From: Spongiibacter nanhainus | Lineage (GTDB): Bacteria; Pseudomonadota; Gammaproteobacteria; Pseudomonadales; Spongiibacteraceae | NCBI RefSeq assembly: GCF_016132545.1 | Contig: NZ_CP066167.1 | Coordinates: 2,135,001-2,199,000, forward strand | Direction: 5' to 3' | DNA: 64,000 nt | In this document: positions 1 through 64,000 of the stretch, in pieces | Numbering within the stretch: position 1 is the first letter of the stretch | How the letters are laid out: every line of letters starts with the position of its first letter | Translations under genes and position numbers: made by a program | Notes under the pieces: generated by a model | The model's database searches: none | Seen by the model: only the letters and a program-made list of their open reading frames with translations | Told to the model about the DNA's origin: nothing

Positions 1-1216
1 CATCTATCATGGCACCGATGGCAATCGCGATTCCTCCAAGGGACATAATGTTTGCATTAATGCCTTGCCAGTACATCACAATAAAGGCCGTCAGGATTCC
101 CAGCGGCAGGCTAACGACTGCCACCAGTGATGACCTGACATGAAATAAGAAAATGACACAGATCAACGCGACGATAGCAAGCTCTTCAACCAGACTTTTC
201 CATAAACTGTCAATGGCGCTAGAGATCAATCGAGATCGGTCGTAAACCGTGACAATTTCTACGCCTTCCGGCAAACCCACCTTGAGTTTTTCCAACTTTG
301 CTTTGACGCCATCAATGGTTTTCTGGGCATTCTCGCCAAAGCGCATGACGACAATCCCACCTACCACTTCTCCCTCACCATTAAGTTCAGCAATACCACG
401 GCGCATTTGCGGACCCAGTTCAATATCGGCCACATCCTTTAATAACAGCGGTGTGCCATTCATATCCAAACCCAGAGGAATGGTTCTCAGATCGTCAATA
501 CCCTGGATATAGCCACTGGCACGCACCATATATTCCGCTTCACTCATCTCCACAACAGAAGCACCAACTTCCTGATTACCACGTTGGATGGCCATCTGGA
601 TATGAGAGAGAGGAATATTAAAAGCACGAAGCTTGTCCGGATTTACTTTGACCTGATACTGTTTGACCATACCGCCAAGCGCAGAGACTTCTGACACCCC
701 CGGCACCGTTTGCAGTTCGTATTTCAAAAACCAATCCTGCAGGCTGCGCAACTGACTGATGTCGTGCTGACCAGTTCTATCTACCAACGCGTAGAGATAA
801 ACCCATCCCACGCCAGTCGCATCCGGTCCCAATTGTGGTCTGGCACTGGGTGGCAGCGTCGGCGCCACCTGCGACAGGTATTCCAATACCCGCGAGCGGG
901 CCCAGTAAGCATCGGTATCTTCATCAAAAATGACATAGACATAGGAGTCGCCAAAAAACGAGTAGCCGCGTACGGTGACCGCACCCGGTACTGACAACAT
1001 GGCAGTAGTCAGCGGATAGGTGACCTGATCTTCCACCACCTGCGGCGCCTGCCCCGGATAACTGGTTTTGATAATCACCTGCACGTCCGACAAATCGGGA
1101 ATAGCATCTACCGGTGTATTTTTAAGGGACCAGCCACCAATTCCCACCAACATCAAAGTGGCCAGCAGCACAAAAAAACGGTTATGAACGGACCAGCGAA
1201 TAATGGATTCAATCAT
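1..1216 (-). CDS. cusA: CusA/SilA-type heavy-metal RND efflux pump, N-terminal part (cut by window edge)
   Basis: Reading leftward from ATG at 1216, the frame stays open for 405 codons to the window edge, so only the N-terminal part is present (the family is about 1040 aa). The protein starts [18 protein letters not shown], with the first RND membrane helix. It then carries the HME-RND signatures [31 protein letters not shown] and [10 protein letters not shown], the porter domain, and the start of the TM2-TM3 block ([21 protein letters not shown]). This inner-membrane proton antiporter drives Cu+/Ag+ (possibly other metals) out through the tripartite pump. A GGGGAG ribosome site six bases before the ATG overlaps the end of cusB, so the genes are co-transcribed. 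The exact metal cannot be fixed because the central methionine cluster lies beyond the edge. Confidence 0.93.
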
Positions 1217-1219
1217 GCT

Positions 1220-2884
1220 TTACTCCCCGTCACCTGAGTGCTGTTGCTGATTGGAGTGATCCATCTTTGAATGATCAACCGTGTTAGGTTCCTTACCATC
1301 CTGGTTCATTTGTGCATGATTCATCTGGCTGTGATCCATTTCGGAGTGATCCATCTCACCGTGATTCATCTGACTATGATCCAATTTCTCTTCGTCCTCC
1401 GAAGATATGTCCTCCTCACTCTCGCCACTCATAATATGTGTGCCAGTCATTTCATACTGCCCGTTATCGAGCTTGGTAATTTCCATGTGCAGCTGAGTAC
1501 CAAGTGTTAACGCCTCAAAATTAACTTTTGGATTAACCTGAAAATCCATGGTCATTTCTGGCCATTCCCAAGCATCAATCGCTTCATGCTTGACTGTCAC
1601 CATTCGATGATTCGGCATCACGCTCTTGATCGTGGCGGCAACCCAAACTGAGCTAGGCTGATCTTCGCCGTGGTGCATCCGCTTAAAGTCTGAGGTTTTG
1701 CTGGATTCGGAATCAATCAGGAACTGGGCAGACGTAACAATGCGCTCACCGTCTTTTAAACCAGAAAGGATTTCCACCTTATCTTCACCAATTCTGCCTA
1801 CCTTCACTGCGATGGACTTAAAACGCCCTTCACCTTTTGCCAATACCACTCTTGATTGGCTACCGGTACGAATCAGTGCTTCACGGGGAATGAGTAAAGT
1901 CTCCCGCGAGGGCTTGGTAACTATTGTCATTTGCGCAAACATGCCCGGCCTCAGGAATCTATCCGAGCTGTCAAAATGCACCCTAACCTGAGCGGTACGC
2001 GTTTTGGCGTTCAGAGAGGGGTAAATATAATCAACATTTCCTTTCCACTCGCGACCGGGTAAATAATCCAGTCGCATGCGCACTGCATCACCCACTTGCA
2101 CACTGGCCGCCTGCCGTTCAAATATTTCACCAATCACCCAGATATGCTCCAGTTGGCCTATGGCCATCATCTCCATACCCGGCTTAACAAACATCCCTTC
2201 CCGAGTGTTCAGATTATCCAATACCCCAGATTGAGGTGCGGTGATGGTAATGGTCTGACTAACCTTGCCGGATTTTTTTAGGCGATTGATTTCTGAATGA
2301 GGCACTTGCAAGGCCGATAGCCGCTCCATGGCAGCCGTTATTAGTGTTGGATTATTTCGTTTTAATGCCAGCAACAGTTCTTCCTGGGCATTGACCAAAG
2401 TCGGCGAATACAACGCATACAGCGGCTCACCCTGTATAACCGGATCACCCGCAGCTTTGACATGGAGCTTTTCGATCCAACCCTCCACCCGTGGATGAAT
2501 GTGAACAAGGCGATCTTCATCGTATTGCACATAACCCACTGTACTGATGGTTAGATCCAAACGCCCCCGAGTGACAGGGGCTGTACGTACCCCCAGATTG
2601 TTAACTACATCCGGAGAGATGGTGACTGTGCCAATCTCCTGATCGCCGACCGCGTCTTTATACACAGGTATCAGATCCATCCCCATAGGAGATTTACCCG
2701 GATTATCGCGCTTATAGTTGGGGTCCATCGGCGCGACCCAGTAGAGTGGTTTTTTCTCGGCAGCAACGTCATCACTGCCTGTGGTCTCTTTCATACGCCA
2801 TAGGGCCGAGTAGTGCGAAAGGGTCGCTGTCGCAATCAACAAGGCAACTGTAATGAAAAAAGATTTATTCAATTGAATCTTCAT
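1220..2884 (-). CDS. cusB: CusB-type periplasmic adaptor with fused heavy-metal-binding and CusF domains
   Basis: Membrane-fusion protein of the RND pump, 554 aa against about 400 for plain CusB. Domains in order: an N-terminal membrane anchor (about 5-25); a heavy-metal-binding motif with YWVAPMDPN and GKSPMGMDLIPVY (about 47-75); barrel-sandwich/lipoyl and beta-barrel adaptor domains (about 90-400); a C-terminal CusF-like domain (about 411-484) with the copper-site pattern WPEMTMDF; and a His/Met/Asp-rich tail (about 492-550) built of repeated DHSxM/NHxxM units. The extra metal sites suggest that one polypeptide both chaperones and exports copper or silver. ATG at 2884 overlaps the stop of the upstream outer-membrane gene by 4 bp and has an AAGGA site. 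Confidence 0.93.
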   Translation of the reverse strand: MKIQLNKSFFITVALLIATATLSHYSALWRMKETTGSDDVAAEKKPLYWVAPMDPNYKRDNPGKSPMGMDLIPVYKDAVGDQEIGTVTISPDVVNNLGVRTAPVTRGRLDLTISTVGYVQYDEDRLVHIHPRVEGWIEKLHVKAAGDPVIQGEPLYALYSPTLVNAQEELLLALKRNNPTLITAAMERLSALQVPHSEINRLKKSGKVSQTITITAPQSGVLDNLNTREGMFVKPGMEMMAIGQLEHIWVIGEIFERQAASVQVGDAVRMRLDYLPGREWKGNVDYIYPSLNAKTRTAQVRVHFDSSDRFLRPGMFAQMTIVTKPSRETLLIPREALIRTGSQSRVVLAKGEGRFKSIAVKVGRIGEDKVEILSGLKDGERIVTSAQFLIDSESSKTSDFKRMHHGEDQPSSVWVAATIKSVMPNHRMVTVKHEAIDAWEWPEMTMDFQVNPKVNFEALTLGTQLHMEITKLDNGQYEMTGTHIMSGESEEDISSEDEEKLDHSQMNHGEMDHSEMDHSQMNHAQMNQDGKEPNTVDHSKMDHSNQQQHSGDGE

Positions 2885-4218
2885 GGGGTTAATCCTTCAG
2901 CGTGTTCTCTGCTGGTGGCGGGAAACGGTTCTGAACCATTTTTGGACAAGAGGTAATTCAACTCGGCAATCATCTTCAGCCGATCAATCCTGATCGTTAA
3001 AAAGTCGATCTTGGCATTTAACTCAGCAATGCGGGCGCGCACCGCTTCGGCAAAGTCGCCGTCGTCGTTGTTGTAGGCGGCCAGGGCAGCTTCGGCCTGC
3101 TCTGACATTTGCGGCAATAACTGCCCGGCGTAGAGCGCGCGACGATCATTCAGGCGCTGTAGCTGTACCAAGGCCGTATCCAGTTCCGCCATCAGCTTTC
3201 GCGCCATCAGTAACTTGTCAGTTTTTATGGCCTCAGCCCGGGAAGTGGCCGCACTGACGTCTTTATCCTGTCGCTTGCCGGTGAAAAGCGGCAGGTCAAA
3301 GGTCACACCGACAGAAAAAAAATCAGCCCGGTCACGCCCCATGGGATCATCGTCCCTATAGCCATATTGGGCGGAAAGACCCCACTCAGGTTTATATTTC
3401 TGGCGCGCTAATTCGACCCCGGTCTCCATGGCATCAATACGCTGATCAAGCGCCCGCAAGAGTGGGTGCCGGTTGACCTGTTCATAGAGCCAACGATCAC
3501 TATCCGGCTGACCTCCCACCGACGCCGGCTCATCACCGTACTGACTGGGCACAAGCTGCGCTAACGGCAGACTGGCAAGACCGCCGACCCACTCGGATAA
3601 ACGCTGTTGGGCTGACTCCGACTGTTGCCGCAGCACCGTCAAACGATCATCCAACCGGGTAAGCTCCAATTGGGCCCGGATAATATCCTGCTGGCGAGCA
3701 CCTCCCAGTGCCGACGAATAGCTCGCTTTGGTTGCATCCACCAAATGTTCAAATAGCGAGCGATCCTGCTCAATCAATCGAATGCTCTCCTGGGCCCTGA
3801 ATGCGTCCAGCCACAACTGCGAGACAATAGCCGTTACCCTGGCCTGACGATTCTGCCTGAGCAACGGCTCCTGTTCCGCCAACTCCTGTTTCTGACGGCT
3901 GGACAGCGCCAGACTATCGCCGCGAGGGAACACCTGACTAACACCTACAGTGAGCTGCGTCATAGGCTCCTGGTTGATATCGAAGCTATCGGTAGGAAAG
4001 TTAGCCGCCATCAGGCTGACCTTGGGGTCTGGAAGCGTCGATGCTGAAATTGATTCGCTGGTCAAAGCATCTTCGCGATGCCGGCTACCGTTCAGCCAGG
4101 GATCCGTGGCAATGGCATGGGCGATGGCCTCATCCAGACTCAGCTTATTAGTCGGGCTCTGAGCAAACGCAGGAAACCCCACCAGCAAAAATAATAAAAA
4201 TACCCATTGAATGTTCAT
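2881..4218 (-). CDS. TolC-family outer-membrane efflux protein (CusC/CzcC-like)
   Basis: 445 aa with a clear signal peptide (IQWVFLLFLLVGFPAFAQ, cleaved about residue 20). It has the two-fold repeated helical architecture of outer-membrane efflux proteins: LSLDEAIAHAIATDPWL opens the first repeat, and a second block begins near GVELARQKYKPEWGLSAQYGYR. It should form the outer-membrane trimeric channel of the CusCBA-type pump encoded directly downstream (4-bp overlap with cusB). The C-rich lipobox of some CusC proteins is absent, so this looks like a non-lipidated CzcC-type member. The start at 4218 is preceded by AGGA nine bases upstream. Confidence 0.9.
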   Translation of the reverse strand: MNIQWVFLLFLLVGFPAFAQSPTNKLSLDEAIAHAIATDPWLNGSRHREDALTSESISASTLPDPKVSLMAANFPTDSFDINQEPMTQLTVGVSQVFPRGDSLALSSRQKQELAEQEPLLRQNRQARVTAIVSQLWLDAFRAQESIRLIEQDRSLFEHLVDATKASYSSALGGARQQDIIRAQLELTRLDDRLTVLRQQSESAQQRLSEWVGGLASLPLAQLVPSQYGDEPASVGGQPDSDRWLYEQVNRHPLLRALDQRIDAMETGVELARQKYKPEWGLSAQYGYRDDDPMGRDRADFFSVGVTFDLPLFTGKRQDKDVSAATSRAEAIKTDKLLMARKLMAELDTALVQLQRLNDRRALYAGQLLPQMSEQAEAALAAYNNDDGDFAEAVRARIAELNAKIDFLTIRIDRLKMIAELNYLLSKNGSEPFPATSREHAEGLTP

Positions 4219-4229
4219 CGTTATATGTC

Positions 4230-4730
4230 CTATTGCTGATCGCGACTATTCACAGATGCAAACACGTCAGCCGAACCGTCTTTTTTAAGCAGCCATACCT
4301 TATAAGCTGTAAACCTGTCACCCATCTCCATACCAGGGCTGCCTGCCGGCATGCCGGGCACACTAAGGCCGATGGCGTCATCGGGAGGGTTTTCCAGAAA
4401 CTGCTGAACAAAGCGCGCCGGGATATGGCCTTCGAATACATAACCGTCGCTCGAAACTGCCGTATGGCAGGACTGGAATTCAGGTGTTATGCCATAGTCA
4501 TTTTTAATGCGATTCAAGTCCGACGGATGGTGGGTTTCTGTGTCGAAACCAACATCTTCCATATGGTGAACCCATTGCTGGCAGCATTGACAGGTGCGGC
4601 TTTTATAAACATCCAACGAGGCAATCGTTGCGCTTTTAGTTGCGTGATTTTCGCTTTCGGAACAAGCGGCAAGAAATAACAGGAATAGGATCAGCGCCGG
4701 AAAGCGCAGATAGGTATGTAACGGCTTCAT
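4230..4730 (-). CDS. DUF411 family lipoprotein, metal-associated
   Basis: Small secreted protein (about 166 aa) with a lipoprotein signal (LILFLLFLAAC, lipobox Cys near residue 23). The DUF411 core begins SLDVYKSRTCQCCQQWVHHM with the CxCC metal-binding cysteines and continues with HIPARFVQQFL, GLSVPGMPAGSPGMEMG and YKVWLL. DUF411 proteins occur beside copper and mercury resistance genes, and their biochemical role is not settled. A TTG 12 bases upstream is open, but the ATG at 4730 has a GGGAG site five bases before it and gives a better signal peptide. The gene ends 11 bp before the outer-membrane efflux gene and is probably the first gene of the operon. Confidence 0.88.
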   Translation of the reverse strand: MKPLHTYLRFPALILFLLFLAACSESENHATKSATIASLDVYKSRTCQCCQQWVHHMEDVGFDTETHHPSDLNRIKNDYGITPEFQSCHTAVSSDGYVFEGHIPARFVQQFLENPPDDAIGLSVPGMPAGSPGMEMGDRFTAYKVWLLKKDGSADVFASVNSRDQQ

Positions 4731-4831
4731 GATGACTCCCAATCAAGAGTTGCTGTGAACGCGCTCGTAGCGATGGCGCGTTTTAAACATACGTTATGGG
4801 AGTTTTGATCTCCCGCTTATCGAGTCGTCAG

Positions 4832-4850
4832 ACGCCTGAATTTCAGGCGT
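4832..4850. terminator. perfect 9+1+9 palindrome between the CopL-like and DUF411 genes
   Basis: ACGCCTGAA, one base, then TTCAGGCGT. It lies just downstream of the CopL-like gene (minus strand) and upstream of the efflux operon. There is no U-run, so it is either a weak or attenuating hairpin or a binding site; the terminator label is tentative. Confidence 0.35.
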
Positions 4851-4857
4851 ACCAACC

Positions 4858-5244
4858 CTACTTCAGCGGGAAATGGGGGGGGCGAAACAGCGAGGAAGCT
4901 GCCTGGGAGAGGAAGGAAACCGAATACGCTGTATTGAGGGTTTGAGAAAACTGGACGGAAAACGACGACAGTGTACTCACCACCGCAACGCTTGCAGAGA
5001 TGCAATCCAGCTGAGAGCAGTGATCCTGGCTGCAACAATCAGCGGCATCAGCCGTAAGGGCATTATTAATCTGGATATTGTTTGCCTTGGTATGGCTTCC
5101 ATGATCCATTGCCCCCGTCATTACTGGAACATCGGGTTCGTGACTCATCTTGTGGCAGGGCAATTTCGCAGCAGCAAACGACTGGCTGGTGAAAGCCAGT
5201 AACGCGAAGATTGCCATGTAAAATCTGAATCTGCTAAGCCACAT
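4858..5244 (-). CDS. small secreted Cys/His-rich protein, CopL-like
   Basis: About 128 aa with an N-terminal signal peptide (FYMAIFALLAFTSQSFAAA). The mature part is short and carries potential metal ligands: PCHKMSH, GAMDHGSH and ADCCSQDHCSQLDC. Proteins of this pattern occur beside copper efflux genes and are annotated as CopL-family metal-binding regulatory proteins; that assignment is by pattern only. The ATG at 5244 is preferred to an upstream TTG at 5253. It reads in the same direction as the DUF411-cusCBA operon, about 130 bp upstream of it. Confidence 0.6.
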   Translation of the reverse strand: MWLSRFRFYMAIFALLAFTSQSFAAAKLPCHKMSHEPDVPVMTGAMDHGSHTKANNIQINNALTADAADCCSQDHCSQLDCISASVAVVSTLSSFSVQFSQTLNTAYSVSFLSQAASSLFRPPHFPLK

Positions 5245-5350
5245 AATCTGCAAATGGTTATATTAACATTAGGAAGGATACCTTATTCTCTCGAAAGTTC
5301 AAACATAACGCCCTTGATGATTGACATAGATCAATCAACGGATACTTCCA

Positions 5351-6001
5351 TTAAGCGCCAGAACTGCAAATATTGACGTGAGCTTGAGGTTCACCCCGCC
5401 AGGATTGACCTGCACTTCGAAGTACTTCATAGGCCGTGTGCAAAAAAACGACAGCAACGATACTAGCAACTATCAAGTCCGGCCAATAAGAATCGAGCCA
5501 AATAACCAGAACTCCTGAAATAATCACCCCGGTATTACTGATCACATCGTTGCGGGAACACAGCCACACAGAGCGCATATTCACGTCCTCGCCCCGATGC
5601 TTCATCAGCAGTCCGAAGCAAATCAGGTTGCCAATCAGCGCTACGCCTGCAACTGCCATCATCACCAACCCAATTGGCTGTGGTTCTCCCAGCAGACTGG
5701 CGATAATCGTGAGGATAAGGCCCAGCCCAAAGGTGAGCTGAATCAACCCTTTCATAAAGGCTGCCCCGGCACGCCAGCGCACACTGCGAGCAACCACGAA
5801 GAGGCTTATGGCATAGACCAGGCTGTCACCGAGATTATCGGCGGAATCCGCCATCAGCGCCTTGGAGTCCGCCCAGATGCCAGCGCCGAGTTCCGCGGCG
5901 AACATCAGGATATTGATCCACAGGACAACGTACAGGGTTTTACGGCGCCCCGCCGTGGCCAGTTGGTCAACCGTATCAACATCGCAGCAACCTGAACTCA
6001 T
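5351..6001 (-). CDS. short cation diffusion facilitator (CDF) transporter
   Basis: 216 aa, starting MSSGCCDVD at ATG 6001 with a strong GGAGAGG site. It has about six membrane helices: TLYVVLWINILMFAAELGAGI, then ADSADNLGDSLVYAISLFVV, GLILTIIASLL, IGLVMMAVAGVALIGNLICF, NTGVIISGVLVIWL and LIVASIVAVVFLHTAY. Acidic metal-site residues lie in helix 2 (DSADNLGDS) and helix 5 (RNDVISN). The protein stops right after the last helix, so it lacks the roughly 90-residue cytoplasmic domain of ordinary CDF proteins. Cysteines at the N-terminus (GCC) and C-terminus (ICSSGA) could bind metal. It is divergent from a MerR regulator and probably exports Cd/Zn/Pb-type ions. Confidence 0.85.
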   Translation of the reverse strand: MSSGCCDVDTVDQLATAGRRKTLYVVLWINILMFAAELGAGIWADSKALMADSADNLGDSLVYAISLFVVARSVRWRAGAAFMKGLIQLTFGLGLILTIIASLLGEPQPIGLVMMAVAGVALIGNLICFGLLMKHRGEDVNMRSVWLCSRNDVISNTGVIISGVLVIWLDSYWPDLIVASIVAVVFLHTAYEVLRSAGQSWRGEPQAHVNICSSGA

Positions 6002-6032
6002 TATCCTCTCCAAGCATTGTGTCTTCTCTGCT

Positions 6033-6063
6033 ACCATAAAGTCTGTAACCGTTACAGAGTCAA
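6033..6063 (-). promoter_or_regulatory. MerR-type promoter/operator of the CDF gene
   Basis: On the minus strand a -35 TTGACT (6058-6063) and a -10 TATGGT (6033-6038) are separated by 19 bp, the over-long spacer diagnostic of MerR-activated promoters. A perfect 15-bp dyad CTGTAAC-C-GTTACAG fills the spacer at 6043-6057. It sits between the CDF gene and the divergent regulator gene, so the regulator should repress and then activate the CDF gene and probably limit its own transcription. Confidence 0.88.
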
Positions 6064-6073
6064 GAGACACACC

Positions 6074-6463
6074 ATGAAGATTGGCGAGGCATCACGACTG
6101 TCGGGCTGCCATATCGAAACCATTCGCTACTATGAACGGGTGGGCATTCTTTCACCTACTGCGCGTTCGGAAAGTGGCTACCGTTGTTACGCAGACCATC
6201 ATATCCAGCAGCTACGCTTTATTCTTCATGCTCGTGAGCTGGGTTTTTCCTTGGACGATATCCGGGAACTGCTGTCGCTCAAAGAACAACCCGATCTTTC
6301 CTGTCAGGCGGTGGACAGTATTACCGACAAGCATCTGCACGGAATTCGCAACCGCATCAGGCACCTTGAATCTCTGGCCAGGGAGTTACGGCGTATATCT
6401 GCAAGCTGTTCAGGTGGTCACATTGCCGAATGCCGTATCTTGGAGGCCCTAGGCAAACACTAG
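6074..6463 (+). CDS. MerR-family heavy-metal regulator (CadR/PbrR/ZntR-like)
   Basis: 129 aa from ATG 6074. It has an N-terminal winged-helix MerR domain (MKIGEASRLSGCHIETIRYYERVGIL), a dimerisation helix, and a C-terminal metal-binding loop. Cysteines stand at 12, 38, 77, 112 and 120. Cys77 with the pair 112/120 in SCSGGHIAECRILEAL matches the thiolate site of CadR/PbrR-type sensors, so Cd, Pb or Zn is the likely inducer, not Cu (CueR has a different C-terminal CxxxxxxxC pattern). An open frame extends upstream to 6017, but only the ATG at 6074 gives a normal MerR N-terminus. The gene is divergent from the CDF transporter over a shared operator. Confidence 0.9.
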   Translation: MKIGEASRLSGCHIETIRYYERVGILSPTARSESGYRCYADHHIQQLRFILHARELGFSLDDIRELLSLKEQPDLSCQAVDSITDKHLHGIRNRIRHLESLARELRRISASCSGGHIAECRILEALGKH

Positions 6464-6616
6464 TGATTAAACAGGTTCGAAGCCTTGAAAGCACCTTGTA
6501 GGTATTGCACCTAGTTACCCGAATTAAGATAGAGATTGAGTGCCACTAATTGATGGTTCCCTAGATCACCAGAAGCACCATCAAAGTTGAGAGTTCCCTA
6601 TGGCGGAAAGTCCAAT

Positions 6617-7537
6617 TCAAGTCACACTGGCTAACCGCGTCGACAACATATCGGCCTGCTCGGCAAATTTCTTCGCATTGGCTTTCCGCAATTTTGCCAG
6701 GTTGTGCAACTTCCAACGAATACCGGGCAAATGTTCAAGATGAGTGATACCCATTAGCGACCAATCGGGAGCACCGGCTACCAGCGATAGCAGAAATTGC
6801 CGTTCCTTGCCGTCGAGCCCTGACTGAAGTTCATCAATCATTCGATCACGTGTCGCCAGTAATGCTTCGAGCGCCACGGAGTCGGCTGTCATCCCTTCGA
6901 AGTTATGCTTGTAGTCATGGCCAATATCCCTCAGCTGTGGGAACAACACTTCATGTACCGGACGGTTATGACTGGCCAGGTACACAACGAAGGCCCGGCG
7001 AATGCCGGGCGTGATGCCCTCATGCTCAAACAGCTGCATCACGTCGAACAGATCACGGGGATGCTGACGGTCCAGTGCGGCGACCAGCTTGCCACCATAA
7101 AGGTCCTCCAGTGACGCCACGGGGATTTCCAAATCGGCCATCAGCACATCACTGGCGAGAGGTGTAATAGACGCCCGACGCACCGGCTTCACTGTTCCAC
7201 GCAGAACGAAATTGGCTTCGATTTTGACTTCGGTTCCCCCACGGCGCACCAACAGCTTGGTCTCACCCGCCTCAGCGGCCAGCATGTGTGTCTGAAATCC
7301 ATGTTTGTTCAGGCGCTCCGCCGCCTGCCGAATCGCGTCGTTAATCCGAGCCAGTGCCTGTTCACGCGGCAGGGAGTGGTCCGGGAATACCAGATCAAGA
7401 TCCACCGACAGTCGCGGCATGTCGCGCACAAAGAGGTTGATGGCCGTACCACCTTTCAAGGCAAACGTGTCATCCACAAAGACCAGTGGTGCCACTTGTG
7501 TCAACAGGCGTGCGGTATCGAGATACGCCGTATTCAT
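6617..7537 (-). CDS. AbiEii-type nucleotidyltransferase toxin (system 1)
   Basis: 306 aa. It has the polymerase-beta-like nucleotidyltransferase signature of AbiEii/type IV toxins: KGGTAINLF (residues 28-36) and SVDLDLVF with the DxD pair at about 46/48, followed by the central lysine/acid region (TEVKIEANFVLRG) and the conserved GGKLVAALDRQHPRDLFDV block. The family transfers nucleotides to tRNA or related targets and causes growth arrest on phage infection; the substrate here is unknown. It is translated from the 4-bp overlap with the upstream antitoxin gene (7534-7537). No disruption is visible. Confidence 0.92.
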   Translation of the reverse strand: MNTAYLDTARLLTQVAPLVFVDDTFALKGGTAINLFVRDMPRLSVDLDLVFPDHSLPREQALARINDAIRQAAERLNKHGFQTHMLAAEAGETKLLVRRGGTEVKIEANFVLRGTVKPVRRASITPLASDVLMADLEIPVASLEDLYGGKLVAALDRQHPRDLFDVMQLFEHEGITPGIRRAFVVYLASHNRPVHEVLFPQLRDIGHDYKHNFEGMTADSVALEALLATRDRMIDELQSGLDGKERQFLLSLVAGAPDWSLMGITHLEHLPGIRWKLHNLAKLRKANAKKFAEQADMLSTRLASVT

Positions 7538-8271
7538 GGCTTTAGCACCAACAGGCCGTCGCTGGATTTGGATACCCAGGGCCGGTCACTGCCGGTCGGC
7601 AACGTGTCCGGATCAAGTTTCTCTGCCCATGGCAATCCACCCTCGCGACCCAGTTGGAGGCAAAGTCGCACCGTCTTGACACTGGTACAGTGCTGCAACA
7701 GTTCACGCAGCACGTTGACACGCAAATTGTAGGTACTTTCGACGAGTTCGCGGGCTTCCTGCAAAGGCTGGCGCACGCCGACTTCGCTGAGCAGTTCCAA
7801 CAGTGCTCGTTCCGGCGACGAAACCTGCGGCGCCCCCTCCCGTCTCTCAAAAGGCATGGCATGCAACAAGTTGTCACAGTCCTCGTCGAACAGACGCTTG
7901 CGGTGATACTGGGCCGGAAAGCGGTCGGTGAACCAGTCCGGCAAATGACCGTCGGCCCAACCATAAAGAAGTAACGTCGATTGTTGCGATACGTACTGAC
8001 GCACACCATACCAATCGAGCGCCGACTTGCCGCCGACGTGGAGTCCTGCAAGTTTGCGCTGCAACAGAAGGAGACAGGGATGCAGCTTTAATTCTTCGTT
8101 TGGCCGGCAGTAAACCCCTCTCGCCAACCGCATCAACCATCCGGCCCGCACGTAGTGAACCGCCAAGTCGGCAGAGATATCCAGGGCCGCCAGATCTTCC
8201 GACGTCAGCGGCGCCCCTGGCTCCAGCCTGGTATAGAGAATATTTAGTTTGCTCGTGTTTTTCGTAGCCAT
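7534..8271 (-). CDS. AbiEi-type antitoxin and autorepressor (system 1)
   Basis: About 245 aa from ATG 8271 (MATKNTSKLNILYTRL). It has an N-terminal winged-helix AbiEi domain (LTSEDLAALDISADLAVHYVRAGWLMRLARGVYCRP) and a long C-terminal AbiEi antitoxin domain with SSPERALLELLSEVG. The frame is open 15 codons further upstream to 8316, but 8271 is preferred because the extension would run back through the promoter and an operator. Family members neutralise AbiEii without stable complex formation and repress their own operon through inverted repeats, and two such repeats flank the start here. Confidence 0.9.
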   Translation of the reverse strand: MATKNTSKLNILYTRLEPGAPLTSEDLAALDISADLAVHYVRAGWLMRLARGVYCRPNEELKLHPCLLLLQRKLAGLHVGGKSALDWYGVRQYVSQQSTLLLYGWADGHLPDWFTDRFPAQYHRKRLFDEDCDNLLHAMPFERREGAPQVSSPERALLELLSEVGVRQPLQEARELVESTYNLRVNVLRELLQHCTSVKTVRLCLQLGREGGLPWAEKLDPDTLPTGSDRPWVSKSSDGLLVLKP

Positions 8272-8343
8272 GCTACGATTTATACAGCTTTCCCAAATAC
8301 TAGTCAATTTAATCAACCTATTTTAATCGTAGCTATACTACGA
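8262..8343 (-). promoter_or_regulatory. Promoter and two operators of the AbiE system 1 operon
   Basis: Two identical inverted repeats, TCGTAG-N5-CTACGA, lie at 8262-8278 and 8327-8343 (centres 65 bp apart). Between them is a minus-strand sigma70 promoter: -35 TTGACT (8302-8307), a 17-bp spacer and -10 TATAAA (8279-8284). The downstream repeat covers both the expected transcription start and the ATG at 8271, so the mRNA would be leaderless or nearly so. The two-repeat layout agrees with published AbiEi autoregulation. Confidence 0.85.
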
Positions 8344-8605
8344 TATTTTATATTTTTCTAAATAAGGAGGAGTAGTAGCGGTAGCCACTGATCGCAAATC
8401 ATTATCCAAAATCCGCTCCATATGCGGATATTCAGGCATGATTATCCGATTACCTGTCTATCGGTCGCACGGACGGAGTGGCCTGAGAAGGACTGCGCGC
8501 CTTCTTTTACCCTTCCGCCCCCCCCTATACCGCGCCATAAAAGCCTCCAGCCAGCATCCCCACCCCGCCAGTCCCCTTCGGCCAGGAGCACAAAACCATT
8601 CTGGT
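8344..8605. other. Non-coding stretch between the two divergent AbiE operons
   Basis: About 260 bp with no convincing gene. It holds a short inverted repeat ATCCGC-N7-GCGGAT (8411-8429) and a C-rich stretch near 8510-8580. The frame open from 8438 reads proline/arginine-rich sequence without homology and is only an upstream extension of the DUF6088 gene frame. Confidence 0.6.
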
Positions 8606-8647
8606 TACATGATGTCAGAAACTAAGTTATACTTCTTACATCATGTA
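8605..8647 (+). promoter_or_regulatory. Promoter and paired operator boxes of AbiE system 2
   Basis: A perfect 10-bp inverted repeat, TACATGATGT (8606-8615) and ACATCATGTA (8638-8647), brackets the promoter. Each arm is itself a half-palindrome ACAT-N-ATGT, and the two boxes are 31 bp apart centre to centre (three helical turns). -10 TATACT is at 8628-8633, with a weak -35 TTACAT at 8605-8610 and a 17-bp spacer. Box 1 covers the -35 and box 2 the start point, an arrangement suited to repression by the DUF6088 antitoxin. Confidence 0.78.
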
Positions 8648-8659
8648 GAGGCACCACCA

Positions 8660-9256
8660 ATGAAGACTTTGCCAGAAACCATCCTTCGACGTGCCCGCAC
8701 CCTCCCCGAGGGTGGTGTGCTGTCGCCCAAAGAATTCCTGCACCTGGGAAGCCGGGCCGCCGTCGATCAGGCGTTCTCACGGCTGACCAAGGAAGGCAAA
8801 CTGATGCGCGTGGCGCGTGGCACCTACGTTGCCCCGGTATCCAGCAGGTTTGGATCGCGCGCGCCCTCCCCTGAAAAAGTCATAAGCTCGCTGGCGAAGC
8901 GAAGTGGCGAAATTGTCGTTCGACACGGCGCAAATTCAGCCAACGCCCTGGGGCTGACTCAGCAGGTACCGATCAAAGAGGTCTACCTGACGTCCGGCCG
9001 CACCCGAAAGCTCAAGCTGGGTAAGGGGGAAATTTTGGTCAAGCACGCCCCCCGCTGGATGCTGGCTCTTGGAGCACGTCCTGCCGGCGAGGCTGTGCGG
9101 GCACTGGCCTGGATCGGATCGGCACACGCCGATGCATCCCTGTCATCGTTGCATCGCACCCTTCCCCCGGCTGAATGGAAAGCGCTGACCTCGGCTCGCG
9201 CTGCCCTGCCTTCCTGGATGGCACAGGCAATCGGGAAGGAAGCGGCACATGCCTGA
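8660..9256 (+). CDS. DUF6088/AbiEi-like antitoxin (system 2)
   Basis: 198 aa from ATG 8660, with GAGG eight bases upstream. It has a winged-helix N-terminus (LSPKEFLHLGSRAAVDQAFSRLTKEGKLMRVARGTYVAP) followed by a DUF6088-type C-terminal domain (VRHGANSANALGLTQQVPIKEVYLTSGRTRKLKLGKGEILVKHAP). DUF6088 proteins are the usual partners of AbiEii-like nucleotidyltransferases. The frame is open upstream to 8438, but that part runs through the promoter and has no homology. It overlaps the toxin gene by 8 bp. It is different in family and length from the system 1 antitoxin next to it. Confidence 0.88.
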   Translation: MKTLPETILRRARTLPEGGVLSPKEFLHLGSRAAVDQAFSRLTKEGKLMRVARGTYVAPVSSRFGSRAPSPEKVISSLAKRSGEIVVRHGANSANALGLTQQVPIKEVYLTSGRTRKLKLGKGEILVKHAPRWMLALGARPAGEAVRALAWIGSAHADASLSSLHRTLPPAEWKALTSARAALPSWMAQAIGKEAAHA

Positions 9257-10280
9257 AAGTTTTTTTGAGCTCAGCCAGAAAGACCAAAGGGAAGCGCTTG
9301 AATACGCGCGAGCGGAAACCGGACGTCCCGCCCATCTATTAGAAAAAGATATCTGGGTGGTATGGACACTTCGCACACTATTCGACGCGGCAATAGGCGC
9401 TGACCTAACCTTCAAGGGTGGCACATCCCTCTCCAAGGCCTACAAGGTCATTGACCGCTTTTCAGAAGATATCGACCTGACTTATGACATCCGCAAACTG
9501 ATTCCCGACCTGACAGGTGAAAGCGGTGAGCTACCTCGCAGTCGAAGCCAGGCCGGCAAATGGACGAAAGCTGTGCGCCATCGGCTACCCGACTGGATCA
9601 CGACACATATTCAACCTGTCATAGAAGCTGCACTGGCCAAAGAGGGAGTTCAGGCGCAACTTGAGCAGGGCGGCAAGGATAACGACAAACTGATGCTCCG
9701 CTACCCTGCCCTCACCAAAGGCACAGGGTACATTGCCCCGGTTGTCACACTGGAATTCGGCGGTAGAGCAACCGGTGAACCGCACGAAATACACTCCGTA
9801 GAATGCGACATTGCCGAACACCTGGCTGAGATCGAATTCCCCACGGCATCACCACAGGTCATGGGTATCGCCCGAACGTTCTGGGAAAAAGCGACGGATG
9901 CCCACGTATTCTGCGCTCAAGGTCGTCTCCGTGGAGAGCGATACGCTCGACATTGGCATGACTTGGCTGCGATCAGTCGGAGTCCGCATTACACCACGGT
10001 CATATCAGACCACACAGTCGCGTCAACTGTCGCGCAGCACAAGGCACACTTCTTCATCGAAAAAGACACGGAAGGCGAAGTCATTGACTATATCGCTGCG
10101 ACGACAGGAAAGTTGAAAATTGTTCCAGACGGCGATGCGAAAACCGCCCTTGCCAAGGATTATGAAGCCATGCTGGCTGATGAAGTCATGGTTGGAGAAG
10201 CACTGCCGTTCGATGCACTTCTCGACGCCTGTGCCGCCATCGAAAAAGCCATCAACGAATCCACAACAGGTACAAAGTAG
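9249..10280 (+). CDS. AbiEii-type nucleotidyltransferase toxin (system 2)
   Basis: 343 aa. It has the larger AbiEii form, with HLLEKDIWVVWTLRTLF, KGGTSLSKAYKVIDRFSEDIDLTYD (GGTS about 57-60, acid pair D74/D76), and the conserved distal block RGERYARHWHDLAAI. Predicted NTP-transferase toxin neutralised by the DUF6088 protein encoded just upstream. The ATG overlaps the antitoxin stop by 8 bp, so translation is probably coupled. It is complete, with no missing catalytic residues seen. Confidence 0.92.
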   Translation: MPESFFELSQKDQREALEYARAETGRPAHLLEKDIWVVWTLRTLFDAAIGADLTFKGGTSLSKAYKVIDRFSEDIDLTYDIRKLIPDLTGESGELPRSRSQAGKWTKAVRHRLPDWITTHIQPVIEAALAKEGVQAQLEQGGKDNDKLMLRYPALTKGTGYIAPVVTLEFGGRATGEPHEIHSVECDIAEHLAEIEFPTASPQVMGIARTFWEKATDAHVFCAQGRLRGERYARHWHDLAAISRSPHYTTVISDHTVASTVAQHKAHFFIEKDTEGEVIDYIAATTGKLKIVPDGDAKTALAKDYEAMLADEVMVGEALPFDALLDACAAIEKAINESTTGTK

Positions 10281-10294
10281 AGATAGGGGGCGCC

Positions 10295-10402
10295 GTGAGC
10301 AACATCCGATCCATTGACATGATGTTTCTCGATGACCTCTTCGAGATGGGAAGTGGTTACGTCCTGAATTTTTCGGATCGGACTCATCAACGAGGATCAT
10401 AA
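10295..10402 (+). pseudogene. Truncated 35-codon gene start (AbiJ-N-terminal-like motif)
   Basis: A GTG at 10295 with a GGGGG ribosome site four bases before it opens VSNIRSIDMMFLDDLFEM followed by GSGYVLNFSDRT, then ends after HQRGS at a TAA. The motif LDDLFEMGSGYVLNFSDRT looks like the N-terminus of larger defence-associated proteins (recalled as AbiJ N-terminal-type domains), where FSDRTF continues into a long domain. Here sequence identity appears to stop after DRT. I infer a gene start left behind by a deletion, co-oriented 14 bp downstream of AbiEii. The family name is tentative. Confidence 0.5.
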
Positions 10403-10656
10403 CCCATTGAAGGTAAAGGGTTTATAAAAGGCTGGTATTGGGTTTTACCGTCGCGTTTACCGTCAGAATCACGAGCTCTTTGTTTACGCGGGTGATGCAG
10501 TGATTTTTCCGGCGGCGGTATTTTGCACACCATTATCAACCAGCAAACATATTACCAGAGGTGGAAATGGGTGCGCGAGTACTTAAACCGTAGTCTGTCA
10601 CACGAACGGCGGTTATGGGAGTGATTCATTAGCAGAAAACCTAATAGCACCGCAAA
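10403..10656. other. Non-coding scar between the truncated gene start and the YhaN-like remnant
   Basis: About 250 bp with no open frame of note and no recognisable RNA. It lies between two broken genes and probably represents deletion debris. Confidence 0.5.
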
Positions 10657-13365
10657 CTACAGCTGCTGTACATTAACCACTCCCTGGACTTTCTTCGACT
10701 GCTCAACAACCCGAGAATGATGCGTGAACAGAATGACTTGTGTCCTCTCAGATAATTCAGCCAGCGCATGCAATGCGGCTTGTGAACGAGCGTCATCAAA
10801 GTCCACAAGTATGTCATCCACAATGAAAGGCATCGGTTCGGACGATTCCATGTATTTTTCCAAAGATGCGAGACGCAACGCCAGGTAGAGCTGGTCCCGC
10901 GTCCCTGAGCTCATGCCTTCCACAGTCACACGCTCTCTTCCTGGACGAATGCCAGCGAGGATGGGTTCATCTCTTTCATTAAAATCGGTCATGAGACCAT
11001 CGAACGAACCAAGTGTCAGTGCCGAGAAATGTTCGCTGGCGCGTTTGACCAGCGGTCCCTGGTTTTCCTGGCGATAACGCTCAATCTGATCGCGCAATAT
11101 CTTGCCAGCCAATTTCACCTGAATATAGCGCTCAGCATCTGAGCGGATACTGGCAAGTGTGGCCTGAGCCTGATCGGCGAGCATGGCTGCCTGATCACTG
11201 CCATCCATAAGTTCTAACTCCTTTTCTTCACGTCCCTTTGCCGATGCGAGCTCGGTACGTTTGGGTTCGAGCTCATCCTCGATCTTGTTTTTCAATTCTG
11301 TGATTCGCCCCGGCAAACTATCCGGATCGATACCCTCCGCTTGAGCTTCCAACTCGGCAATGGTGCTGCCCTCACCTGCATCCAGGATCTCCTGCTCTAT
11401 CGAATCAATTGCTGTCTTAATTCGAAGGTAATCAGCCGAGCGGCGTTCCGCCGCCTCAAGTAGAGGGTGACCATCGCATTTTGCTTCCACACATAACGCA
11501 TCCAGGCGATCAGTCATCGTCTGGATGGTAGCGTTCGAATCCTGTATCTCCTGCGTTGCCTGTTCGATCTGTTCTTCAATCTGATGCCGCTTTGTTTGTC
11601 TTGATCGGTTTTCAGATAGCAGTGAAATGAGGCGCACAACCGCATCATCGGCTGGCAACTCATCCAGTTCGGGGGCAATAGTGGCTACTATGGCCTCCAC
11701 CTGGGTGCGGAATGCTGCGGCATCTTCGTCGATGGCACTGATTCTTATCCGCAATTTCTCCACTTCCCCCAGCTTCGAAAACAATGCTCTGAGGTTTTCA
11801 AAGAAATCATCAACTTCCGAGGGCAATGTCTCACTTAGTAAACCAATACTCAGCATCTGCGCTGCCCACTGTGCCCTCCATGCTTCGAGCGCCTCTGTTG
11901 CCAATCGATGCTCTTCATTCAATGATTCAACGTCAGATTCCCGATCCTTAACTTCCTTACTCAATGAATCCCGTTTGCGTTTGGCTTCATCAAGCTGACC
12001 GGCTAACGCCTCGCACTCCAGGAGTACGATTTCAAGCTCGTTTGATGTGGACGCAGCTCTTCCCAGTTGTATCAGTTGTGCATTAAGTCTCTGGAGGTGC
12101 GTGCTACGATTATGCTCAAGCTCAGTCTCTTTTTGGCGCAACAGGTTAAGCTGCGCCACCTGATCACGAAGCCTTTCAAAGGCATCCAGCCAGGCTCGCA
12201 TCTCTCGCGGAGTGCGTGGAACAATCTGGCAAGGAGCCCACATTGCTTGCCAGTCAGCATCCAATTGAGCCTTCTCAGCGCTTGTTGTCTCAAGCTGTTC
12301 ATCTAACTTCTGAGCTTGCTGTAGCCCTCCCTCCTGCTTGGCCTGAAGGCTTGCCAGCGCATGAACCCGGTCTGCTTCGCGGCGCAGCCGGTCGGACACC
12401 TCATCGGCGCTTGCAAGGCGGTTTTCGAAGGCTTCAGGCAATGTGCCTTCACTCTGGTATTCACTCGCTTCGACTGATACGTCTTCACTACCTATCCACT
12501 GGCGACGTAGCAACTGCCAGACTGTATCGCGTTCTGATCGAGCTTGGTTAAGCGAAGCCTCCGTCGGCACCTCCCCGACGCGCTCGATTTCATCGAGCCT
12601 CTGCGATGTATCCTGCAAAGCATCGATTAGCTCGTCCTTTTTCTCCTCAAGCCGCTGAATACGCTTTGAGAGATCAGCGTAGCTCTCTTCAAATTGATGG
12701 ATGCTTTCCCGGTTTGGTAACGCCAAGCGGGGCATTTCATCCAACTCACCTTGCCAAAGCGTGAGTCTTGAAAGATCGGCAACACATTCTGCTTCCTGGC
12801 CTGCAAGTTGACTCTGAGTGGACTGGATCGATGCGTCCAACTCCCCTTGCTTCCTGGCGGCGGCAATTGCCCGGTGTAGTGCGTCCGTAGAACCTGATTT
12901 GGCGATTTCGTCACGTTCCTTGCGGGCGGCCTGCAGACGCTTTTCTGTTTCACGCAGACTGGTCTCTGCTTGTTCTGCCCGAGCATTCAGGACGGCTTCT
13001 TTATTGCCCAAACTGGCAATAGGCTGCCGTTTTGCCATTACGGGACGTAATTGCTCAATGTTCTTGAATTCGAGATCAGGGCGATTCTCTTTGAGTAAGG
13101 ACTCGGCATCCGCCAATAACTGCTTAGATTCTGCTTCAAGGTGCGGTCGGTCTTGCTGCGCCTTTCGATGACCACCTAAGCGCGCATGAAGATCTTCAAT
13201 ATTCTCTGCCTGTTCCAGCAAGGCCTGATTGGTGGATAACCCAGCAAGTTGCTGTTGTAACCCTTCGAGGCGAGGGGTCGCCTTGCCCACGATGGCTTGA
13301 GCGGTCTCTAACGCATTGATTGCATTACGACGACGTCCAGAAAAATCGTCGTGAAGGATGGGCTA
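10657..13365 (-). pseudogene. YhaN-like (SMC/Rad50-type) ATPase, N-terminally truncated, P-loop lost
   Basis: The frame is open from an in-frame stop near 13366-13368 down to 10657; the first usable start is GTG 13290 (877 aa). Nearly all of it is charged coiled coil. The C-terminal ATPase lobe is intact: GMSSGTRDQLYLALRLASL (signature, about 792-810), PFIVDDILVDFDD (Walker B/D-loop, about 821-833) and VILFTHH (switch His). No Walker A motif exists anywhere, although YhaN-like AAA proteins (usually about 1100-1200 aa) begin with one. The reading frame continues upstream of GTG 13290 through coding-like sequence (HDDFSGRRRNAINALETAQAI) until it meets HNH gene sequence. The gene therefore seems cut by a deletion and should not hydrolyse ATP. 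Confidence 0.75.
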
Positions 13366-13643
13366 TATCCGTCGGGGTCCTTGTCGATGATAGTATGGCA
13401 GGTCGGGCACAACAGGATAAGGTTTTCAAAGGAGTCAACCTCGAACTCTCCGGCGGGCCTTTCTTCGTAGCGCGGCCCCGTTTCTCCGTGCGAAATCACA
13501 TGAGCCATTTCGGCTATATGCTTGTCTCCACCCATTTCTGCGGGGAAAAGAGGCTGGAGGCAATCGGGGCGTTGGCAATGACCTGCAGCCTCCGAAAACA
13601 GCCGCAGTTTTGTTTCCGTAGGTATATGTTTTCGATCTGCCAT
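13308..13643 (-). pseudogene. HNH endonuclease gene, 3' end lost by fusion to the YhaN-like remnant
   Basis: From ATG 13643 (MADRKHIPTETKLRLFSEAAG) the protein shows a zinc/HNH fold: CQRPDCLQPLF, then HIAEMAHVISHG, then NLILLCPTCHTIIDKDPDGY. After PDGYS (near 13360) the reading becomes unrelated sequence (FTTIFLDVVVMQSMR) and stops. That tail overlaps, in another frame, the coding-like upstream part of the YhaN-like gene, so the normal C-terminal part of the nuclease is missing. Such HNH proteins occur in restriction or defence loci. Whether the shortened 111-aa product is active is unknown. Confidence 0.68.
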
Positions 13644-13775
13644 CGTTGGGAGCCTAAAATCCGACGCGACTAGGAAGTGGTATAGAAGGTCCAGCCCAAA
13701 TAGATCAATAACGACACATGCTGACGACGAGAGCTGACGAAAAAAACATGCATCACCATTTTATAGGAGGCGACC

Positions 13776-13829
13776 ATGGATCGAGCGGCCGCTTCTGACC
13801 GGAAGCAGATACTATCGCTTCAAAAATAA
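13776..13829 (+). CDS. 17-codon micro-ORF with consensus ribosome site
   Basis: AGGAGG lies five bases before ATG 13776, and the frame reads MDRAAASDRKQILSLQK then TAA. The ribosome site is the best in this non-coding region, but the peptide matches nothing I know. It may be a leader peptide, the start of a lost gene, or chance. Confidence 0.25.
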   Translation: MDRAAASDRKQILSLQK

Positions 13830-13917
13830 ACTTCTGCTCTGAGGTGCAATCACCTAGTTTTGACGAAATCGTACTTTGCCTGCTAGATCAGATTTGAGTT
13901 AACGCGAATAAAAGATA

Positions 13918-14255
13918 TGGTGCCCGAGGCCGGAATCGAACCGGCACGACCGTTTCCAGTCGAGGGATTTTCTTACCACTTCGACTTTCGCCGCCAGCAT
14001 TCGATATAGATAGCTGTTCGTGGTCTGGAGCACGCCTTCACCCTAGCGCCACGTGTAACCGCTTTGCCTTAGGTGCCCGCCGTCTGCTCTCTACACCTTC
14101 CCCAAGAAACTACCTTAGGGCTTGGCTCGGCGTTGGCTCGGATTCAATACGAACCCAGGGCTTTCGCCGAGTTTGACGGGCTTCACCTTCAGGGTTTCCC
14201 CTGGAGGGCTCAAATTGTTTAAGTCCCTTGTGTCTACCAATTTCACCACTCGGGC
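13918..14255 (-). tRNA. tRNA-Leu(UAA) interrupted by a group I intron
   Basis: Exon 1 (14255-14221) and exon 2 (13971-13918, CCA encoded) together give an 89-nt tRNA-Leu. The acceptor stem GCCCGAG/CTCGGGC pairs perfectly over 7 bp across the interruption, the anticodon stem AGGGA/TCCCT pairs perfectly, the loop CUUAAAA gives anticodon UAA, and the T-arm is GCCGGTTCGATTCCGGC. The interruption falls between U34 and A35, the site used by the cyanobacterial/plastid tRNA-Leu intron. Without splicing the tRNA cannot fold. Only tRNA-Leu(UAA) in the window. Confidence 0.93.
13972..14220 (-). ncRNA. Group I self-splicing intron (IC3-like, 249 nt) in the tRNA-Leu anticodon
   Basis: Core features can be paired by eye. 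P1: the 5' exon end GGGACUU pairs with the guide TTGAGCCC, with U.G at the splice site and one A/C mismatch, as in the Anabaena intron. P4: CTCGGCG (14165-14171) with CGCCGAG (14126-14132), 7 bp. P7: GAGCA (14085-14089) with TGCTC (14028-14032). The intron's last base is G (13972). Conserved segments GAGCCAAGC, GAAGGTGTAGAGA, CACCTAAGGCAAA and GGTGAAGGC are almost identical to the Azoarcus tRNA-Ile intron as I remember it, while P7 shows a compensatory change relative to Azoarcus (GACUA/UAGUC). No homing-endonuclease ORF fits inside. Confidence 0.93.
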
Positions 14256-14266
14256 GTGGTCTTACA

Positions 14267-14285
14267 TTTGCCTGGTTTTACCAGG
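14267..14285. other. Hairpin between the tRNA-Leu remnant and the intact tRNA-Leu
   Basis: GCCTGG and CCAGGC separate five bases, giving a stable stem upstream of the tRNA-Leu gene (minus strand). No U-run follows on the minus strand, so it is not a typical terminator; it may terminate or process the upstream tRNA remnant transcript. Confidence 0.4.
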
Positions 14286-14430
14286 CTTGTTACATCTTCT
14301 TTGGTTCTAGTGGCCCCTATTTGACACCTAGCGAGCCATTTTCAAATTAACCGTAAAGCTTAAATCCTTCTGAAAGCCTTATGCTGCGTGGCCTTCAACC
14401 CTATTGCCACCTCCTAAAAATAGTTGACAT

Positions 14431-14475
14431 TAGAGATTTTAAGTCTCCTGTGTCTACCAATTTCACCACCCGGGC
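14431..14475 (-). pseudogene. 5' half of a second, intronless tRNA-Leu(UAA)
   Basis: From 14475 leftward the sequence matches tRNA-Leu exon 1 over 35 nt with three differences (positions 6, 28, 30). It then continues through a complete, uninterrupted anticodon arm (GGAGA-CUUAAAA-UCUCU). After that nothing resembles a variable arm or T-arm, and no CCCGGGC acceptor strand is found before the intact gene. I read it as the truncated relic of an intronless tRNA-Leu lying 175 bp upstream of the intron-bearing copy. Confidence 0.75.
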
Positions 14476-14504
14476 AGGATGCGCGAAGGATTCGCTGAGA
14501 GGTG

Positions 14505-14520
14505 CTGTCGGTACCGACAG
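14505..14520. terminator. 16-bp perfect palindrome after the subtilase gene
   Basis: CTGTCGGTACCGACAG lies 12 bp downstream of the stop of the peptidase gene (minus strand). There is no T-tract, so it may be a weak terminator or 3'-end stabiliser. Confidence 0.4.
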
Positions 14521-14532
14521 AGGCGCAGAAGT

Positions 14533-17115
14533 CTAAAGGCGAACCCGTAAAAAATCAACGGCTTGCGCGCGCCGGCGGCGAATCACCAGCGCGATCAGGA
14601 CGCCACAGAGCAGAATTAGACTGGCATAGGGGTATTTGAGGCTGTATACCAAGGGGCTGAGACCCGCCCGTGTGACACTGCGAAGCGCCGGGGATGCGGC
14701 GATTTTATCGGCGATGGGCGGTGAATAGTGGTAATACATTGCCACCAGCTTCTGGCCAAAATCATAAGGCAGCAAGACGTGGTCGCGGAAGTCCCGGAGT
14801 ACTTTCACATCCGGCGCCAAGTAGCTGCCATAAGCCGCGGTGGCGATAAAGCAGGCGCCCCCGCCTCCTCCACCGCCTGAGCCACCAGAATTGCTGGCCT
14901 GGTCACCCCCGGTATCGCCACTGTCGCCACTCCCACCACCGGAAGAGCCGCCGTCCGACGCGCCGCCATCTGTCGTGCCGTCTGAAGTACCACCGTCGGT
15001 GCTACCGGAATCCCCAGTACCGCCATCCGTGGTGCCACCATCACTAGCACCGCCGTCTGTTGCGCCTCCATCTGTGGCTCCACCGTCCGTTGTCCCGCCA
15101 TCTGTGGTACCGCCATCGCTAGCGCCACCGTCTGTTGCTCCGCCGTCACCGGCACTGAGTCGTGTTGCCAGCAGGGCTGATGCCGCGGCGGCATCCATTA
15201 AACCGTGGCCACTGACGTCGTCGTAGCCGACCGCTGCCCGGCGACCGGTGACGTCGATAGCGCTGTCCTCTACCGCCTCTCGCAGTTGGTCTGGTGTCGC
15301 AGTGGGATGAACTTGGCGCAACAGCGCGTAGATACCGGCGGCATTGGCGGCGGCAGCGGATGTGCCGTAGAAGTTAAGGTAGTTGTCTGGCTCACCATCC
15401 TCGGGTGCTACAGAGAACGAAGGCGAACCCAATACGGTGTTGTTGCTGGCATCGACAGCGGCAAAGTGCGGCACGGTGCGCTGGGTGGGGGCGTAGTTGC
15501 CCTGGGTATCAAACTGGATGGTGTAGGTGCCACCCCGTGAAGAAAAGCTCTCCGGGTCGATTCGAGCTGAGTCGTAGCGATTGGGGAAGTATTCGGGGGA
15601 TTCCCACCAGGCGACGGCGCCGACGGCAGCAACGCCGGTACCGTGGCCTCTGCCCCAGATGGAGGGCGCATTAAAGTCGTATTCTGTGTCGATTACATCG
15701 GCACCGGTAATCAGCAGGCGGAACTCGAGGGGCACGCCCGGCTGTTGGGGAATGCTCTCCTGGCTGCCGTTAAAGTGCTCGATCGCGATATGAAAGGTTT
15801 CGGCACTGGCACCAGTTTCCACCAATACAAATTCCACCGCATCACCCCGGGGCCGCCCGGTACGACCCTGTTGGTTGGTGCTGCTGCCGACATAGTCACT
15901 GCTCTGCTCATCCAGAGCCGCAGCCGTCGCGTCGCGGGTGACGTAGAGGTCCAGGTCGATTTGTGCACCGCGCCCGTCGCTGATGGAGTCGAAGGGCTGG
16001 TTCCACATCAACACCACGTAGACAGAACTGAAGCTGGGCAGCTGAAATGACAGGTAGCTGTCGGGAAAGCCCTGGGGCGAGAAATTGTGTAAGTCGTTAC
16101 CGCTGGGGGCATTGCGGTTTTCGCCCGGTTCATCGATGCCGGGGGCACTATCGCTATAAACAAAGCGGTAGCTCTGGTCCCCTTCATTACCGGCGGCGGT
16201 AATATAAGGAACGCCGCGCTGGTAGCATTCGCTGGCCGCCTGGGAGGGGCTGTCATCCTGGTAGATGGCCTCGGTCAAAAACAGGATGTCGTCCACCACA
16301 ATGCTACTGTTGTGGGTGGTGCACAAGGCGTCGATGGCGTCTGCCAGTTGAAAACGGTTCACACCAGCGGTGTGGAATAACAGGTCTGCGCCAGGGGCGA
16401 TGTCGTGGATCAGTTCCGCCATGGCGGCACCTTCGTCCACACTCATGTCCTCTTCGCCCTCGGCGATCAGTTCTACCGCTAACGGCAGGTCACCCGAGTC
16501 TTGCGGGCGGCTGCCGGTCAGGATGCCGGACTGACCGCTGGCAGGTAAGGTATTGGCATCTCGCACCACCGGGGTCACGGCGAGGCTGTCAGAAATAATG
16601 CCGACCCTCTGCCCGCTGCCGTCGGCATCAGCGTCGCCCAGCGCAATGGGCGCCCGCATGGCCGTCGCGGCCCGGCTGGTAACAGAGCCCACCCGGGTGA
16701 TGGCAGGCGGCTCATAGCGCAGGGATTCAATAGCGGGCGTGTTGGCCAGGGCATCCAGAGCGGATGGCGATGTCACCCGCAGGGTGGCCCAGCGACCATT
16801 GTCGGAAATCGAAATCAGCTTAGCGGCAGGAATCGACGCCAGCGCTTCTGGCAGGGCCTGCCGGCCTAGCGCGCCGAGTTCAGCGATGACGGGCAGGCCT
16901 CTATCGGCTTTGACTGACGTCGCTGAACGGGTTATCGGCCATACCGATGGTATGGCGGGTGTTTCGCTGCGCCATTGCTGGCGGAATTGCTGTAGATGAC
17001 TGTCTAACTTGTCGCGGACGGCGCCAGTGTCTGTAGCATTGGCCGACGCCCACAACGGCATGGCCACCAGGGCCGCGCACATCGCCCACCGATAAACGCT
17101 AGTGGAAAACCTCAT
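14533..17115 (-). CDS. Secreted subtilase-like (S8/S53 fold) protein with CFI-box C-terminal anchor
   Basis: 860 aa. A signal peptide is followed by a propeptide-like segment (to about 150) and a subtilisin-fold domain with VGIISDS (Asp176), [10 protein letters not shown] (oxyanion Asn) and [11 protein letters not shown] (Ser586). The position where HGT normally stands reads [17 protein letters not shown] (about 227-243), so the canonical His is replaced by an acidic residue and the charge relay may be atypical. A Gly/Asp/Thr/Ser linker (about 655-754) made of 5-residue repeats leads to [10 protein letters not shown] (755-764), the start of a CFI-box-CTERM domain with a final hydrophobic helix and RRRR. 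This predicts export and membrane retention or sorting. It overlaps its upstream partner gene by 17 bp. Confidence 0.88.
14948..15150 (-). repeat. 15-bp imperfect tandem repeats encoding the DGGxT/S linker
   Basis: About 13 imperfect copies of a 15-bp unit encode [15 protein letters not shown] and variants inside the subtilase gene. Synonymous variation between copies shows that the array is old enough to have diverged. It is a flexible spacer between the catalytic domain and the CFI-box anchor and is prone to length change. Confidence 0.85.
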
Positions 17116-17575
17116 TATTCAGTCGACTCCTCGCCTCTATCGACGGATCGGTATTAAGTGACACGAAGGTGACACCCTCTATGCCGGCGACACTGCGCAG
17201 TTGCGCCGGATCTTTGACCCACACCAGAATCCGCTCGTAGGCCGGTCGAATGGAGTCGATAACGTAATTCAATTCCCGCAATGACGCCGCGACACTCTCT
17301 GACATACCCGCCTGGTGACGCAACTCCACCAGCAGTAGTGATTCGTCGCCTTCCGAGCGGGTGTATGCCCGCGACGCAGCTGGCCAAGTTTTACCCGGTG
17401 TTTTGGCCCAGTCTAGCAGAGGTTGGTCGAACATGATGGTGAGAGACAGCGGTTTCTCGCCGACCGGGGACGCGCTCTCCGATTGCAATCCACCAGAACT
17501 CAAAACCAACAATGCCCCTGAGCCTATGATTGCCAGGCCGGCGAAGATCACTATGGTGAATTTATTAACTGCCAC
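17099..17575 (-). CDS. Membrane-anchored propeptide-like protein, partner of the subtilase
   Basis: About 158 aa from GTG 17575 ([25 protein letters not shown]), with one N-terminal membrane anchor or signal. The rest, especially [49 protein letters not shown], resembles the propeptide segment of the downstream subtilase ([22 protein letters not shown]). It could be an inhibitor or folding chaperone in trans; this is inference. Its stop lies 17 bp inside the peptidase gene. The longer frame to 17635 begins inside the IS element end, so it is not the original start; an in-frame TAA existed upstream before the insertion. Confidence 0.65.
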
Positions 17576-17621
17576 CGTCGCTACACCCTGATAAATGCCG
17601 CGCGTATGTTTTATGTGACTG

Positions 17622-18894
17622 CATTGCTGTCCCACAAATATTCATAGCAAGCAGAGCTGCGGATGAATGGTGTTGTTAAGTTGCTCTGGAGGATCACCTC
17701 TCAGCAAAGGCAGCAACTCTCTGCGCTCAAATAAATTGAGCTGTAGGAGGCGAATCATTTGCTGCAGGCTGCGATCAATTTGGCTGCTGAACTTAATCCA
17801 GGCCAGCAGTAGATAGGCACACATAGCGATCCAAATCTGGGTCATGACGGCATTCTTGGAAGTGCCGACAAAGGATTTTATTTTCAGGTTTTGCTTGATG
17901 CATTTGAAGAACAATTCGATCTGCCAGCGGGATTTGTAGATATCGGCAATGGTCTTGGCGGCAAGGTGGAAGTTATTGGTCAGAAACGCATAGTGCTTAC
18001 CGGTATCAGGATCACGGAAACCAATCCGGCGCAAAGGAACAGGGCAAGCCTTTGCCTTAGTGCCGGTGATGACAATGGTCTGATCACAGGTCAGGCCTTT
18101 GGATTTAATGATTTCGCGGCGTTCAATAATACGGTACGTGGCATTACGCTTTTGCCGGGTAACAAAGAAAATTCCTTTATCATTCAGGGCGTTAAACCAT
18201 GAATAATCAGTATAGGCGCGATCCATGACCACAATGCTATCGGCAGGGAATTCAAGAACGCGACCGATAGTGACATCGTGCTTTTTCCCATCGGTAATGC
18301 TGACGAAGCTGGGAAGGAGCCCATCATGATCAAGGCCAATATGCACTTTTACCGCTCCTTTGGTGCGGCGGAATTTTGCCCAGGGAAACACGGAAAGGCA
18401 CAGGTCAATAGTGGTGGAGTCGAGCGAATACAGCTTATTCCCGAAACGAAATCCATGCTTTGGTGCGACGCCGTGGCAGCGGGAAAGCAGCTTATGAAAC
18501 AGCGCTTCGTAAAGCGTATAGGGCTGACTTTCGTTGACGCGGGAAAGGGTGCTTCTCGTCACATTGCCGGCGCCGAGGTGGTAAAGCCGGGCTGCTTGAG
18601 CAGACAGATTACTGACGATATCGCGCAAGCTGGATCGGCCAGAAAGTTGTGCCAAGCTCAGCGCAACGAACTGAGACCAGCGCGACATTCTGCGCAACTT
18701 TTGACCCTCGTGGTGCTGTTTGGCGAGGGTTTCAAATTCATGTCTCGATACCAGTTTCAACAATTGAGAAAATACCGTGTTATGATGTGCCAAGGCTTGA
18801 ATCTCCCTGTTTTTACAGTGTTTGGTCGCACATCCATTGTAGCAACTTGTTGAGATTCAAGCCTTTTTTATGTCTGATTTATGGGACAGCAATG
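17622..18894 (-). mobile_element. IS4-like insertion sequence, complete, with 9-bp target duplication
   Basis: 1273 bp bounded by inverted ends reading CATTGCTGTCCCA at both termini (17622 onward; 18894 backward). Direct repeats of ATGTGACTG flank it at 17613-17621 and 18895-18903, so insertion is recent enough for the duplication to be intact. It holds one transposase gene on the minus strand and inserted just upstream of the propeptide-like/subtilase gene pair. Confidence 0.93.
17642..18793 (-). CDS. IS4-family DDE transposase
   Basis: 383 aa with an N-terminal DUF4372-type DNA-binding region (VFSQLLKLVSRHEFETLAKQH) and a DDE domain: first Asp in YSLDSTTIDLCLS, second in VVMDRAYTDY, and Glu in YKSRWQIELFFKCIKQ, which also fits the Y-(2)-R-(3)-E-(6)-K signature of IS4 transposases. 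Length and motifs are complete, so the element may be active. Confidence 0.93.
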   Translation of the reverse strand: MAHHNTVFSQLLKLVSRHEFETLAKQHHEGQKLRRMSRWSQFVALSLAQLSGRSSLRDIVSNLSAQAARLYHLGAGNVTRSTLSRVNESQPYTLYEALFHKLLSRCHGVAPKHGFRFGNKLYSLDSTTIDLCLSVFPWAKFRRTKGAVKVHIGLDHDGLLPSFVSITDGKKHDVTIGRVLEFPADSIVVMDRAYTDYSWFNALNDKGIFFVTRQKRNATYRIIERREIIKSKGLTCDQTIVITGTKAKACPVPLRRIGFRDPDTGKHYAFLTNNFHLAAKTIADIYKSRWQIELFFKCIKQNLKIKSFVGTSKNAVMTQIWIAMCAYLLLAWIKFSSQIDRSLQQMIRLLQLNLFERRELLPLLRGDPPEQLNNTIHPQLCLL

Positions 18895-18949
18895 ATGTGA
18901 CTGTTATGTTAATTCGGTGGACTGGGTGAGGCTGTAGGGAATACCCACA

Positions 18950-19672
18950 ATGCAAGCAGTGGGTAATAGCAACACAATGAGCGAAAAAGATGCGACTTGT
19001 GCCTCATTTTTGTCGGTTTTTTTCATTGCTAGCACTAGTCAAGTCAGTAACAATACCTACCACATACAAAAAACGTTAGACACTGCCATGATATTTTCTG
19101 ACCTGAATTGCTTTGTTGATGTTAGCTGCTTTCGCGCTTGCCCCTTTTATAATCAAGCCGTTAAGCAAGTTGCTCCAGCCGAAATCGTCGCTGCCTTGGA
19201 CTGGATCGAAATGATGGACGGCGTCGCCGCCCGCAAAGATGCCGTTCACCGCCTGCAAATCGCCGCTGAACAGGCGGTAGAGAGCGGCTGGGTCAGAGAT
19301 GAAAGCCAGTTACTACCCCGGCAGCTGGAAACCATGACCGACGTCGCTTACCTGCTTAGCCGCTTTGAGCGGGGCGAGCGCGCTGCGATTCTGTTTGCCC
19401 TGTGCGAGGGCATGAGCCTGGGTGAGGTGGTCCACCTCAAGCGCCGGGATTTGGTGAACCACCACCTCAGCCCCGAGGCCGCTCAGGTGGCTAACCGTAT
19501 CACGCCGCACCTCCACTCCGAGTGGTTGTTCTGGCGCAGCAAGGGCGGCCTACCCTTCCCCCTCAGCAATCTTGAACAGCGCTGGCAGGAGAAAATGCCC
19601 ATGAGCTGGTCGATGTTTTGCCGCACCCACGCCCAGCGCAGCGCCAAACGCTACAGCAGCCTGGCCAGCTAA
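18950..19672 (+). CDS. Tyrosine-recombinase-like protein lacking the first catalytic Arg
   Basis: The longest frame gives 240 aa. The first 45 or so residues are poor in homology, and ATG 19088 (MIFSDLNCF) is another possible start. The part FERGERAAILFALCEGMSLGEVVHLKRRDLV follows the pattern of the integrase catalytic box I (LALxTGMRxGE), but the catalytic Arg is replaced by Ser (EGMSLGE), and no clear HxxR or active Tyr is present. It may be a degenerate or repurposed integrase fold; its function is not known. It lies between the IS element and the tRNA-Gly/Cys genes, on the same strand as them. Confidence 0.5.
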   Translation: MQAVGNSNTMSEKDATCASFLSVFFIASTSQVSNNTYHIQKTLDTAMIFSDLNCFVDVSCFRACPFYNQAVKQVAPAEIVAALDWIEMMDGVAARKDAVHRLQIAAEQAVESGWVRDESQLLPRQLETMTDVAYLLSRFERGERAAILFALCEGMSLGEVVHLKRRDLVNHHLSPEAAQVANRITPHLHSEWLFWRSKGGLPFPLSNLEQRWQEKMPMSWSMFCRTHAQRSAKRYSSLAS

Positions 19673-19700
19673 AAAAGCGAAGGTAAATCAGCAACTTTCC

Positions 19701-19728
19701 TTGACAGCAGCAAGCGAAACACTAGAAT
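19701..19728 (+). promoter_or_regulatory. Sigma70 promoter of the tRNA-Gly/tRNA-Cys unit
   Basis: -35 TTGACA (19701-19706), 16-bp spacer, -10 TAGAAT (19723-19728), followed by a GC-rich discriminator GGCGCC typical of stringently controlled stable-RNA promoters. It lies 41 bp upstream of tRNA-Gly. Confidence 0.82.
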
Positions 19729-19769
19729 AGGCGCCTTCCTGAGTTACCGCCCTGTGCGGTACTCACCAA

Positions 19770-19845
19770 GCGGGAATAGCTCAGTTGGTAGAGCGCAACC
19801 TTGCCAAGGTTGAGGTCGCCGGTTCGAACCCGGTTTCCCGCTCCA
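19770..19845 (+). tRNA. tRNA-Gly(GCC)
   Basis: 76 nt with encoded CCA. Acceptor GCGGGAA pairs with TTCCCGC, D-arm AGCTCAGTTGGTAGAGC, anticodon loop CTTGCCAAG giving GCC, T-arm GCCGGTTCGAACCCGGT. Standard structure. First gene of the tRNA unit. Confidence 0.97.
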
Positions 19846-19854
19846 AAAATCAAA

Positions 19855-20093
19855 GGCGCGGTGGCAAGCTGCTCATCCAGCAGACTGCAACTCCAGCGCC
19901 CGCGGCGAAATAGAAAGGAGCCGGTTAAGTCGAACCGGCGTACACCCTAGGTGTGCGACCAAAACGACCCAAAGGCGCGGTGGCAGAGTGGTTATGCAGC
20001 GGACTGCAACTCCAGCGCCCGCGGCGAAACAGACAAAGAGCCGGTTAAGTCGAACCGGCGTACACCCACGGTGTACGATTAAAACGACCCAAA
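19855..20093 (+). repeat. Two 119-120-bp tandem units, each starting with a 5' half copy of tRNA-Cys
   Basis: Unit 1 (19855-19973) and unit 2 (19974-20093) start with the first 40 or so nt of tRNA-Cys through the anticodon arm; unit 2 is identical to the true gene there, while unit 1 has a diverged D-arm. An 80-nt tail replaces the tRNA 3' half. The tail carries hairpin GCCGGTT-N6-AACCGGC and hairpin GTACACC-N3-GGTGTAC; in unit 1 the second stem keeps its pairing by a T.G wobble. The inverted tail repeats the tRNA-Cys T-arm sequence GTACGCCGGTTCGA. The third occurrence at 20094 is the intact tRNA-Cys. Confidence 0.88.
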
Positions 20094-20167
20094 GGCGCGG
20101 TGGCAGAGTGGTTATGCAGCGGACTGCAACTCCGTGTACGCCGGTTCGATTCCGACCCGCGCCTCCA
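20094..20167 (+). tRNA. tRNA-Cys(GCA)
   Basis: 74 nt with encoded CCA. Acceptor GGCGCGG pairs with CCGCGCC, anticodon loop ACTGCAAC gives GCA, T-arm GCCGGTTCGATTCCGAC. It stands behind two half-copies of itself and is the only complete copy. Confidence 0.95.
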
Positions 20168-20211
20168 TTCCTCCCTAGGTTTACCTCAATCCAGTGACCA
20201 GCCACTCACCC

Positions 20212-20240
20212 GGTTTAGGCGCCCTCTCCGGCCTAAAACC
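20212..20240. terminator. Hairpin between tRNA-Cys and pgsA (converging units)
   Basis: GGTTTAGGC and GCCTAAAACC form an imperfect stem around a CG-rich loop, between the end of the tRNA unit (plus) and the end of pgsA (minus). A T-run is lacking, so the bidirectional terminator role is tentative. Confidence 0.4.
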
Positions 20241-20249
20241 ATCTGATAA

Positions 20250-20804
20250 TTAGTTGTTCTCACGCAATTCCGGCCAGGCCGCTTTCAGGTACATCACCAT
20301 GGACCATAGCGTCAGAATCGCCGCCACATAGAGCAAAACTAGATTGAGCCCATCCAGCAGCGGATAACGACCCGGCGGCACCAGCAGCAAGCCGATTATG
20401 GCGACGATCTGGGCGGTGGTTTTGACCTTACCCAGCCAAGAAACTGCAACACTGGTGCGTTTGCCCAGTTCCGCCATCCACTCCCGCAACGCCGAAATAA
20501 CAATCTCCCGGCCGATGATGATCACCGCCGGCAGGGTGAACCACCACACGTGGAAACGCTCAATCAGTACCGCCAGAGCTACCGCTACCATGAGTTTGTC
20601 GGCGACCGGGTCGAGAAAGGCCCCCAGCGCAGTGGTTTGTCCGAGGCGGCGCGCCAGGTAACCATCCAGCCAGTCGGTCAGGCCGGCAAGGCCAAACAGC
20701 GCTGCAGTGATCACATAACTTTGGGGAATGGGCAGATAAAACGCCACCGCAAAGATGGGGATCAGGATAATACGGAACAGCGTCAGCGCGTTGGGGACGG
20801 TCAT
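20250..20804 (-). CDS. pgsA: CDP-diacylglycerol-glycerol-3-phosphate 3-phosphatidyltransferase
   Basis: 184 aa integral membrane enzyme that makes phosphatidylglycerol phosphate from CDP-diacylglycerol and glycerol-3-phosphate. The CDP-alcohol phosphatidyltransferase motif is complete: DGYLARRLGQTTALGAFLDPVAD (D-G-x2-A-R-x8-G-x3-D-x3-D, about residues 44-66). It begins MTVPNALTLFRIILIPIF with the first helix; four to six helices fit. Downstream of uvrC in the gacA-uvrC-pgsA order common to gammaproteobacteria. Confidence 0.96.
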   Translation of the reverse strand: MTVPNALTLFRIILIPIFAVAFYLPIPQSYVITAALFGLAGLTDWLDGYLARRLGQTTALGAFLDPVADKLMVAVALAVLIERFHVWWFTLPAVIIIGREIVISALREWMAELGKRTSVAVSWLGKVKTTAQIVAIIGLLLVPPGRYPLLDGLNLVLLYVAAILTLWSMVMYLKAAWPELRENN

Positions 20805-20876
20805 AAGGCACTCATTGTTTTAACCAACGGCAATTTTAGAGGCTCTTTGCAGCTAACGATAGAGGCGATTGAGACG

Positions 20877-22724
20877 CTACTCACTGCGCAGGCCTTCGTA
20901 GATGTCTCTGGCCAATTTATCACTGATTCCCGGCACCCGGCTCAGGTCGCCTATACTGGCGGCCTTTACCCCTTGCAAACCACCAAAGTGACGCAACAAC
21001 TCCCGACGGCGCTTGGCGCCAACACCGGGGATAGCCTCAAGGCCGGAGGTACGGCGCGCTTTGTCTCGCCGCGCTTTGTGGCCGGTTACGGCAAAGCGGT
21101 GAGACTCGTCGCGGATATGCTGTATTAAATGCAGAGCTGGGCTGTTGTCGGGTAGAGTCACTTCCCGGTCGTCGTCAGAGCGAATCAGTACCTCCAGGCC
21201 GGCGCGGCGGTCAGCGCCTTTGGCGACGCCCACCATCAAGAGATTATCGACGCCCAGTTCGGCCATAACTTCTTTGGCCTGGTTGAGCTGGCCTTTGCCA
21301 CCGTCAATAAATAGCACATCCGGCATGGGGATCTCTCCTGCTGTCACTCGCTTGTAGCGCCGGGTGAGGGCTTGGCGCATGGCGGCATAATCATCGGCTG
21401 CCGCGATATCGTCGATGTTCAATCGGCGGTAGTCGGATTTTAAAGGCCCGTTACTGTCAAACACCACGCAGGAGGCCACGGTGGCTTCGCCGCTGCTGTG
21501 ACTGATATCAAAGCACTCCAGGCGCTGGGGCGGCTCGTCCAGTTCCAAGGCATCCGCCAGAGCCTGGTAGCGGCCCAGCATACTTTCTGAAGCGGCCAGG
21601 CGATTGCGGAGATTCTGCTCAGCCGCGGTCACCGCCAGGTTGAGCCATTTGGCACGATGACTGCGCACCCGGTGAGAGACTGCCACCTGGCGGCCGGCAC
21701 GCTCGCTGAGACCGCCCGCCAGCAGCGTGGCATCGGGTAATTCTACGTTTACGATCACTTCCCGGGGGATTTCCATGGCGCCGCTGCCGGTAAGGTAGTG
21801 CTGAGCCAAGAAGGCCTCGACATGGCTTTCTACGCCCTCTTCCAGCCGACTTTTGGGGAAGTAGCTGCGGCTGCCCAGCACCCGCCCTTTGCGAACATAT
21901 AGCAGTTGGATACAGCACACACCTGCATTGAGCACACCGGCGACAATATCCAGGTCGCCACTCTCCCCTTCAATACACTGATTGGCCTGGACCTGTTGCA
22001 GGTAGGTGATGCGATCCCGCAGCTCGGCGGCTTTCTCAAATTCCAGGTTGGCGGCGTGGGCCTCCATATCGTCGGCCATTTCCGCCAGCAGGTCGCTGTT
22101 CTTGCCCTGCAGAAACAGCGCGGTGTGGTGAACGTCCCGCTGGTAGTCGTCGTCACTAACCATGTTGACGCAGGGGCCGGTGCAGCGGCCGATCTGATAC
22201 TGCAAACACGGCCGGCTGCGGTTGCGGTAGTAGCTGTCTTCGCACTGGCGCACCTTAAAAACCTTTTGCAGCCAGTTCAGGCTTTCCCGCACCGCCGACG
22301 CGCTGGGGTAAGGACCAAAGTACTGCCCCTTACCCCGTTTGCTCCCCCGGTGCAGGCTCAGTCGCGGATGGCGATGATCGCTAAGGTAGATATAGGGGTA
22401 GGATTTATCGTCCCGCAGCAGAATGTTGTAAGGCGGCTTGTTTTCCTTGATCAGATTCTGCTCAAGGAGCAGGGCCTCGCCTTCGCTGGCGGTCACCGTC
22501 ACCTCTATCTGGGCGATGCGGGACACCAAGGCCATGGTTTTACTGGTCAGTCCACTGGCGCGAAAATAACTGCTGAGGCGATTGCGAAGGTTCTTCGCCT
22601 TGCCCACGTAGAGCACCTCACCTGCGCTATCCAGCATAACGTAGACCCCGGTTTTGCGGGTAACATTGCTAAGGAAGCGCTTGGCGTCAAACTTGGGCAA
22701 GCCGTTTGTGGAGTGATCAGTCAT
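20877..22724 (-). CDS. uvrC: Excinuclease ABC subunit C
   Basis: 615 aa. It has the GIY-YIG nuclease (GVYVMLDSAGEVLYVGKAKNLRNRLSSYF, about 26-56), a Cys-rich segment (CLQYQIGRCTGPCV), a UVR domain (NLEFEKAAELRDRITYLQ) that contacts UvrB, an RNase H-like C-terminal nuclease (ECFDISHSSGEATVASCVVF ... DVLFIDGGKGQLNQA) and a helix-hairpin-helix tail (IPGVGAKRRRELLRHFGG). It makes both incisions in nucleotide excision repair. Full length. Between gacA and pgsA. Confidence 0.97.
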   Translation of the reverse strand: MTDHSTNGLPKFDAKRFLSNVTRKTGVYVMLDSAGEVLYVGKAKNLRNRLSSYFRASGLTSKTMALVSRIAQIEVTVTASEGEALLLEQNLIKENKPPYNILLRDDKSYPYIYLSDHRHPRLSLHRGSKRGKGQYFGPYPSASAVRESLNWLQKVFKVRQCEDSYYRNRSRPCLQYQIGRCTGPCVNMVSDDDYQRDVHHTALFLQGKNSDLLAEMADDMEAHAANLEFEKAAELRDRITYLQQVQANQCIEGESGDLDIVAGVLNAGVCCIQLLYVRKGRVLGSRSYFPKSRLEEGVESHVEAFLAQHYLTGSGAMEIPREVIVNVELPDATLLAGGLSERAGRQVAVSHRVRSHRAKWLNLAVTAAEQNLRNRLAASESMLGRYQALADALELDEPPQRLECFDISHSSGEATVASCVVFDSNGPLKSDYRRLNIDDIAAADDYAAMRQALTRRYKRVTAGEIPMPDVLFIDGGKGQLNQAKEVMAELGVDNLLMVGVAKGADRRAGLEVLIRSDDDREVTLPDNSPALHLIQHIRDESHRFAVTGHKARRDKARRTSGLEAIPGVGAKRRRELLRHFGGLQGVKAASIGDLSRVPGISDKLARDIYEGLRSE

Positions 22725-22751
22725 TGCGAATGTGTCGGGGACAAGCCCAGC

Positions 22752-23393
22752 TCAATTGAGCGGTGAGTCGATCAAGCCGTGGCGTATGGCCAGCAAAGTC
22801 AGCTCTACATCGCCGTTGACATCGAGCTTTTCAAACACCCGATAGCGGTAGCTATTTACCGTTTTGGCAGAGATATTCAAACGCTCGGCAATATCCTGGA
22901 CCTTGTGACAGGTAGCCACCATCATGCTGATCTGCATCTCCCGTTCGGAAAGGCTGTCAAAGGGCGTACCGTCGCCTCCAAAGCCCTGCAGTGCCATTGC
23001 CTGGGCTATGGCCGGACTGAGGTAGCGTTTACCCGCCGCCACTTGGCGAACGGCGGTGAGCATTTCCTGCTCAGACGCTCCTTTGGTGAGATAGGCTGCG
23101 GCGCCAGCCTTTATCAAGCGACTGGGTAAGGGCTCCTGATCACAGGCACTAAGGGCGATGATGTGAGTATCCGGGGCCACCTGCAGCAATTTACGCGTGG
23201 CTTCCAGGCCACCGATGCCAGGCATGCGCACATCCATAATGACCACGTCGGGATGATGCTTACGGCAGTAGCTGATCGCTTCCTCGCCGCTGCATACTTG
23301 ATCCAGCACCGTGATATCGGCGGCATCGTCCAGCATGCGGACAATGCCTTCCCGCACCATGGCGTGATCGTCAGCAACGAGAACGGTGATCAT
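22752..23393 (-). CDS. gacA: GacA/UvrY-family response regulator
   Basis: 213 aa from ATG 23393 (MITVLVADDHAMVREG), with GGGGA upstream; a TTG at 23417 opens the same frame but is unlikely. Receiver domain with phospho-acceptor Asp54 in VVIMDVRMPG and a C-terminal LuxR-type HTH (LSEREMQISMMVATCHKVQDIAERLNISAKTVNSYRYRVFEKL). It is the DNA-binding partner of a GacS/BarA-type kinase that drives small regulatory RNA genes. The position just before uvrC is the classic gacA/uvrY place. Confidence 0.94.
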   Translation of the reverse strand: MITVLVADDHAMVREGIVRMLDDAADITVLDQVCSGEEAISYCRKHHPDVVIMDVRMPGIGGLEATRKLLQVAPDTHIIALSACDQEPLPSRLIKAGAAAYLTKGASEQEMLTAVRQVAAGKRYLSPAIAQAMALQGFGGDGTPFDSLSEREMQISMMVATCHKVQDIAERLNISAKTVNSYRYRVFEKLDVNGDVELTLLAIRHGLIDSPLN

Positions 23394-23439
23394 AGATTTC
23401 CCCAACACATTAGCCAAAACAATAGCAATTTCGGCCTTT

Positions 23440-24036
23440 TCAGTCGATGATCCGACGGAAGGTAATATTTACCCGTTCCTTCCCTACCCCTGCACGCTTG
23501 GGCAGCGCGTGACGCCAGTATCGTTGAATCGGCGGCAACATCAGCAGCAATGACCCCGATGCCAAAGGCAGGGTCTGCGCCCGGCCGCCACGCTTGGGTT
23601 TTAGCGCGAAATCCCGCTCCGCCCCCAAACTGACCGAGGCCACGGTTGGGTTGTCGCCCAGCGCCGTTTCATCATCGCTGTGGTAACCCATGGTGTCGTT
23701 GCCGTCCCGGTAGTGATTGAGCAACGCGCAGTTAAAACGCTGCCCGCAATCCTCCTCAAGACGATCCCGCAGCGTCGCCAGCCCCGGGGGCCAACCCTCT
23801 GCCCGATGCAGGTGGCCGCTGTATCGGTACTGCACACCGGCATCGCCAACAAAATGTACTCGCCTGGGCGTCGCGTGGTACTTGCCAAAGACCTGAAGCT
23901 GGGGCTGATACCATCCGGGCACTGCCAACAGTGCCGTTTTCAGCGAATCGGGCTCCGCCACATAGTTGGGCAGGTAGACTAGCTCGCCACCGACCAAGGG
24001 GATGGTTTCTGCACCCGGTAGGGATTTAAGCCGCAT
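23440..24036 (-). CDS. AlkB-like 2-oxoglutarate/Fe(II) dioxygenase (DNA repair type)
   Basis: 198 aa from ATG 24036 (MRLKSLPGAETIPLV), which overlaps the murB stop by 11 bp. Iron ligands and co-substrate motifs: NHYRDGNDTMGYHSDDE (HxD), distal His in RYWRHALPK, and the Arg pair in RVNITFRRI that binds 2-oxoglutarate. YFG-like sequences and the GSLLLM strand match AlkB-type demethylases, nearest to the AlkB/ALKBH2-3-like group. Probably repairs alkylated bases. Confidence 0.88.
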   Translation of the reverse strand: MRLKSLPGAETIPLVGGELVYLPNYVAEPDSLKTALLAVPGWYQPQLQVFGKYHATPRRVHFVGDAGVQYRYSGHLHRAEGWPPGLATLRDRLEEDCGQRFNCALLNHYRDGNDTMGYHSDDETALGDNPTVASVSLGAERDFALKPKRGGRAQTLPLASGSLLLMLPPIQRYWRHALPKRAGVGKERVNITFRRIID

Positions 24037-25060
24037 GGCCTCGGTAAACCCTTGGCTCAATTTCCAATATCACACCATAGCGCTCCTGGACGTCGGCCTG
24101 AATGGCCGCCGCAAGGGATAACACCTCACTGCCATCGACGCTCTGGTAATTAACTAACACGATAGCTTGTTTGGGGTGAACTCCCACCCCACCCTGTCGA
24201 TGGCCGCGCCAACCCGCCCGGTCTACCAGCCAAGCCGCCGCCAGTTTCACTCGGCCACCCGCCATGGGCCAGTGTGCCAATTCAGAGTGCTGAGACAACA
24301 GTCTTTTTGCAGTAGCGCTGTCCACTATAGGATTCTTAAAGAAGCTGCCAACATTGGGCTCGTGATCCACATCGGGCAATTTGGAACGGCGCACCGCTTC
24401 CACCGCCTCCGCGACCTGCTGCGGACTGGGCTGCTCCATCCCCTTCAATGCGTCCTGCAATGCCGGGTAGTTGCATTCAACCCGCGCCTGGGTTGATAGC
24501 CGCAAGCCCACCTCAGTGATAATAAAACGGTCCCGCAGCTCGCCTTTAAAGATACTATCCCGGTAGGCAAAGCGGCATTCTTCAGCTGTAAGCCTGCGGG
24601 CGCAGTCGTTGAGACGATCCCACCCACCGACCCAATCGATAAAACGGGCCACTTCCACGCCATAGGCGCCAATATTCTGTATGGGCGCGGCGCCCACCGA
24701 GCCGGGAATCGCGATAAGGTTTTCCAGGCCAAACCAGTTCTGACTCAATGAGTAGCGCACCAGTTGGTCCCAGTTTTCGCCGGCGGCGACCTGTAACACC
24801 CGGTCTTCGCCCTCAGCCTGACACTCCAAACCGGTCATGGTCAGAGCAATAACCAAACCGGGGTAATCACCGGCGAACACGGAGTTACTGCCGCCGCCTA
24901 AAATCGCTACATCGAGATCGCGCTGTTGCGCAAAGTCCAGGGCCTTGACCAGAGTATCTTGGCTGTCCGCCTCCACAAAAAACGCCGCTTTTGCGGGCGT
25001 CCCCAGGGTGTGACGCCCCAGCAGGCTGACATCGCGTTGTACGGTCAGGGCGACACTCAC
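24026..25060 (-). CDS. murB: UDP-N-acetylenolpyruvoylglucosamine reductase
   Basis: 344 aa, type I (E. coli-like) MurB. FAD-binding motifs LGGGSNSVFAGDYPGLVI and IPGSVGAAPIQNIGAYGVE are present, together with the substrate-side YRDSIFK, the catalytic Ser in NVGSFFKNPIV and the C-terminal Glu in LEIEPRV. It catalyses the NADPH-dependent reduction that yields UDP-MurNAc for peptidoglycan. The ATG overlaps the phosphatase gene by 4 bp. Confidence 0.97.
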   Translation of the reverse strand: MSVALTVQRDVSLLGRHTLGTPAKAAFFVEADSQDTLVKALDFAQQRDLDVAILGGGSNSVFAGDYPGLVIALTMTGLECQAEGEDRVLQVAAGENWDQLVRYSLSQNWFGLENLIAIPGSVGAAPIQNIGAYGVEVARFIDWVGGWDRLNDCARRLTAEECRFAYRDSIFKGELRDRFIITEVGLRLSTQARVECNYPALQDALKGMEQPSPQQVAEAVEAVRRSKLPDVDHEPNVGSFFKNPIVDSATAKRLLSQHSELAHWPMAGGRVKLAAAWLVDRAGWRGHRQGGVGVHPKQAIVLVNYQSVDGSEVLSLAAAIQADVQERYGVILEIEPRVYRGHAA

Positions 25061-25536
25061 GACAATTCACCCAGCTCCTGCCGCAAGGTCTTCAGTAAGC
25101 CTTCGGCAGCGTCTTCCACCAGATCGATTACCTGGTAAAAGCCCGCTTCGCCGCCATAGTAAGGATCGGGGACTTCGCTGGTGTCAGCGGCTCTGGCATA
25201 GTCAAGAAGCAAGCGGGGCTCAGCGCCACCGGCGGGCTGTATGTCCCGGAGGTCAGCAAGGTTGCTGTTATCCATGGCGAGAATATGGTCAAAGTGGTGA
25301 AAGTCCTCGGCACTGACCTGCCGGGCCCGCAGCGGCGACAAGTCATAGCCGCGCTGCAACGCCGCCTCTTGCATCCGTGAATCCGGCGGACGGCCGACGT
25401 GCCAATCCCCGGTGCCGGCAGAATCGATGTGAATGCGCTCGCCTAAACCGGCCTCTTCCACACGTTGCTGGAAGATGCCGTGGGCAGTCGGCGAGCGGCA
25501 GATATTGCCCAGGCATACAAATAACACCCGTCTCAT
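25057..25536 (-). CDS. Low-molecular-weight protein-tyrosine phosphatase
   Basis: 159 aa with the CX5R active site at the N-terminus ([15 protein letters not shown], Cys8 and Arg14) and the general-acid loop EVPDPYYGG near the C-terminus. Family members dephosphorylate tyrosine kinases of polysaccharide export or arginine phosphate; nothing nearby fixes the substrate. Linked by 4-bp overlaps to kdsB upstream and murB downstream, an arrangement also found in pseudomonads. Confidence 0.93.
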
Positions 25537-26324
25537 GTGCCCGCCTCCAGTATTTTCCGCACCGCGGCCAGATCGGCGCCGGTATCCACGCCTCCGGGAA
25601 TCTCTACCGCTGCCGGGGCGACATGAATCCGGACGCCGTTTTCCAGCGCCCGCAGTTGTTCCAGGCGCTCCAGCCCTTCTAATTGTCCCATGGGCCAGCG
25701 CACAAACTGGTGGAGAAAGCCCACCCGATAGGCGTAGATTCCGATATGGCGCCAGTATTGGCTGCTGGCTGGTAGAGGTGCTTTCGCCGCCCAGTCGTCG
25801 CTAGACCATTCATCCCTACACCATTCATCTCGACACCAAGGCACTGGCGCCCGGCTGAAATACAGGGCGTAGCCCGATTGATCGAGGACTGCCTTGACCA
25901 CATTAGGGTTTGTCACATTGGCCATATCGGTAATGGGTTCAACCAAGGTGGCGATACCGGCGTCCGGGTGGGCAGCGAGATTATCGGCCACCTGCTCGAT
26001 AGCCTTGGCCGGAAGCAAGGGCTCGTCTCCCTGCACATTGACCACTATGTCGTTGTCGTCCAAGCCCAGTTTGGCCACCACCTCTTGCAGGCGATCGGTG
26101 CCGGATTCGTGGTCGGGGGAGGTCATACATACTTCGGCATCAAAGCCCTTACACGCTAGCTCTATCCGCTCATCGTCGGTGGCTATCACGACCCGCTGAG
26201 CCTGACTTTCCCCAGCCCGCCGCCATACATGCTGGATCATCGGCTGGCCGGCAATATCCAACAACGGCTTACCGGGCAGCCGGGTTGACGCGTAACGAGC
26301 GGGGATAATTACCGTGTAACTCAT
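25533..26324 (-). CDS. kdsB: 3-deoxy-manno-octulosonate cytidylyltransferase
   Basis: 263 aa. It activates Kdo with CTP for lipid A-core synthesis. Motifs: [16 protein letters not shown] (nucleotide binding), [20 protein letters not shown] (metal site) and [13 protein letters not shown]. Between FSRAPVPW and RHIGIYAYR is an insertion of three imperfect 5-residue repeats ([15 protein letters not shown]). In an operon with lpxK. Confidence 0.96.
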
Positions 26325-27331
26325 GGTTTAGCTCCAGATGTAGAGGCCCCCAAACGTGCCTCTACCTGTTGATAAAATTCCTTTGGAAGGCCGGCACTGA
26401 CTGGTACCACCCAGGCATCGATATCTTTCCGTGACGCCAGCAATGGCCGCAGTTTAACGGCGTCTTTTTCAGTGATCAGTAGCGGCTTGTCACCCAGGCC
26501 ACTTAGGTCTTCGACGCTGTAATCGTGGTGATCAGCAAAGGGGTGAGCTTCCACCGCCAAGCCGGCCTGATTCAGGCTATCAAAAAAACGTTGCGGATTG
26601 CCGATACCGGCCAGGGCGTGGACCCGGCGCTGATCTTGTGGCCAACCCGCCAGGGTGCGGCGCTGCTTTGATGCCAAATGGATGGCCTCCCCCCCGAGCA
26701 GATTCATGGTCAGGGCGTTGACGGCCAGGGGCGCTTGCAATTCGCCATTACTGACCAGGATATCGACACTACTGAGTCGGGATGGTGGCTCTCGCAATGG
26801 CCCTACCGGCAAGCAGTGACCATTACCCAGGCCCCGCCGACCGTCAATCACGGCAACTTCGATCTGGCGATTCAGGCGATAGTGCTGCATGCCGTCATCG
26901 CTGATCAGCAGGTCGCAGCCCTGCTCCACTAGACATTGCGCCGCTGCCGGTCGGTCAGGATCTACCGCCACCGGTACACCGCAGCGCTGGGCAATTAAGC
27001 AGGGTTCGTCGCCGGCCTGTTGTGGAGTGCTGGCGCCGGTGACTAAAAATGGCCGGTGAGGTGGCTGTGCCCCGTAGCCCCGACTGACAACGCCAGGATG
27101 CCAACCCAAGGCTTTAAAATGCTCCACCAAGGCGATAACCAGAGGTGTTTTACCGGCGCCCCCCACCGCGATGTTGCCCACCACGATCACTGGCACACCG
27201 CTGTGTTGGGGCTGCTGGCGGGTGCGGCGCAGGGCGCTGAGGCAGCGAAAGAGTCCTTCCAGAGGCAAGAGCCCGTAGAGCAGCCCCGGCCGGCCGTACC
27301 AGCGTTCAGTGAGCCAGGATTCCAGGCTCAC
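26321..27331 (-). CDS. lpxK: Tetraacyldisaccharide 4'-kinase
   Basis: 336 aa. An N-terminal membrane-associated helix ([18 protein letters not shown]) is followed by a P-loop in the typical LpxK form ([18 protein letters not shown]), then VVSRGYG and [12 protein letters not shown]. It phosphorylates the lipid A precursor at the 4' position on the inner face of the inner membrane. It overlaps msbA and kdsB by 4 bp each, forming a lipid A synthesis/transport block. Confidence 0.96.
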
Positions 27332-29163
27332 TCGCCGTCCTCGCGTTGTTCGCCGGCCTCGCTATCGTCTTCAAAGTGTTTGGTATAAAGCTGGGCGTAA
27401 CGTTGGTTGAGGGCCATCAGCTCAGTGTGGCTGCCCTGCTCAATGATGCGCCCCTCTTCCATCACTACAATACGGTCGGCGTTTTCGATGGTGCTGAGGC
27501 GGTGGGCGATCACGATGGTGGTGCGCCCCTTCATCACCTCTTCCATGGCCTGCTGGATATGGGATTCGGCGCGATTATCCAGGGCCGAGGTGGCCTCATC
27601 GAGAATTAAGATCGGCGCGTTTTTCAGCAGCGCCCGGGCAATCGCCAGACGCTGCCGCTGGCCGCCGGACAGCATAATGCCGTCCTCACCGATTACGGTG
27701 TCCAAGCCTTGGGGCAGGCGCTGGATAAACTCCTCGGCATGGGCCGCTTTGATAGCCGTCTCCACCTCGGCGCGGCTGGCACTGGCCATGCCGCCGTAGG
27801 CGATATTGTTGTAGACCGTATCGTTAAACAGCGTGACCTGCTGGGTTACTAAGGCGATATTGGCCCGCAGATTAGCGAGCTTATAATCAGTGACGTCGAC
27901 ACCATCCAGCAGCAGCTCACCACTGCTGTGGTCGTAAAAGCGCGATATCAAATTGACCAGGGTCGACTTACCCGAGCCTGAGAGCCCCACCAGGGCCAAC
28001 GAGGTGCCGGCGGGCACACTGAGGTTGATGTCTTTCAGTACCGGTGGCTGGTCGGGCTCGTAGGCAAAGTTCAAGTGGCGAATATCGATATTGCCCTGAA
28101 CGCGATCCACCTGATGCTGGCCGGTATCTTTCTCCTGCTCGGCATCCAGAAACGCAAAAATATCCTGGGATGCCGCCAGGCCTTTCTGAATCACGCTGTT
28201 CACCTCCGCCAGCTGGCGAATCGGCTTGGGCAAAAACAGCGCCGCTGACAAGTAGGCGACGAAAGACCCCGGTGACATTTCCCCGGTGAGGCCCAGGGCG
28301 ATCCATATCAATACGCCGGTGGCCACCACCACTGGCAGCTGGATGACGGTGGGGCTGATGGCGTTGTAAAAGGCCATCTTTAGATTCTGGTTGCGATTCT
28401 TGCGGCTTGCCTGGGTAAAACGATCATTCTCGTAATCACCGCCACCGTAGAGGCGAATCTCCCGGAAGGCATTGATGCTGTCGTTGGTGACCTGATTGAC
28501 CTCACCCATGGCGTTCTGAATACGGCGGCTGATTTTGCGAAAGCGCTTGCCCACCCAATACACCGTGAGCCCAATCAGCGGCAGCGCCACAAAAAACACC
28601 ATGGTCAGCTTCCAGTTCATGTACAGCAGGTAGGCAATCAGCCCGATGGCAAAGGTGCCCTCCCGCAGTACTACCTTCATGGCATTGACCGCCGCGCCGG
28701 TGACCTGCTCGACGTTAAAGGTGATTTTGGAAATCATGGTGCCGCTGGAATTGCGGTCAAAATAGGCCGTGGGGACCACCAGCATTTTATCGAACAGCTG
28801 GCAGCGCAGCACATGGACCAGCCGGTGGGAGATTCCGGCGATAAAGTAGTTACCCAAAAAGAAACCCACGCCGCGCAGCACGCCCAGGGTAATTAGCGCC
28901 ACCACAATCCAGCCCCGGGCGTTGGCAATATTAAAATCTTCGCCACCCAAGGCCCACATGATTTTGGCGCTGACACCGCCTTCACCGGGCCGGATGTTTT
29001 GGCCTATGTAATCGACGATCAGCTGCATCATGTCAGCCAGCAATACTTGCACACCAGAGTACAGGGCAAAACCCAGCACACTCATCACAAACAGAGGCCA
29101 GAAAGGAATAACGTACTTTAAAAGCCGCCCGTAAGTGACTATATCTCTCTCGTTTTTACTCAT
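27328..29163 (-). CDS. msbA: Lipid A export ABC transporter MsbA
   Basis: 611 aa, a half-transporter with six N-terminal membrane helices and a C-terminal ATPase: Walker A GLSGSGKST, Q-loop LVTQQVTLFND, signature LSGGQRQRLAIARALL, Walker B ILILDEATSALD and switch His in IVIAHRLST. It flips lipid A-core across the inner membrane. Directly upstream of lpxK. The C-terminal tail is acidic ([13 protein letters not shown]). Confidence 0.95.
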   Translation of the reverse strand: MSKNERDIVTYGRLLKYVIPFWPLFVMSVLGFALYSGVQVLLADMMQLIVDYIGQNIRPGEGGVSAKIMWALGGEDFNIANARGWIVVALITLGVLRGVGFFLGNYFIAGISHRLVHVLRCQLFDKMLVVPTAYFDRNSSGTMISKITFNVEQVTGAAVNAMKVVLREGTFAIGLIAYLLYMNWKLTMVFFVALPLIGLTVYWVGKRFRKISRRIQNAMGEVNQVTNDSINAFREIRLYGGGDYENDRFTQASRKNRNQNLKMAFYNAISPTVIQLPVVVATGVLIWIALGLTGEMSPGSFVAYLSAALFLPKPIRQLAEVNSVIQKGLAASQDIFAFLDAEQEKDTGQHQVDRVQGNIDIRHLNFAYEPDQPPVLKDINLSVPAGTSLALVGLSGSGKSTLVNLISRFYDHSSGELLLDGVDVTDYKLANLRANIALVTQQVTLFNDTVYNNIAYGGMASASRAEVETAIKAAHAEEFIQRLPQGLDTVIGEDGIMLSGGQRQRLAIARALLKNAPILILDEATSALDNRAESHIQQAMEEVMKGRTTIVIAHRLSTIENADRIVVMEEGRIIEQGSHTELMALNQRYAQLYTKHFEDDSEAGEQREDGE

Positions 29164-29185
29164 TAATTATTCACAAACAGGGCGT

Positions 29186-29602
29186 TTAGCCGTCCGGTTG
29201 ACGGGCGGTGAGACTAAGGTGGACAAAACCCATCCGACCCGCGGCATCCATCGCTGTGATCACCGCCTGGTGGGGAGCCTTGGCGTCGCCGGTGATGACC
29301 ACTGGCAACTCGGTATTGCCGCCGGAAGCGCGCTCCATGGCGGTCATCAAATCGCCGATGTCCGCTGAGGCCAGCGCCACTTCGTTAACCCGGTAGCGAC
29401 CGTCCGCCGACACCACCACTTCAATATTGTCCCTGGCCTCGGCACCGGCTTCGCCCTCTGCTTGGGGCAAATCCAGTTTGATATGGGTTTCTTTGGTGAA
29501 GGTGGTGGACACCATAAAGAAAATAAGCAGCAAAAAAACCACGTCGATCAGGGGCGTTAGGTTAATGCCGCCCTCTTCCGGGCGCTGACGCTTAAAATTC
29601 AC
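29186..29602 (-). CDS. exbD: ExbD/TolR-family biopolymer transport protein
   Basis: 138 aa with one N-terminal helix containing the proton-pathway Asp (INLTPLIDVVFLLLIFFMVST) and a periplasmic domain ending in SLTARQPDG. It pairs with the ExbB homologue (4-bp overlap) as a proton-driven motor. Which TonB or Tol partner it serves cannot be told here. Confidence 0.93.
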   Translation of the reverse strand: MNFKRQRPEEGGINLTPLIDVVFLLLIFFMVSTTFTKETHIKLDLPQAEGEAGAEARDNIEVVVSADGRYRVNEVALASADIGDLMTAMERASGGNTELPVVITGDAKAPHQAVITAMDAAGRMGFVHLSLTARQPDG

Positions 29603-30291
29603 GACGCCGCCGGCTCCGAATTGGACGCTTTACCGCTGGGTTCAGCTCGGGTTCCACCACTGCGTTCAGTGGCCCCCTCGGCAATCTGGGCATCGCCGTG
29701 GACGGCATTGAGCAACTTGATGGCATCTTGCTCCATGGTCACCACAATGCTGTCGATACGGCGCAAAAAGTAGCGGTGCATAATCATCGCCGGGATCGCC
29801 ACACACAGGCCAGCGGCAGTGGTGATCAAGGCCTCGGAGATGCCCCCCGCCAGCACTGCGGCGTTGCCGGTGCCCTGAATCATGATCTCGCTGAACACCT
29901 TGATCATCCCCACGACGGTGCCAAGCAAGCCCAACAGCGGCGCCACCGCAGCGATAGTGCCCAGGGCGTTCAAATAGCGCTCCAGGTCGTGCACCACATG
30001 ACTGGCGGCATCTTCGATGCTTTCCTTCATGATCTCGCGGCCATACTTGGCGTTGCTAAGGCCGGCGGCAATGATGCGGCCCAGTGGTGAGCCCCGATGC
30101 AGCTGACGCATTCTTTCCGCATTGAGTTGCTTGTTCTGCAGCCAGCCCCACACTTGGTTGAGCAGGCCGCGGGGGGCCACTTTATCCGGGTTGAGCTCTA
30201 AAAAACGCTCTACACAAATGGCCACGGCAATAATGGAGGACACTATGATGGGCAGCATCAGCCAGCCGCCCGCTTTCACCAGTTCCAGCAC
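29599..30291 (-). CDS. exbB: ExbB/TolQ/MotA-family proton channel protein
   Basis: 230 aa from GTG 30291, with an AGGA ribosome site. It has three membrane helices: an N-terminal one (GGWLMLPIIVSSIIAVAICVERF) and the conserved pair ALGTIAAVAPLLGLLGTVVGMI and GGISEALITTAAGLCVAIPAMIMHRYF. It forms the stator with ExbD. The C-terminal tail is low-complexity. Confidence 0.93.
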   Translation of the reverse strand: MLELVKAGGWLMLPIIVSSIIAVAICVERFLELNPDKVAPRGLLNQVWGWLQNKQLNAERMRQLHRGSPLGRIIAAGLSNAKYGREIMKESIEDAASHVVHDLERYLNALGTIAAVAPLLGLLGTVVGMIKVFSEIMIQGTGNAAVLAGGISEALITTAAGLCVAIPAMIMHRYFLRRIDSIVVTMEQDAIKLLNAVHGDAQIAEGATERSGGTRAEPSGKASNSEPAAS

Positions 30292-30353
30292 GTCTTGATC
30301 CTATCTATTTTTGTGCAGTCATTATACGGAGTGAATCGCCTTAGAAGAAAGGC

Positions 30354-32666
30354 TTACGGTTCAGCCTTTGCGCATGGTGGGGAGCTTTTGGCCTCCCAGT
30401 AGTAACGGTGGCGCCGACTCCAATTTCTCACTCGGGCACCGCTATCCCCTAGCTCAAAGGTCACTGTGCCACTGTAGGCAGTATTAATCTGGCAGGCGTT
30501 GCGACGCTGATACCTTGCCACAACGGCTTCTGCCGGGTGGCCGTAGGCGTGTTTGTAGCCCGCAGAAAAGACCACCACACTGGGCGCCACGGCATCGATA
30601 AAGTCCTCAGTGGATGAGGTTTTACTGCCGTGGTGAGGGGCGATCAGCAGGTCACTGGCCAGATCTTGGCCATAGCGGGCAAGCAGCGCAGCTTCCCGGC
30701 TGGCTTCAATATCCCCAGGTATCAGCGCTGCACCCTGCCCAGTTTCGATATGCAGCACGCAAGAGCGATTATTGTTGCCACCATCAATGAGTGGGCTACC
30801 CAGAAAACGAAATACCACCCCATCCCATTGCCATACAGGTAAGTGGTAACAAGATACCCAAGGAAGGGTCTCGGGCTGCCCGGGCCAGGGCTCTCCCGCG
30901 ACACCTCGCGCCACCGGGAGTGATGCCAACAATGCCTCACTATCGCCCCGGTGATCGGTATCCGCATGACTGATCACAAGCGTATCAAGCTGATCAATGC
31001 CGCCGCGGCGAATGGCCGGCACCACCACCGTATCCGCCGTATTAAACCCACTGTCATAGGCCGGTCCCAAATCAAACAGCAGATTATGGCGGGCGGTCTG
31101 CGCCCACACCGACAAGCCCTGCCCCACATCTAATACATGCAGCCATACCCGCCCCGGCGGCGGCCGCTCAGCGGGCCAATATAACAGGGCAACCACCATT
31201 GGCAGCGCCAACAGCCGGCCAGGCACCCCTCTAGGCATCAACAACAGGATTACCGCCACCACTGCGATCAGCATAGATAAACCAGTGACTGGGGCTTGCC
31301 AAACGCCACCGAATTCCGCGAGATACGATAACCATCGCTGCATAAGTCCCAAGGCCTGATCGGCCAACGTCCACACTGGAGCAGCACTGACTCCGGGGCA
31401 TAATTCGGCAATGAGACCAATGATCAGCAGGGGCAAAATACACAGCGCCACAGCCGGAATCGCAATCAGGTTGGCGGGAATGGCCCACAGGCTAACGCCA
31501 AAGCCCCAGAGCGCCAGTACCGGCACCAGACCCAGTACCACTACTGTTTGTGCGCGCAGTCCTTGTTGCCAATGACCGCCCACCGTCCGCATTCCCTGCA
31601 GCCCGCCAATAAGACAGGCCACGGCAATAAAGGACATCCAAAAGCCCGCTTGATGAGCCGCCAGCGGTTGCCATATCAGCACCAACAACAAGGCGAGGGA
31701 CCAGGCTGACCAGGGTGAGGCAAACCGGCGCTGAGCCAACAGCAGTAGCGCCGATCCCGCCATGATCAAGGCGCGCTGGGTGGGCAGCGTAAAGCCGGCC
31801 AACCAGGCGTAGCTGGTGGCACTCGCTGCCCCCAGGCCGAGGGTCAGCCACAGTCGCCAACGGGCATGGGGAACGAGCAAGCGCGTGAACCAGCCCAGTG
31901 CCAAGCCCCAACTCAGCACCATGCCAATGTGCATCCCTGAAATAGCCATAAGATGACTGGTACCGGTTGCAGAGAATTGCCGCCATTGCACCGGGCTGAT
32001 GCCCTCCCGGTCAGCAAATAACAGCGCCCGCATCAGCCCTTGATTGGCGTAGGGTGCCAAAGCCCCTCTTAGCTGCTCTACCCACTGTTGCCGAAGCGAG
32101 GCGGCGCCGGCCCGGATTTGTCGCGGTGCCGGCGTATCTCGGAGATATCCCAGGCCGGAATAACCCCTGGCAAATAGCCATCGCCCGTAATCGAAGGCGC
32201 CCGGAGAGGCATAACCCCGGGGTTGACGAAGGCGAAGCTGGGCCTGCCAGTGACTACCCGGCTGGGGTGGCGTATCGGTGTACCAGTTCAGACGGAATTT
32301 GGGGCGCCCTGGGGGGCACACTTGATCGCCGTAACACTGGCCGGGCAGCAGCCTGGCATCAAAGCGATAGTAACCGCCGCTCGCCTCGCGACGCTCGGGC
32401 AGACTGACTATTTCAAACCGGAGGGATAGGTCTTGCTTCTCCAGCGCCGCTGGCAGTAATTGCGCCAGACGCCAATGGCCGTGGAGGGAGGCGTACAAGG
32501 CGCCGACACAGCACATCGTTGCCACGAGGTAGCAACGTGGAATATGTGCGCACAATTTAAGCAGTGTGAGCGCGACCAAGAGCGCCAGGTAAATCCACCA
32601 TGGCGGCAAAGTCGGTAAAAAAGCCGTGGCCACAATCCCTGTGGCAGCGCCCGTCATCCCTAACAA
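30354..32666 (-). CDS. comEC: ComEC/Rec2-family DNA uptake channel
   Basis: 770 aa. N-terminal helices plus DUF4131-type OB domain (FEIVSLPERREASGGYYRFDARLLPGQCYG), a central competence domain (LLFADREGISPVQWRQFSATGTSHLMAISGMHIGM) with many helices, and a C-terminal metallo-beta-lactamase-like domain (LDVGQGLSVWAQT, VISHADTDHRGD, LLIAPHHGSKTSS). It translocates single-stranded DNA across the inner membrane. The start is probably TTG 32666, which has GGGAG six bases upstream; ATG 32657 would be too far from it. Confidence 0.94.
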   Translation of the reverse strand: MLGMTGAATGIVATAFLPTLPPWWIYLALLVALTLLKLCAHIPRCYLVATMCCVGALYASLHGHWRLAQLLPAALEKQDLSLRFEIVSLPERREASGGYYRFDARLLPGQCYGDQVCPPGRPKFRLNWYTDTPPQPGSHWQAQLRLRQPRGYASPGAFDYGRWLFARGYSGLGYLRDTPAPRQIRAGAASLRQQWVEQLRGALAPYANQGLMRALLFADREGISPVQWRQFSATGTSHLMAISGMHIGMVLSWGLALGWFTRLLVPHARWRLWLTLGLGAASATSYAWLAGFTLPTQRALIMAGSALLLLAQRRFASPWSAWSLALLLVLIWQPLAAHQAGFWMSFIAVACLIGGLQGMRTVGGHWQQGLRAQTVVVLGLVPVLALWGFGVSLWAIPANLIAIPAVALCILPLLIIGLIAELCPGVSAAPVWTLADQALGLMQRWLSYLAEFGGVWQAPVTGLSMLIAVVAVILLLMPRGVPGRLLALPMVVALLYWPAERPPPGRVWLHVLDVGQGLSVWAQTARHNLLFDLGPAYDSGFNTADTVVVPAIRRGGIDQLDTLVISHADTDHRGDSEALLASLPVARGVAGEPWPGQPETLPWVSCYHLPVWQWDGVVFRFLGSPLIDGGNNNRSCVLHIETGQGAALIPGDIEASREAALLARYGQDLASDLLIAPHHGSKTSSTEDFIDAVAPSVVVFSAGYKHAYGHPAEAVVARYQRRNACQINTAYSGTVTFELGDSGARVRNWSRRHRYYWEAKSSPPCAKAEP

Positions 32667-32832
32667 GCTGGTCTCCCAAGTGTGTTACCGTGGCAGAACG
32701 GCAAGAAAACGACGTTTTATCTGCCCTTGCGGTTCATCGGTGACACGTTTACGTGCATAATACCGCCGCCCCAGAGAGCCGGAACCCGCCACGACGGATT
32801 TCGTCTCTGCCACTACCATTACAGAAGTTCGG

Positions 32833-33369
32833 ATGGCTCGTAAACTCTTCAAACGCTGGCTTCCCGCTCCCGAACGCATGCGGGAGCACCCTTCTGTAAG
32901 GGTGTTTGGCAGTCTCCTACACGACGCCAACCTGTGGCACCTCAACCGCCGGTCCGTCACTCTGGCCTTTTTTATCGGCCTGTTTATCGCTTTTGTGCCG
33001 ATACCCACACAGATGCTGCTGGCTGCCCTGGTGGCAATACTGTTTCGCGCCAATCTGCCACTGTCGGTGATGCTGGTGTGGTTGACTAACCCGGTCACCA
33101 TGCCGGCGCTGTTTTATTTTAGTTACAAACTTGGCGCCATGGTCTTGGATGTGCCTCACTCCGCCTTTCAGTTTCAACTGAGTTGGGAGTGGATTCAAAC
33201 CGAACTGATCAGTATGTGGAAACCTTTTTTGCTGGGCTGCCTGTTAATGGGGCTAGTGACCGGTCTGGTGGGCGCTGCCGCCATCCACACCCTGTGGCGA
33301 ATCCACGTTGTCCACCGCTGGCGGAAACGCCAACAAGAACGCGCCCTGAGAGATAATACGGGCCGTTAG
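32833..33369 (+). CDS. DUF2062 membrane protein
   Basis: 178 aa from ATG 32833. Two hydrophobic segments, LAFFIGLFIAFVPIPTQMLLAALVAILF and PFLLGCLLMGLVTGLVGAAAI, with the DUF2062 core LTNPVTMPALFYFSYKLG between them. Function unknown; it is often found near comEC and lol genes in gammaproteobacteria. It is transcribed against both neighbours. Confidence 0.92.
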   Translation: MARKLFKRWLPAPERMREHPSVRVFGSLLHDANLWHLNRRSVTLAFFIGLFIAFVPIPTQMLLAALVAILFRANLPLSVMLVWLTNPVTMPALFYFSYKLGAMVLDVPHSAFQFQLSWEWIQTELISMWKPFLLGCLLMGLVTGLVGAAAIHTLWRIHVVHRWRKRQQERALRDNTGR

Positions 33370-33417
33370 ACCAACCCTCTCTTACTCCGCAACCTCTACA
33401 ACCTTCACAACCGTGCC

Positions 33418-34632
33418 TTAGTGCTGATGAAGTGCCTCCGCCGGCGCCTGCCGGGATGCCCGCCAGGCCGGATACAATGTCGCCAGGACACTCATCAGAT
33501 ACGCGGTGGCGCAGACCATGATGACGTCACTGACCCGAATATCGGACGGCAGATAACTGATTGGATAGACGTCACTATGGAGAAATTGAATACCCAACAG
33601 TGACTCGAGCCCCGCCACCAAGTCGCCGACATAGTAAGCCAGGCCCACACCCAACAGCCCCCCTGCCAAAGTGCCCAGCGCAGCAATAATGGCACCGTAA
33701 TACAGGAAGCTCAGCAGGATGTCGCCCCGGCTCGCGCCCTGGCTGCGCAGTATGGCGATATCGGCGCGTTTGTCGTTGACCACCATGACCAGGGTCGATA
33801 CCACATTAAACACCGCCACCGCCACCACAGCCAGCAACATAATAGCCACCAAGCGCCGCGACATCTGAATGGCGTGATACATATTGCCAAACTGACGGCT
33901 CCAGTTGCTGATTTCAAAATCCCGACCGTGTACCGACAGCAATTCCCAGGCAATACGCGGCGCATCAAAGACGTCCCCCACCGATACCCGCAGTGCCGTC
34001 GCGGTATTGGGTAACACGCTTCGGGCATCATCGATATGCATTAGCACCAGCTGTTGATCCAGTTCAGTGCCCGTAGCGGCCAGACCACCCAGCGTAAAGC
34101 GCGCGAAGGTTACTGATTGTTGCCCTTGCTGCGGCACCCCCAGGCTCAGCCCGTCACCCACCGCCAGTCCCAGCTTTTCAGCCAGGCTCTGGCCCAGTAT
34201 CACCGTGTTTCTTCCCGCCTGGAGATCGTCGATAGGGGCAAACTCCGACATACTGGAGACCTTATCCTCCAGCTCCGGGGCGATGCCAAAAAACACGATC
34301 GGCTCGACATGACGACGCTTGATCAACATCGCATTGCCCTGCACATAAGGCGCCACACTGACCACCTCGGGGTGCTGGCTGACGCTGTCTGCCAGAGAGG
34401 TCCAATGCTCAGCTTCGCCACTCCAGGGCTGCAGTGTCACGTGGGGGACCAAGGATAAAATACGCTCGCGCATTTCCCGGTCAAAGCCGTTCATCACCGA
34501 CAGCACCACCACCAATAGCGCTACTCCCAGTACCAAGCCTGCCATTGAAAGTCGGGACAAAAAGCTCACCAGCTGATTACTGGAGCGGCCAGTGGCATAG
34601 CGGCGGGCAATGATCAGTGGCAAGCCACCCAT
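33418..34632 (-). CDS. lolE: Lipoprotein-releasing system permease LolE
   Basis: 404 aa, LolC/E family. An N-terminal helix (FLSRLSMAGLVLGVALLVVVLSVMNGFDREMRERIL), a large periplasmic domain, and three C-terminal helices forming the FtsX-like permease. It works with LolC and LolD to extract outer-membrane lipoproteins from the inner membrane and hand them to LolA. It is third in the lolCDE order, and its start overlaps the lolD stop by 1 bp (TAATG). Confidence 0.92.
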   Translation of the reverse strand: MGGLPLIIARRYATGRSSNQLVSFLSRLSMAGLVLGVALLVVVLSVMNGFDREMRERILSLVPHVTLQPWSGEAEHWTSLADSVSQHPEVVSVAPYVQGNAMLIKRRHVEPIVFFGIAPELEDKVSSMSEFAPIDDLQAGRNTVILGQSLAEKLGLAVGDGLSLGVPQQGQQSVTFARFTLGGLAATGTELDQQLVLMHIDDARSVLPNTATALRVSVGDVFDAPRIAWELLSVHGRDFEISNWSRQFGNMYHAIQMSRRLVAIMLLAVVAVAVFNVVSTLVMVVNDKRADIAILRSQGASRGDILLSFLYYGAIIAALGTLAGGLLGVGLAYYVGDLVAGLESLLGIQFLHSDVYPISYLPSDIRVSDVIMVCATAYLMSVLATLYPAWRASRQAPAEALHQH

Positions 34633-35321
34633 TAGGCCTGCACCTCCAGCGCGCCGTTCCTCAGGGTCAATACTCGGTCCATGCGCTGCGCCAGCGCGGT
34701 GTCGTGGGTCACCACCACCAAGCTGATGGCAAACTCCCGATTGAGCTCATCCAGCAGCGATTGCACGCCCTGTGCAGTATCGGCATCGAGGTTGCCTGTG
34801 GGCTCGTCCAGCAACACACAAGCGGGGCGATTGATCAGTGCCCGGGCAATGGCCACCCGCTGGCGCTCGCCGCCAGACAACTGTGCAGGACGGTGCTTTA
34901 GGCGGTGACCGAGGCCGACTTTGTCGAGCATTTCCGCGGCGCTGGACAGGGCCTGCTTGCGGGATTTGCCGGCGATCAGCTGGGGCATGGCAGCGTTTTC
35001 CGCCGCGCTAAACTCACCCAGCAAATGGTGGAATTGATACACAAATCCCAATTCCCGGTTGCGCAGCGCGCTGCGGGCCTTGTCGTTCATTGCGGCCAGG
35101 TTGTGGCCGGCCAACTCCACCGCCCCTGAGGACGGCACATCCAGTCCACCCAGCATATGCAACAAGGTGGTTTTGCCGGCACCAGAGGGCCCCACTACTG
35201 CCACCCTCTCCCCACGGCCAATCGTCAAGTCCACCTGGCGGAGAATATCCAGTCGCTCGGGCCCCTGCTGGTAGTGCTTACAGAGATCGCGGCAGCGCAA
35301 TACAACGTTGTTTTCGGTCAT
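34632..35321 (-). CDS. lolD: Lipoprotein-releasing ABC ATPase LolD
   Basis: 229 aa ABC ATPase: Walker A VGPSGAGKTTLLHMLGGLD, signature LSGGERQRVAIARAL, Walker B CVLLDEPTGNLD and switch His VVTHD. The FVYQFHHLLGEFSAAEN segment is typical of LolD. It powers LolCE. Complete. Confidence 0.96.
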   Translation of the reverse strand: MTENNVVLRCRDLCKHYQQGPERLDILRQVDLTIGRGERVAVVGPSGAGKTTLLHMLGGLDVPSSGAVELAGHNLAAMNDKARSALRNRELGFVYQFHHLLGEFSAAENAAMPQLIAGKSRKQALSSAAEMLDKVGLGHRLKHRPAQLSGGERQRVAIARALINRPACVLLDEPTGNLDADTAQGVQSLLDELNREFAISLVVVTHDTALAQRMDRVLTLRNGALEVQA

Positions 35322-35366
35322 AACGGCTCGTTTGGAGTATTGTTTGCGCAGGGTATACGCGGAAAT

Positions 35367-36614
35367 TTATTCATATCGCAGCGCCTCGGCCGGCTGTACC
35401 CGGGAGCCTCGCCAGGCGGGATACAGTGTCGCCAGCAAGCTCAACACCAGGCTGAATACGCTGATAAAGGCGATATCCTGCCAACGAATCAATGACGGGA
35501 TCCGGGTAATGAAATAGACCTGCGGATCAAAGACATGCAGGCCCAGCAGGTTTTCCAGCAGGGCCACCACCTCACCGACATGGGTCGCCAATGGCAAGCC
35601 GATCAACAGGCCCAAGCCCAAGCCCAGCACACCAGTGGTCATCCCGTAAACGACGAAGATAGCCATAATGTTCATCGGTGTGGCCCCCATGGTACGCAAC
35701 ACCGCCACTGCACCCCGCTTGTTGGCCACGGCCATGCTGAGAATGGAGACGATATTGAAGGCGGCGATGAGTACTATAAACAGCAACAACAGCCGCACCA
35801 TTTGTTTTTCCAGTTTCACTGCGCGGAATAAACTGCCTTGACTTTCAGTCCAGTCAACGCCGCTGGCCCCATCGGGAAGAATCGCCAACACATCAGACAA
35901 CTTGGCGGGCGCCGCAAACATATCGTTGAACTGCACGCGCAAACCCTGCACGGCAGAGCCGGTTTGGTAGAGGCGCTGAGCATCCTCGAGACGGATAAAC
36001 GCGGTGGTGCTGTCGGTTTGGGCACCGGCACTGAAAATGCCTACGATGGTAAAGGCTTTCTCCCGGGGAAAGAGACCAAAGGGGGTGACAGTGACTTTGG
36101 GGAGAATCACGGTGACGGTATCCCCCACCGAAAGCCGCAGACGCCGAGACAGAATATCTCCAAGCACTATGCCATAGGCAGGGCCACTCTCACTGAGATA
36201 GCTGCCACCGACAATATGCTCGCTGATCTTGGATACCTGCCGCTCGGCATCAGGGGCAATACCGTAAAGATTGACGCCCCGCATCTCACCACCGGCGCTC
36301 AACATCGCCTTACCGCCAATGTAGGGCGCCGAGGCATTGACACCGGGAAGCTCACTCAACTGCTGACGATAGTCCTGCCAATCCTCCAAAGCCTGGCCTG
36401 GACCATCTATATAGGCATGCGGCACCACCGACAACACCCGTTTTTGCAGCTCGGATTCGAAGCCGTTCATGACCGAGGTCACCACCACCAAAGCCACCAC
36501 ACCCAGCAACATACCCAGCAGTGAAAACCACGCAATCAGCGACAAAAAGCGGTCGTTGCCCGACCCACGACGAAAGTAGCGCAAACCAATGTAGAGAGGA
36601 AAAGCGGGTGACAT
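35367..36614 (-). CDS. lolC: Lipoprotein-releasing system permease LolC
   Basis: 415 aa, first gene of lolCDE. The N-terminal helix is FLSLIAWFSLLGMLLGVVALVVVTSVMNGFESEL, followed by a periplasmic domain with EDWQDYRQQLSELPGV and three C-terminal helices (LLLLFIVLIAAFNIVSILSMAV and others). A paralogue of the lolE product downstream. The ATG is preceded by GGGAA. Confidence 0.92.
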   Translation of the reverse strand: MSPAFPLYIGLRYFRRGSGNDRFLSLIAWFSLLGMLLGVVALVVVTSVMNGFESELQKRVLSVVPHAYIDGPGQALEDWQDYRQQLSELPGVNASAPYIGGKAMLSAGGEMRGVNLYGIAPDAERQVSKISEHIVGGSYLSESGPAYGIVLGDILSRRLRLSVGDTVTVILPKVTVTPFGLFPREKAFTIVGIFSAGAQTDSTTAFIRLEDAQRLYQTGSAVQGLRVQFNDMFAAPAKLSDVLAILPDGASGVDWTESQGSLFRAVKLEKQMVRLLLLFIVLIAAFNIVSILSMAVANKRGAVAVLRTMGATPMNIMAIFVVYGMTTGVLGLGLGLLIGLPLATHVGEVVALLENLLGLHVFDPQVYFITRIPSLIRWQDIAFISVFSLVLSLLATLYPAWRGSRVQPAEALRYE

Positions 36615-36692
36615 GATTCCCGGTCATCGCGGAATGAAGCGCGTATACTATCATTACAGTATGCGTTTCGGCACGACTAAGGAATATGCGTT

Positions 36693-37796
36693 ATGTTGTT
36701 GATTTTGCACCCCGATACCCAACCCGGCGACGCCGATTACAAAACCACACTCGCGCACCTGGAAGCACTGCCCGGCATCACTGTCCGGGAACACCGCGTT
36801 CAGGGTGAACAGCAGCAATTGATCGAAATTTACCTGCTGGGGGACACCCTCAGCTTAAGCAGTGAAGATATCGAAGCCCTACCCGCCGTGGAACGGGTGA
36901 TTCGCATCTCTGAGGATTATCGCATTCTTGGTCGACACAAAGACCAGCAGCGGCGAACAGGCTTTCAGTACCAAGGCCTCACCTTCGATCAACATTCGCT
37001 GCATGTCTTTGCCGGGCTGTGCGCCGTGGATACGCCCAAGCACGTCGAGGAAATGATGCGGGCCCTGAAAGATCAGGGGCTGGAATGCACCCGCATGGGG
37101 GCTTATAAGCCCCGCACCAACCCCTACGCCTTCCAGGGCCACGGCGCCGACTGTTTGCCCTGGGTGTTTGAGCTGGCGGGCAAGTACGGCATTAAAGTGA
37201 TAGCCATGGAGGTAACCCGGGAGGCCCACGTTGAGGAGATCGACAATGCCCTGGAAAAGGCCGGCCGTCCCTGCGGCGTAATTCTACAAATTGGCACCCG
37301 CAATACCCAGAATTTCGAGTTATTAAAAGCCATTGGCCGACAGCAAACCTACCCTGCACTGCTTAAGCGGGGTTTCGGTATTACCCTTAACGAATCCCTC
37401 AACGCAGCCGAATACCTCGCCAGTGAGGGCAATGAGAACGTGATTTTTTGCTTGCGAGGCATGAAAAGCGATTTTGGCGCTCCCCACCGCAACCTGGTGG
37501 ATTTTGCCCAGGTACCTACCGTCAGGCGGCTGACCCGGATGCCGGTGTGCATCGACCCCTCCCACTCTGTCGGCAGTCGCGAACGGGCGCCGGACGGCGT
37601 ATTGGAGCTGGTCCACGCCACTGCCCAAGGGGTAGCCAGCGGTGCCAATATGATACTGGTGGACTTTCACCCCAACCCTAAAACCGCCTTGGTAGACGGC
37701 CCGCAAGCCATGCTAATGAGCGAGCTGGAGCCATTCCTGAAAGATGTCGAAATCGCCAGGGACGCCTATCTGCGGCGCTGTGAACTGTGGAAATAA
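36693..37796 (+). CDS. 3-deoxy-7-phosphoheptulonate (DAHP) synthase, type I-beta
   Basis: 367 aa. The N-terminal 90 or so residues form a ferredoxin-like regulatory domain (EALPAVERVIRISEDYRILGRHKDQQ). The TIM barrel follows, with AGLCAVDTPKHVEEMM (in place of the usual AGPCSVE), MGAYKPRTNPYAFQGHG (PEP/phosphate site), LKRGFGITLNESLNAAEY and CIDPSHSVGSRERAP (metal His). This is the Thermotoga-like type, not the E. coli AroG/F/H type. It catalyses the first step of the shikimate pathway. Monocistronic, divergent from lolC. Confidence 0.88.
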   Translation: MLLILHPDTQPGDADYKTTLAHLEALPGITVREHRVQGEQQQLIEIYLLGDTLSLSSEDIEALPAVERVIRISEDYRILGRHKDQQRRTGFQYQGLTFDQHSLHVFAGLCAVDTPKHVEEMMRALKDQGLECTRMGAYKPRTNPYAFQGHGADCLPWVFELAGKYGIKVIAMEVTREAHVEEIDNALEKAGRPCGVILQIGTRNTQNFELLKAIGRQQTYPALLKRGFGITLNESLNAAEYLASEGNENVIFCLRGMKSDFGAPHRNLVDFAQVPTVRRLTRMPVCIDPSHSVGSRERAPDGVLELVHATAQGVASGANMILVDFHPNPKTALVDGPQAMLMSELEPFLKDVEIARDAYLRRCELWK

Positions 37797-37896
37797 ACGG
37801 GCAAGAACCTGTTGCCAGATAACCGCTGGCTAGAACTATCGGCAAAGGTGGTCGGCGGTGAGCGCCACCGCCGACGGAGAGAGAGGAATCAGTGAC

Positions 37897-38136
37897 TCAA
37901 CGGCCGGCGTCGTAAAAACTTGCCTTTTGCTTGGCGGCGTCGACATCCCCAGACTGCTCTTCACATTTATTGGGGTCATTACCGCAGATGTCACAGACAT
38001 AATCCGGGTCGTTCAGCGCGTTACCAACGCCGCCGCAGGAGCCGGCGATGGGTTTGCGGCCAAAGATGACGCCAATAGACATGGCGGCAATCACCAGCCC
38101 CATAAAAATGGCCGTTGCAATAATCGTTGCCAACAT
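37897..38136 (-). CDS. nqrM: Na+-NQR maturation protein NqrM
   Basis: 79 aa from ATG 38136, with GAGGAGG seven bases upstream. A single N-terminal helix (MLATIIATAIFMGLVIAAMSIGVIFG) is followed by the four conserved cysteines (GSCGGVGN and CDICGNDPNKC) needed for iron delivery to the NqrD/E site. Last gene of the nqr-apbE operon, as in Vibrio. Confidence 0.95.
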   Translation of the reverse strand: MLATIIATAIFMGLVIAAMSIGVIFGRKPIAGSCGGVGNALNDPDYVCDICGNDPNKCEEQSGDVDAAKQKASFYDAGR

Positions 38137-38138
38137 GA

Positions 38139-39194
38139 TCACCCCTCCTCTTCGCTTGCGCGGGTGCTGCTGAGATAAGGCTCAAAGGCGCTGCTGTGAC
38201 GTCGCTGAAAGCCCTGCTCGGTTTTTTCGATAATGTAAATGGGGATATTCTGGGCCTCTGCCAGGGCCAGGGCCTTATCGCCCCCCATCACTGAAAAGGC
38301 CGTTGCCATAGCATCGGCAAATGCGCATGAACTGTCCAGTACTGTCACTGAAGCCAGGTTGTGGGTAATGGGCCGCCCGGTTCGAGGGTCGATGGTGTGG
38401 GAATAGCGCACCCCGTCCTCTTCAAAATAGTTCCGATAGTCCCCGGAGGTGGCGACAGCGATGTCACCAACCCGAACTGGCAGCACGTCCGGACTGCCGG
38501 GGTCAGGACTTTCGACGCCGATGCGCCAAGCATCACCCCGGGGGCTTTTTCCCGCGACGCGCATTTCGCCGCCGATTTCCACAAGGTAGTCAGTCACGCC
38601 CAGGGATCCCAACCAAACCGCAGCGGCGTCCACCGCATAGCCCTTGGCAATGGCCGACAAGTCCATCCGCAAGCTATGGGTCTTCATCACCCGTGGCGCC
38701 ATCAGGTCCATTTGCAGAGCCTCATAACCCACCATCGTCATCACCCTGTCCAGGGCCGCCTGTTCCGGTGCACCCTCTGTTTTGACAGGGCCGAAGCCCC
38801 AAAGGTCCACCAACGGCGCAACGGTAATGTCAAAGGCACCCTGGCTAAGCCAACTCACCTCAGTGGCCAGAGACAGAATCGCGTAGAGAGGTTCACTGAC
38901 ATCGTGCCACTGACCTACCTCAGCGCGGTTGAGGGTCATCAGCTCGGAGTCATCGATATAGGTGGAGGCGATAGTATTGAAGTGGGCCAGTTGGTAGTCC
39001 AGCTGCTCCTTCAGAGTATCGCCGTCAAGGTCACCAGGGTTAACCAGGGTCACATGGTAGGTGGTACCCATGGTTTGCCCTTCCAGCTTTATGACCGGCT
39101 CGTGGCGCCCACAGGCACTGAGAAAAACGCTGGTAATAAACAACAAAAGCAGCCCTAAGGCTGCTTCTGTGCGGATCGCGGCAGGCTTAACCAC
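38139..39194 (-). CDS. apbE: FAD:protein FMN transferase ApbE
   Basis: About 351 aa lipoprotein. The signal [18 protein letters not shown] ends in a lipobox Cys, then MGTTYHVTL. Flavin-transfer motifs: [46 protein letters not shown], and the distal [21 protein letters not shown] and [14 protein letters not shown]. It attaches FMN to the Thr residues of NqrB and NqrC. GTG 39194 overlaps the nqrF stop by 8 bp and gives a normal lipoprotein signal; ATG 39230 is also in frame. Confidence 0.93.
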
Positions 39195-40410
39195 CAAAGT
39201 CGTCCAGCATGATGTTTTCGGGCTCGACACCGAGGTCCTCCAACATTTTGATCACCGCCGCATTCATCATCGGCGGCCCACACATGTAGTACTCGCAGTC
39301 TTCAGGCGCTTCGTGATCCTTCAGATACTGCTCGTAGAGTACTTGGTGGATAAAACCTGTCAGCCCTTCCCAGTTATCTTCCGGCTGGGGGTCAGACAAC
39401 GCCAAGTGCCACTCAAAGTTGTCGTTCTCTTCTGCCAGCATGTCGTACTCTTCGACATAGAAGGCTTCCCGCAATGAACGAGCACCGTACCAGAAAGAGA
39501 TCTTGCGCTTGCTGTTGAGGCGTTTGAGCTGATCAAAAATGTGAGACCGCATTGGCGCCATACCGGCACCACCGCCGATAAACACCATTTCCGCATCGGT
39601 ATCCTTAGCAAAGAACTCACCAAAGGGACCGTAGACCTTGACTTTGTCGCCGGGCTTCAGGTTAAAGACCCAAGAAGACATCTTGCCCGCGGGCAACGAC
39701 AGGTTGTTGGGCGGCGGCGTGGCGGCACGGATGTTGAATTTGACGATGCCCTTCTCTTCGGGGTAGTTAGCCATGGAATAGGCGCGCACCACCGTCTCGT
39801 CGACTTTGGATTCCACATTGAAGAAGCCAAAGCGCTCCCAGTCACCGCGAAACTCTTCGGGAATATCAAAATCCGAGTACTTCACATGGTGAGGCGGGCA
39901 CTCCAGCTGCACATAGCCGCCGGCGCGGAAGTCGACGTTTTCGCCCTCGGGCAGTTTCAGCGTCAGTTCCTTGATGAAGGTCGCCACATTGGGGTTGGAC
40001 TCAACGGTACACTCCCATTGCTTGACCCCAAATACGTCCTCGGGGACTTCAATTTTCATGTCCTGCTTGACCGGAGTCTGGCAGGACAGGCGCCAGCCTT
40101 CTTTGGCTTCACGCGGAGTAAAGTGCGCCTCTTCGGTGGCCAGCATGGAGCCGCCACCCTCTTCCACGATGCATTTGCACTGGGCGCAGCTACCGCCGCC
40201 GCCACAGGCCGAAGCCAGGAAGATACCATTGTTAGACAGCGTGCCTAGCAGCTTGTCGCCGGCTGGAACACTGATGGTTTTTTCGCCATTGATTTCGATA
40301 TTGACGTTACCGCTGCTCACCAGTCGCGAGCGGGCAAACAGGATGATTGCCACCAGCGACAGCACCACGGCGGTAAACATCGTCACACCGAGAATGACCA
40401 CTGTATTCAT
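39187..40410 (-). CDS. nqrF: Na+-NQR subunit F (NADH-oxidising)
   Basis: 407 aa. An N-terminal helix, then a 2Fe-2S ferredoxin domain with Cys69, Cys75, Cys78 and Cys110 ([13 protein letters not shown] and LSCQTP), an FAD domain (RAYSMANYP), and an NAD domain ([27 protein letters not shown]). Entry point of electrons from NADH. Complete. Confidence 0.97.
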
Positions 40411-40437
40411 TACAACTCCTCCAGTTTCGCTTCTCGG

Positions 40438-41046
40438 TTACAGATCGATACCGCCGAAAGACATAAAGCCCAACGACATCAATCCAACAGTAATAAAGGT
40501 GATACCCAAGCCACGCAGCCCCTCTGGGACATCGCTGTACTTCAACTTTTCTCGGATACCCGCCAGCGCCGTGATAGCCAGCGCCCAGCCGGTACCGGCA
40601 CCGGCACCGTAAACCACCGATTCAGCAAAGTTGTAGTCCCGCTCCACCATAAACAGAGAACCACCCATGATGGCGCAGTTCACTGTAATCAGCGGCAGGA
40701 ATACCCCCAGCGCGTTGTAGAGGGCCGGCACAAACTTATCCAGCACCATCTCCAAAATCTGTACGATGGCAGCGATCACTCCGATGTAGCTGAGCAGACC
40801 CAAAAAGCTCAGGTCCACTTCAGAAAAACCGGCCCAACTCAGGGCGCCTTCACGCAGCAGATTGTTGTAGATCAGGTTGTTGACCGGCACGGTGATAGCC
40901 AGTACTACTATTACCGCGATCCCCAGGCCGATAGCGGCCTGGATTTTTTTGGAGATGGCGATAAAGGTACACATGCCCAGGAAGAAAGCCAGGGCCATAT
41001 TCTCGATAAAAACCGAGCGAACAAACAGGCTGATATAGTGTTCCAT
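40438..41046 (-). CDS. nqrE: Na+-NQR subunit E
   Basis: 202 aa, six membrane helices, starting [26 protein letters not shown]. The conserved Cys in FFLGMC, with the partner region [11 protein letters not shown], belongs to the intramembrane iron site shared with NqrD. The stop codon of nqrD and the start of nqrE share one base. Confidence 0.97.
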
Positions 41047-41711
41047 CAGAAGGCCTCCTTCACGCCGCGGCTGTTCTTGGTGATTTTAAATTCCTCTTCC
41101 TCTACCTGATCTTTCTTCCAGCTGCGCAGCGCCCAGATGAAGAAACCGATCAGGAAGAAAGCACTGGGTGGTAGCAGCAACAGGCCGTTGGGCACGTACC
41201 AACCGCCGTCAGTGACCACCGGCAGGATGGGATAGCCAAACAGTGAACCTGAGCCAAACAGCTCCCGTACAAAGGCTACTGCCAACAGCACTACACTGTA
41301 GCCGAGGCCATTGCCGATACCGTCGATGAAACTGGGCAGCGGCGGGTTTTTCATTGCATAGCCTTCGGCGCGGCCCATTACGATACAGTTGGTAATGATC
41401 AGGCCGACAAACACCGACAGCTGCTTGCTGATCGCATAGGCGTAGGCCTTGAGTACCTGGTCGACCACAATAACCAGCGAGGCAATAATGACCATCTGTA
41501 CGATGATCCGGATGCTGCCGGGAATGTGGTTCCGGATCGCCGATACCGCCAAGCTGGAAAAGCCGGTAACCAGGATGACCGAGATACACATAACGATGGT
41601 GACCTTCATACTGGAGGTCACCGCCAACGCACTACAGATACCCAGAATCTGCAGGGCGATGGGGTTATTTTTAAATACTGGCGAGGTGAGTGCTTCTTTT
41701 AGCGATGCCAT
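41046..41711 (-). CDS. nqrD: Na+-NQR subunit D
   Basis: 221 aa, six helices, homologous to NqrE. Contains [16 protein letters not shown] and [18 protein letters not shown] with the two Cys of the inter-subunit iron centre. Membrane subunit of the sodium pump. Confidence 0.97.
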
Positions 41712-41714
41712 GAC

Positions 41715-42491
41715 TTAAGCCTCCCCTGACTTGAGGTTGTTGAGAAAGGGCTTGTAGCCCATATCGCCCATCCAAAATTGAACGAGGTTGCTGACCCCTT
41801 TGCTGGTAAGGGTTGCACCACTTAGTCCGTCTACTTTGTGTTCGGCATTGGGGGTGGAGCTGTCGACACTGCCTTTTACCAACTCCAGGGCAACATCACC
41901 TTCGTTGTAGACTTCCTTACCAGGCCACAGCGCTTTCCAGTTGGGGTTATCGACTTCACCACCCAGCCCCGGGGTTTCACCGTGCTCGTAGAAGCCCAGA
42001 CCGGCGACGGTGTTCATGTCGTCCTCCAGGGCCAAAAAGCCGTAGAGCGTGGACCACAGGCCATAGCCTCTCACTGGAAGAACGATCTTGTCGATGTCGC
42101 CGCTGTCATTCTTGATCAAGTAGACCACCGCGAAGTTCTCGCGACGCTTGATGTCGGCGGTGTCCTGGCCATCATCCAAATCGATGGACGTAGCCGGGTC
42201 CTTGGCCCGCTTCATCTGCTCGAACCCTTCGGGGTCGTATTCGTCAGTGAAGGTGCCACTGCGCAGATCCACGATCCGGGGTTCCACTTTCTCTGAGTAG
42301 AGTTCTTCAATGGTTTTTTCGCTGTCGGCCAGCCCCGCCGCTGCCAAGATATTGGACTTGCGGTCCAGGGCCTTATTGGTGACCTGCGCCGGCTTTAGCA
42401 GTACTGCGGCACTGGAAACAACCAGTGCACAGACAATACACAGCGTAAAGGCGACGATCAGCGTCTTCTTAATACTGTCGTTACTAGCCAC
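41715..42491 (-). CDS. nqrC: Na+-NQR subunit C
   Basis: 258 aa. One N-terminal helix ([23 protein letters not shown]) and a periplasmic FMN domain with flavinylation site [10 protein letters not shown], Thr227 being the expected FMN-Thr. Substrate of ApbE encoded in the same operon. Confidence 0.97.
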
Positions 42492-43680
42492 GTGCCAACC
42501 TCCGCTTGATATTTGCCTGTACTACAAAGTGGTCGATCAGGGGCGCAAATAGATTGGCAAACAGAATCGCCAACATCATGCCTTCGGGGAAAGCCGGGTT
42601 AACTACCCGGATCAGCACCACCATGACACCGATCAACGCGCCAAAGATGAATTTGCCGGTATTGGTCATCGACGCCGACACCGGATCAGTCGCCATAAAG
42701 ATCATACCGAAGGCAAAACCACCCAGAACAAAGTGCCAATACCAGGGCATGGCCATCATCGGGTTGTCACCGCCCAGGCTGTTAAACAGCAGGGAAAGGC
42801 CCACCATGCCGCCAAAGACCCCCAGCACGATCCGCCAGGAGGCGATGCCAGTCCACAGCAGAACGGCGCCGCCGATCAAGATCGCGATCGTAGAGACCTC
42901 ACCCATGGAGCCGTGCATGTTGCCCATGAAGGCGTCCATCCAGGTGAGTTTGTCTTGCAGTGCCGCCATGCCGTCAGTCGCGGCAACAGACAGCGCAGTG
43001 GCGCCGGTGTAACCGTCTACAGCCGTCCACACCGCGTCGCCTGACAATTGTGCGGGATAGGCAAAAAACAAAAACGCCCGGCCGGTCAGTGCAGGGTTGA
43101 GGAAGTTTTTGCCGGTACCGCCAAACACTTCCTTACCGATGACCACACCAAAGCTGATACCCAGCGCCACCTGCCACAGGGGAATCGAGGGCGGGCAAAT
43201 CAGGGCAAACAGAATAGAAGTTACAAAGAAGCCTTCGTTAACTTCGTGACCCCGCTTCATGGCAAACAGCACTTCCCAGAAGCCACCGACCACAAAGGTC
43301 ACCGCGTAGACTGGGATAAAGTACCAGAAGCCGTGCCAGAAGTTGTCCCAAACGCTGGTGGGATCATAGCCGGCAAACATGCCAATCAGGGCGTGGCGCC
43401 AGCCTTCTCCAGCGGCGATGCCCATATCCGCCATGATGGTGTTGGCCTGAAAGCCAATATTCCACATACCGTAGAACATTGCCGGGAACACGCAGAACCA
43501 CACTGTGATCATGATGCGTTTAAGGTCCACACCATCACGCACGTGTGCCGTGGTTTTGGTCACCGATGACGGTGAATAAAAGATGGTATCCACTGCCTCG
43601 TACAAGGCATACCATTTTTCGTAGCGGCCGCCTTTTTCAAAATGCGGCTCCATATCGTCGAGAACTTTTCTCAGCCCCAT
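42484..43680 (-). CDS. nqrB: Na+-NQR subunit B
   Basis: 398 aa, about ten helices, overlapping nqrC by 8 bp. FMN attachment motif [10 protein letters not shown] with Thr228. Other family marks: [23 protein letters not shown] and MATDPVSAS. Carries riboflavin/FMN and most of the sodium path. Confidence 0.97.
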
Positions 43681-43683
43681 GAC

Positions 43684-45024
43684 TTAACCCTCCTTCTCTA
43701 TGCGGGTCAGGTTATCCCGCAGGATAGGCCCATATTCATACTTACCAGGGCATACGTAAGTGCACAGCGCCAGATCTTCTTCATCCAGCTCCAAAGCGCC
43801 CAATTTCTGCGCCATTTCGGTGTCACCGACGATCAGTGCACGCAGCAGCTGGGTTGGCAGAATGTCCAGCGGCATGATTTTTTCGTAGGCGCCTACTGGC
43901 ACCATCGCCCGCTCACTGCCATTGGTATTGGTGGTGTAGTCCAGGCGCTTGTTGAAGAATTGCGACAGGTAAATCCGCAGCGATGAGTGCTTGTTGCTAC
44001 CCGGCGACAGCCAACCCATGAAATCCCGGTGGTTACCTTCTTCCAGGACACTGACCTGATTGTGGTAGCGGCCCAGGAAGGCCAGTGCACCGCGACTGGT
44101 GCGACCGCCCAGGATAGAGCCAGAAACCAAGCGATTTTCCCCAGGTTTCATTTGGCCCGCAGTCAGCTCTTCCAAATTAGCGCCCAAACGGGTACGTATC
44201 AGCCGAGGCTTGTCGATCTGGGGGCCTGCCAGAGAAATAACCCGCTCTGTATTCAGCGTGCCGCTGGTAAACAGGCGACCAATGGCGATGACATCCTGAT
44301 AGTTCAGGTACCACAGTACCTTGGATGCACTGGCGCCCTCCAGGAAGTGCATGTGGGTGCCCACCAAACCGGCTGGGTGCGCACCGGCAAAATCGCTGAC
44401 GTGCAATTGATTGTTGTCCAGAGTCGGCAGGTTGGCACCCGGTGCCTTGCAAAGGTGGACTTTGCCATCAGTCAAGCGGCACAAAACCTCAAGGCCATTG
44501 CTAAAGTCCTGCTCTGCCTCAGCGATCACCACCGCCGGATCTGCCGCCAGTGGGTGAGTATCGATAGCAGTTACAAAGATTGCCGCCGGAGTCGACTCCG
44601 GCGAGGGCACTTTGCTGTAGGGACGCGTACGAAACGCCGTCCACAGGCCAGAAGCGACTAGGTTTTCCACAACCTGCTCTCTGGCAAGCCCGCCAAGCGC
44701 GCCGCTATCATAGCTGGCAAAGGTTTCGTGCTCATCGCTTTCAACGTCGATGACCACCGACTGCAGCACACGTTTCTCACCGCGGTTAATGGCCGCGATG
44801 GTTCCCGTAGCTGGCGCGGTGAAGCGCACTCCTTCGGTTTTCTTATCGGTGAAAAGCAGTTGGCCGGTTTTGACCCGGTCCCCCACTTTCACCGCCATGG
44901 TTGGCTTCATACCAACGTAGTCAAAGCCGAGCACCGCCACCGAGCGGACCGTAGGTCCCGCCTCAATGCGTTGCTCAGGCTCGCCGGTTATGGGCACATC
45001 TAGGCCCTTGGAGATTTTGATCAT
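43684..45024 (-). CDS. nqrA: Na+-NQR subunit A
   Basis: 446 aa from ATG 45024 ([18 protein letters not shown]), with AGG seven bases upstream; the open frame further upstream to 45138 has no homology and lies in the leader region. Features: [31 protein letters not shown] and the C-terminal [16 protein letters not shown]. First gene of nqrABCDEF-apbE-nqrM. Confidence 0.96.
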
Positions 45025-45278
45025 AAGGTTGCCTGACACTCTTATGGTTAAACGCGAAAATAAAAATCGGTTCGGAAAGCGCGCGTTGCCGCGAAGCACG
45101 GGGTATATAGGCGAGAGTGGCACACAAAGACCGGGCACAACTGCAGGTAACGCGCAGCAATGCCGAGCCTTAATTGCGCTCTAGGGCCTGCTCACAAGCC
45201 CTTCAACTGACACAATCGACGTATCTTGGATGCGCCCCGACTGCCGGCGCACTCCCCCGATTTTCCAAAAGCTGTCGA

Positions 45279-46745
45279 TTATTCGGCCGGATAAACGGCG
45301 TATTCCACACCTGCCATCTGCTCGAGAATGCGGTGAACCTGGCAGCTGTAACCAAACTCATTGTCGTACCAACAATACAGAATCGCGGTATTGCCGTTGA
45401 CGATGGTTGCTTCGCTGTCAAACACACAAGCGTGGCGAGAGCCGACAAAATCACTGGAAACGACTTCCGGTGAGTTCGAATAATCAATCTGTTTACGCAG
45501 CGGCGAGTGCAACGCCGTTACGCGCATATGTTCGTTGAGTTCCTCGACCGTGGTGTCCTGGTTGAGGTTGAGGGTCAGGATCGCCAGGGAGACGTTGGGT
45601 GTGGGCACACGGATAGCGTTGCCCGTCAGTTTACCCAGCATGGGAGGCAACACTTTGCCCACCGCTTTGGCGGCACCGGTCTCGGAGATAACCATGTTCA
45701 GCGGCGCACTGCGGCCGCGGCGGTCAGCTTTGTGATAGTTGTCGATCAGGTTCTGATCGTTGGTGTAGGAGTGAACGGTCTCGACATGACCGCTATTGAC
45801 ACCAAAACGATCATGCAGAACCTTCAGGGGCGGCGCAATGGCGTTGGTGGTACAGCTCGCCGCCGAGATGATGGTGTCAGTATCGAGGATTTCGTGGCTG
45901 TTCACACCGTGGACGATGTTCTTCATGTTGCCCTTGCCGGGCGCGGTGAGAATGACTTTTGATACGCCGGGGCAACGCAGGTGGATCGACAAGCCCTCCT
46001 CGTCCCGCCACTTACCGGTATTGTCCACCACGATAGCATCATTAATACCGTACTGGGTGTAATCCACCTCCTCCGGAGAGCTGGCGTAGATCACTTTGAC
46101 CTCAACACCATTGGCAACGAAGGACTGACGCTCCTCATCAACACGGATGGTGCCTTCAAAGGGGCCGTGTACTGAATCCCGGCGCAGCAGGCTGGCGCGC
46201 TTGACCAGGTCGTTCTCGGCGCCACCGGGGCGCACGACCACCGCTTTCAGGCGCAAATTCTCGCCGCCACCGGTTTTTTCGATCAGCAGCCGGGCCATCA
46301 GACGGCCGATACGGCCAAAGCCATACAGAATGACATCCCGGGGCGGACGAGCCGGCTCTTTGTGACCGCCGATCAGATCGGCAACCTGCTCGCGAACGTA
46401 CTCGTCCACGCTCTTGCCAGCGGGTTTGCCTTTTTCCTCGTAATCCACCGCGATACGACCGGCGTCGATGTGGGCGGTACCCAGGTCGAGGGCAGCGAGG
46501 GCTTGAATGATGGGGAAGGTTTCGAACTCAGACAGCTCGTTTTTTTCAACCTGGCGCACGAAACGGTGCGCTTGCATGATGTCCAGCACCGACAGGTTGA
46601 CGAGATTTTTGCCGTAAATATAGGTCTTTACGTTGTTGCTGCGGTACAGCTTGCCGATCAGCGGGATCATACCCTCCGCTAGTGCTTCGCGCTCTTTCCA
46701 ATCGGCGAAGTAGTCGTCGGGGCGTTCACGTCGGCGTTCTGTCAC
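45279..46745 (-). CDS. gap: Glyceraldehyde-3-phosphate dehydrogenase, long form
   Basis: 488 aa from GTG 46745. The N-terminal 135 or so residues are an extension absent from ordinary 330-aa GAPDH and similar to the long form of pseudomonads. The Rossmann motif is YGFGRIGRLM (141-150) and the catalytic Cys298 is in SAASCTTNAIAP. The acid RPGGAEND region after the cofactor fold differs from the usual NDL-type coenzyme loop, so NAD/NADP preference is not predicted. Divergent from mfd. Likely glycolytic or gluconeogenic. Confidence 0.92.
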   Translation of the reverse strand: MTERRRERPDDYFADWKEREALAEGMIPLIGKLYRSNNVKTYIYGKNLVNLSVLDIMQAHRFVRQVEKNELSEFETFPIIQALAALDLGTAHIDAGRIAVDYEEKGKPAGKSVDEYVREQVADLIGGHKEPARPPRDVILYGFGRIGRLMARLLIEKTGGGENLRLKAVVVRPGGAENDLVKRASLLRRDSVHGPFEGTIRVDEERQSFVANGVEVKVIYASSPEEVDYTQYGINDAIVVDNTGKWRDEEGLSIHLRCPGVSKVILTAPGKGNMKNIVHGVNSHEILDTDTIISAASCTTNAIAPPLKVLHDRFGVNSGHVETVHSYTNDQNLIDNYHKADRRGRSAPLNMVISETGAAKAVGKVLPPMLGKLTGNAIRVPTPNVSLAILTLNLNQDTTVEELNEHMRVTALHSPLRKQIDYSNSPEVVSSDFVGSRHACVFDSEATIVNGNTAILYCWYDNEFGYSCQVHRILEQMAGVEYAVYPAE

Positions 46746-46781
46746 GGCTTGCTCTCACTGCTGGGGATTTGCGGAGCGCGT

Positions 46782-46816
46782 ATTATCTTTATTCCAGGCC
46801 TACAGTTCAACTGTAG
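46782..46816 (-). promoter_or_regulatory. gap promoter with an overlapping 17-bp dyad
   Basis: On the minus strand -35 TTGAAC (46805-46810), 17-bp spacer and -10 GATAAT (46782-46787). A perfect dyad CTACAGTT-C-AACTGTAG at 46800-46816 covers the -35 element and lies between gap and the divergent mfd. It looks like an operator for a carbon-metabolism regulator; identity unknown. Confidence 0.72.
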
Positions 46817-46833
46817 AAGCCCCCTTATTGGGC

Positions 46834-49800
46834 ATGTTTTTACTACTACAAGGGGTTACAATTCGCCGCCAATTCGCCGAGGACGAGTCTGACAACGCTG
46901 TGATTGATTTGCCCGCCATTTCCCAGGCCCGCCCCGGCCACACCCTATACTGGTCGGGACTCCCCCGCTCGGGCTTCGCTCTGGCCGCCGCGGAGGTAGC
47001 CAAAAAACACCCTGGAATGCTGTTACTGGTGACTGCGGATACCGCCAGCGCCTATCAACTGGAGCGGGAATTGGGATTCTTTCTCACCGATCTGCCGCTG
47101 CGCATATTGCCAGACTGGGAAACCCTCCCCTACGACACGTTCTCACCCCACGAGGATATTGTCTCAGAGCGCTTGCGAGCGCTAGTCGAGGTCCCCCGCC
47201 AACAGCGTGGCATTTTGGTAGCCCCCATCACCACATTAATGCAGAGGTTGGCGCCGCCCAGTTATATCCAGGGCCACAGTCTCAGCCTGGAAGTGGGGCA
47301 GCAACTGGACCTGGCACAGTTCCGTCAACAATTGGAGAACAGCGGCTACCACCACGTGGCTAATGTTTATCAGCACGGCGAGTACACCCTGCGGGGCTCG
47401 GTGATGGATATCTACCCGATGGGTAGCACAGCCCCTTATCGGTTGGATCTACTGGACGACGAAATCGACACCCTGCGCCAGTTCGACCCCGAGACCCAGC
47501 GCGGCACCGGCACTGTGGAAAGAGTGGATTTGCTTCCAGGCCGGGAATTCCCGCTGGATGAGGACGGCATCGCCACCTTTCGCCGACACTGGCACGAACA
47601 GTTCAACGTCGATCACCGCCGCTGCCCGGTCTATCAGGATGTGAGTGACGGCCTGGCGCCGGCGGGCATCGAGTATTACCTGCCGCTGTTTTTTGAGGCC
47701 ACCGGCACCCTATTCGATTATTTGCCCGACGACTTACTGTTACTGACCTTGCCGGGCCTGGAGGCCGCTGCCGACCACTACTGGCAGGATGTGCACCAGC
47801 GCTTTGAGCAGCGACAGGGCGACCTGCAACGCCCGGTCCTGCCCCCCAAGCAGCTTTTTCAGCCGGTACCGGAGTTGTTTGCCCAGCTCAAAACCCTGCC
47901 CCGGCTGGCGCTAAGTGAAACCCACGACGACTCGGACAGCGCGTATCGTTTCCCCTGCGAGCACGCCCCGGAGCTCGCCATTGATGGCAAGGCGGAGGAC
48001 CCCATCAAAGCCTTGCGGGCCTTTTTGCTGGGCCGCCGGGTGCTGTTGTGCGCCGAGTCTGCCGGGCGACGGGAGGCATTGCTCGAGCTGCTGCATCGCC
48101 ACAAATTGCATCCCGCCACCGTTGAGGGCTGGGCCGACTTTGCCAACGGAAACCAGGACCTGGCATTGACCGTGGCGCCATTGGACCAGGGGCTGGTGGT
48201 CAAGGAGCCTGCCTTTGCCCTGGTGGCTGAATCCCAATTGTTTGGCCAGCGGGTGGCCCAAAGCCGGCGCCGACGCAAAGCCACCACCAGTGCCGACAAT
48301 GTGGTGCGCAATCTGGCCGAGCTGCGCATCGGCTCACCAGTAGTACATGCCGATCACGGTGTTGGCCGCTATCTGGGCCTGCAATCGCTGTCGGTGGATG
48401 GCCAGGACAACGAGTTTCTTACCCTTGAATACGCCGAGGGCTCCAAACTCTATGTGCCAGTGAGCCAGCTACAATTGATCAGCCGCTACAGCGGTGCCGA
48501 CGACGAACTGGCGCCGCTGCACCGCCTTGGCAGTGACCAGTGGAGCCGCAGCAAACGCAAAGCGGCAGAGAAAATCCGCGATGTAGCCGCCGAACTTCTT
48601 GATATCTACGCCCGGCGGGAAGCCCGCAAAGGGCGAGCCTTCGATATCGTCAACGATTACGCCGCCTTCGCCGAGGCCTTTCCCTTTGAGGAAACCCCCG
48701 ACCAGCAGACTGCCATTGAGTCCGTGATCGGCGATCTGGAATCGGACAAACCCATGGACCGCCTGGTCTGCGGCGATGTCGGCTTCGGCAAGACGGAAGT
48801 GGCGGTCCGTGCCGCCTTTGTGGCTGTACAGAACGGCTGCCAGGTGGCAATTTTGGTGCCCACCACCCTCCTCGCCCAACAGCACTTTGAATCATTCCGT
48901 GACCGCTTTGCCGATTGGCCGGTCAATGTTGAAGTTTTGTCACGCTTTAAGAGCGCCTCCGAGCAGGACGCTGTGATCCAGCAACTTCAGGACGGCAAGA
49001 TCGATATCCTGATCGGCACCCACAAACTGCTCAACGGCTCAGTGCGCTACGCCAACCTGGGCTTGGTGATCATCGACGAGGAGCACCGCTTTGGAGTACG
49101 GCAAAAGGAGGCGCTGAAAAACCTTCGCGCCGAGGTGGACGTACTTACCCTGACCGCCACTCCCATCCCCCGTACCCTAAATATGTCGATGGCGGGGATT
49201 CGCGACCTATCCATCATCGCCACGCCCCCGGCCCGGCGCCTGTCGGTTAAAACCTTTGTCCGGGAGCGGGACCTCCCTCTTATAAAAGAGGCCATCCTGC
49301 GGGAAATTCTCCGGGGCGGTCAGGTTTACTACCTCCACAACGAGGTTAAAACCATCGAAAAAACCGCCAGAGAGCTTCAGGAGCTGCTACCGGAACTACG
49401 CATCGGCATCGGTCACGGCCAGATGCGGGAGCGGGAGCTGGAGCAGGTGATGTCTGACTTTTATCACAAGCACCACAATGTGCTGGTGTGCTCCACCATT
49501 ATCGAGACCGGTATCGACGTCCCCAACGCCAACACCATTATCATCGACCGGGCCGACAAATTTGGCCTTGCGCAACTCCACCAGCTGCGGGGCCGGGTCG
49601 GCCGCTCCCACCACCAGGCCTACGCCTACCTGCTGACACCACCGCCAAAAGTACTGACTGCTGACGCCCAGAAACGCCTGACCGCGATATCCGAGGCTGA
49701 CGATCTGGGAGCCGGATTTACCCTGGCCACCCACGATATGGAGATTCGCGGCGCCGGCGAGCTACTTGGCGAAGACCAGAGTGGCCAGATCAACTCCATC

Positions 49801-50337
49801 GGTTTTACCCTCTATATGGACATGCTGGACCGCGCTGTTAAAGCCATTCAACAGGGCAAGACCGTAGACCTGGAAAACAACGCCGAGGATCACATCGAAG
49901 TGAACCTGCGAATCCCGGCATTAATCCCCGATGACTACCTACCAGACGTGCAAGAACGCCTGGTATTGTACAAGCGCATTGCCAATGCGGATTCAGAGGA
50001 CGCGATCCGAGAGCTGCAGGTTGAAATGATCGACCGCTTCGGCTTGCTTCCCGATGCCTGCAAAAACCTGTTCCGCTGCGCCCAGCTGAGACTAAAGGCC
50101 AGCCAAATGGGCCTGGCAAAAATAGAAGCCTCCAGCGCCGCCTGCCGGGTGGAATTTGCCGAGGATACCCAGGTGGAGCCCATGGCCATTGTTAAGCTGG
50201 TGCAGAGCAATGCGGTCAAATATCAGATGGACGGCGCCAATGCCTTGAAGGTGAAGCTGGACGATGGGGAGGCCGAGCAGCGCATCGCCGCGGTGGAGGA
50301 CCTACTGGAAAAATTGGCAGCTTCGTCCAACAACTGA
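46834..50337 (+). CDS. mfd: Transcription-repair coupling factor Mfd
   Basis: About 1167 aa. It has the UvrB-like N-terminal module (YQLERELGFFLTDLPLRILPDWETLPYD), an RNAP-interaction domain (GSPVVHADHGVGRYLGLQ), helicase motifs Walker A CGDVGFGKTEVAVRAAF and DEEH box VIIDEEHRFGVRQKE, TATPIPRTL, the C-terminal motor (IIETGIDVPNANTIIIDRAD, LHQLRGRVGRS) and the TRCF domain. It removes stalled RNA polymerase and recruits UvrA. The start is uncertain: ATG 46834 is the first ATG, but homology begins at GTG 46900 (VIDLPAISQARPG); neither has a good ribosome site. Confidence 0.95.
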   Translation: MFLLLQGVTIRRQFAEDESDNAVIDLPAISQARPGHTLYWSGLPRSGFALAAAEVAKKHPGMLLLVTADTASAYQLERELGFFLTDLPLRILPDWETLPYDTFSPHEDIVSERLRALVEVPRQQRGILVAPITTLMQRLAPPSYIQGHSLSLEVGQQLDLAQFRQQLENSGYHHVANVYQHGEYTLRGSVMDIYPMGSTAPYRLDLLDDEIDTLRQFDPETQRGTGTVERVDLLPGREFPLDEDGIATFRRHWHEQFNVDHRRCPVYQDVSDGLAPAGIEYYLPLFFEATGTLFDYLPDDLLLLTLPGLEAAADHYWQDVHQRFEQRQGDLQRPVLPPKQLFQPVPELFAQLKTLPRLALSETHDDSDSAYRFPCEHAPELAIDGKAEDPIKALRAFLLGRRVLLCAESAGRREALLELLHRHKLHPATVEGWADFANGNQDLALTVAPLDQGLVVKEPAFALVAESQLFGQRVAQSRRRRKATTSADNVVRNLAELRIGSPVVHADHGVGRYLGLQSLSVDGQDNEFLTLEYAEGSKLYVPVSQLQLISRYSGADDELAPLHRLGSDQWSRSKRKAAEKIRDVAAELLDIYARREARKGRAFDIVNDYAAFAEAFPFEETPDQQTAIESVIGDLESDKPMDRLVCGDVGFGKTEVAVRAAFVAVQNGCQVAILVPTTLLAQQHFESFRDRFADWPVNVEVLSRFKSASEQDAVIQQLQDGKIDILIGTHKLLNGSVRYANLGLVIIDEEHRFGVRQKEALKNLRAEVDVLTLTATPIPRTLNMSMAGIRDLSIIATPPARRLSVKTFVRERDLPLIKEAILREILRGGQVYYLHNEVKTIEKTARELQELLPELRIGIGHGQMRERELEQVMSDFYHKHHNVLVCSTIIETGIDVPNANTIIIDRADKFGLAQLHQLRGRVGRSHHQAYAYLLTPPPKVLTADAQKRLTAISEADDLGAGFTLATHDMEIRGAGELLGEDQSGQINSIGFTLYMDMLDRAVKAIQQGKTVDLENNAEDHIEVNLRIPALIPDDYLPDVQERLVLYKRIANADSEDAIRELQVEMIDRFGLLPDACKNLFRCAQLRLKASQMGLAKIEASSAACRVEFAEDTQVEPMAIVKLVQSNAVKYQMDGANALKVKLDDGEAEQRIAAVEDLLEKLAASSNN

Positions 50338-50358
50338 GATAGTAGGCCCTGATAAATT

Positions 50359-51195
50359 ATGGGAAAAAACACAATGCTCCGGTCGTTTTTCACTTCAGTA
50401 GCCCTATTGTCGCTACTGCTTTTGTGCATTCCAGCAGCGTTTGCTGAGCGCGCATACCAGATTGATTTAATGGTTTTCGCTAACAACGACCCCAGCGAGG
50501 CGCAAAGTGAATCGTGGCCAACGCGATTGCACTTACGCTATCCCCCAAACTGGTTGAACTTGGACAGCAGCAGCCTAATTCCAGCCCCCGCTCCGGCAGA
50601 AGAGTTTCGCAAGGTTGCCGAATCAATGCGCCTGTCTTCCCGCTATCGCATCTTGCTAGCACGCAGCTGGATACAGTCACTGCAAAGTCGCAACCAGGCC
50701 CCGGCGCTAGTGGTTAAGGGGGGGCGGCAAGTCGGCGAGCACTTTGAACTGGAGGGATACATCCGCGTGGCGGTAGAGCGGTATTTGTACGTCGAAAGTA
50801 ATCTGTGGTTTAGCCGCTTCGGCCCCGGCAATGGCGATTACTACCTGCCTAACCCGCCTCGCCGCAACGCCCCTGTTGAGGATACCTTTGTGGATGAAAG
50901 CTTTGAAAACAGTCCCGAGTATCAGGCTTTTTTGGCACAAAACCCTCAGCTTCGCGAAGACAATAGCAGTGCAGATACATTCACCACGACCCGCGCTCAG
51001 AATATCGATCGCATTGTGGTCATGGATCAGAGCCGTCGTATGCGCAGCGACGAGCTGCACTTTATAGACCATCCTCTTTTTGGGGCCCTGGTCTATATCA
51101 GCAAACCGGACCCCGAGGCGCTGAATACAGCGCCATCTGCGGATGCCCAAGCACCCGCAGATTCAGTGCCCACAGATACAATGGGCCAGCAGTGA
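50359..51195 (+). CDS. CsiV-like periplasmic peptidoglycan-associated protein
   Basis: 278 aa with a signal peptide (FTSVALLSLLLLCIPAAFA). The family pattern is AYQIDLMVFANN at the N-terminus, ILLARSWIQSL, GYIRVAVERYLYVESNLWF, and the distal RRMRSDELHFIDHPLFGALVYISKPD. CsiV proteins bind peptidoglycan and support cell-wall growth (LpoA-like activity in Vibrio/Shewanella-type work). Immediately downstream of mfd, as in pseudomonads. Its 3' end overlaps the convergent MTIP gene by 33 bp. Confidence 0.8.
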   Translation: MGKNTMLRSFFTSVALLSLLLLCIPAAFAERAYQIDLMVFANNDPSEAQSESWPTRLHLRYPPNWLNLDSSSLIPAPAPAEEFRKVAESMRLSSRYRILLARSWIQSLQSRNQAPALVVKGGRQVGEHFELEGYIRVAVERYLYVESNLWFSRFGPGNGDYYLPNPPRRNAPVEDTFVDESFENSPEYQAFLAQNPQLREDNSSADTFTTTRAQNIDRIVVMDQSRRMRSDELHFIDHPLFGALVYISKPDPEALNTAPSADAQAPADSVPTDTMGQQ

Positions 51196-51906
51196 TTTAA
51201 CCTGCAACATGCCGGTGTCGATAACCGCCTGAATATCCTCCATGGTAATCAGGCTGTCGCTTAATCCGGCGCCGGGGTTCACTACCAGGCACACAGACGC
51301 ATAGTTAATACCCGCCTCCCGGGCTAGCGCTGCCTCTGGCATCGCAGTCATTCCCACCATGTCATTGCCGTCCCGGGCCAGCCGGCGGATCTCCGCCGCG
51401 GTTTCCAACCGGGGGCCCTGGGTCACGGCGTAAGTGCCATAGGGCTCAATATCAATCCCGCCCCGTTCCGCTGCTGCACACAGCCGCAAACGCAACTCTT
51501 CGCTAAAGGGATAGCTAAAGTCGATGTGCTGTACTTCGCCGCCGCAGCCGTCAAAGAAGGTGTGTTCACGCCCCCAGGTATAGTCATTGAGCTGCTCGGG
51601 TAAGGCGATCACGCCGGCAACAAACTGGTCGCTAATGCCGCCAACCGCATTGACCGCCAAGATGTCAGTGACTCCCGCCTGTCGCAGGCTGTCGATGTTA
51701 GCGCGGTAGTTGATCTTGTGGGGCGGAATGGAATGGCCGTTGCCATGACGCGCCAAGAACACAAACTCTGCGCCTTCGTACTCGATTTGCTGTAGTTCAG
51801 CGCTGGGCTCGCCGTAATCGCTGGAGGGCGAAATGGACTTTAATAACTTGGCGCCCGGCCACTCGCACAAGCCAGTGCCCCCGACTACTGCGATACATCG
51901 ACTCAT
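51163..51906 (-). CDS. S-methyl-5'-thioinosine phosphorylase (MTIP/MTAP family)
   Basis: 247 aa from ATG 51906, AGGAG seven bases upstream; the longer frame to 51981 lies inside mscS. Purine phosphorylase PNP/MTAP family: VVGGTGLCEW (phosphate loop), FLARHGNGHSIPPHKINYRANI, ILAVNAVGG, YAVTQGPRLETAAEI, MVGMTAMPEAALARE and NPGAGLSD. In Pseudomonas the same position encodes an MTIP acting on methylthioinosine in methionine salvage; an MTAP role cannot be excluded from sequence alone. Confidence 0.87.
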   Translation of the reverse strand: MSRCIAVVGGTGLCEWPGAKLLKSISPSSDYGEPSAELQQIEYEGAEFVFLARHGNGHSIPPHKINYRANIDSLRQAGVTDILAVNAVGGISDQFVAGVIALPEQLNDYTWGREHTFFDGCGGEVQHIDFSYPFSEELRLRLCAAAERGGIDIEPYGTYAVTQGPRLETAAEIRRLARDGNDMVGMTAMPEAALAREAGINYASVCLVVNPGAGLSDSLITMEDIQAVIDTGMLQVKSLLAHCICGH

Positions 51907-51919
51907 GCTGGCACTCCTG

Positions 51920-53062
51920 TTATTGGGGTTCAAAGACAGTGGGCGGCTCACCTCGCCCTGCTGATCCAGTGGACGAGGCATTCATCAATTCTACCGGGTC
52001 CATTTTGATGGTCTGAGTTGGGAAGGCAACGTCGGCGCCCAGCTCGTGAATGATGCCAAGTACTTTCAATAGCACGTCCTGTTTAATGGCGTGGTACTCC
52101 ACCCACTTCGTGGTTTTGGTAAAGGTATATACGAAAAAGTCCAGCGACGAGGCATTGTACTTGTTGAAATTCACAATCAAGGTTTTGCCCAGGTCGATAT
52201 CGGGATGCTTCTCCAACATATCTTTCACCCGATCGACGATATCCTGGAGCAAGTGGGCATCCTGATAGCGGACACCGATAGTTTCAAATATACGGCGGTT
52301 CAACATCCGTGACGGGTTCTCCACCGAGATTTGACTAAACGTGGCATTGGGCACGTAAAGGGGGCGCTGGTCGAAGGTTCGAATTCGCGTCTGACGCCAA
52401 CCGATATTCTCCACCGTGCCCTCAATCTCTTTGTCCGGTGAACGTATCCAGTCCCCCACCGAAAACGGCCGGTCCAGGAACACCATCAAACCACCAAAAA
52501 AGTTGGCCAGCAGATCCTTTGCGGCAAAACCCACTGCAATCCCGCCGATACCGCCAAATGCCAACACACCAGATATGCTGTAACCCAGATTTTGCAGCAC
52601 CATCAACGCGGCGATAATAATCACCGTTGATCGAACCAGCTTACCTAACGCCATAACCGTGGTGCGATCAACCGGCTCGTCCTTGATGCTGTAGTCCTCT
52701 GACAGCAAGCGCTGCTCTACTTGCCGCACCAGTGAGATTAAGAACCAGCCTAGAATCACCACTACGCCAACCGATCGAATCGGACTTAGCACTGAGAACA
52801 GTTCAGAATCAGTGCTGGCGGCAATGACCTCCACCACATGGCTGACACCCACAGCCCAAATCATTAAAATCAGCGGTCTGCGACAGGCCGCTAGCAGGGC
52901 GTCATCCCAGAGGTTGTGGGTTTTTTCAAAACGCGTGGCCAAGCGCGACAGCAGCATCGTTGCCAGTAGGTTCAAGGTCAATACTGTGAGCACGATAACC
53001 AGTGCTTCGTTCAACCAGGGGTAGTCCGAAAAACTAAACCCTGCCAGCCACTCGATATTCAT
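51920..53062 (-). CDS. MscS-family mechanosensitive channel (YnaI-like)
   Basis: 380 aa with about five helices, the last forming the pore (VLAFGGIGGIAVGFAAKDLLANFFGGLMVFLDRPFSVGDWI), followed by the beta domain (GTVENIGWRQTRIRTFDQRPLYVPNATFSQ) and an alpha-beta C-terminal part. It releases solutes on hypo-osmotic shock. It is longer at the N-terminus than E. coli MscS and matches the YnaI type. 13 bp upstream of the MTIP start, so probably co-transcribed. Confidence 0.92.
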   Translation of the reverse strand: MNIEWLAGFSFSDYPWLNEALVIVLTVLTLNLLATMLLSRLATRFEKTHNLWDDALLAACRRPLILMIWAVGVSHVVEVIAASTDSELFSVLSPIRSVGVVVILGWFLISLVRQVEQRLLSEDYSIKDEPVDRTTVMALGKLVRSTVIIIAALMVLQNLGYSISGVLAFGGIGGIAVGFAAKDLLANFFGGLMVFLDRPFSVGDWIRSPDKEIEGTVENIGWRQTRIRTFDQRPLYVPNATFSQISVENPSRMLNRRIFETIGVRYQDAHLLQDIVDRVKDMLEKHPDIDLGKTLIVNFNKYNASSLDFFVYTFTKTTKWVEYHAIKQDVLLKVLGIIHELGADVAFPTQTIKMDPVELMNASSTGSAGRGEPPTVFEPQ

Positions 53063-53327
53063 GGTTCTTCCATTCCCACCGTCATCGGTATTTATATAAA
53101 TTTCTCACTAACACCTTACGTTTTAGAATATGTAGCTCTAAAAAGATGTGTTTGTAAACGTTGGTGGAGTTTAACTGATGCGCCTAGCTTCTTGAATATA
53201 AAACGCTTTCAGCACCTTCAAACCGGGTTGTAGGTATAAGTCTGAGCTTTTTAGTACAAAACTACCTACTGGACACCCCCCCGCGAAATGATAGCGTAGG
53301 CCTACGGTGTATTCGGAGGTAATAAAT

Positions 53328-53648
53328 ATGGCTTCTATTCGACCCCAAGTAGGACGCTGGTATAAAGACCTTGAGCTGGGACAGGTTTTTGAAGTTGTCG
53401 CTATCGACGAAGACCTCGACGCTGTGGAGGTCCAGATGCTAGAGGGAGAGCTCTGCGAATACGACATGGAAACCTGGCGGGATTTAAATGTTGAAACGGT
53501 TGAAGAGCCCGAGGATTGGCGAGACGCCTTTGAGCTGAGCGACGATGATTATCGCCACTGGGGGGAAAGCTGGACCCCGGAATCCTGGACCAATCCCGTT
53601 TCTGAAATCGAATCCGACGTAATTAACGGTTTGCTGGACGATTACTGA
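53328..53648 (+). CDS. Small acidic conserved protein (DUF6763-like)
   Basis: 106 aa from ATG 53328, GGAGG eight bases upstream. It begins PQVGRWYKDLELGQVFEVVAIDEDLDAVEVQM and is strongly acidic at the C-terminus. No membrane segment or catalytic motif. The pattern matches small gammaproteobacterial proteins listed as DUF6763 by memory; function unknown. A GTAGGCCTAC palindrome lies upstream at 53297-53306. Confidence 0.75.
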   Translation: MASIRPQVGRWYKDLELGQVFEVVAIDEDLDAVEVQMLEGELCEYDMETWRDLNVETVEEPEDWRDAFELSDDDYRHWGESWTPESWTNPVSEIESDVINGLLDDY

Positions 53649-53665
53649 GTCTTTGAACACACCGC

Positions 53666-53695
53666 GCTCTCACCACACCCCTCGTTGGTGAGAGC
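53666..53695 (+). terminator. 10-bp-stem hairpin after the DUF6763-like gene
   Basis: GCTCTCACCA, 10-base loop, TGGTGAGAGC, placed 18 bp after the stop. It is followed by C-rich and A-rich sequence instead of T, so it is an intrinsic terminator only in part. Confidence 0.5.
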
Positions 53696-53860
53696 CCCTC
53701 CCCCAAAAAAATAACTACCGCTCCCCCGGGCACATACGCCCACCCGTCCAATGTAGGCATAGGCACGACATCTTGTGTAGCCCGCGAATCCTGCCCCAGT
53801 GTTAAGGGCTTTGAGATTCACTACAAATTCAACACCCTGGGACTTGCACTGTATACAATA

Positions 53861-53895
53861 CTGTATATACTCACAGTTACTGTATAGATAAACAG
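53861..53895 (+). promoter_or_regulatory. Two SOS boxes before lexA
   Basis: CTGT-N8-ACAG occurs at 53861-53876 and again at 53880-53895, 19 bp apart, directly before lexA (ATG 53907). Two boxes are usual for autoregulated lexA in gammaproteobacteria. sulA lies behind lexA under the same control. Confidence 0.93.
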
Positions 53896-53906
53896 ATGCC
53901 AATCCT

Positions 53907-54509
53907 ATGGAAAAGCTGACCGCAAGACAGAACCAGGTTCTAGAGCTGATCAAGAGCCACATCGAAGACACCGGGTATCCTCCCACGCGTGCAGATATCG
54001 CCAGGGAGCTGGGTTTTCGCTCTCCCAATGCAGCGGAGGAACATCTGAAAGCGCTGGCGCGAAAGGGCGCTATCGAGATTATTCCCGGCGCCTCACGAGG
54101 TATCCGCCTGCCGGAAAACCCGGGCTTGCCTATCATCGGCCGAGTCGCTGCGGGTAATCCTATTCTTGCCGAAGCCAATATTGAGGACTATTGCGATATC
54201 GCTCCCTCCCTGTTCAGTCCCGCTGCGGACTATTTTCTTCGGGTTCGGGGCGACAGCATGATTGAAGTTGGCATTTTTGAAGACGACCTGTTGGCCGTCC
54301 ACCGGACCCAAGACGTGCGCAATGGCCAGATTGTGGTGGCGCGCATTGATGACGAAGTCACTGTAAAGCGCCTGCAACAGCAGCGCAGCAAATACCAAGT
54401 TTTGCTGCTGCCGGAGAACAAAGACTACGAACCTATAGAAGTTGATCTGCGACACCAGGACTTCGCCATTGAAGGTCTCAGTGTCGGCGTATTGCGCTGC
54501 GGGAGTTAA
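53907..54509 (+). CDS. lexA: SOS repressor LexA
   Basis: 200 aa. Winged helix at 1-65 ([37 protein letters not shown]), cleavage site Ala82-Gly83 in [11 protein letters not shown], catalytic Ser117 ([10 protein letters not shown]) and Lys154 (DEVTVKRL). RecA-stimulated self-cleavage is therefore intact. First gene of lexA-sulA. Confidence 0.98.
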
Positions 54510-54513
54510 GACT

Positions 54514-54978
54514 ATGTCATGTATAGAACAACAATCCCTGTTTGCTGTGCCCTCCTCGCCTCTTGCCGAGTTGCCTCAGACGGCGATAGACGGTGCGGCA
54601 TTGGCGCCGGTAGAGGATTTTAGCCGCATCACCGAAGTGTCCTTGAGCAGTGCGGCCCATTTGTCCCGCTCGGTGCTGGTAGGTTTGATTGCAGAACTGA
54701 GCTGCAACAGTGACCAACGTTGGCTGTGCTGGGTCGCCGACCGACCACTCAAGCCGCTTATGACCACCTCAACCCAAGCGGATCCCAGGATTTTGCAAGT
54801 TGTTAATCGACCAGGAGAAGCCCAGCACCGTATCGCAGTACGAGCCCTTGAGAGCGGCCGCAGCCATACTGTAGCCGTACTGATGGACCGAACCATTAGC
54901 GAAGGCGACAAGGAATTGCTGGAGCGGGCCGCACAGGCGGGAAATGCCGAATGTCTGTTGATCTATCTGCAACACTGA
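54514..54978 (+). CDS. sulA: SulA-like cell division inhibitor
   Basis: 154 aa from ATG 54514, GGGAG eight bases upstream and 4 bp after the lexA stop. The pattern RWLCWVADRPLKPLM ... DPRILQVVNRP and ALESGRSHTVAVLM matches the SulA/RecA-like fold of FtsZ inhibitors. The lexA-sulA order is that of Pseudomonas. Expected to block FtsZ assembly during SOS. Confidence 0.87.
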   Translation: MSCIEQQSLFAVPSSPLAELPQTAIDGAALAPVEDFSRITEVSLSSAAHLSRSVLVGLIAELSCNSDQRWLCWVADRPLKPLMTTSTQADPRILQVVNRPGEAQHRIAVRALESGRSHTVAVLMDRTISEGDKELLERAAQAGNAECLLIYLQH

Positions 54979-55020
54979 GCCGCCTCGATGGCGCTCAGCA
55001 AGGATTTGGCTTTAAAAAAA

Positions 55021-55290
55021 CTAGTGAAGGGTTTTGGGTAGGTCATCGTGCTCATCGTCGAGATCGTCGTCGACGTCGGTCGCAAATACTTCACCATCTC
55101 CCATTGCCGAAGCTGCTTCAATCCCCGCCTGCACCATGACCCGGGCCACTTCCAGGCAGGAAGAGCCGGAAAAATGCTCTCGGGTCTCATCAGAAAAGCG
55201 AATGACCACCAGCGGTTTATCGTCTCCCTCAGAGCGTTGCAACACGATATCGCCATTGGCGAGCTCGACTAATTCAAGATAAGACAGCAC
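55021..55290 (-). CDS. Small acidic conserved protein of the lexA-topA region
   Basis: 89 aa: LELVELANGDIVLQRSEGDDKPLVVIRFSDETREHFSGSS, then a helix and an Asp-rich tail (DVDDDLDDEHDDLPKTLH). Its position between sulA and topA corresponds to a hypothetical gene in P. aeruginosa (PA3009 by memory). Function unknown. Confidence 0.75.
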   Translation of the reverse strand: MLSYLELVELANGDIVLQRSEGDDKPLVVIRFSDETREHFSGSSCLEVARVMVQAGIEAASAMGDGEVFATDVDDDLDDEHDDLPKTLH

Positions 55291-55386
55291 AAAAACTTCC
55301 TTTAACGACTACCGCCAACAGGGCGGATTGGTCTCAGTGTATCAATCCCCAATTGCTCACGCCAACCGTTGGCAAACCTCAATCCA

Positions 55387-55866
55387 CTAGAATTCCATCA
55401 AGGTGGCCCGGTGGCGGTCGATTAGCGAGCTCAGCTCCGTCAAAATTGTTTCGCAGTCGCTAAAATCGCTGAAGTCGACACCACCTTGACTGGCGATCAA
55501 TCCATCGCTGGGCGCTGCCACAGCCTGGGGATGAACGATAAAGTCGTGGGTAACCAATGACTTGAGCCACCCCTCTTCACCCTCTCTATCAGCCAACTCG
55601 TTGATCTCGGGAGGCAAATCTGCAGCGGGAAAACTGCGCGCCGTAAAGTGGCCCTGGGGAATCGGCTGGGCGAAGCGAGGCTGCTGATCCAGCATGTCTG
55701 CCATATGGGCCCGGTAGGCTAACAACAGCTGCCAGAGGATGCTGTCCTGACAGGCGCGATGGTAGTGCCCGCCCCAGGTACTATCGTCTCGCTCCCGAGC
55801 TTCCTTGAGGTATTGCTCGGCAAAGTACAAGTGGAGGTTGCATTGCCCCCGGTATGACTCACGCAT
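55387..55866 (-). CDS. DUF6586-like conserved protein
   Basis: 159 aa, helical, soluble: ESYRGQCNLHLYFAEQYLKEARERDDSTWGGHYHRACQDSILWQLLLAYRAHMADML. Matches the position and style of PA3010-type proteins (DUF6586 by memory). It lies 18 bp after topA, probably in the same transcript. Function unknown. Confidence 0.75.
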   Translation of the reverse strand: MRESYRGQCNLHLYFAEQYLKEARERDDSTWGGHYHRACQDSILWQLLLAYRAHMADMLDQQPRFAQPIPQGHFTARSFPAADLPPEINELADREGEEGWLKSLVTHDFIVHPQAVAAPSDGLIASQGGVDFSDFSDCETILTELSSLIDRHRATLMEF

Positions 55867-55884
55867 CGTCGACTCCGCCGAATA

Positions 55885-58563
55885 TCACGATTTTTTGGCG
55901 GCTTTTTTCTTTGCGGGACTTTTTCTGGCTGCCTTTTTCCGAGGCACCCAGGCACCGTTCTCGTAGAAAGCACTCCAGCCACTGGGTTTGCCGTCAACTT
56001 CGCTCTGCACGTACTGCTCTTGAGTTTTACGGCTATAGCGTATCACGGTATCCCGCCCCTTATCGTCCTCGGTAGGCGCCGAGAACAGGAAGGTATACTT
56101 GGGGTCGATTTCCTTCTGATGAGGCAATATCTCCTTCACCAGTGGCGCCCGGGTTTCCCGGTTGCGGGGGAAGCCGCTGGCTGCCAAAAACAGCCCGGAA
56201 GCGCCGTCCCTAAGCACATAGTGATCGTCGACCTTTTGGCAGGCCAACTCCGGCATGGGTACCGGGTCCATTTTTGGCGGCGCTGGTTCGCCGTTGCGCA
56301 GTAATTTGCGGGTGTTTTTGCAGTCTTCATTGGTGCAACCAAAGTACTTACCAAAGCGCCCGGTTTTAAGCTGCATTTCAGCGCCGCATTTGTCGCACTC
56401 AATAGTAGGGCCGTCGTAGCCCTTGACCTTGAAACTGCCGGTTTCTATTTCGTAGCCACTGCAGTCGGGGTTATTGCCGCAAATATGCAATTTGCGTGAG
56501 GTATCAATTAGGTAGCTTTCCATTGCCGTGTTGCAGAGTTTGCAGCGACGCTTGCTGCGCAACACTTTTGATTCCGCTTCATCGTCGTCGCTATCGATGC
56601 TGACAAATTCGTCACCGGGCACCAGGTTGATAGTTTGTTTACAGCGCTCCTTGGGAGGTAAGGCATAACCTGAGCAGCCCAGAAAAACCCCGGTGCTGGC
56701 TGTGCGAATCTGCATATGACGGCCGCACTTTGGACAGGGAATATCGGTATCCGTGGGCTGGTTGTTGCGCATACCGCCGTCCTGCGCCTCGGCTTTTTCC
56801 AGGGTGGCGCGGAAATCGGCGTAGAACTCGTCCAACAACTGTTGCCAGTTCTTGTCGCCGGAAGCGACCTCGTCCAAGCGCTCTTCCATGAAAGCGGTGA
56901 AACCGTAATCCAGCAGATTACTGAAGCTTTCCACCAGCCGGTCGGTGACAATGTCGCCCATTTTTTCGGCATAGAAACGCCGGTTCTCTACCTTGACGTA
57001 GCCCCGGTCCTGAATGGTGGAAATAATCGACGCGTAGGTAGAGGGCCGGCCTATGCCGCGCTTCTCCAGTTCTTTCACCAGCGCCGCTTCCGAGTAACGG
57101 GGCGGCGGCTTGGTAAAGTGCTGGCTGGGATCGACCTTCAACAGCTCCAGCACATCACCAACTGCCACATCAGGCAGTTCCTGATCTTCTTCCTTCTTAC
57201 TGGCGGCAGGCGGTTGTACCCGCATAAAGCCGTCAAAACGCACCACACGGCCGCGGGTGCGCAGCTCGTAGTCGCCAGCCTCAACGGTGATGGAGGTACT
57301 GGTGAACTCTGCCGGTGTCATTTGGCAGGCGACGAATTGACGCCAAATGAGTGTGTACAGCCGCTCTGCATCCCGCTCCATGCCCGAGAGCTGGGTGGGC
57401 TGAACATTGACATCAGATGGGCGGATAGCTTCGTGAGCCTCCTGTGCACCCTCTTTGCTGCTGTAACGCTGGGGGGCGTCGGGCAGGTAGCGCTTGTCGT
57501 AGCTCTGCTCTATAAAATCCCGGCAGGCCGCCACAGCATCGTTACTGAGGTTGGTGGAGTCAGTCCGCATGTAGGTGATGTAGCCCGCTTCATAGAGGCG
57601 TTGAGCCAACATCATGGTTTTTTTCACGCCAAAACCGAGCCGGGTACTGGCGGCCTGTTGCAGCGTCGAGGTGATATACGGCGCGCCGGGCTTGGTTTGG
57701 GTGGGTTTATCTTCCCTCGCCGCGACCTTGTAACTGGCGCCTTGCAATGCGCTAACCGCCGCCATGGCGGTGTCTTCATTGCCGGGGCGGAAGTTTTCGC
57801 CGCGACACTTTTTGACCTCCAGGCGCAGCTGACCACTGTCCGCCCGATTGTCGGTGTGGATTTGCCAATACTCTTCCGGCACAAAAGCGCGGATTTCTTT
57901 TTCCCGTTCCACAATCAAGCGCACCGCAACTGACTGTACGCGGCCAGCGGACAATCCCCGGGCTATTTTTGACCACAACAGCGGGGACACCATATAGCCC
58001 ACTACCCGATCCAGGAAACGGCGGGCCTGCTGGGCATTAACGCGGTTGATATCCAGGTCTGTGGGGTGGGCAAAAGCGTCCTGGATCGCTTTTTTGGTGA
58101 TCTCGTTAAACACCACCCGCTTATAACGGCTCTCGTCGCCGCCAATAGACTCCCGCAAATGCCAGGCGATGGCCTCTCCTTCGCGGTCAAGGTCAGTGGC
58201 GAGGTACACGGTATCGGCGTTGTCAGCGAGCTTTTTCAGCTCATTAACCACCTTTTCTTTACCGGGCAGTATTTCGTATTTCGCTTTCCAACCGTTGTTG
58301 GGGTCAATACCCATCCGGGCAATAAGCTGTTCCTGGGCCTTTTTCTTCTTGTGGCGGGCTTTTTCCTCAGGTGACATCTTGCGGGTTTGCGCCGCCGCCT
58401 TGGCTCGAGCTTTGGCATCTACCCCCCCCGACTTGTTGCTGCCGCTGGTGGGCAAGTCGCGGATATGGCCCACGCTGGATTTCACCACAAAATCCGAACC
58501 CAGGTACTTGTTGATGGTTTTCGCCTTGGCCGGCGACTCCACAATAACCAGTGACTTGCCCAT
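55885..58563 (-). CDS. topA: DNA topoisomerase I
   Basis: 892 aa from ATG 58563 ([22 protein letters not shown]), AAGGA before it; the frame open to 58620 is not conserved. TOPRIM domain at the N-terminus ([18 protein letters not shown]), catalytic Tyr in [14 protein letters not shown], then C4 zinc ribbons ([51 protein letters not shown]) and a Lys-rich tail ([17 protein letters not shown]). It relaxes negative supercoils. Full length. Confidence 0.97.
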
Positions 58564-58675
58564 AGTATCCTTCTGATGACTACACATTCCTGCGCCGCGG
58601 GACCCCCGGCGAGGCGACATATATAAGTGTTCAACTGGTGCGGGTCAAGGGTAAGTCCGCCCGGTGACACTCTTG

Positions 58676-58957
58676 TTAGAGCGCGGGCGCCCCCTCTGGG
58701 TCGTCGTTAACCCAGGCAAAACGCGGGCGCCTTTTCCCTTCTATTTCAACATCTTCCATAAACATTTCCACGGGCCGAACCCACAGTTCCCGGTCACCGT
58801 AAAGGGGGCGGTAAACCACCAACTGTTGCTCGGTCTCGCTGTGGGTCGCACAACTGTATACCCAATACTCACCACCTTTGTAGTGCCGGTAGCGCCCCGG
58901 GCGCGGCTGCGCGGGCCCGGATTCGCCCAAATTTTGGTTTTGATCACCCTTGTTCAA
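58676..58957 (-). CDS. DUF1653 protein
   Basis: 93 aa containing the DUF1653 core PGRYRHYKGGEYWVYSCATHSETEQQLVVYRPLYGDRELWVRPVEMF and PRFAWV. Small SH3-like protein of unknown function. Overlaps the upstream membrane-protein gene by 14 bp. Confidence 0.9.
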   Translation of the reverse strand: MNKGDQNQNLGESGPAQPRPGRYRHYKGGEYWVYSCATHSETEQQLVVYRPLYGDRELWVRPVEMFMEDVEIEGKRRPRFAWVNDDPEGAPAL

Positions 58958-59414
58958 GATGGAGCTCCTTCACCAGTTTAGCCATCATAGTGGCCAGATT
59001 TTCGACTTCGGGAATATCCGCCCCGCTCTCCTTCCAGTAAACGCCCAGTCCCCGTGGCGAGCCCTCGATCAGCACGGTGCCCTTTGGCCATTTGTCCCGC
59101 TCTCTTTGCAAGCGATCGGCAATGTCCGCCGGTGCGGTGGTGTCCTCGGGCTCCGACTGGACCAGCCAGTAGTGCCAATGATCCGCTCTGGCCGGCTTTT
59201 GGACTGGGTGTGTATAGCGCAATATTTGCCGCTCCGGTTCTCGTCGCGCGCGGGCGCGTCGGGTTTGCGGCAGTGTCGCCACCTTCACCTCCAGCCCCAA
59301 CTGGCGAGCTCTCTCCCGCAGTCTGGCCTGGCGCTTTTGGCTGGGAGTGGGAACGATCCAGATAATGGGCGCCAGCATAAATGCCAACACCCCGATTGCA
59401 ATCAATAAGTACAT
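58944..59414 (-). CDS. Single-pass membrane protein of unknown function
   Basis: 156 aa from ATG 59414, GGGAG four bases upstream. One N-terminal helix (MYLLIAIGVLAFMLAPIIWIV), a basic segment (SQKRQARLRERARQLG), then a small soluble domain with HYWLVQSEPED and GVYWKESGADIPEV. I do not recognise the family. Overlaps the DUF1653 gene by 14 bp. Confidence 0.7.
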   Translation of the reverse strand: MYLLIAIGVLAFMLAPIIWIVPTPSQKRQARLRERARQLGLEVKVATLPQTRRARARREPERQILRYTHPVQKPARADHWHYWLVQSEPEDTTAPADIADRLQRERDKWPKGTVLIEGSPRGLGVYWKESGADIPEVENLATMMAKLVKELHLEQG

Positions 59415-59519
59415 AGTGCTCCCTGACGCTGCATAGAAAGTGGCTCTACGCAGCACTGGACAGTAGAGCGGCTTTATACCTTAATACCAGAACCGATTGC
59501 GAATATTGGAGAGGGTTAT

Positions 59520-59951
59520 ATGGCTGGTTATCAACGTATTTTGGTGGCAATTGACCTGTCAGAGGAAGCGCTGCCGGTAATCGAGCGAGCCAAAAGTATC
59601 GCCACACAGTTTTCCGCGCAGTTGCATTTACTGCATGTGGTAGAGCCACTAAGCCTCGCCTATGGCGGCGATATCCCCATGGACTTCTCCTCCGTACAGG
59701 ATCAACTTCAGGAGCAATCCGAAAAAACGCTGGGAGAATATCGGCAGCGCTTTGACATCGATGAAGCCAACTGCCATTTGCTGATGGGTCGCCCGGAAAG
59801 CAAAGTCCACGAACTCAGCGAAGAATTGGGCGTGGATTTAATCGTGGTGGGCAGCCACGGCCGCAAGGGACTCGCGCTATTGCTAGGCTCTACCGCCAAC
59901 GGCGTGCTACACGGCGCAACCTGCGACGTCCTCGCTGTGCGAGTTGGCTAA
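59520..59951 (+). CDS. Universal stress protein (UspA family)
   Basis: 143 aa, one Usp domain: YQRILVAIDLSEEALPVIERA, and the ATP-type loop VVGSHGRKGLALLLGSTANGVL with G-2x-G-9x-G(S/T). Cytoplasmic; role in stress survival is general to the family. Confidence 0.94.
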   Translation: MAGYQRILVAIDLSEEALPVIERAKSIATQFSAQLHLLHVVEPLSLAYGGDIPMDFSSVQDQLQEQSEKTLGEYRQRFDIDEANCHLLMGRPESKVHELSEELGVDLIVVGSHGRKGLALLLGSTANGVLHGATCDVLAVRVG

Positions 59952-59979
59952 CTGGGCTAATTAGAGTTTCGGAAAAGTG

Positions 59980-60003
59980 ATAGCGGCGCCGCAGCGCCGC
60001 TAT
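59980..60003. terminator. Bidirectional terminator between the uspA-like gene and uup
   Basis: ATAGCGGCGC, four-base loop CGCA, GCGCCGCTAT: a perfect 10-bp stem that also overlaps the uup stop codon. On the minus strand it is followed within a few bases by TTTT. Confidence 0.7.
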
Positions 60004-61892
60004 TCAGATAACTCGATCCAGCGCTCCAGGCAGTGATCGAGTTCAGCCTGCTGCTCTGCCAGTTCGTTGAGCAAGGCCGTCACTGTGTCGCTGTCTCGCT
60101 GATAAAAATCAGGATCGGTGCTAATTTGCGTCAACTCCGCTATCCGCGTCTCCAATTCATCTATTTTATCCGGTAATTGATCCAGTTCCCGCTGGTCCTT
60201 GTAGGTCAATTTGCGCTGGCTTTTGGGCGCCTCCGGTTTGGCCGGCGCGGCGCTGGGCACCGCTGCGGCACTGCGCTGGGCCTTTGCCATTGCATCCCGA
60301 CGGGTCAGGTACGCTGCCACATCTGAATAGCCGCCGACATGTTCGCTGATGCGACCATTGCCCTCGAACAGCAGGCAGCTGCTGGCCACACTGTCGACAA
60401 AGGCCCGGTCGTGGCTGACCAACAATACCGTCCCGTCGAAGTCCACCAACAGACTCTCCAGCAGTTCCAGGGTTTCCACATCGAGGTCGTTGGTGGGTTC
60501 GTCCATCACCAGCACATTGGCCGGTTGGCTAAACAGGCAGGCGAGCTGAACCCGGGCCCTCTCGCCGCCGGATAGCACCGACAGGTGGGAGCGAGCCCGC
60601 TCCGGGGTAAACAGAAAATCGCCGAGGTAACTCATGATGTGGCGATCCTTACCGCCCACAGTGACGCTTTCCCGTCCCTGGCCGACGATATCCACCACGC
60701 GCTGGTCCTCATCCAGGCGGTCCCGGAGCTGGTCAAAATAGGCCACCCGCAGATTACTGCCCTGTTTCAGGGTACCGCTGTCGGGAGTGAGCTCGCCGAG
60801 AATCAACCGCAGCAAGGTGGTTTTACCCACACCATTGGGGCCGATAAGCGCCAATTTGTCGCCCCGGCACAGCAGCAGAGAAAAGTCCTGGACCAACTTC
60901 TTGCCCGCGACCTGATAGCTGACCCCTTCCAGCTCGGCGACGACCTTGCCGCTGCGCTCTGCCGTATTGACTGCCAGAGAGGCCTGGCCTTGCTGCTCGC
61001 GGCGCTCCGAGCGCTCTCGACGCATGGCTTTCAGCGCGCGCACCCGGCCTTCGTTGCGGGTGCGCCGGGCCTTGATGCCCTGTCGAATCCACGCTTCCTC
61101 TTTAGCCAGACGCTTATCGAACAGCGCGTTTTGTTCAGCTTCGATTTCCAGCTCGTGTTCCCGGGTTGCCAGATAACGCTGGTAATCCTCGGGATAACTC
61201 TTCAGGGCGCCCCGATCCAATTCCACAATGCGGGTAGCCAGAGACTGTATCAATGCGCGATCGTGAGTGACAAAGAGTACGCAGCCGCTGTAATCCTTTA
61301 CACACTGCTCCAACCAAAGGATGCCTTCCATATCCAAGTGGTTGGTGGGCTCATCCAACAGCAGGATATCCGGCTCCACCACCAGCGCCCTGGCCAGCGC
61401 CACCCGACGCAGCCAACCGCCAGACAGCTTACCCACGGGTGTGTCGGCGTCCAGTGCCAGCCGGGATAGCACGCTTTCGATGCGCTGCTGAAACAGCCAG
61501 CCGTCCTGGGCCTCGATACGGGTCTGCAGCGACTCCAATTGCGACAGATCAGCGTCGGCGGATTGGGTCAGCTGGTGAAAGCGGCGCAGCAAGGCGCCCA
61601 ACTCTTCCAGGCCATCGGCCACGACGTCGTACACCGTCAGTGCGGCCACCTCGTCAGAGGAAAAATCTGGCATTTGTTCCATGCGGGCGATGCGGATATC
61701 CGGTTGTCGCCAAATTTCTCCGGCGTCGGGGCTGACGCTGCCTTCCACCATCTTTAACAGCGTCGATTTGCCACTGCCGTTGCGGCCCAGCAAACACACG
61801 CGCTCGCCGGAATCCAGCTGGAGTTCAGCGTTATCAAACACAATTTGCTCGCCAATGGTGTGCTGCAATTGAGAGGCGCGAAGTAAAGGCAT
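60000..61892 (-). CDS. uup: ABC-F ATPase Uup
   Basis: 630 aa from ATG 61892 (MPLLRASQLQHTIGEQIVFD), GGA seven bases before; the longer frame overlaps slt and is not conserved. Two ABC domains: Walker A LLGRNGSGKSTLL and LIGPNGVGKTTLL, signatures LSGGWLRRVALARAL and LSGGERARVQLACLF, Walker B ILLLDEPTNHLD and VLVMDEPTNDLD. The linker contains the ABC-F arm. The C-terminal coiled coil (RELDQLPDKIDELETRIAEL) is that of Uup. Acts on ribosomes or branched DNA; no membrane part. Confidence 0.95.
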   Translation of the reverse strand: MPLLRASQLQHTIGEQIVFDNAELQLDSGERVCLLGRNGSGKSTLLKMVEGSVSPDAGEIWRQPDIRIARMEQMPDFSSDEVAALTVYDVVADGLEELGALLRRFHQLTQSADADLSQLESLQTRIEAQDGWLFQQRIESVLSRLALDADTPVGKLSGGWLRRVALARALVVEPDILLLDEPTNHLDMEGILWLEQCVKDYSGCVLFVTHDRALIQSLATRIVELDRGALKSYPEDYQRYLATREHELEIEAEQNALFDKRLAKEEAWIRQGIKARRTRNEGRVRALKAMRRERSERREQQGQASLAVNTAERSGKVVAELEGVSYQVAGKKLVQDFSLLLCRGDKLALIGPNGVGKTTLLRLILGELTPDSGTLKQGSNLRVAYFDQLRDRLDEDQRVVDIVGQGRESVTVGGKDRHIMSYLGDFLFTPERARSHLSVLSGGERARVQLACLFSQPANVLVMDEPTNDLDVETLELLESLLVDFDGTVLLVSHDRAFVDSVASSCLLFEGNGRISEHVGGYSDVAAYLTRRDAMAKAQRSAAAVPSAAPAKPEAPKSQRKLTYKDQRELDQLPDKIDELETRIAELTQISTDPDFYQRDSDTVTALLNELAEQQAELDHCLERWIELSE

Positions 61893-61972
61893 ATAGTGAT
61901 CCAATGACACAGCGGGGCTGTACTGCCCCGAATGACGTAAATTAACAAGGTTCAACCCTGAGGGCTGCAAAA

Positions 61973-63937
61973 GTGGTGTTCGGCCGATTCCTGACATTGT
62001 TGCTGATCGCGTCCCTGCCGATCAGTGTACTGGGCAACGCACTAGCCAGCGACGCCGAGGTTCCCGCCGCGCTGGCTGAGGCGCGGCAAGTATACCGTGA
62101 AGCGCTGGAGGATATCAGTCGCGGTCAAGTAGATAGCGCCCAGGACAAGCTGCCCGCCCTACAAGACTATCCACTGCGCCCCTACCTGGAACTAGAACTG
62201 ATCAAAGCCCAGATCGGCGATTACTCCAGCGCCGCTATTGACGCCCACCTAACCAAGTACCAGGACACCCTGGTGGGCAAGCGAGTTCGCATCGCCTGGT
62301 TACAACACCTGCTCCGTCAAAACGATTGGGGGCAGTTTGTACGCTACTACGAGGCCGATCCGCCATCGGGCTTTACCTGCGTCTATATCCGCGCGCTGCG
62401 CAAGCAGGATATGGATAAAAAAGCCGATCTGGAGACCGCCAAACTCTGGCAGACCCCCTATTCTTTGCCCAAGGCCTGCGATGGTGTACTCCGCCAGTGG
62501 AGCCAGCGCCTCAGTGATGAAGAACGGGCAGACTACTATTGGCAGCGCGCTGCCCTGGCCATGCGGGCGGAGCAATTTAGCCTGGCCGCCTACCTACTCG
62601 GCAAAATCCCGGGGCAGGATCAGTACCGCGAGCTGTTACAGCACCCCCACCGCCTCTACCGTGTCGGCACCAGCCTACCGGTGAACGAGCATTCCCGGAT
62701 GGTCGCCAGCCATACCCTGCAGCGACTGGCGGCGCGGGATTTTGAGCGCGCCAACACCCTTTGGCACCAACTCCAGCAGCATCTCGGCTTCAGCGACTTA
62801 CAAAACCATCAACTGAGGGACGCCCTGGCCAGGCAAATTATCGCCGGGGATGCGGAGTACGTTCGCGATTGGATCAATGCCAACGACCCCGAATTTGAAG
62901 ACCCCTACCTGACCGAGTGGCGGGTGCGACTGGCGCTTCGAGATCGGGATTGGAAAGCTGTGCACCGCTTTATCGCCGCCCTGCCAGAAGATCGGCGCAA
63001 AGAGCCGGACTGGCAGTACTGGTGGGCCCGAGCCGATATTGAGATCCACCAGGAATTCACCCCCCACGCCCAACGCGTGCTGCGGCAAATGGCCACCGAG
63101 CGGGGCTACTACAGTTTTATGGCGGCAGACCTGCTTAACCAGGAGTACCGCTTGGGTGACCGTCGCACCCTAAACCCGGCTCTCATTCCCCAGGTCCAGC
63201 AAAATCCGGCAGTGCAGCGCGCTATAGAACTGCAATGGCACGGCGAGTCGTTGGCCTCTCGCTTGGAGTGGAACCAGGCACTGAACGGTTTTAGCCGCGA
63301 TGAGCAGGTTGCCGCAGCCCAACTGGCGATGGATCTCGGTTGGGTCAACCAGGCCATTATGACCGCCATTCGCGCCGACGAATGGGACGACCTGACACTG
63401 CGCTTTCCGGTCGCTTACAAAGACAACTTCGACCGGGCAGTCAGTGCCGAAAACCTCGACTTGAAATGGGTCTACGCTATTGCTCGCCAGGAGAGCGCGT
63501 TCAATCCTTCCGCCCGGTCGCCAGTCGGAGCCCGAGGCTTGATGCAGTTAATGCCGGCTACGGCCCGCAGTTTGGCCCGGCAAATGGGGGATCGCGGCTT
63601 TCATTATCGGGATCTGACTAATCCCGATACCAATATCGCCATGGGCAGCTTTTATCTTGCCAAACTAATGGAGCGCTTCGGCGGCAACCGGATTCTCGCC
63701 ACTGCCGCCTATAATGCCGGCCCACACCGAGTTGAGCGGGTACTGGAGCGACAGAGCAGCGATATTCCAGCGGATATCTGGATAGAGAATTTGCCCTACA
63801 CCGAGACCCGCCACTACATCAAAAATGTACTGGCCTTCAGCGTGGTCTATGGCGAGAAACTTGCGGTATCACGGCCCATTCTGGCCCAGCACGAGCGAGA
63901 AATCTCACCGCTTTTGTTGGATGAGGATGCGGAATAA
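61973..63937 (+). CDS. slt: Soluble lytic murein transglycosylase
   Basis: 654 aa with a signal peptide (MVFGRFLTLLLIASLPISVLGNALA). A long helical U-shaped domain (to about 480) and a C-terminal SLT domain with catalytic Glu507 (ARQESAFNPSARSPVGARGLMQLMPATA) and AAYNAGPHRVERVL. It cleaves peptidoglycan with 1,6-anhydro product. The start lies within the region open upstream of uup; GTG codons at 61973-61978 are the candidates. Divergent from uup. The last 63 bases of the window carry nothing I can identify. Confidence 0.94.
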   Translation: MVFGRFLTLLLIASLPISVLGNALASDAEVPAALAEARQVYREALEDISRGQVDSAQDKLPALQDYPLRPYLELELIKAQIGDYSSAAIDAHLTKYQDTLVGKRVRIAWLQHLLRQNDWGQFVRYYEADPPSGFTCVYIRALRKQDMDKKADLETAKLWQTPYSLPKACDGVLRQWSQRLSDEERADYYWQRAALAMRAEQFSLAAYLLGKIPGQDQYRELLQHPHRLYRVGTSLPVNEHSRMVASHTLQRLAARDFERANTLWHQLQQHLGFSDLQNHQLRDALARQIIAGDAEYVRDWINANDPEFEDPYLTEWRVRLALRDRDWKAVHRFIAALPEDRRKEPDWQYWWARADIEIHQEFTPHAQRVLRQMATERGYYSFMAADLLNQEYRLGDRRTLNPALIPQVQQNPAVQRAIELQWHGESLASRLEWNQALNGFSRDEQVAAAQLAMDLGWVNQAIMTAIRADEWDDLTLRFPVAYKDNFDRAVSAENLDLKWVYAIARQESAFNPSARSPVGARGLMQLMPATARSLARQMGDRGFHYRDLTNPDTNIAMGSFYLAKLMERFGGNRILATAAYNAGPHRVERVLERQSSDIPADIWIENLPYTETRHYIKNVLAFSVVYGEKLAVSRPILAQHEREISPLLLDEDAE

Positions 63938-64000
63938 CGCTGTAAAATCCCGCGGCTGTTTTCTGACAAGCTAACTCAGCACCGTCACGGGATCGCCTAC

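Follow-up and report, generated by a model that had tools for sequence, protein, structure and literature searches.

An island-borne, intron-containing tRNA-Leu(UAA) gene beside a split host tRNA gene in Spongiibacter nanhainus

In Spongiibacter nanhainus, an island appears to have split the host tRNA-Leu(UAA) gene and to have supplied an intron-bearing replacement, the group I intron of which would mask the attachment (att) core from the integrase. We put the probability of this reading as a whole at about 0.6. The anatomy on which it is built (two tRNA halves, core, integrase, replacement and intron, all met again in other elements and hosts) is established as far as sequence can establish it. 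The window referred to throughout is the whole stretch of DNA that was analysed, 64,000 nucleotides in length.

The initial annotation had described a group I intron that splits the anticodon of a tRNA-Leu(UAA) gene, and this was borne out. The intron follows U34 (34/35). The parts of the gene are as follows.

14255..13918 (-), complete replacement tRNA-Leu(UAA) gene, island-borne (sequence reading and alignment to the host gene)
14255..14221 (-), 5' exon of the replacement tRNA-Leu(UAA), 35 nt
14220..13972 (-), group I intron after U34, within the anticodon loop, 249 nt (RF00028 match and covariation)
13971..13918 (-), 3' exon of the replacement tRNA-Leu(UAA), 54 nt including CCA

After removal of the intron the anticodon arm of the window gene reads AGGGA-CUUAAAA-UCCCU, with the anticodon UAA. 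By eye, the exon ends CUU face GAG in the intron, and the last intron base is G (13972), as had been claimed. The search with the Rfam group I covariance model proposed in the initial annotation gave a match: RF00028 aligned to 14230..14025(-) over the whole model with 48.1 bits (E 8.1e-11). This score lies 1.9 bits below the gathering score of 50, and the intron is therefore absent from default Rfam scan output. ARAGORN at default settings missed the gene and, when long introns were allowed, miscalled it as tRNA-Phe(AAA). For annotators this is a warning: where a tRNA gene is broken, an intron-bearing replacement missed by the default tRNA and Rfam scans used here may stand in for it.

The fold of the intron was examined in 31 related introns with short exon ends, picked for diversity out of 106 parsed of 114 (L153 was excluded as odd). 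RNAalifold gave 68 nested consensus pairs, 41 of them with two-sided change in at least one sequence; the program shows nested pairs alone, and the P3/P7 pseudoknot is outside this count. By its motifs, the intron is putatively of subclass IC3. In the list of window ORFs no reading frame of at least 100 aa that could be a homing endonuclease overlaps the intron, the 249 nt of which hold at most 83 codons. Intron homing was rejected, as there is no endonuclease ORF. The intron presumably splices in vivo and would thereby give a tRNA that reads UUA.

The claim that this tRNA-Leu(UAA) gene is a sole copy held for complete genes: neither a pattern search nor whole-gene BLAST found a second complete, intact gene in the 4.08-Mb genome. 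A census of 36 tRNA genes, which is incomplete and also without Ile-GAU and Ala-UGC, contained no UAA anticodon. The pattern TGGTAGACAC-N6-CTTAA occurs without mismatch at two sites in the genome, namely the window gene and a truncated 5' half 220 nt upstream that had gone unmentioned.

This truncated copy was traced to the other end of an island. The host 5' half, whose start is 220 nt upstream of the replacement gene, breaks at CTTAAAATCTC. BLAST with the whole gene showed its 3' end repeated 51 kb off at G000:C1:2097893-2097927. The host 3' half with the CTTAAAATCTC core occupies G000:C1:2097893-2097948(-), 51.5 kb from the 5' half, and an integrase lies 0.2 kb inside it. The core is present as a direct repeat at both ends. 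Since two tRNA halves, a shared core and an adjoining integrase are found together, the 51.5 kb between them is read as an integrated island.

14475..14433 (-), 5' half of the host's intronless tRNA-Leu(UAA), cut by integration (pattern, BLAST and reading)
14443..14433 (-), attachment core CTTAAAATCTC, made up of the anticodon loop and part of the 3' stem; second copy at G000:C1:2097938-2097948(-), the far island end
14256..14432 (-), spacer from the core to the replacement tRNA, the island end; nearly the same in G308, which belongs to another family
1..14443 (no strand), island portion within the window; runs on leftward to G000:C1:2097938
L084:18135-19331 (strand not stated), tyrosine integrase of 398 aa, PF00589 and PF13356 (Arm-DNA-bind_3); adjoins the far core
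6617..8316 (-), AbiEii/AbiEi-like pair, island cargo (PADLOC)
8438..10280 (+), second AbiEi/AbiEii-like pair, island cargo (Pfam/PADLOC)
10657..13290 (-), SMC/LmuB-like ATPase, island cargo (weak matches)
13308..13643 (-), short HNH protein resembling the N-terminus of CBASS-type effectors, island cargo

Restoration of the tRNA by an identical 3' half is not seen at this locus: the host 5' half is followed by non-tRNA sequence and then by a separate complete tRNA. Aligned to the host's old gene, the spliced replacement agrees with it at 77 of 89 positions, and round the insertion point the two differ at 4 of 20 nt. A promoter scan recognised no sigma-70-like promoter in the spacer 14256..14432. 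Pfam and PADLOC scans of 17 island ORFs (16 of the 31 listed and the HNH ORF) found no conjugation genes; further cargo identified with Pfam among these ORFs includes genes for copper and other metals, namely a multicopper oxidase, a CusS-like kinase, RND pumps and a P-type ATPase. Just beyond the far island end lies a Type IIG restriction-modification protein (L084:13219-16671). At 17642-18793(-) of the window, between the old leuZ site and the tRNA-Gly/tRNA-Cys genes, there is an IS4-type transposase (PF01609, DUF4372).

Other genomes of the same genus were compared at this gene. Of the 17, ten showed an intact tRNA-Leu(UAA) without an intron, which in seven is colinear with tRNA-Gly and tRNA-Cys; among the other seven genomes G006 has the intron, and the remainder were not read at that gene. 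An old intron inherited vertically in the genus was rejected on account of the ten members with intact intronless genes. The arrangement in G006 is window-like, with an island of about 96 kb and the same ends. A different case is G002, in which an intronless replacement comes after a tRNA-Leu(CAA) 5' half, and the 3' half at the far end is 5.5 kb away (G002:C4:131312-136905). In the window, tRNA-Gly and tRNA-Cys lie on the opposite strand from the Leu site, whereas Gly, Cys and Leu are colinear in the seven relatives, and this change of strand suggests a local inversion. Two further members of the genus carry group I introns in tRNA-Arg(CCU) (L126 in G007 and L127 in G005), with no truncated 5' half listed within 1.5 kb upstream.

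The recurrence of the arrangement was followed by a pattern search for Leu-tRNA introns in a genome collection in which each of 84,980 species is represented by a single genome, and in IMG/VR. There were 113 loci, 111 in the genome collection and 2 in IMG/VR. By title most belong to Burkholderiales, Xanthomonadales, Porticoccus and Pseudomonas; a few are from MAGs that carry the label of another phylum. A truncated Leu 5' half was found within 400 nt upstream at 52 of the 113 loci, none of them intact by a T-arm test, and no 5' half was found within that distance at the other 61; at least 400 nt of upstream sequence was available for 107 of the 113 loci, and less for 6. Among the candidates listed, L189 alone lay elsewhere. 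In nearly all of the 52 the break is at the anticodon loop, and the sequence after the break is one of a few conserved element ends. For comparisons, five loci with poor or odd junctions (L177, L202, L215, L227 and L237) were dropped, although they stay within the 52. The 47 clean-junction loci that were kept have 28 distinct host 5' halves and 8 distinct replacement 5' exons. The replacement thus belongs to the element, because there are few replacement 5' exons against many host 5' halves.

The far ends of such elements were searched for in 12 genomes. In 9 of them (G393-G397, G399-G402) the 3' half was located 18-78 kb downstream, on the same strand; it was not found on the same contig in G398, G403 and G404. 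An integrase-like ORF lies 21-202 nt from the far half in all of the 11 first elements, those of G000 and G006 included, as detected with a loose motif filter; the ORFs of G000 and G393 were checked with Pfam. Two far ends in G114 were left unflagged by the motif filter, and in the copy that was read Pfam identified an integrase some 100 nt away from the far half. Five of the nine genomes (Diaphorobacter, two Variovorax, Bordetella ansorpii and Pseudorhodoferax) share a 66.9-kb element whose intron-bearing tRNAs are 100% alike; in G393 this element encodes TraG/VirD4-type and TrbE/VirB4-type transfer proteins. Lateral spread, as the initial annotation had suggested, is supported by these results. 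What that suggestion had missed is the vehicle: an island that brings in a whole replacement gene, in place of a native gene that gains an intron.

Searches of virus and plasmid sequences gave few matches. Neither of the two IMG/VR contigs has a 5' half upstream, and one of them has 68 nt of upstream sequence. The phage collection contained no match, and the plasmid collection contained 6 matching records, from Mycetohabitans and Cupriavidus. Some genomes hold more than one such gene. In Pusillimonas caeni two intron-bearing tRNA-Leu(CAA) genes (L158 and L232) are about 5 kb apart on one contig. G400 and G628 have two replacement loci each, at tRNA-Leu(CAA) and at tRNA-Leu(UAA), each with its own intron-bearing tRNA.

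The association of the intron with replacement was assessed by scans that take no account of introns. Two Leu 5' halves at set spacings were searched for in 390 genomes of the order (two spacings) and in 299 genomes of the G393 family. The scans returned 36 places, 25 with a truncated first copy and 11 with an intact one. Behind a truncated 5' half the second gene has an intron in 21 of the 25 and none in four (G328, G275, G002 and G023), the 25 cases being related, since 14 are in the G393 family and represent two element types. Of the 11 places with an intact first copy, 2 are chance matches and 9 are ordinary tandem pairs, in none of which the second tRNA has an intron. The first two scans had given an intron in 19 of 20 cases, and the third, with a shorter spacing, added three intronless ones. 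The intron is strongly associated with replacement and yet is not required; an essential role was rejected on the four intronless cases among the 25. Far halves were not recognised for the intronless G275 and G328. G002 is a clear intronless case. The case of G023 is doubtful, as a further degenerate 5' half lies between its two copies. At this locus (L306, (-) 1705..1437) two degenerate tRNA-Leu 5' halves with similar tails precede an intact intronless tRNA-Leu(CAA), and they may represent repeated insertions or a decayed tandem array.

To compare the replacement with the gene that was cut, the host tRNA was joined from its two halves and aligned to the spliced replacement in 11 elements. The two are identical over 85 of 85 positions in G395, G396 and G402 (confirmed for G402 on its own sequence); the element of G396 is from Pusillimonas. 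In these three cases the host gene was used by the integrase, and a copy that differs by the intron alone is intact on the element. The 20 nt round the insertion are the same in 6 of the 11 elements; they show two differences in G393 and G397, four in G000 and G006, and six in G394. In the 5' anticodon stem the four intronless replacements differ from the preceding tRNA at 2, 2, 2 and 3 of 5 nt. Among the 21 intron-bearing replacements 9 differ by 0, 4 by 1 and 8 by 2 in the same stem (one-sided p 0.009, or 0.036 without G023; the data are related). The replacements look disguised, either by an intron or by an altered stem, and eight of the intron-bearing ones have both.

In G114 the same element occurs twice, with no mismatch over 7150 nt, each copy in a host tRNA-Leu(CAA), and both intron-bearing replacements are intact. 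This element (L135:12100-19420, and L140) is 7.2 kb long and mobilizable, with an integrase, MobC and a probable relaxase; PADLOC gave no match for two of its proteins. In G006 and G401 there is a second repeat of the 3' half, which points to the displaced 3' half, and not the replacement, as the probable target of a further element.

The intron of the G009 and G114 elements is, by eye, clearly different from that of the window, and it lies after position 32 (32/33) of tRNA-Leu(CAA). In G131 a truncated 5' half lies upstream of an intron at 36/37 in a CAU tRNA, and no far end was found. Introns thus seem to have come into use in replacements on more than one occasion, although the anticodon loop is in any case the favoured place of bacterial tRNA introns.

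The mechanism proposed for the window is as follows. The tyrosine integrase of the island would cut the host's sole tRNA-Leu(UAA) gene at the anticodon loop, and the host would survive by the complete foreign tRNA-Leu(UAA) that the element supplies 220 nt past the start of the host 5' half. The intron of the replacement, placed after U34, would sit inside the short sequence used as the integrase core. In DNA it would split the att core, so that the replacement would not be an attachment site. Such masking would keep the circle from integrating into itself. It would also keep the true att site from recombining with the replacement at a distance of 220 nt, an event in which the element end would be lost. 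In RNA the intron would remove itself to leave a normal tRNA, which might be transcribed by read-through from the promoter of the old host gene. Endonuclease-less tRNA introns would spread by riding on whole replacement tRNA genes.

The argument for masking is weakened by the fact that the replacement and the host gene in the window already differ at 4 of 20 nt, which might alone weaken the att site. In addition, 8 of the 21 intron-bearing replacements differ in the stem as much as three of the four intronless ones. The coincidence of intron and core is not remarkable by itself, because bacterial tRNA group I introns occupy the anticodon region anyway, according to the available portions of PMC4033280 and PMC4090602. 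The more general proposal, that self-splicing introns are attachment-site camouflage for integrative elements, whose spare tRNA copy must not be an attB, appears to us evenly balanced between true and false. If true, camouflage would free an element from matching the 3' half of the host tRNA and would explain the spread of endonuclease-less tRNA introns between distant proteobacteria.

It is also conceivable that the captured tRNA gene already had its intron, in which case the gene would restore the tRNA and the intron would be neutral, with no role in integration. The four intronless replacements among the 25 agree with this, as do the 61 of 113 Leu-tRNA intron loci with no upstream 5' half and the anticodon region being the usual place of bacterial tRNA introns (available portions of PMC4033280 and PMC4090602). 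A neutral intron is nevertheless unlikely, since introns are present in 21 of 25 replacements against 0 of 9 second genes of ordinary tandems, at least two different introns (34/35, and 32/33 in G009 and G114) are found on such elements, three replacements equal the cut tRNA in all but the intron, and the intronless replacements have altered stems. Masking of the core from the element's own integrase remains the preferred reading.

The intron could, alternatively, guard mainly against the integrases of other elements or against homologous recombination with host tRNA-Leu genes, and not against the element's own integrase. The second 3'-half repeats in G006 and G401 suggest that a further element avoided the replacement, and they speak for the first of these; there are only two such cases, however, and the core belongs to the element's own integrase. 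The exons in common, of about 35 and 50 nt, offer little length for homologous recombination. We regard protection of either kind as improbable. An upstream 5' half could also be a decayed tandem copy of tRNA-Leu with no integration scar, and indeed tandem Leu tRNAs exist at similar spacing and in G023 an intact gene is preceded by two consecutive degenerate 5' halves. Against this, the break falls at the anticodon loop across the loci of many hosts, the missing half with the core lies downstream beside an integrase-like ORF in 9 of 12 genomes, and replacement 5' exons are uniform while the fossils vary by host; decay of a tandem is hardly credible as a general account. At the window locus it was rejected, as the missing half is far downstream with an integrase. 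A dead intron-bearing gene, with UUA decoded in another way, is scarcely tenable: the Rfam score just below the curated cut-off, and splicing deduced from sequence, leave some room for it, but no other tRNA-Leu(UAA) was found, the exons pair correctly and the intron family shows covariation.

The tRNA-Leu(UAA) intron of cyanobacteria belongs to subclass IC3. The initial annotation had proposed that the window intron shares its insertion site and that the core segments look most like those of the Azoarcus tRNA-Ile intron. The cyanobacterial and plastid tRNA-Leu(UAA) introns and the Azoarcus tRNA-Ile intron resemble the window intron in group I fold, anticodon-loop site, length of about 250 nt and lack of an endonuclease ORF. 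To our knowledge, these known introns all lie in the host's own tRNA gene, whereas here an element carries the entire gene, intron included, beside the remains of the host gene. A reference title in PMC3984707 names the Azoarcus and Synechococcus pre-tRNA introns IC3; a word search of the main text of this 2014 review of bacterial group I introns, in the portion available, found neither integrase nor genomic island.

The initial annotation had regarded the intron as unusual for its lineage, which is not supported, as tRNA-Leu(UAA) introns of gammaproteobacteria have been published: putative group I introns are described in tRNA-Leu-TAA of Thiomargarita and Beggiatoa (PMC4853749). These are in the same tRNA and of the same class, and the accessible part of that paper mentions no split host gene, island or integrase. 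Such introns are thus already in print, and the arrangement of a split host gene with an intron-bearing replacement is one for which no report was found in searches of an open-access library. Vepritskiy is said to have reported in 2002 a tRNA-Leu(UAA) intron in a deep-subsurface gammaproteobacterium. For intron-bearing replacement tRNAs on integrative elements in general, the open-access library, which lacks most subscription papers, also yielded no report.

With tRNA-integrating islands, ICEs and IMEs the island shares a tyrosine integrase with Arm-DNA-bind_3 near one end and a core in a tRNA gene. The likeness to ICEs and IMEs extends to transfer genes in relatives, TraG/VirD4-type in G393 and MobC in G114. 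The textbook tRNA-integrating element restores the tRNA via an identical 3' half; here, in contrast, the host gene is left in two pieces and the element supplies a whole, separate tRNA, usually with an intron. This offers a second way to exploit tRNA integration sites, by replacement of the whole gene and not by restoration of the 3' half, and it loosens host-tRNA matching. Randau and Soll (2008), as cited in the available portions of PMC4033280 and PMC4090602, proposed that archaeal tRNA introns and split tRNAs destroy attB and ward off viruses. As far as those portions describe it, that proposal is alike in that an attachment site is lost through an intron in a tRNA gene; the archaeal case is one of host defence with protein-spliced introns, whereas here a mobile element would use a ribozyme for its own replacement gene. 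The present reading turns the idea of host defence round and offers a use of such an intron to the carrier element. It also suggests how endonuclease-less group I introns could have come to their patchy, lateral distribution among proteobacterial tRNAs.

Group I introns outside tRNA-Leu were met as well. Nine genomes of family f39 have introns in CAU-anticodon tRNAs (L110, L111, L114-L117, L119, L122 and L128) with no truncated 5' half nearby (181 nt of upstream sequence in the case of L115), and these look inherited in the family and not element-borne. In L132 (G122) an RF00028 match of 657 nt lies, by its flanks, apparently within a 23S rRNA gene.
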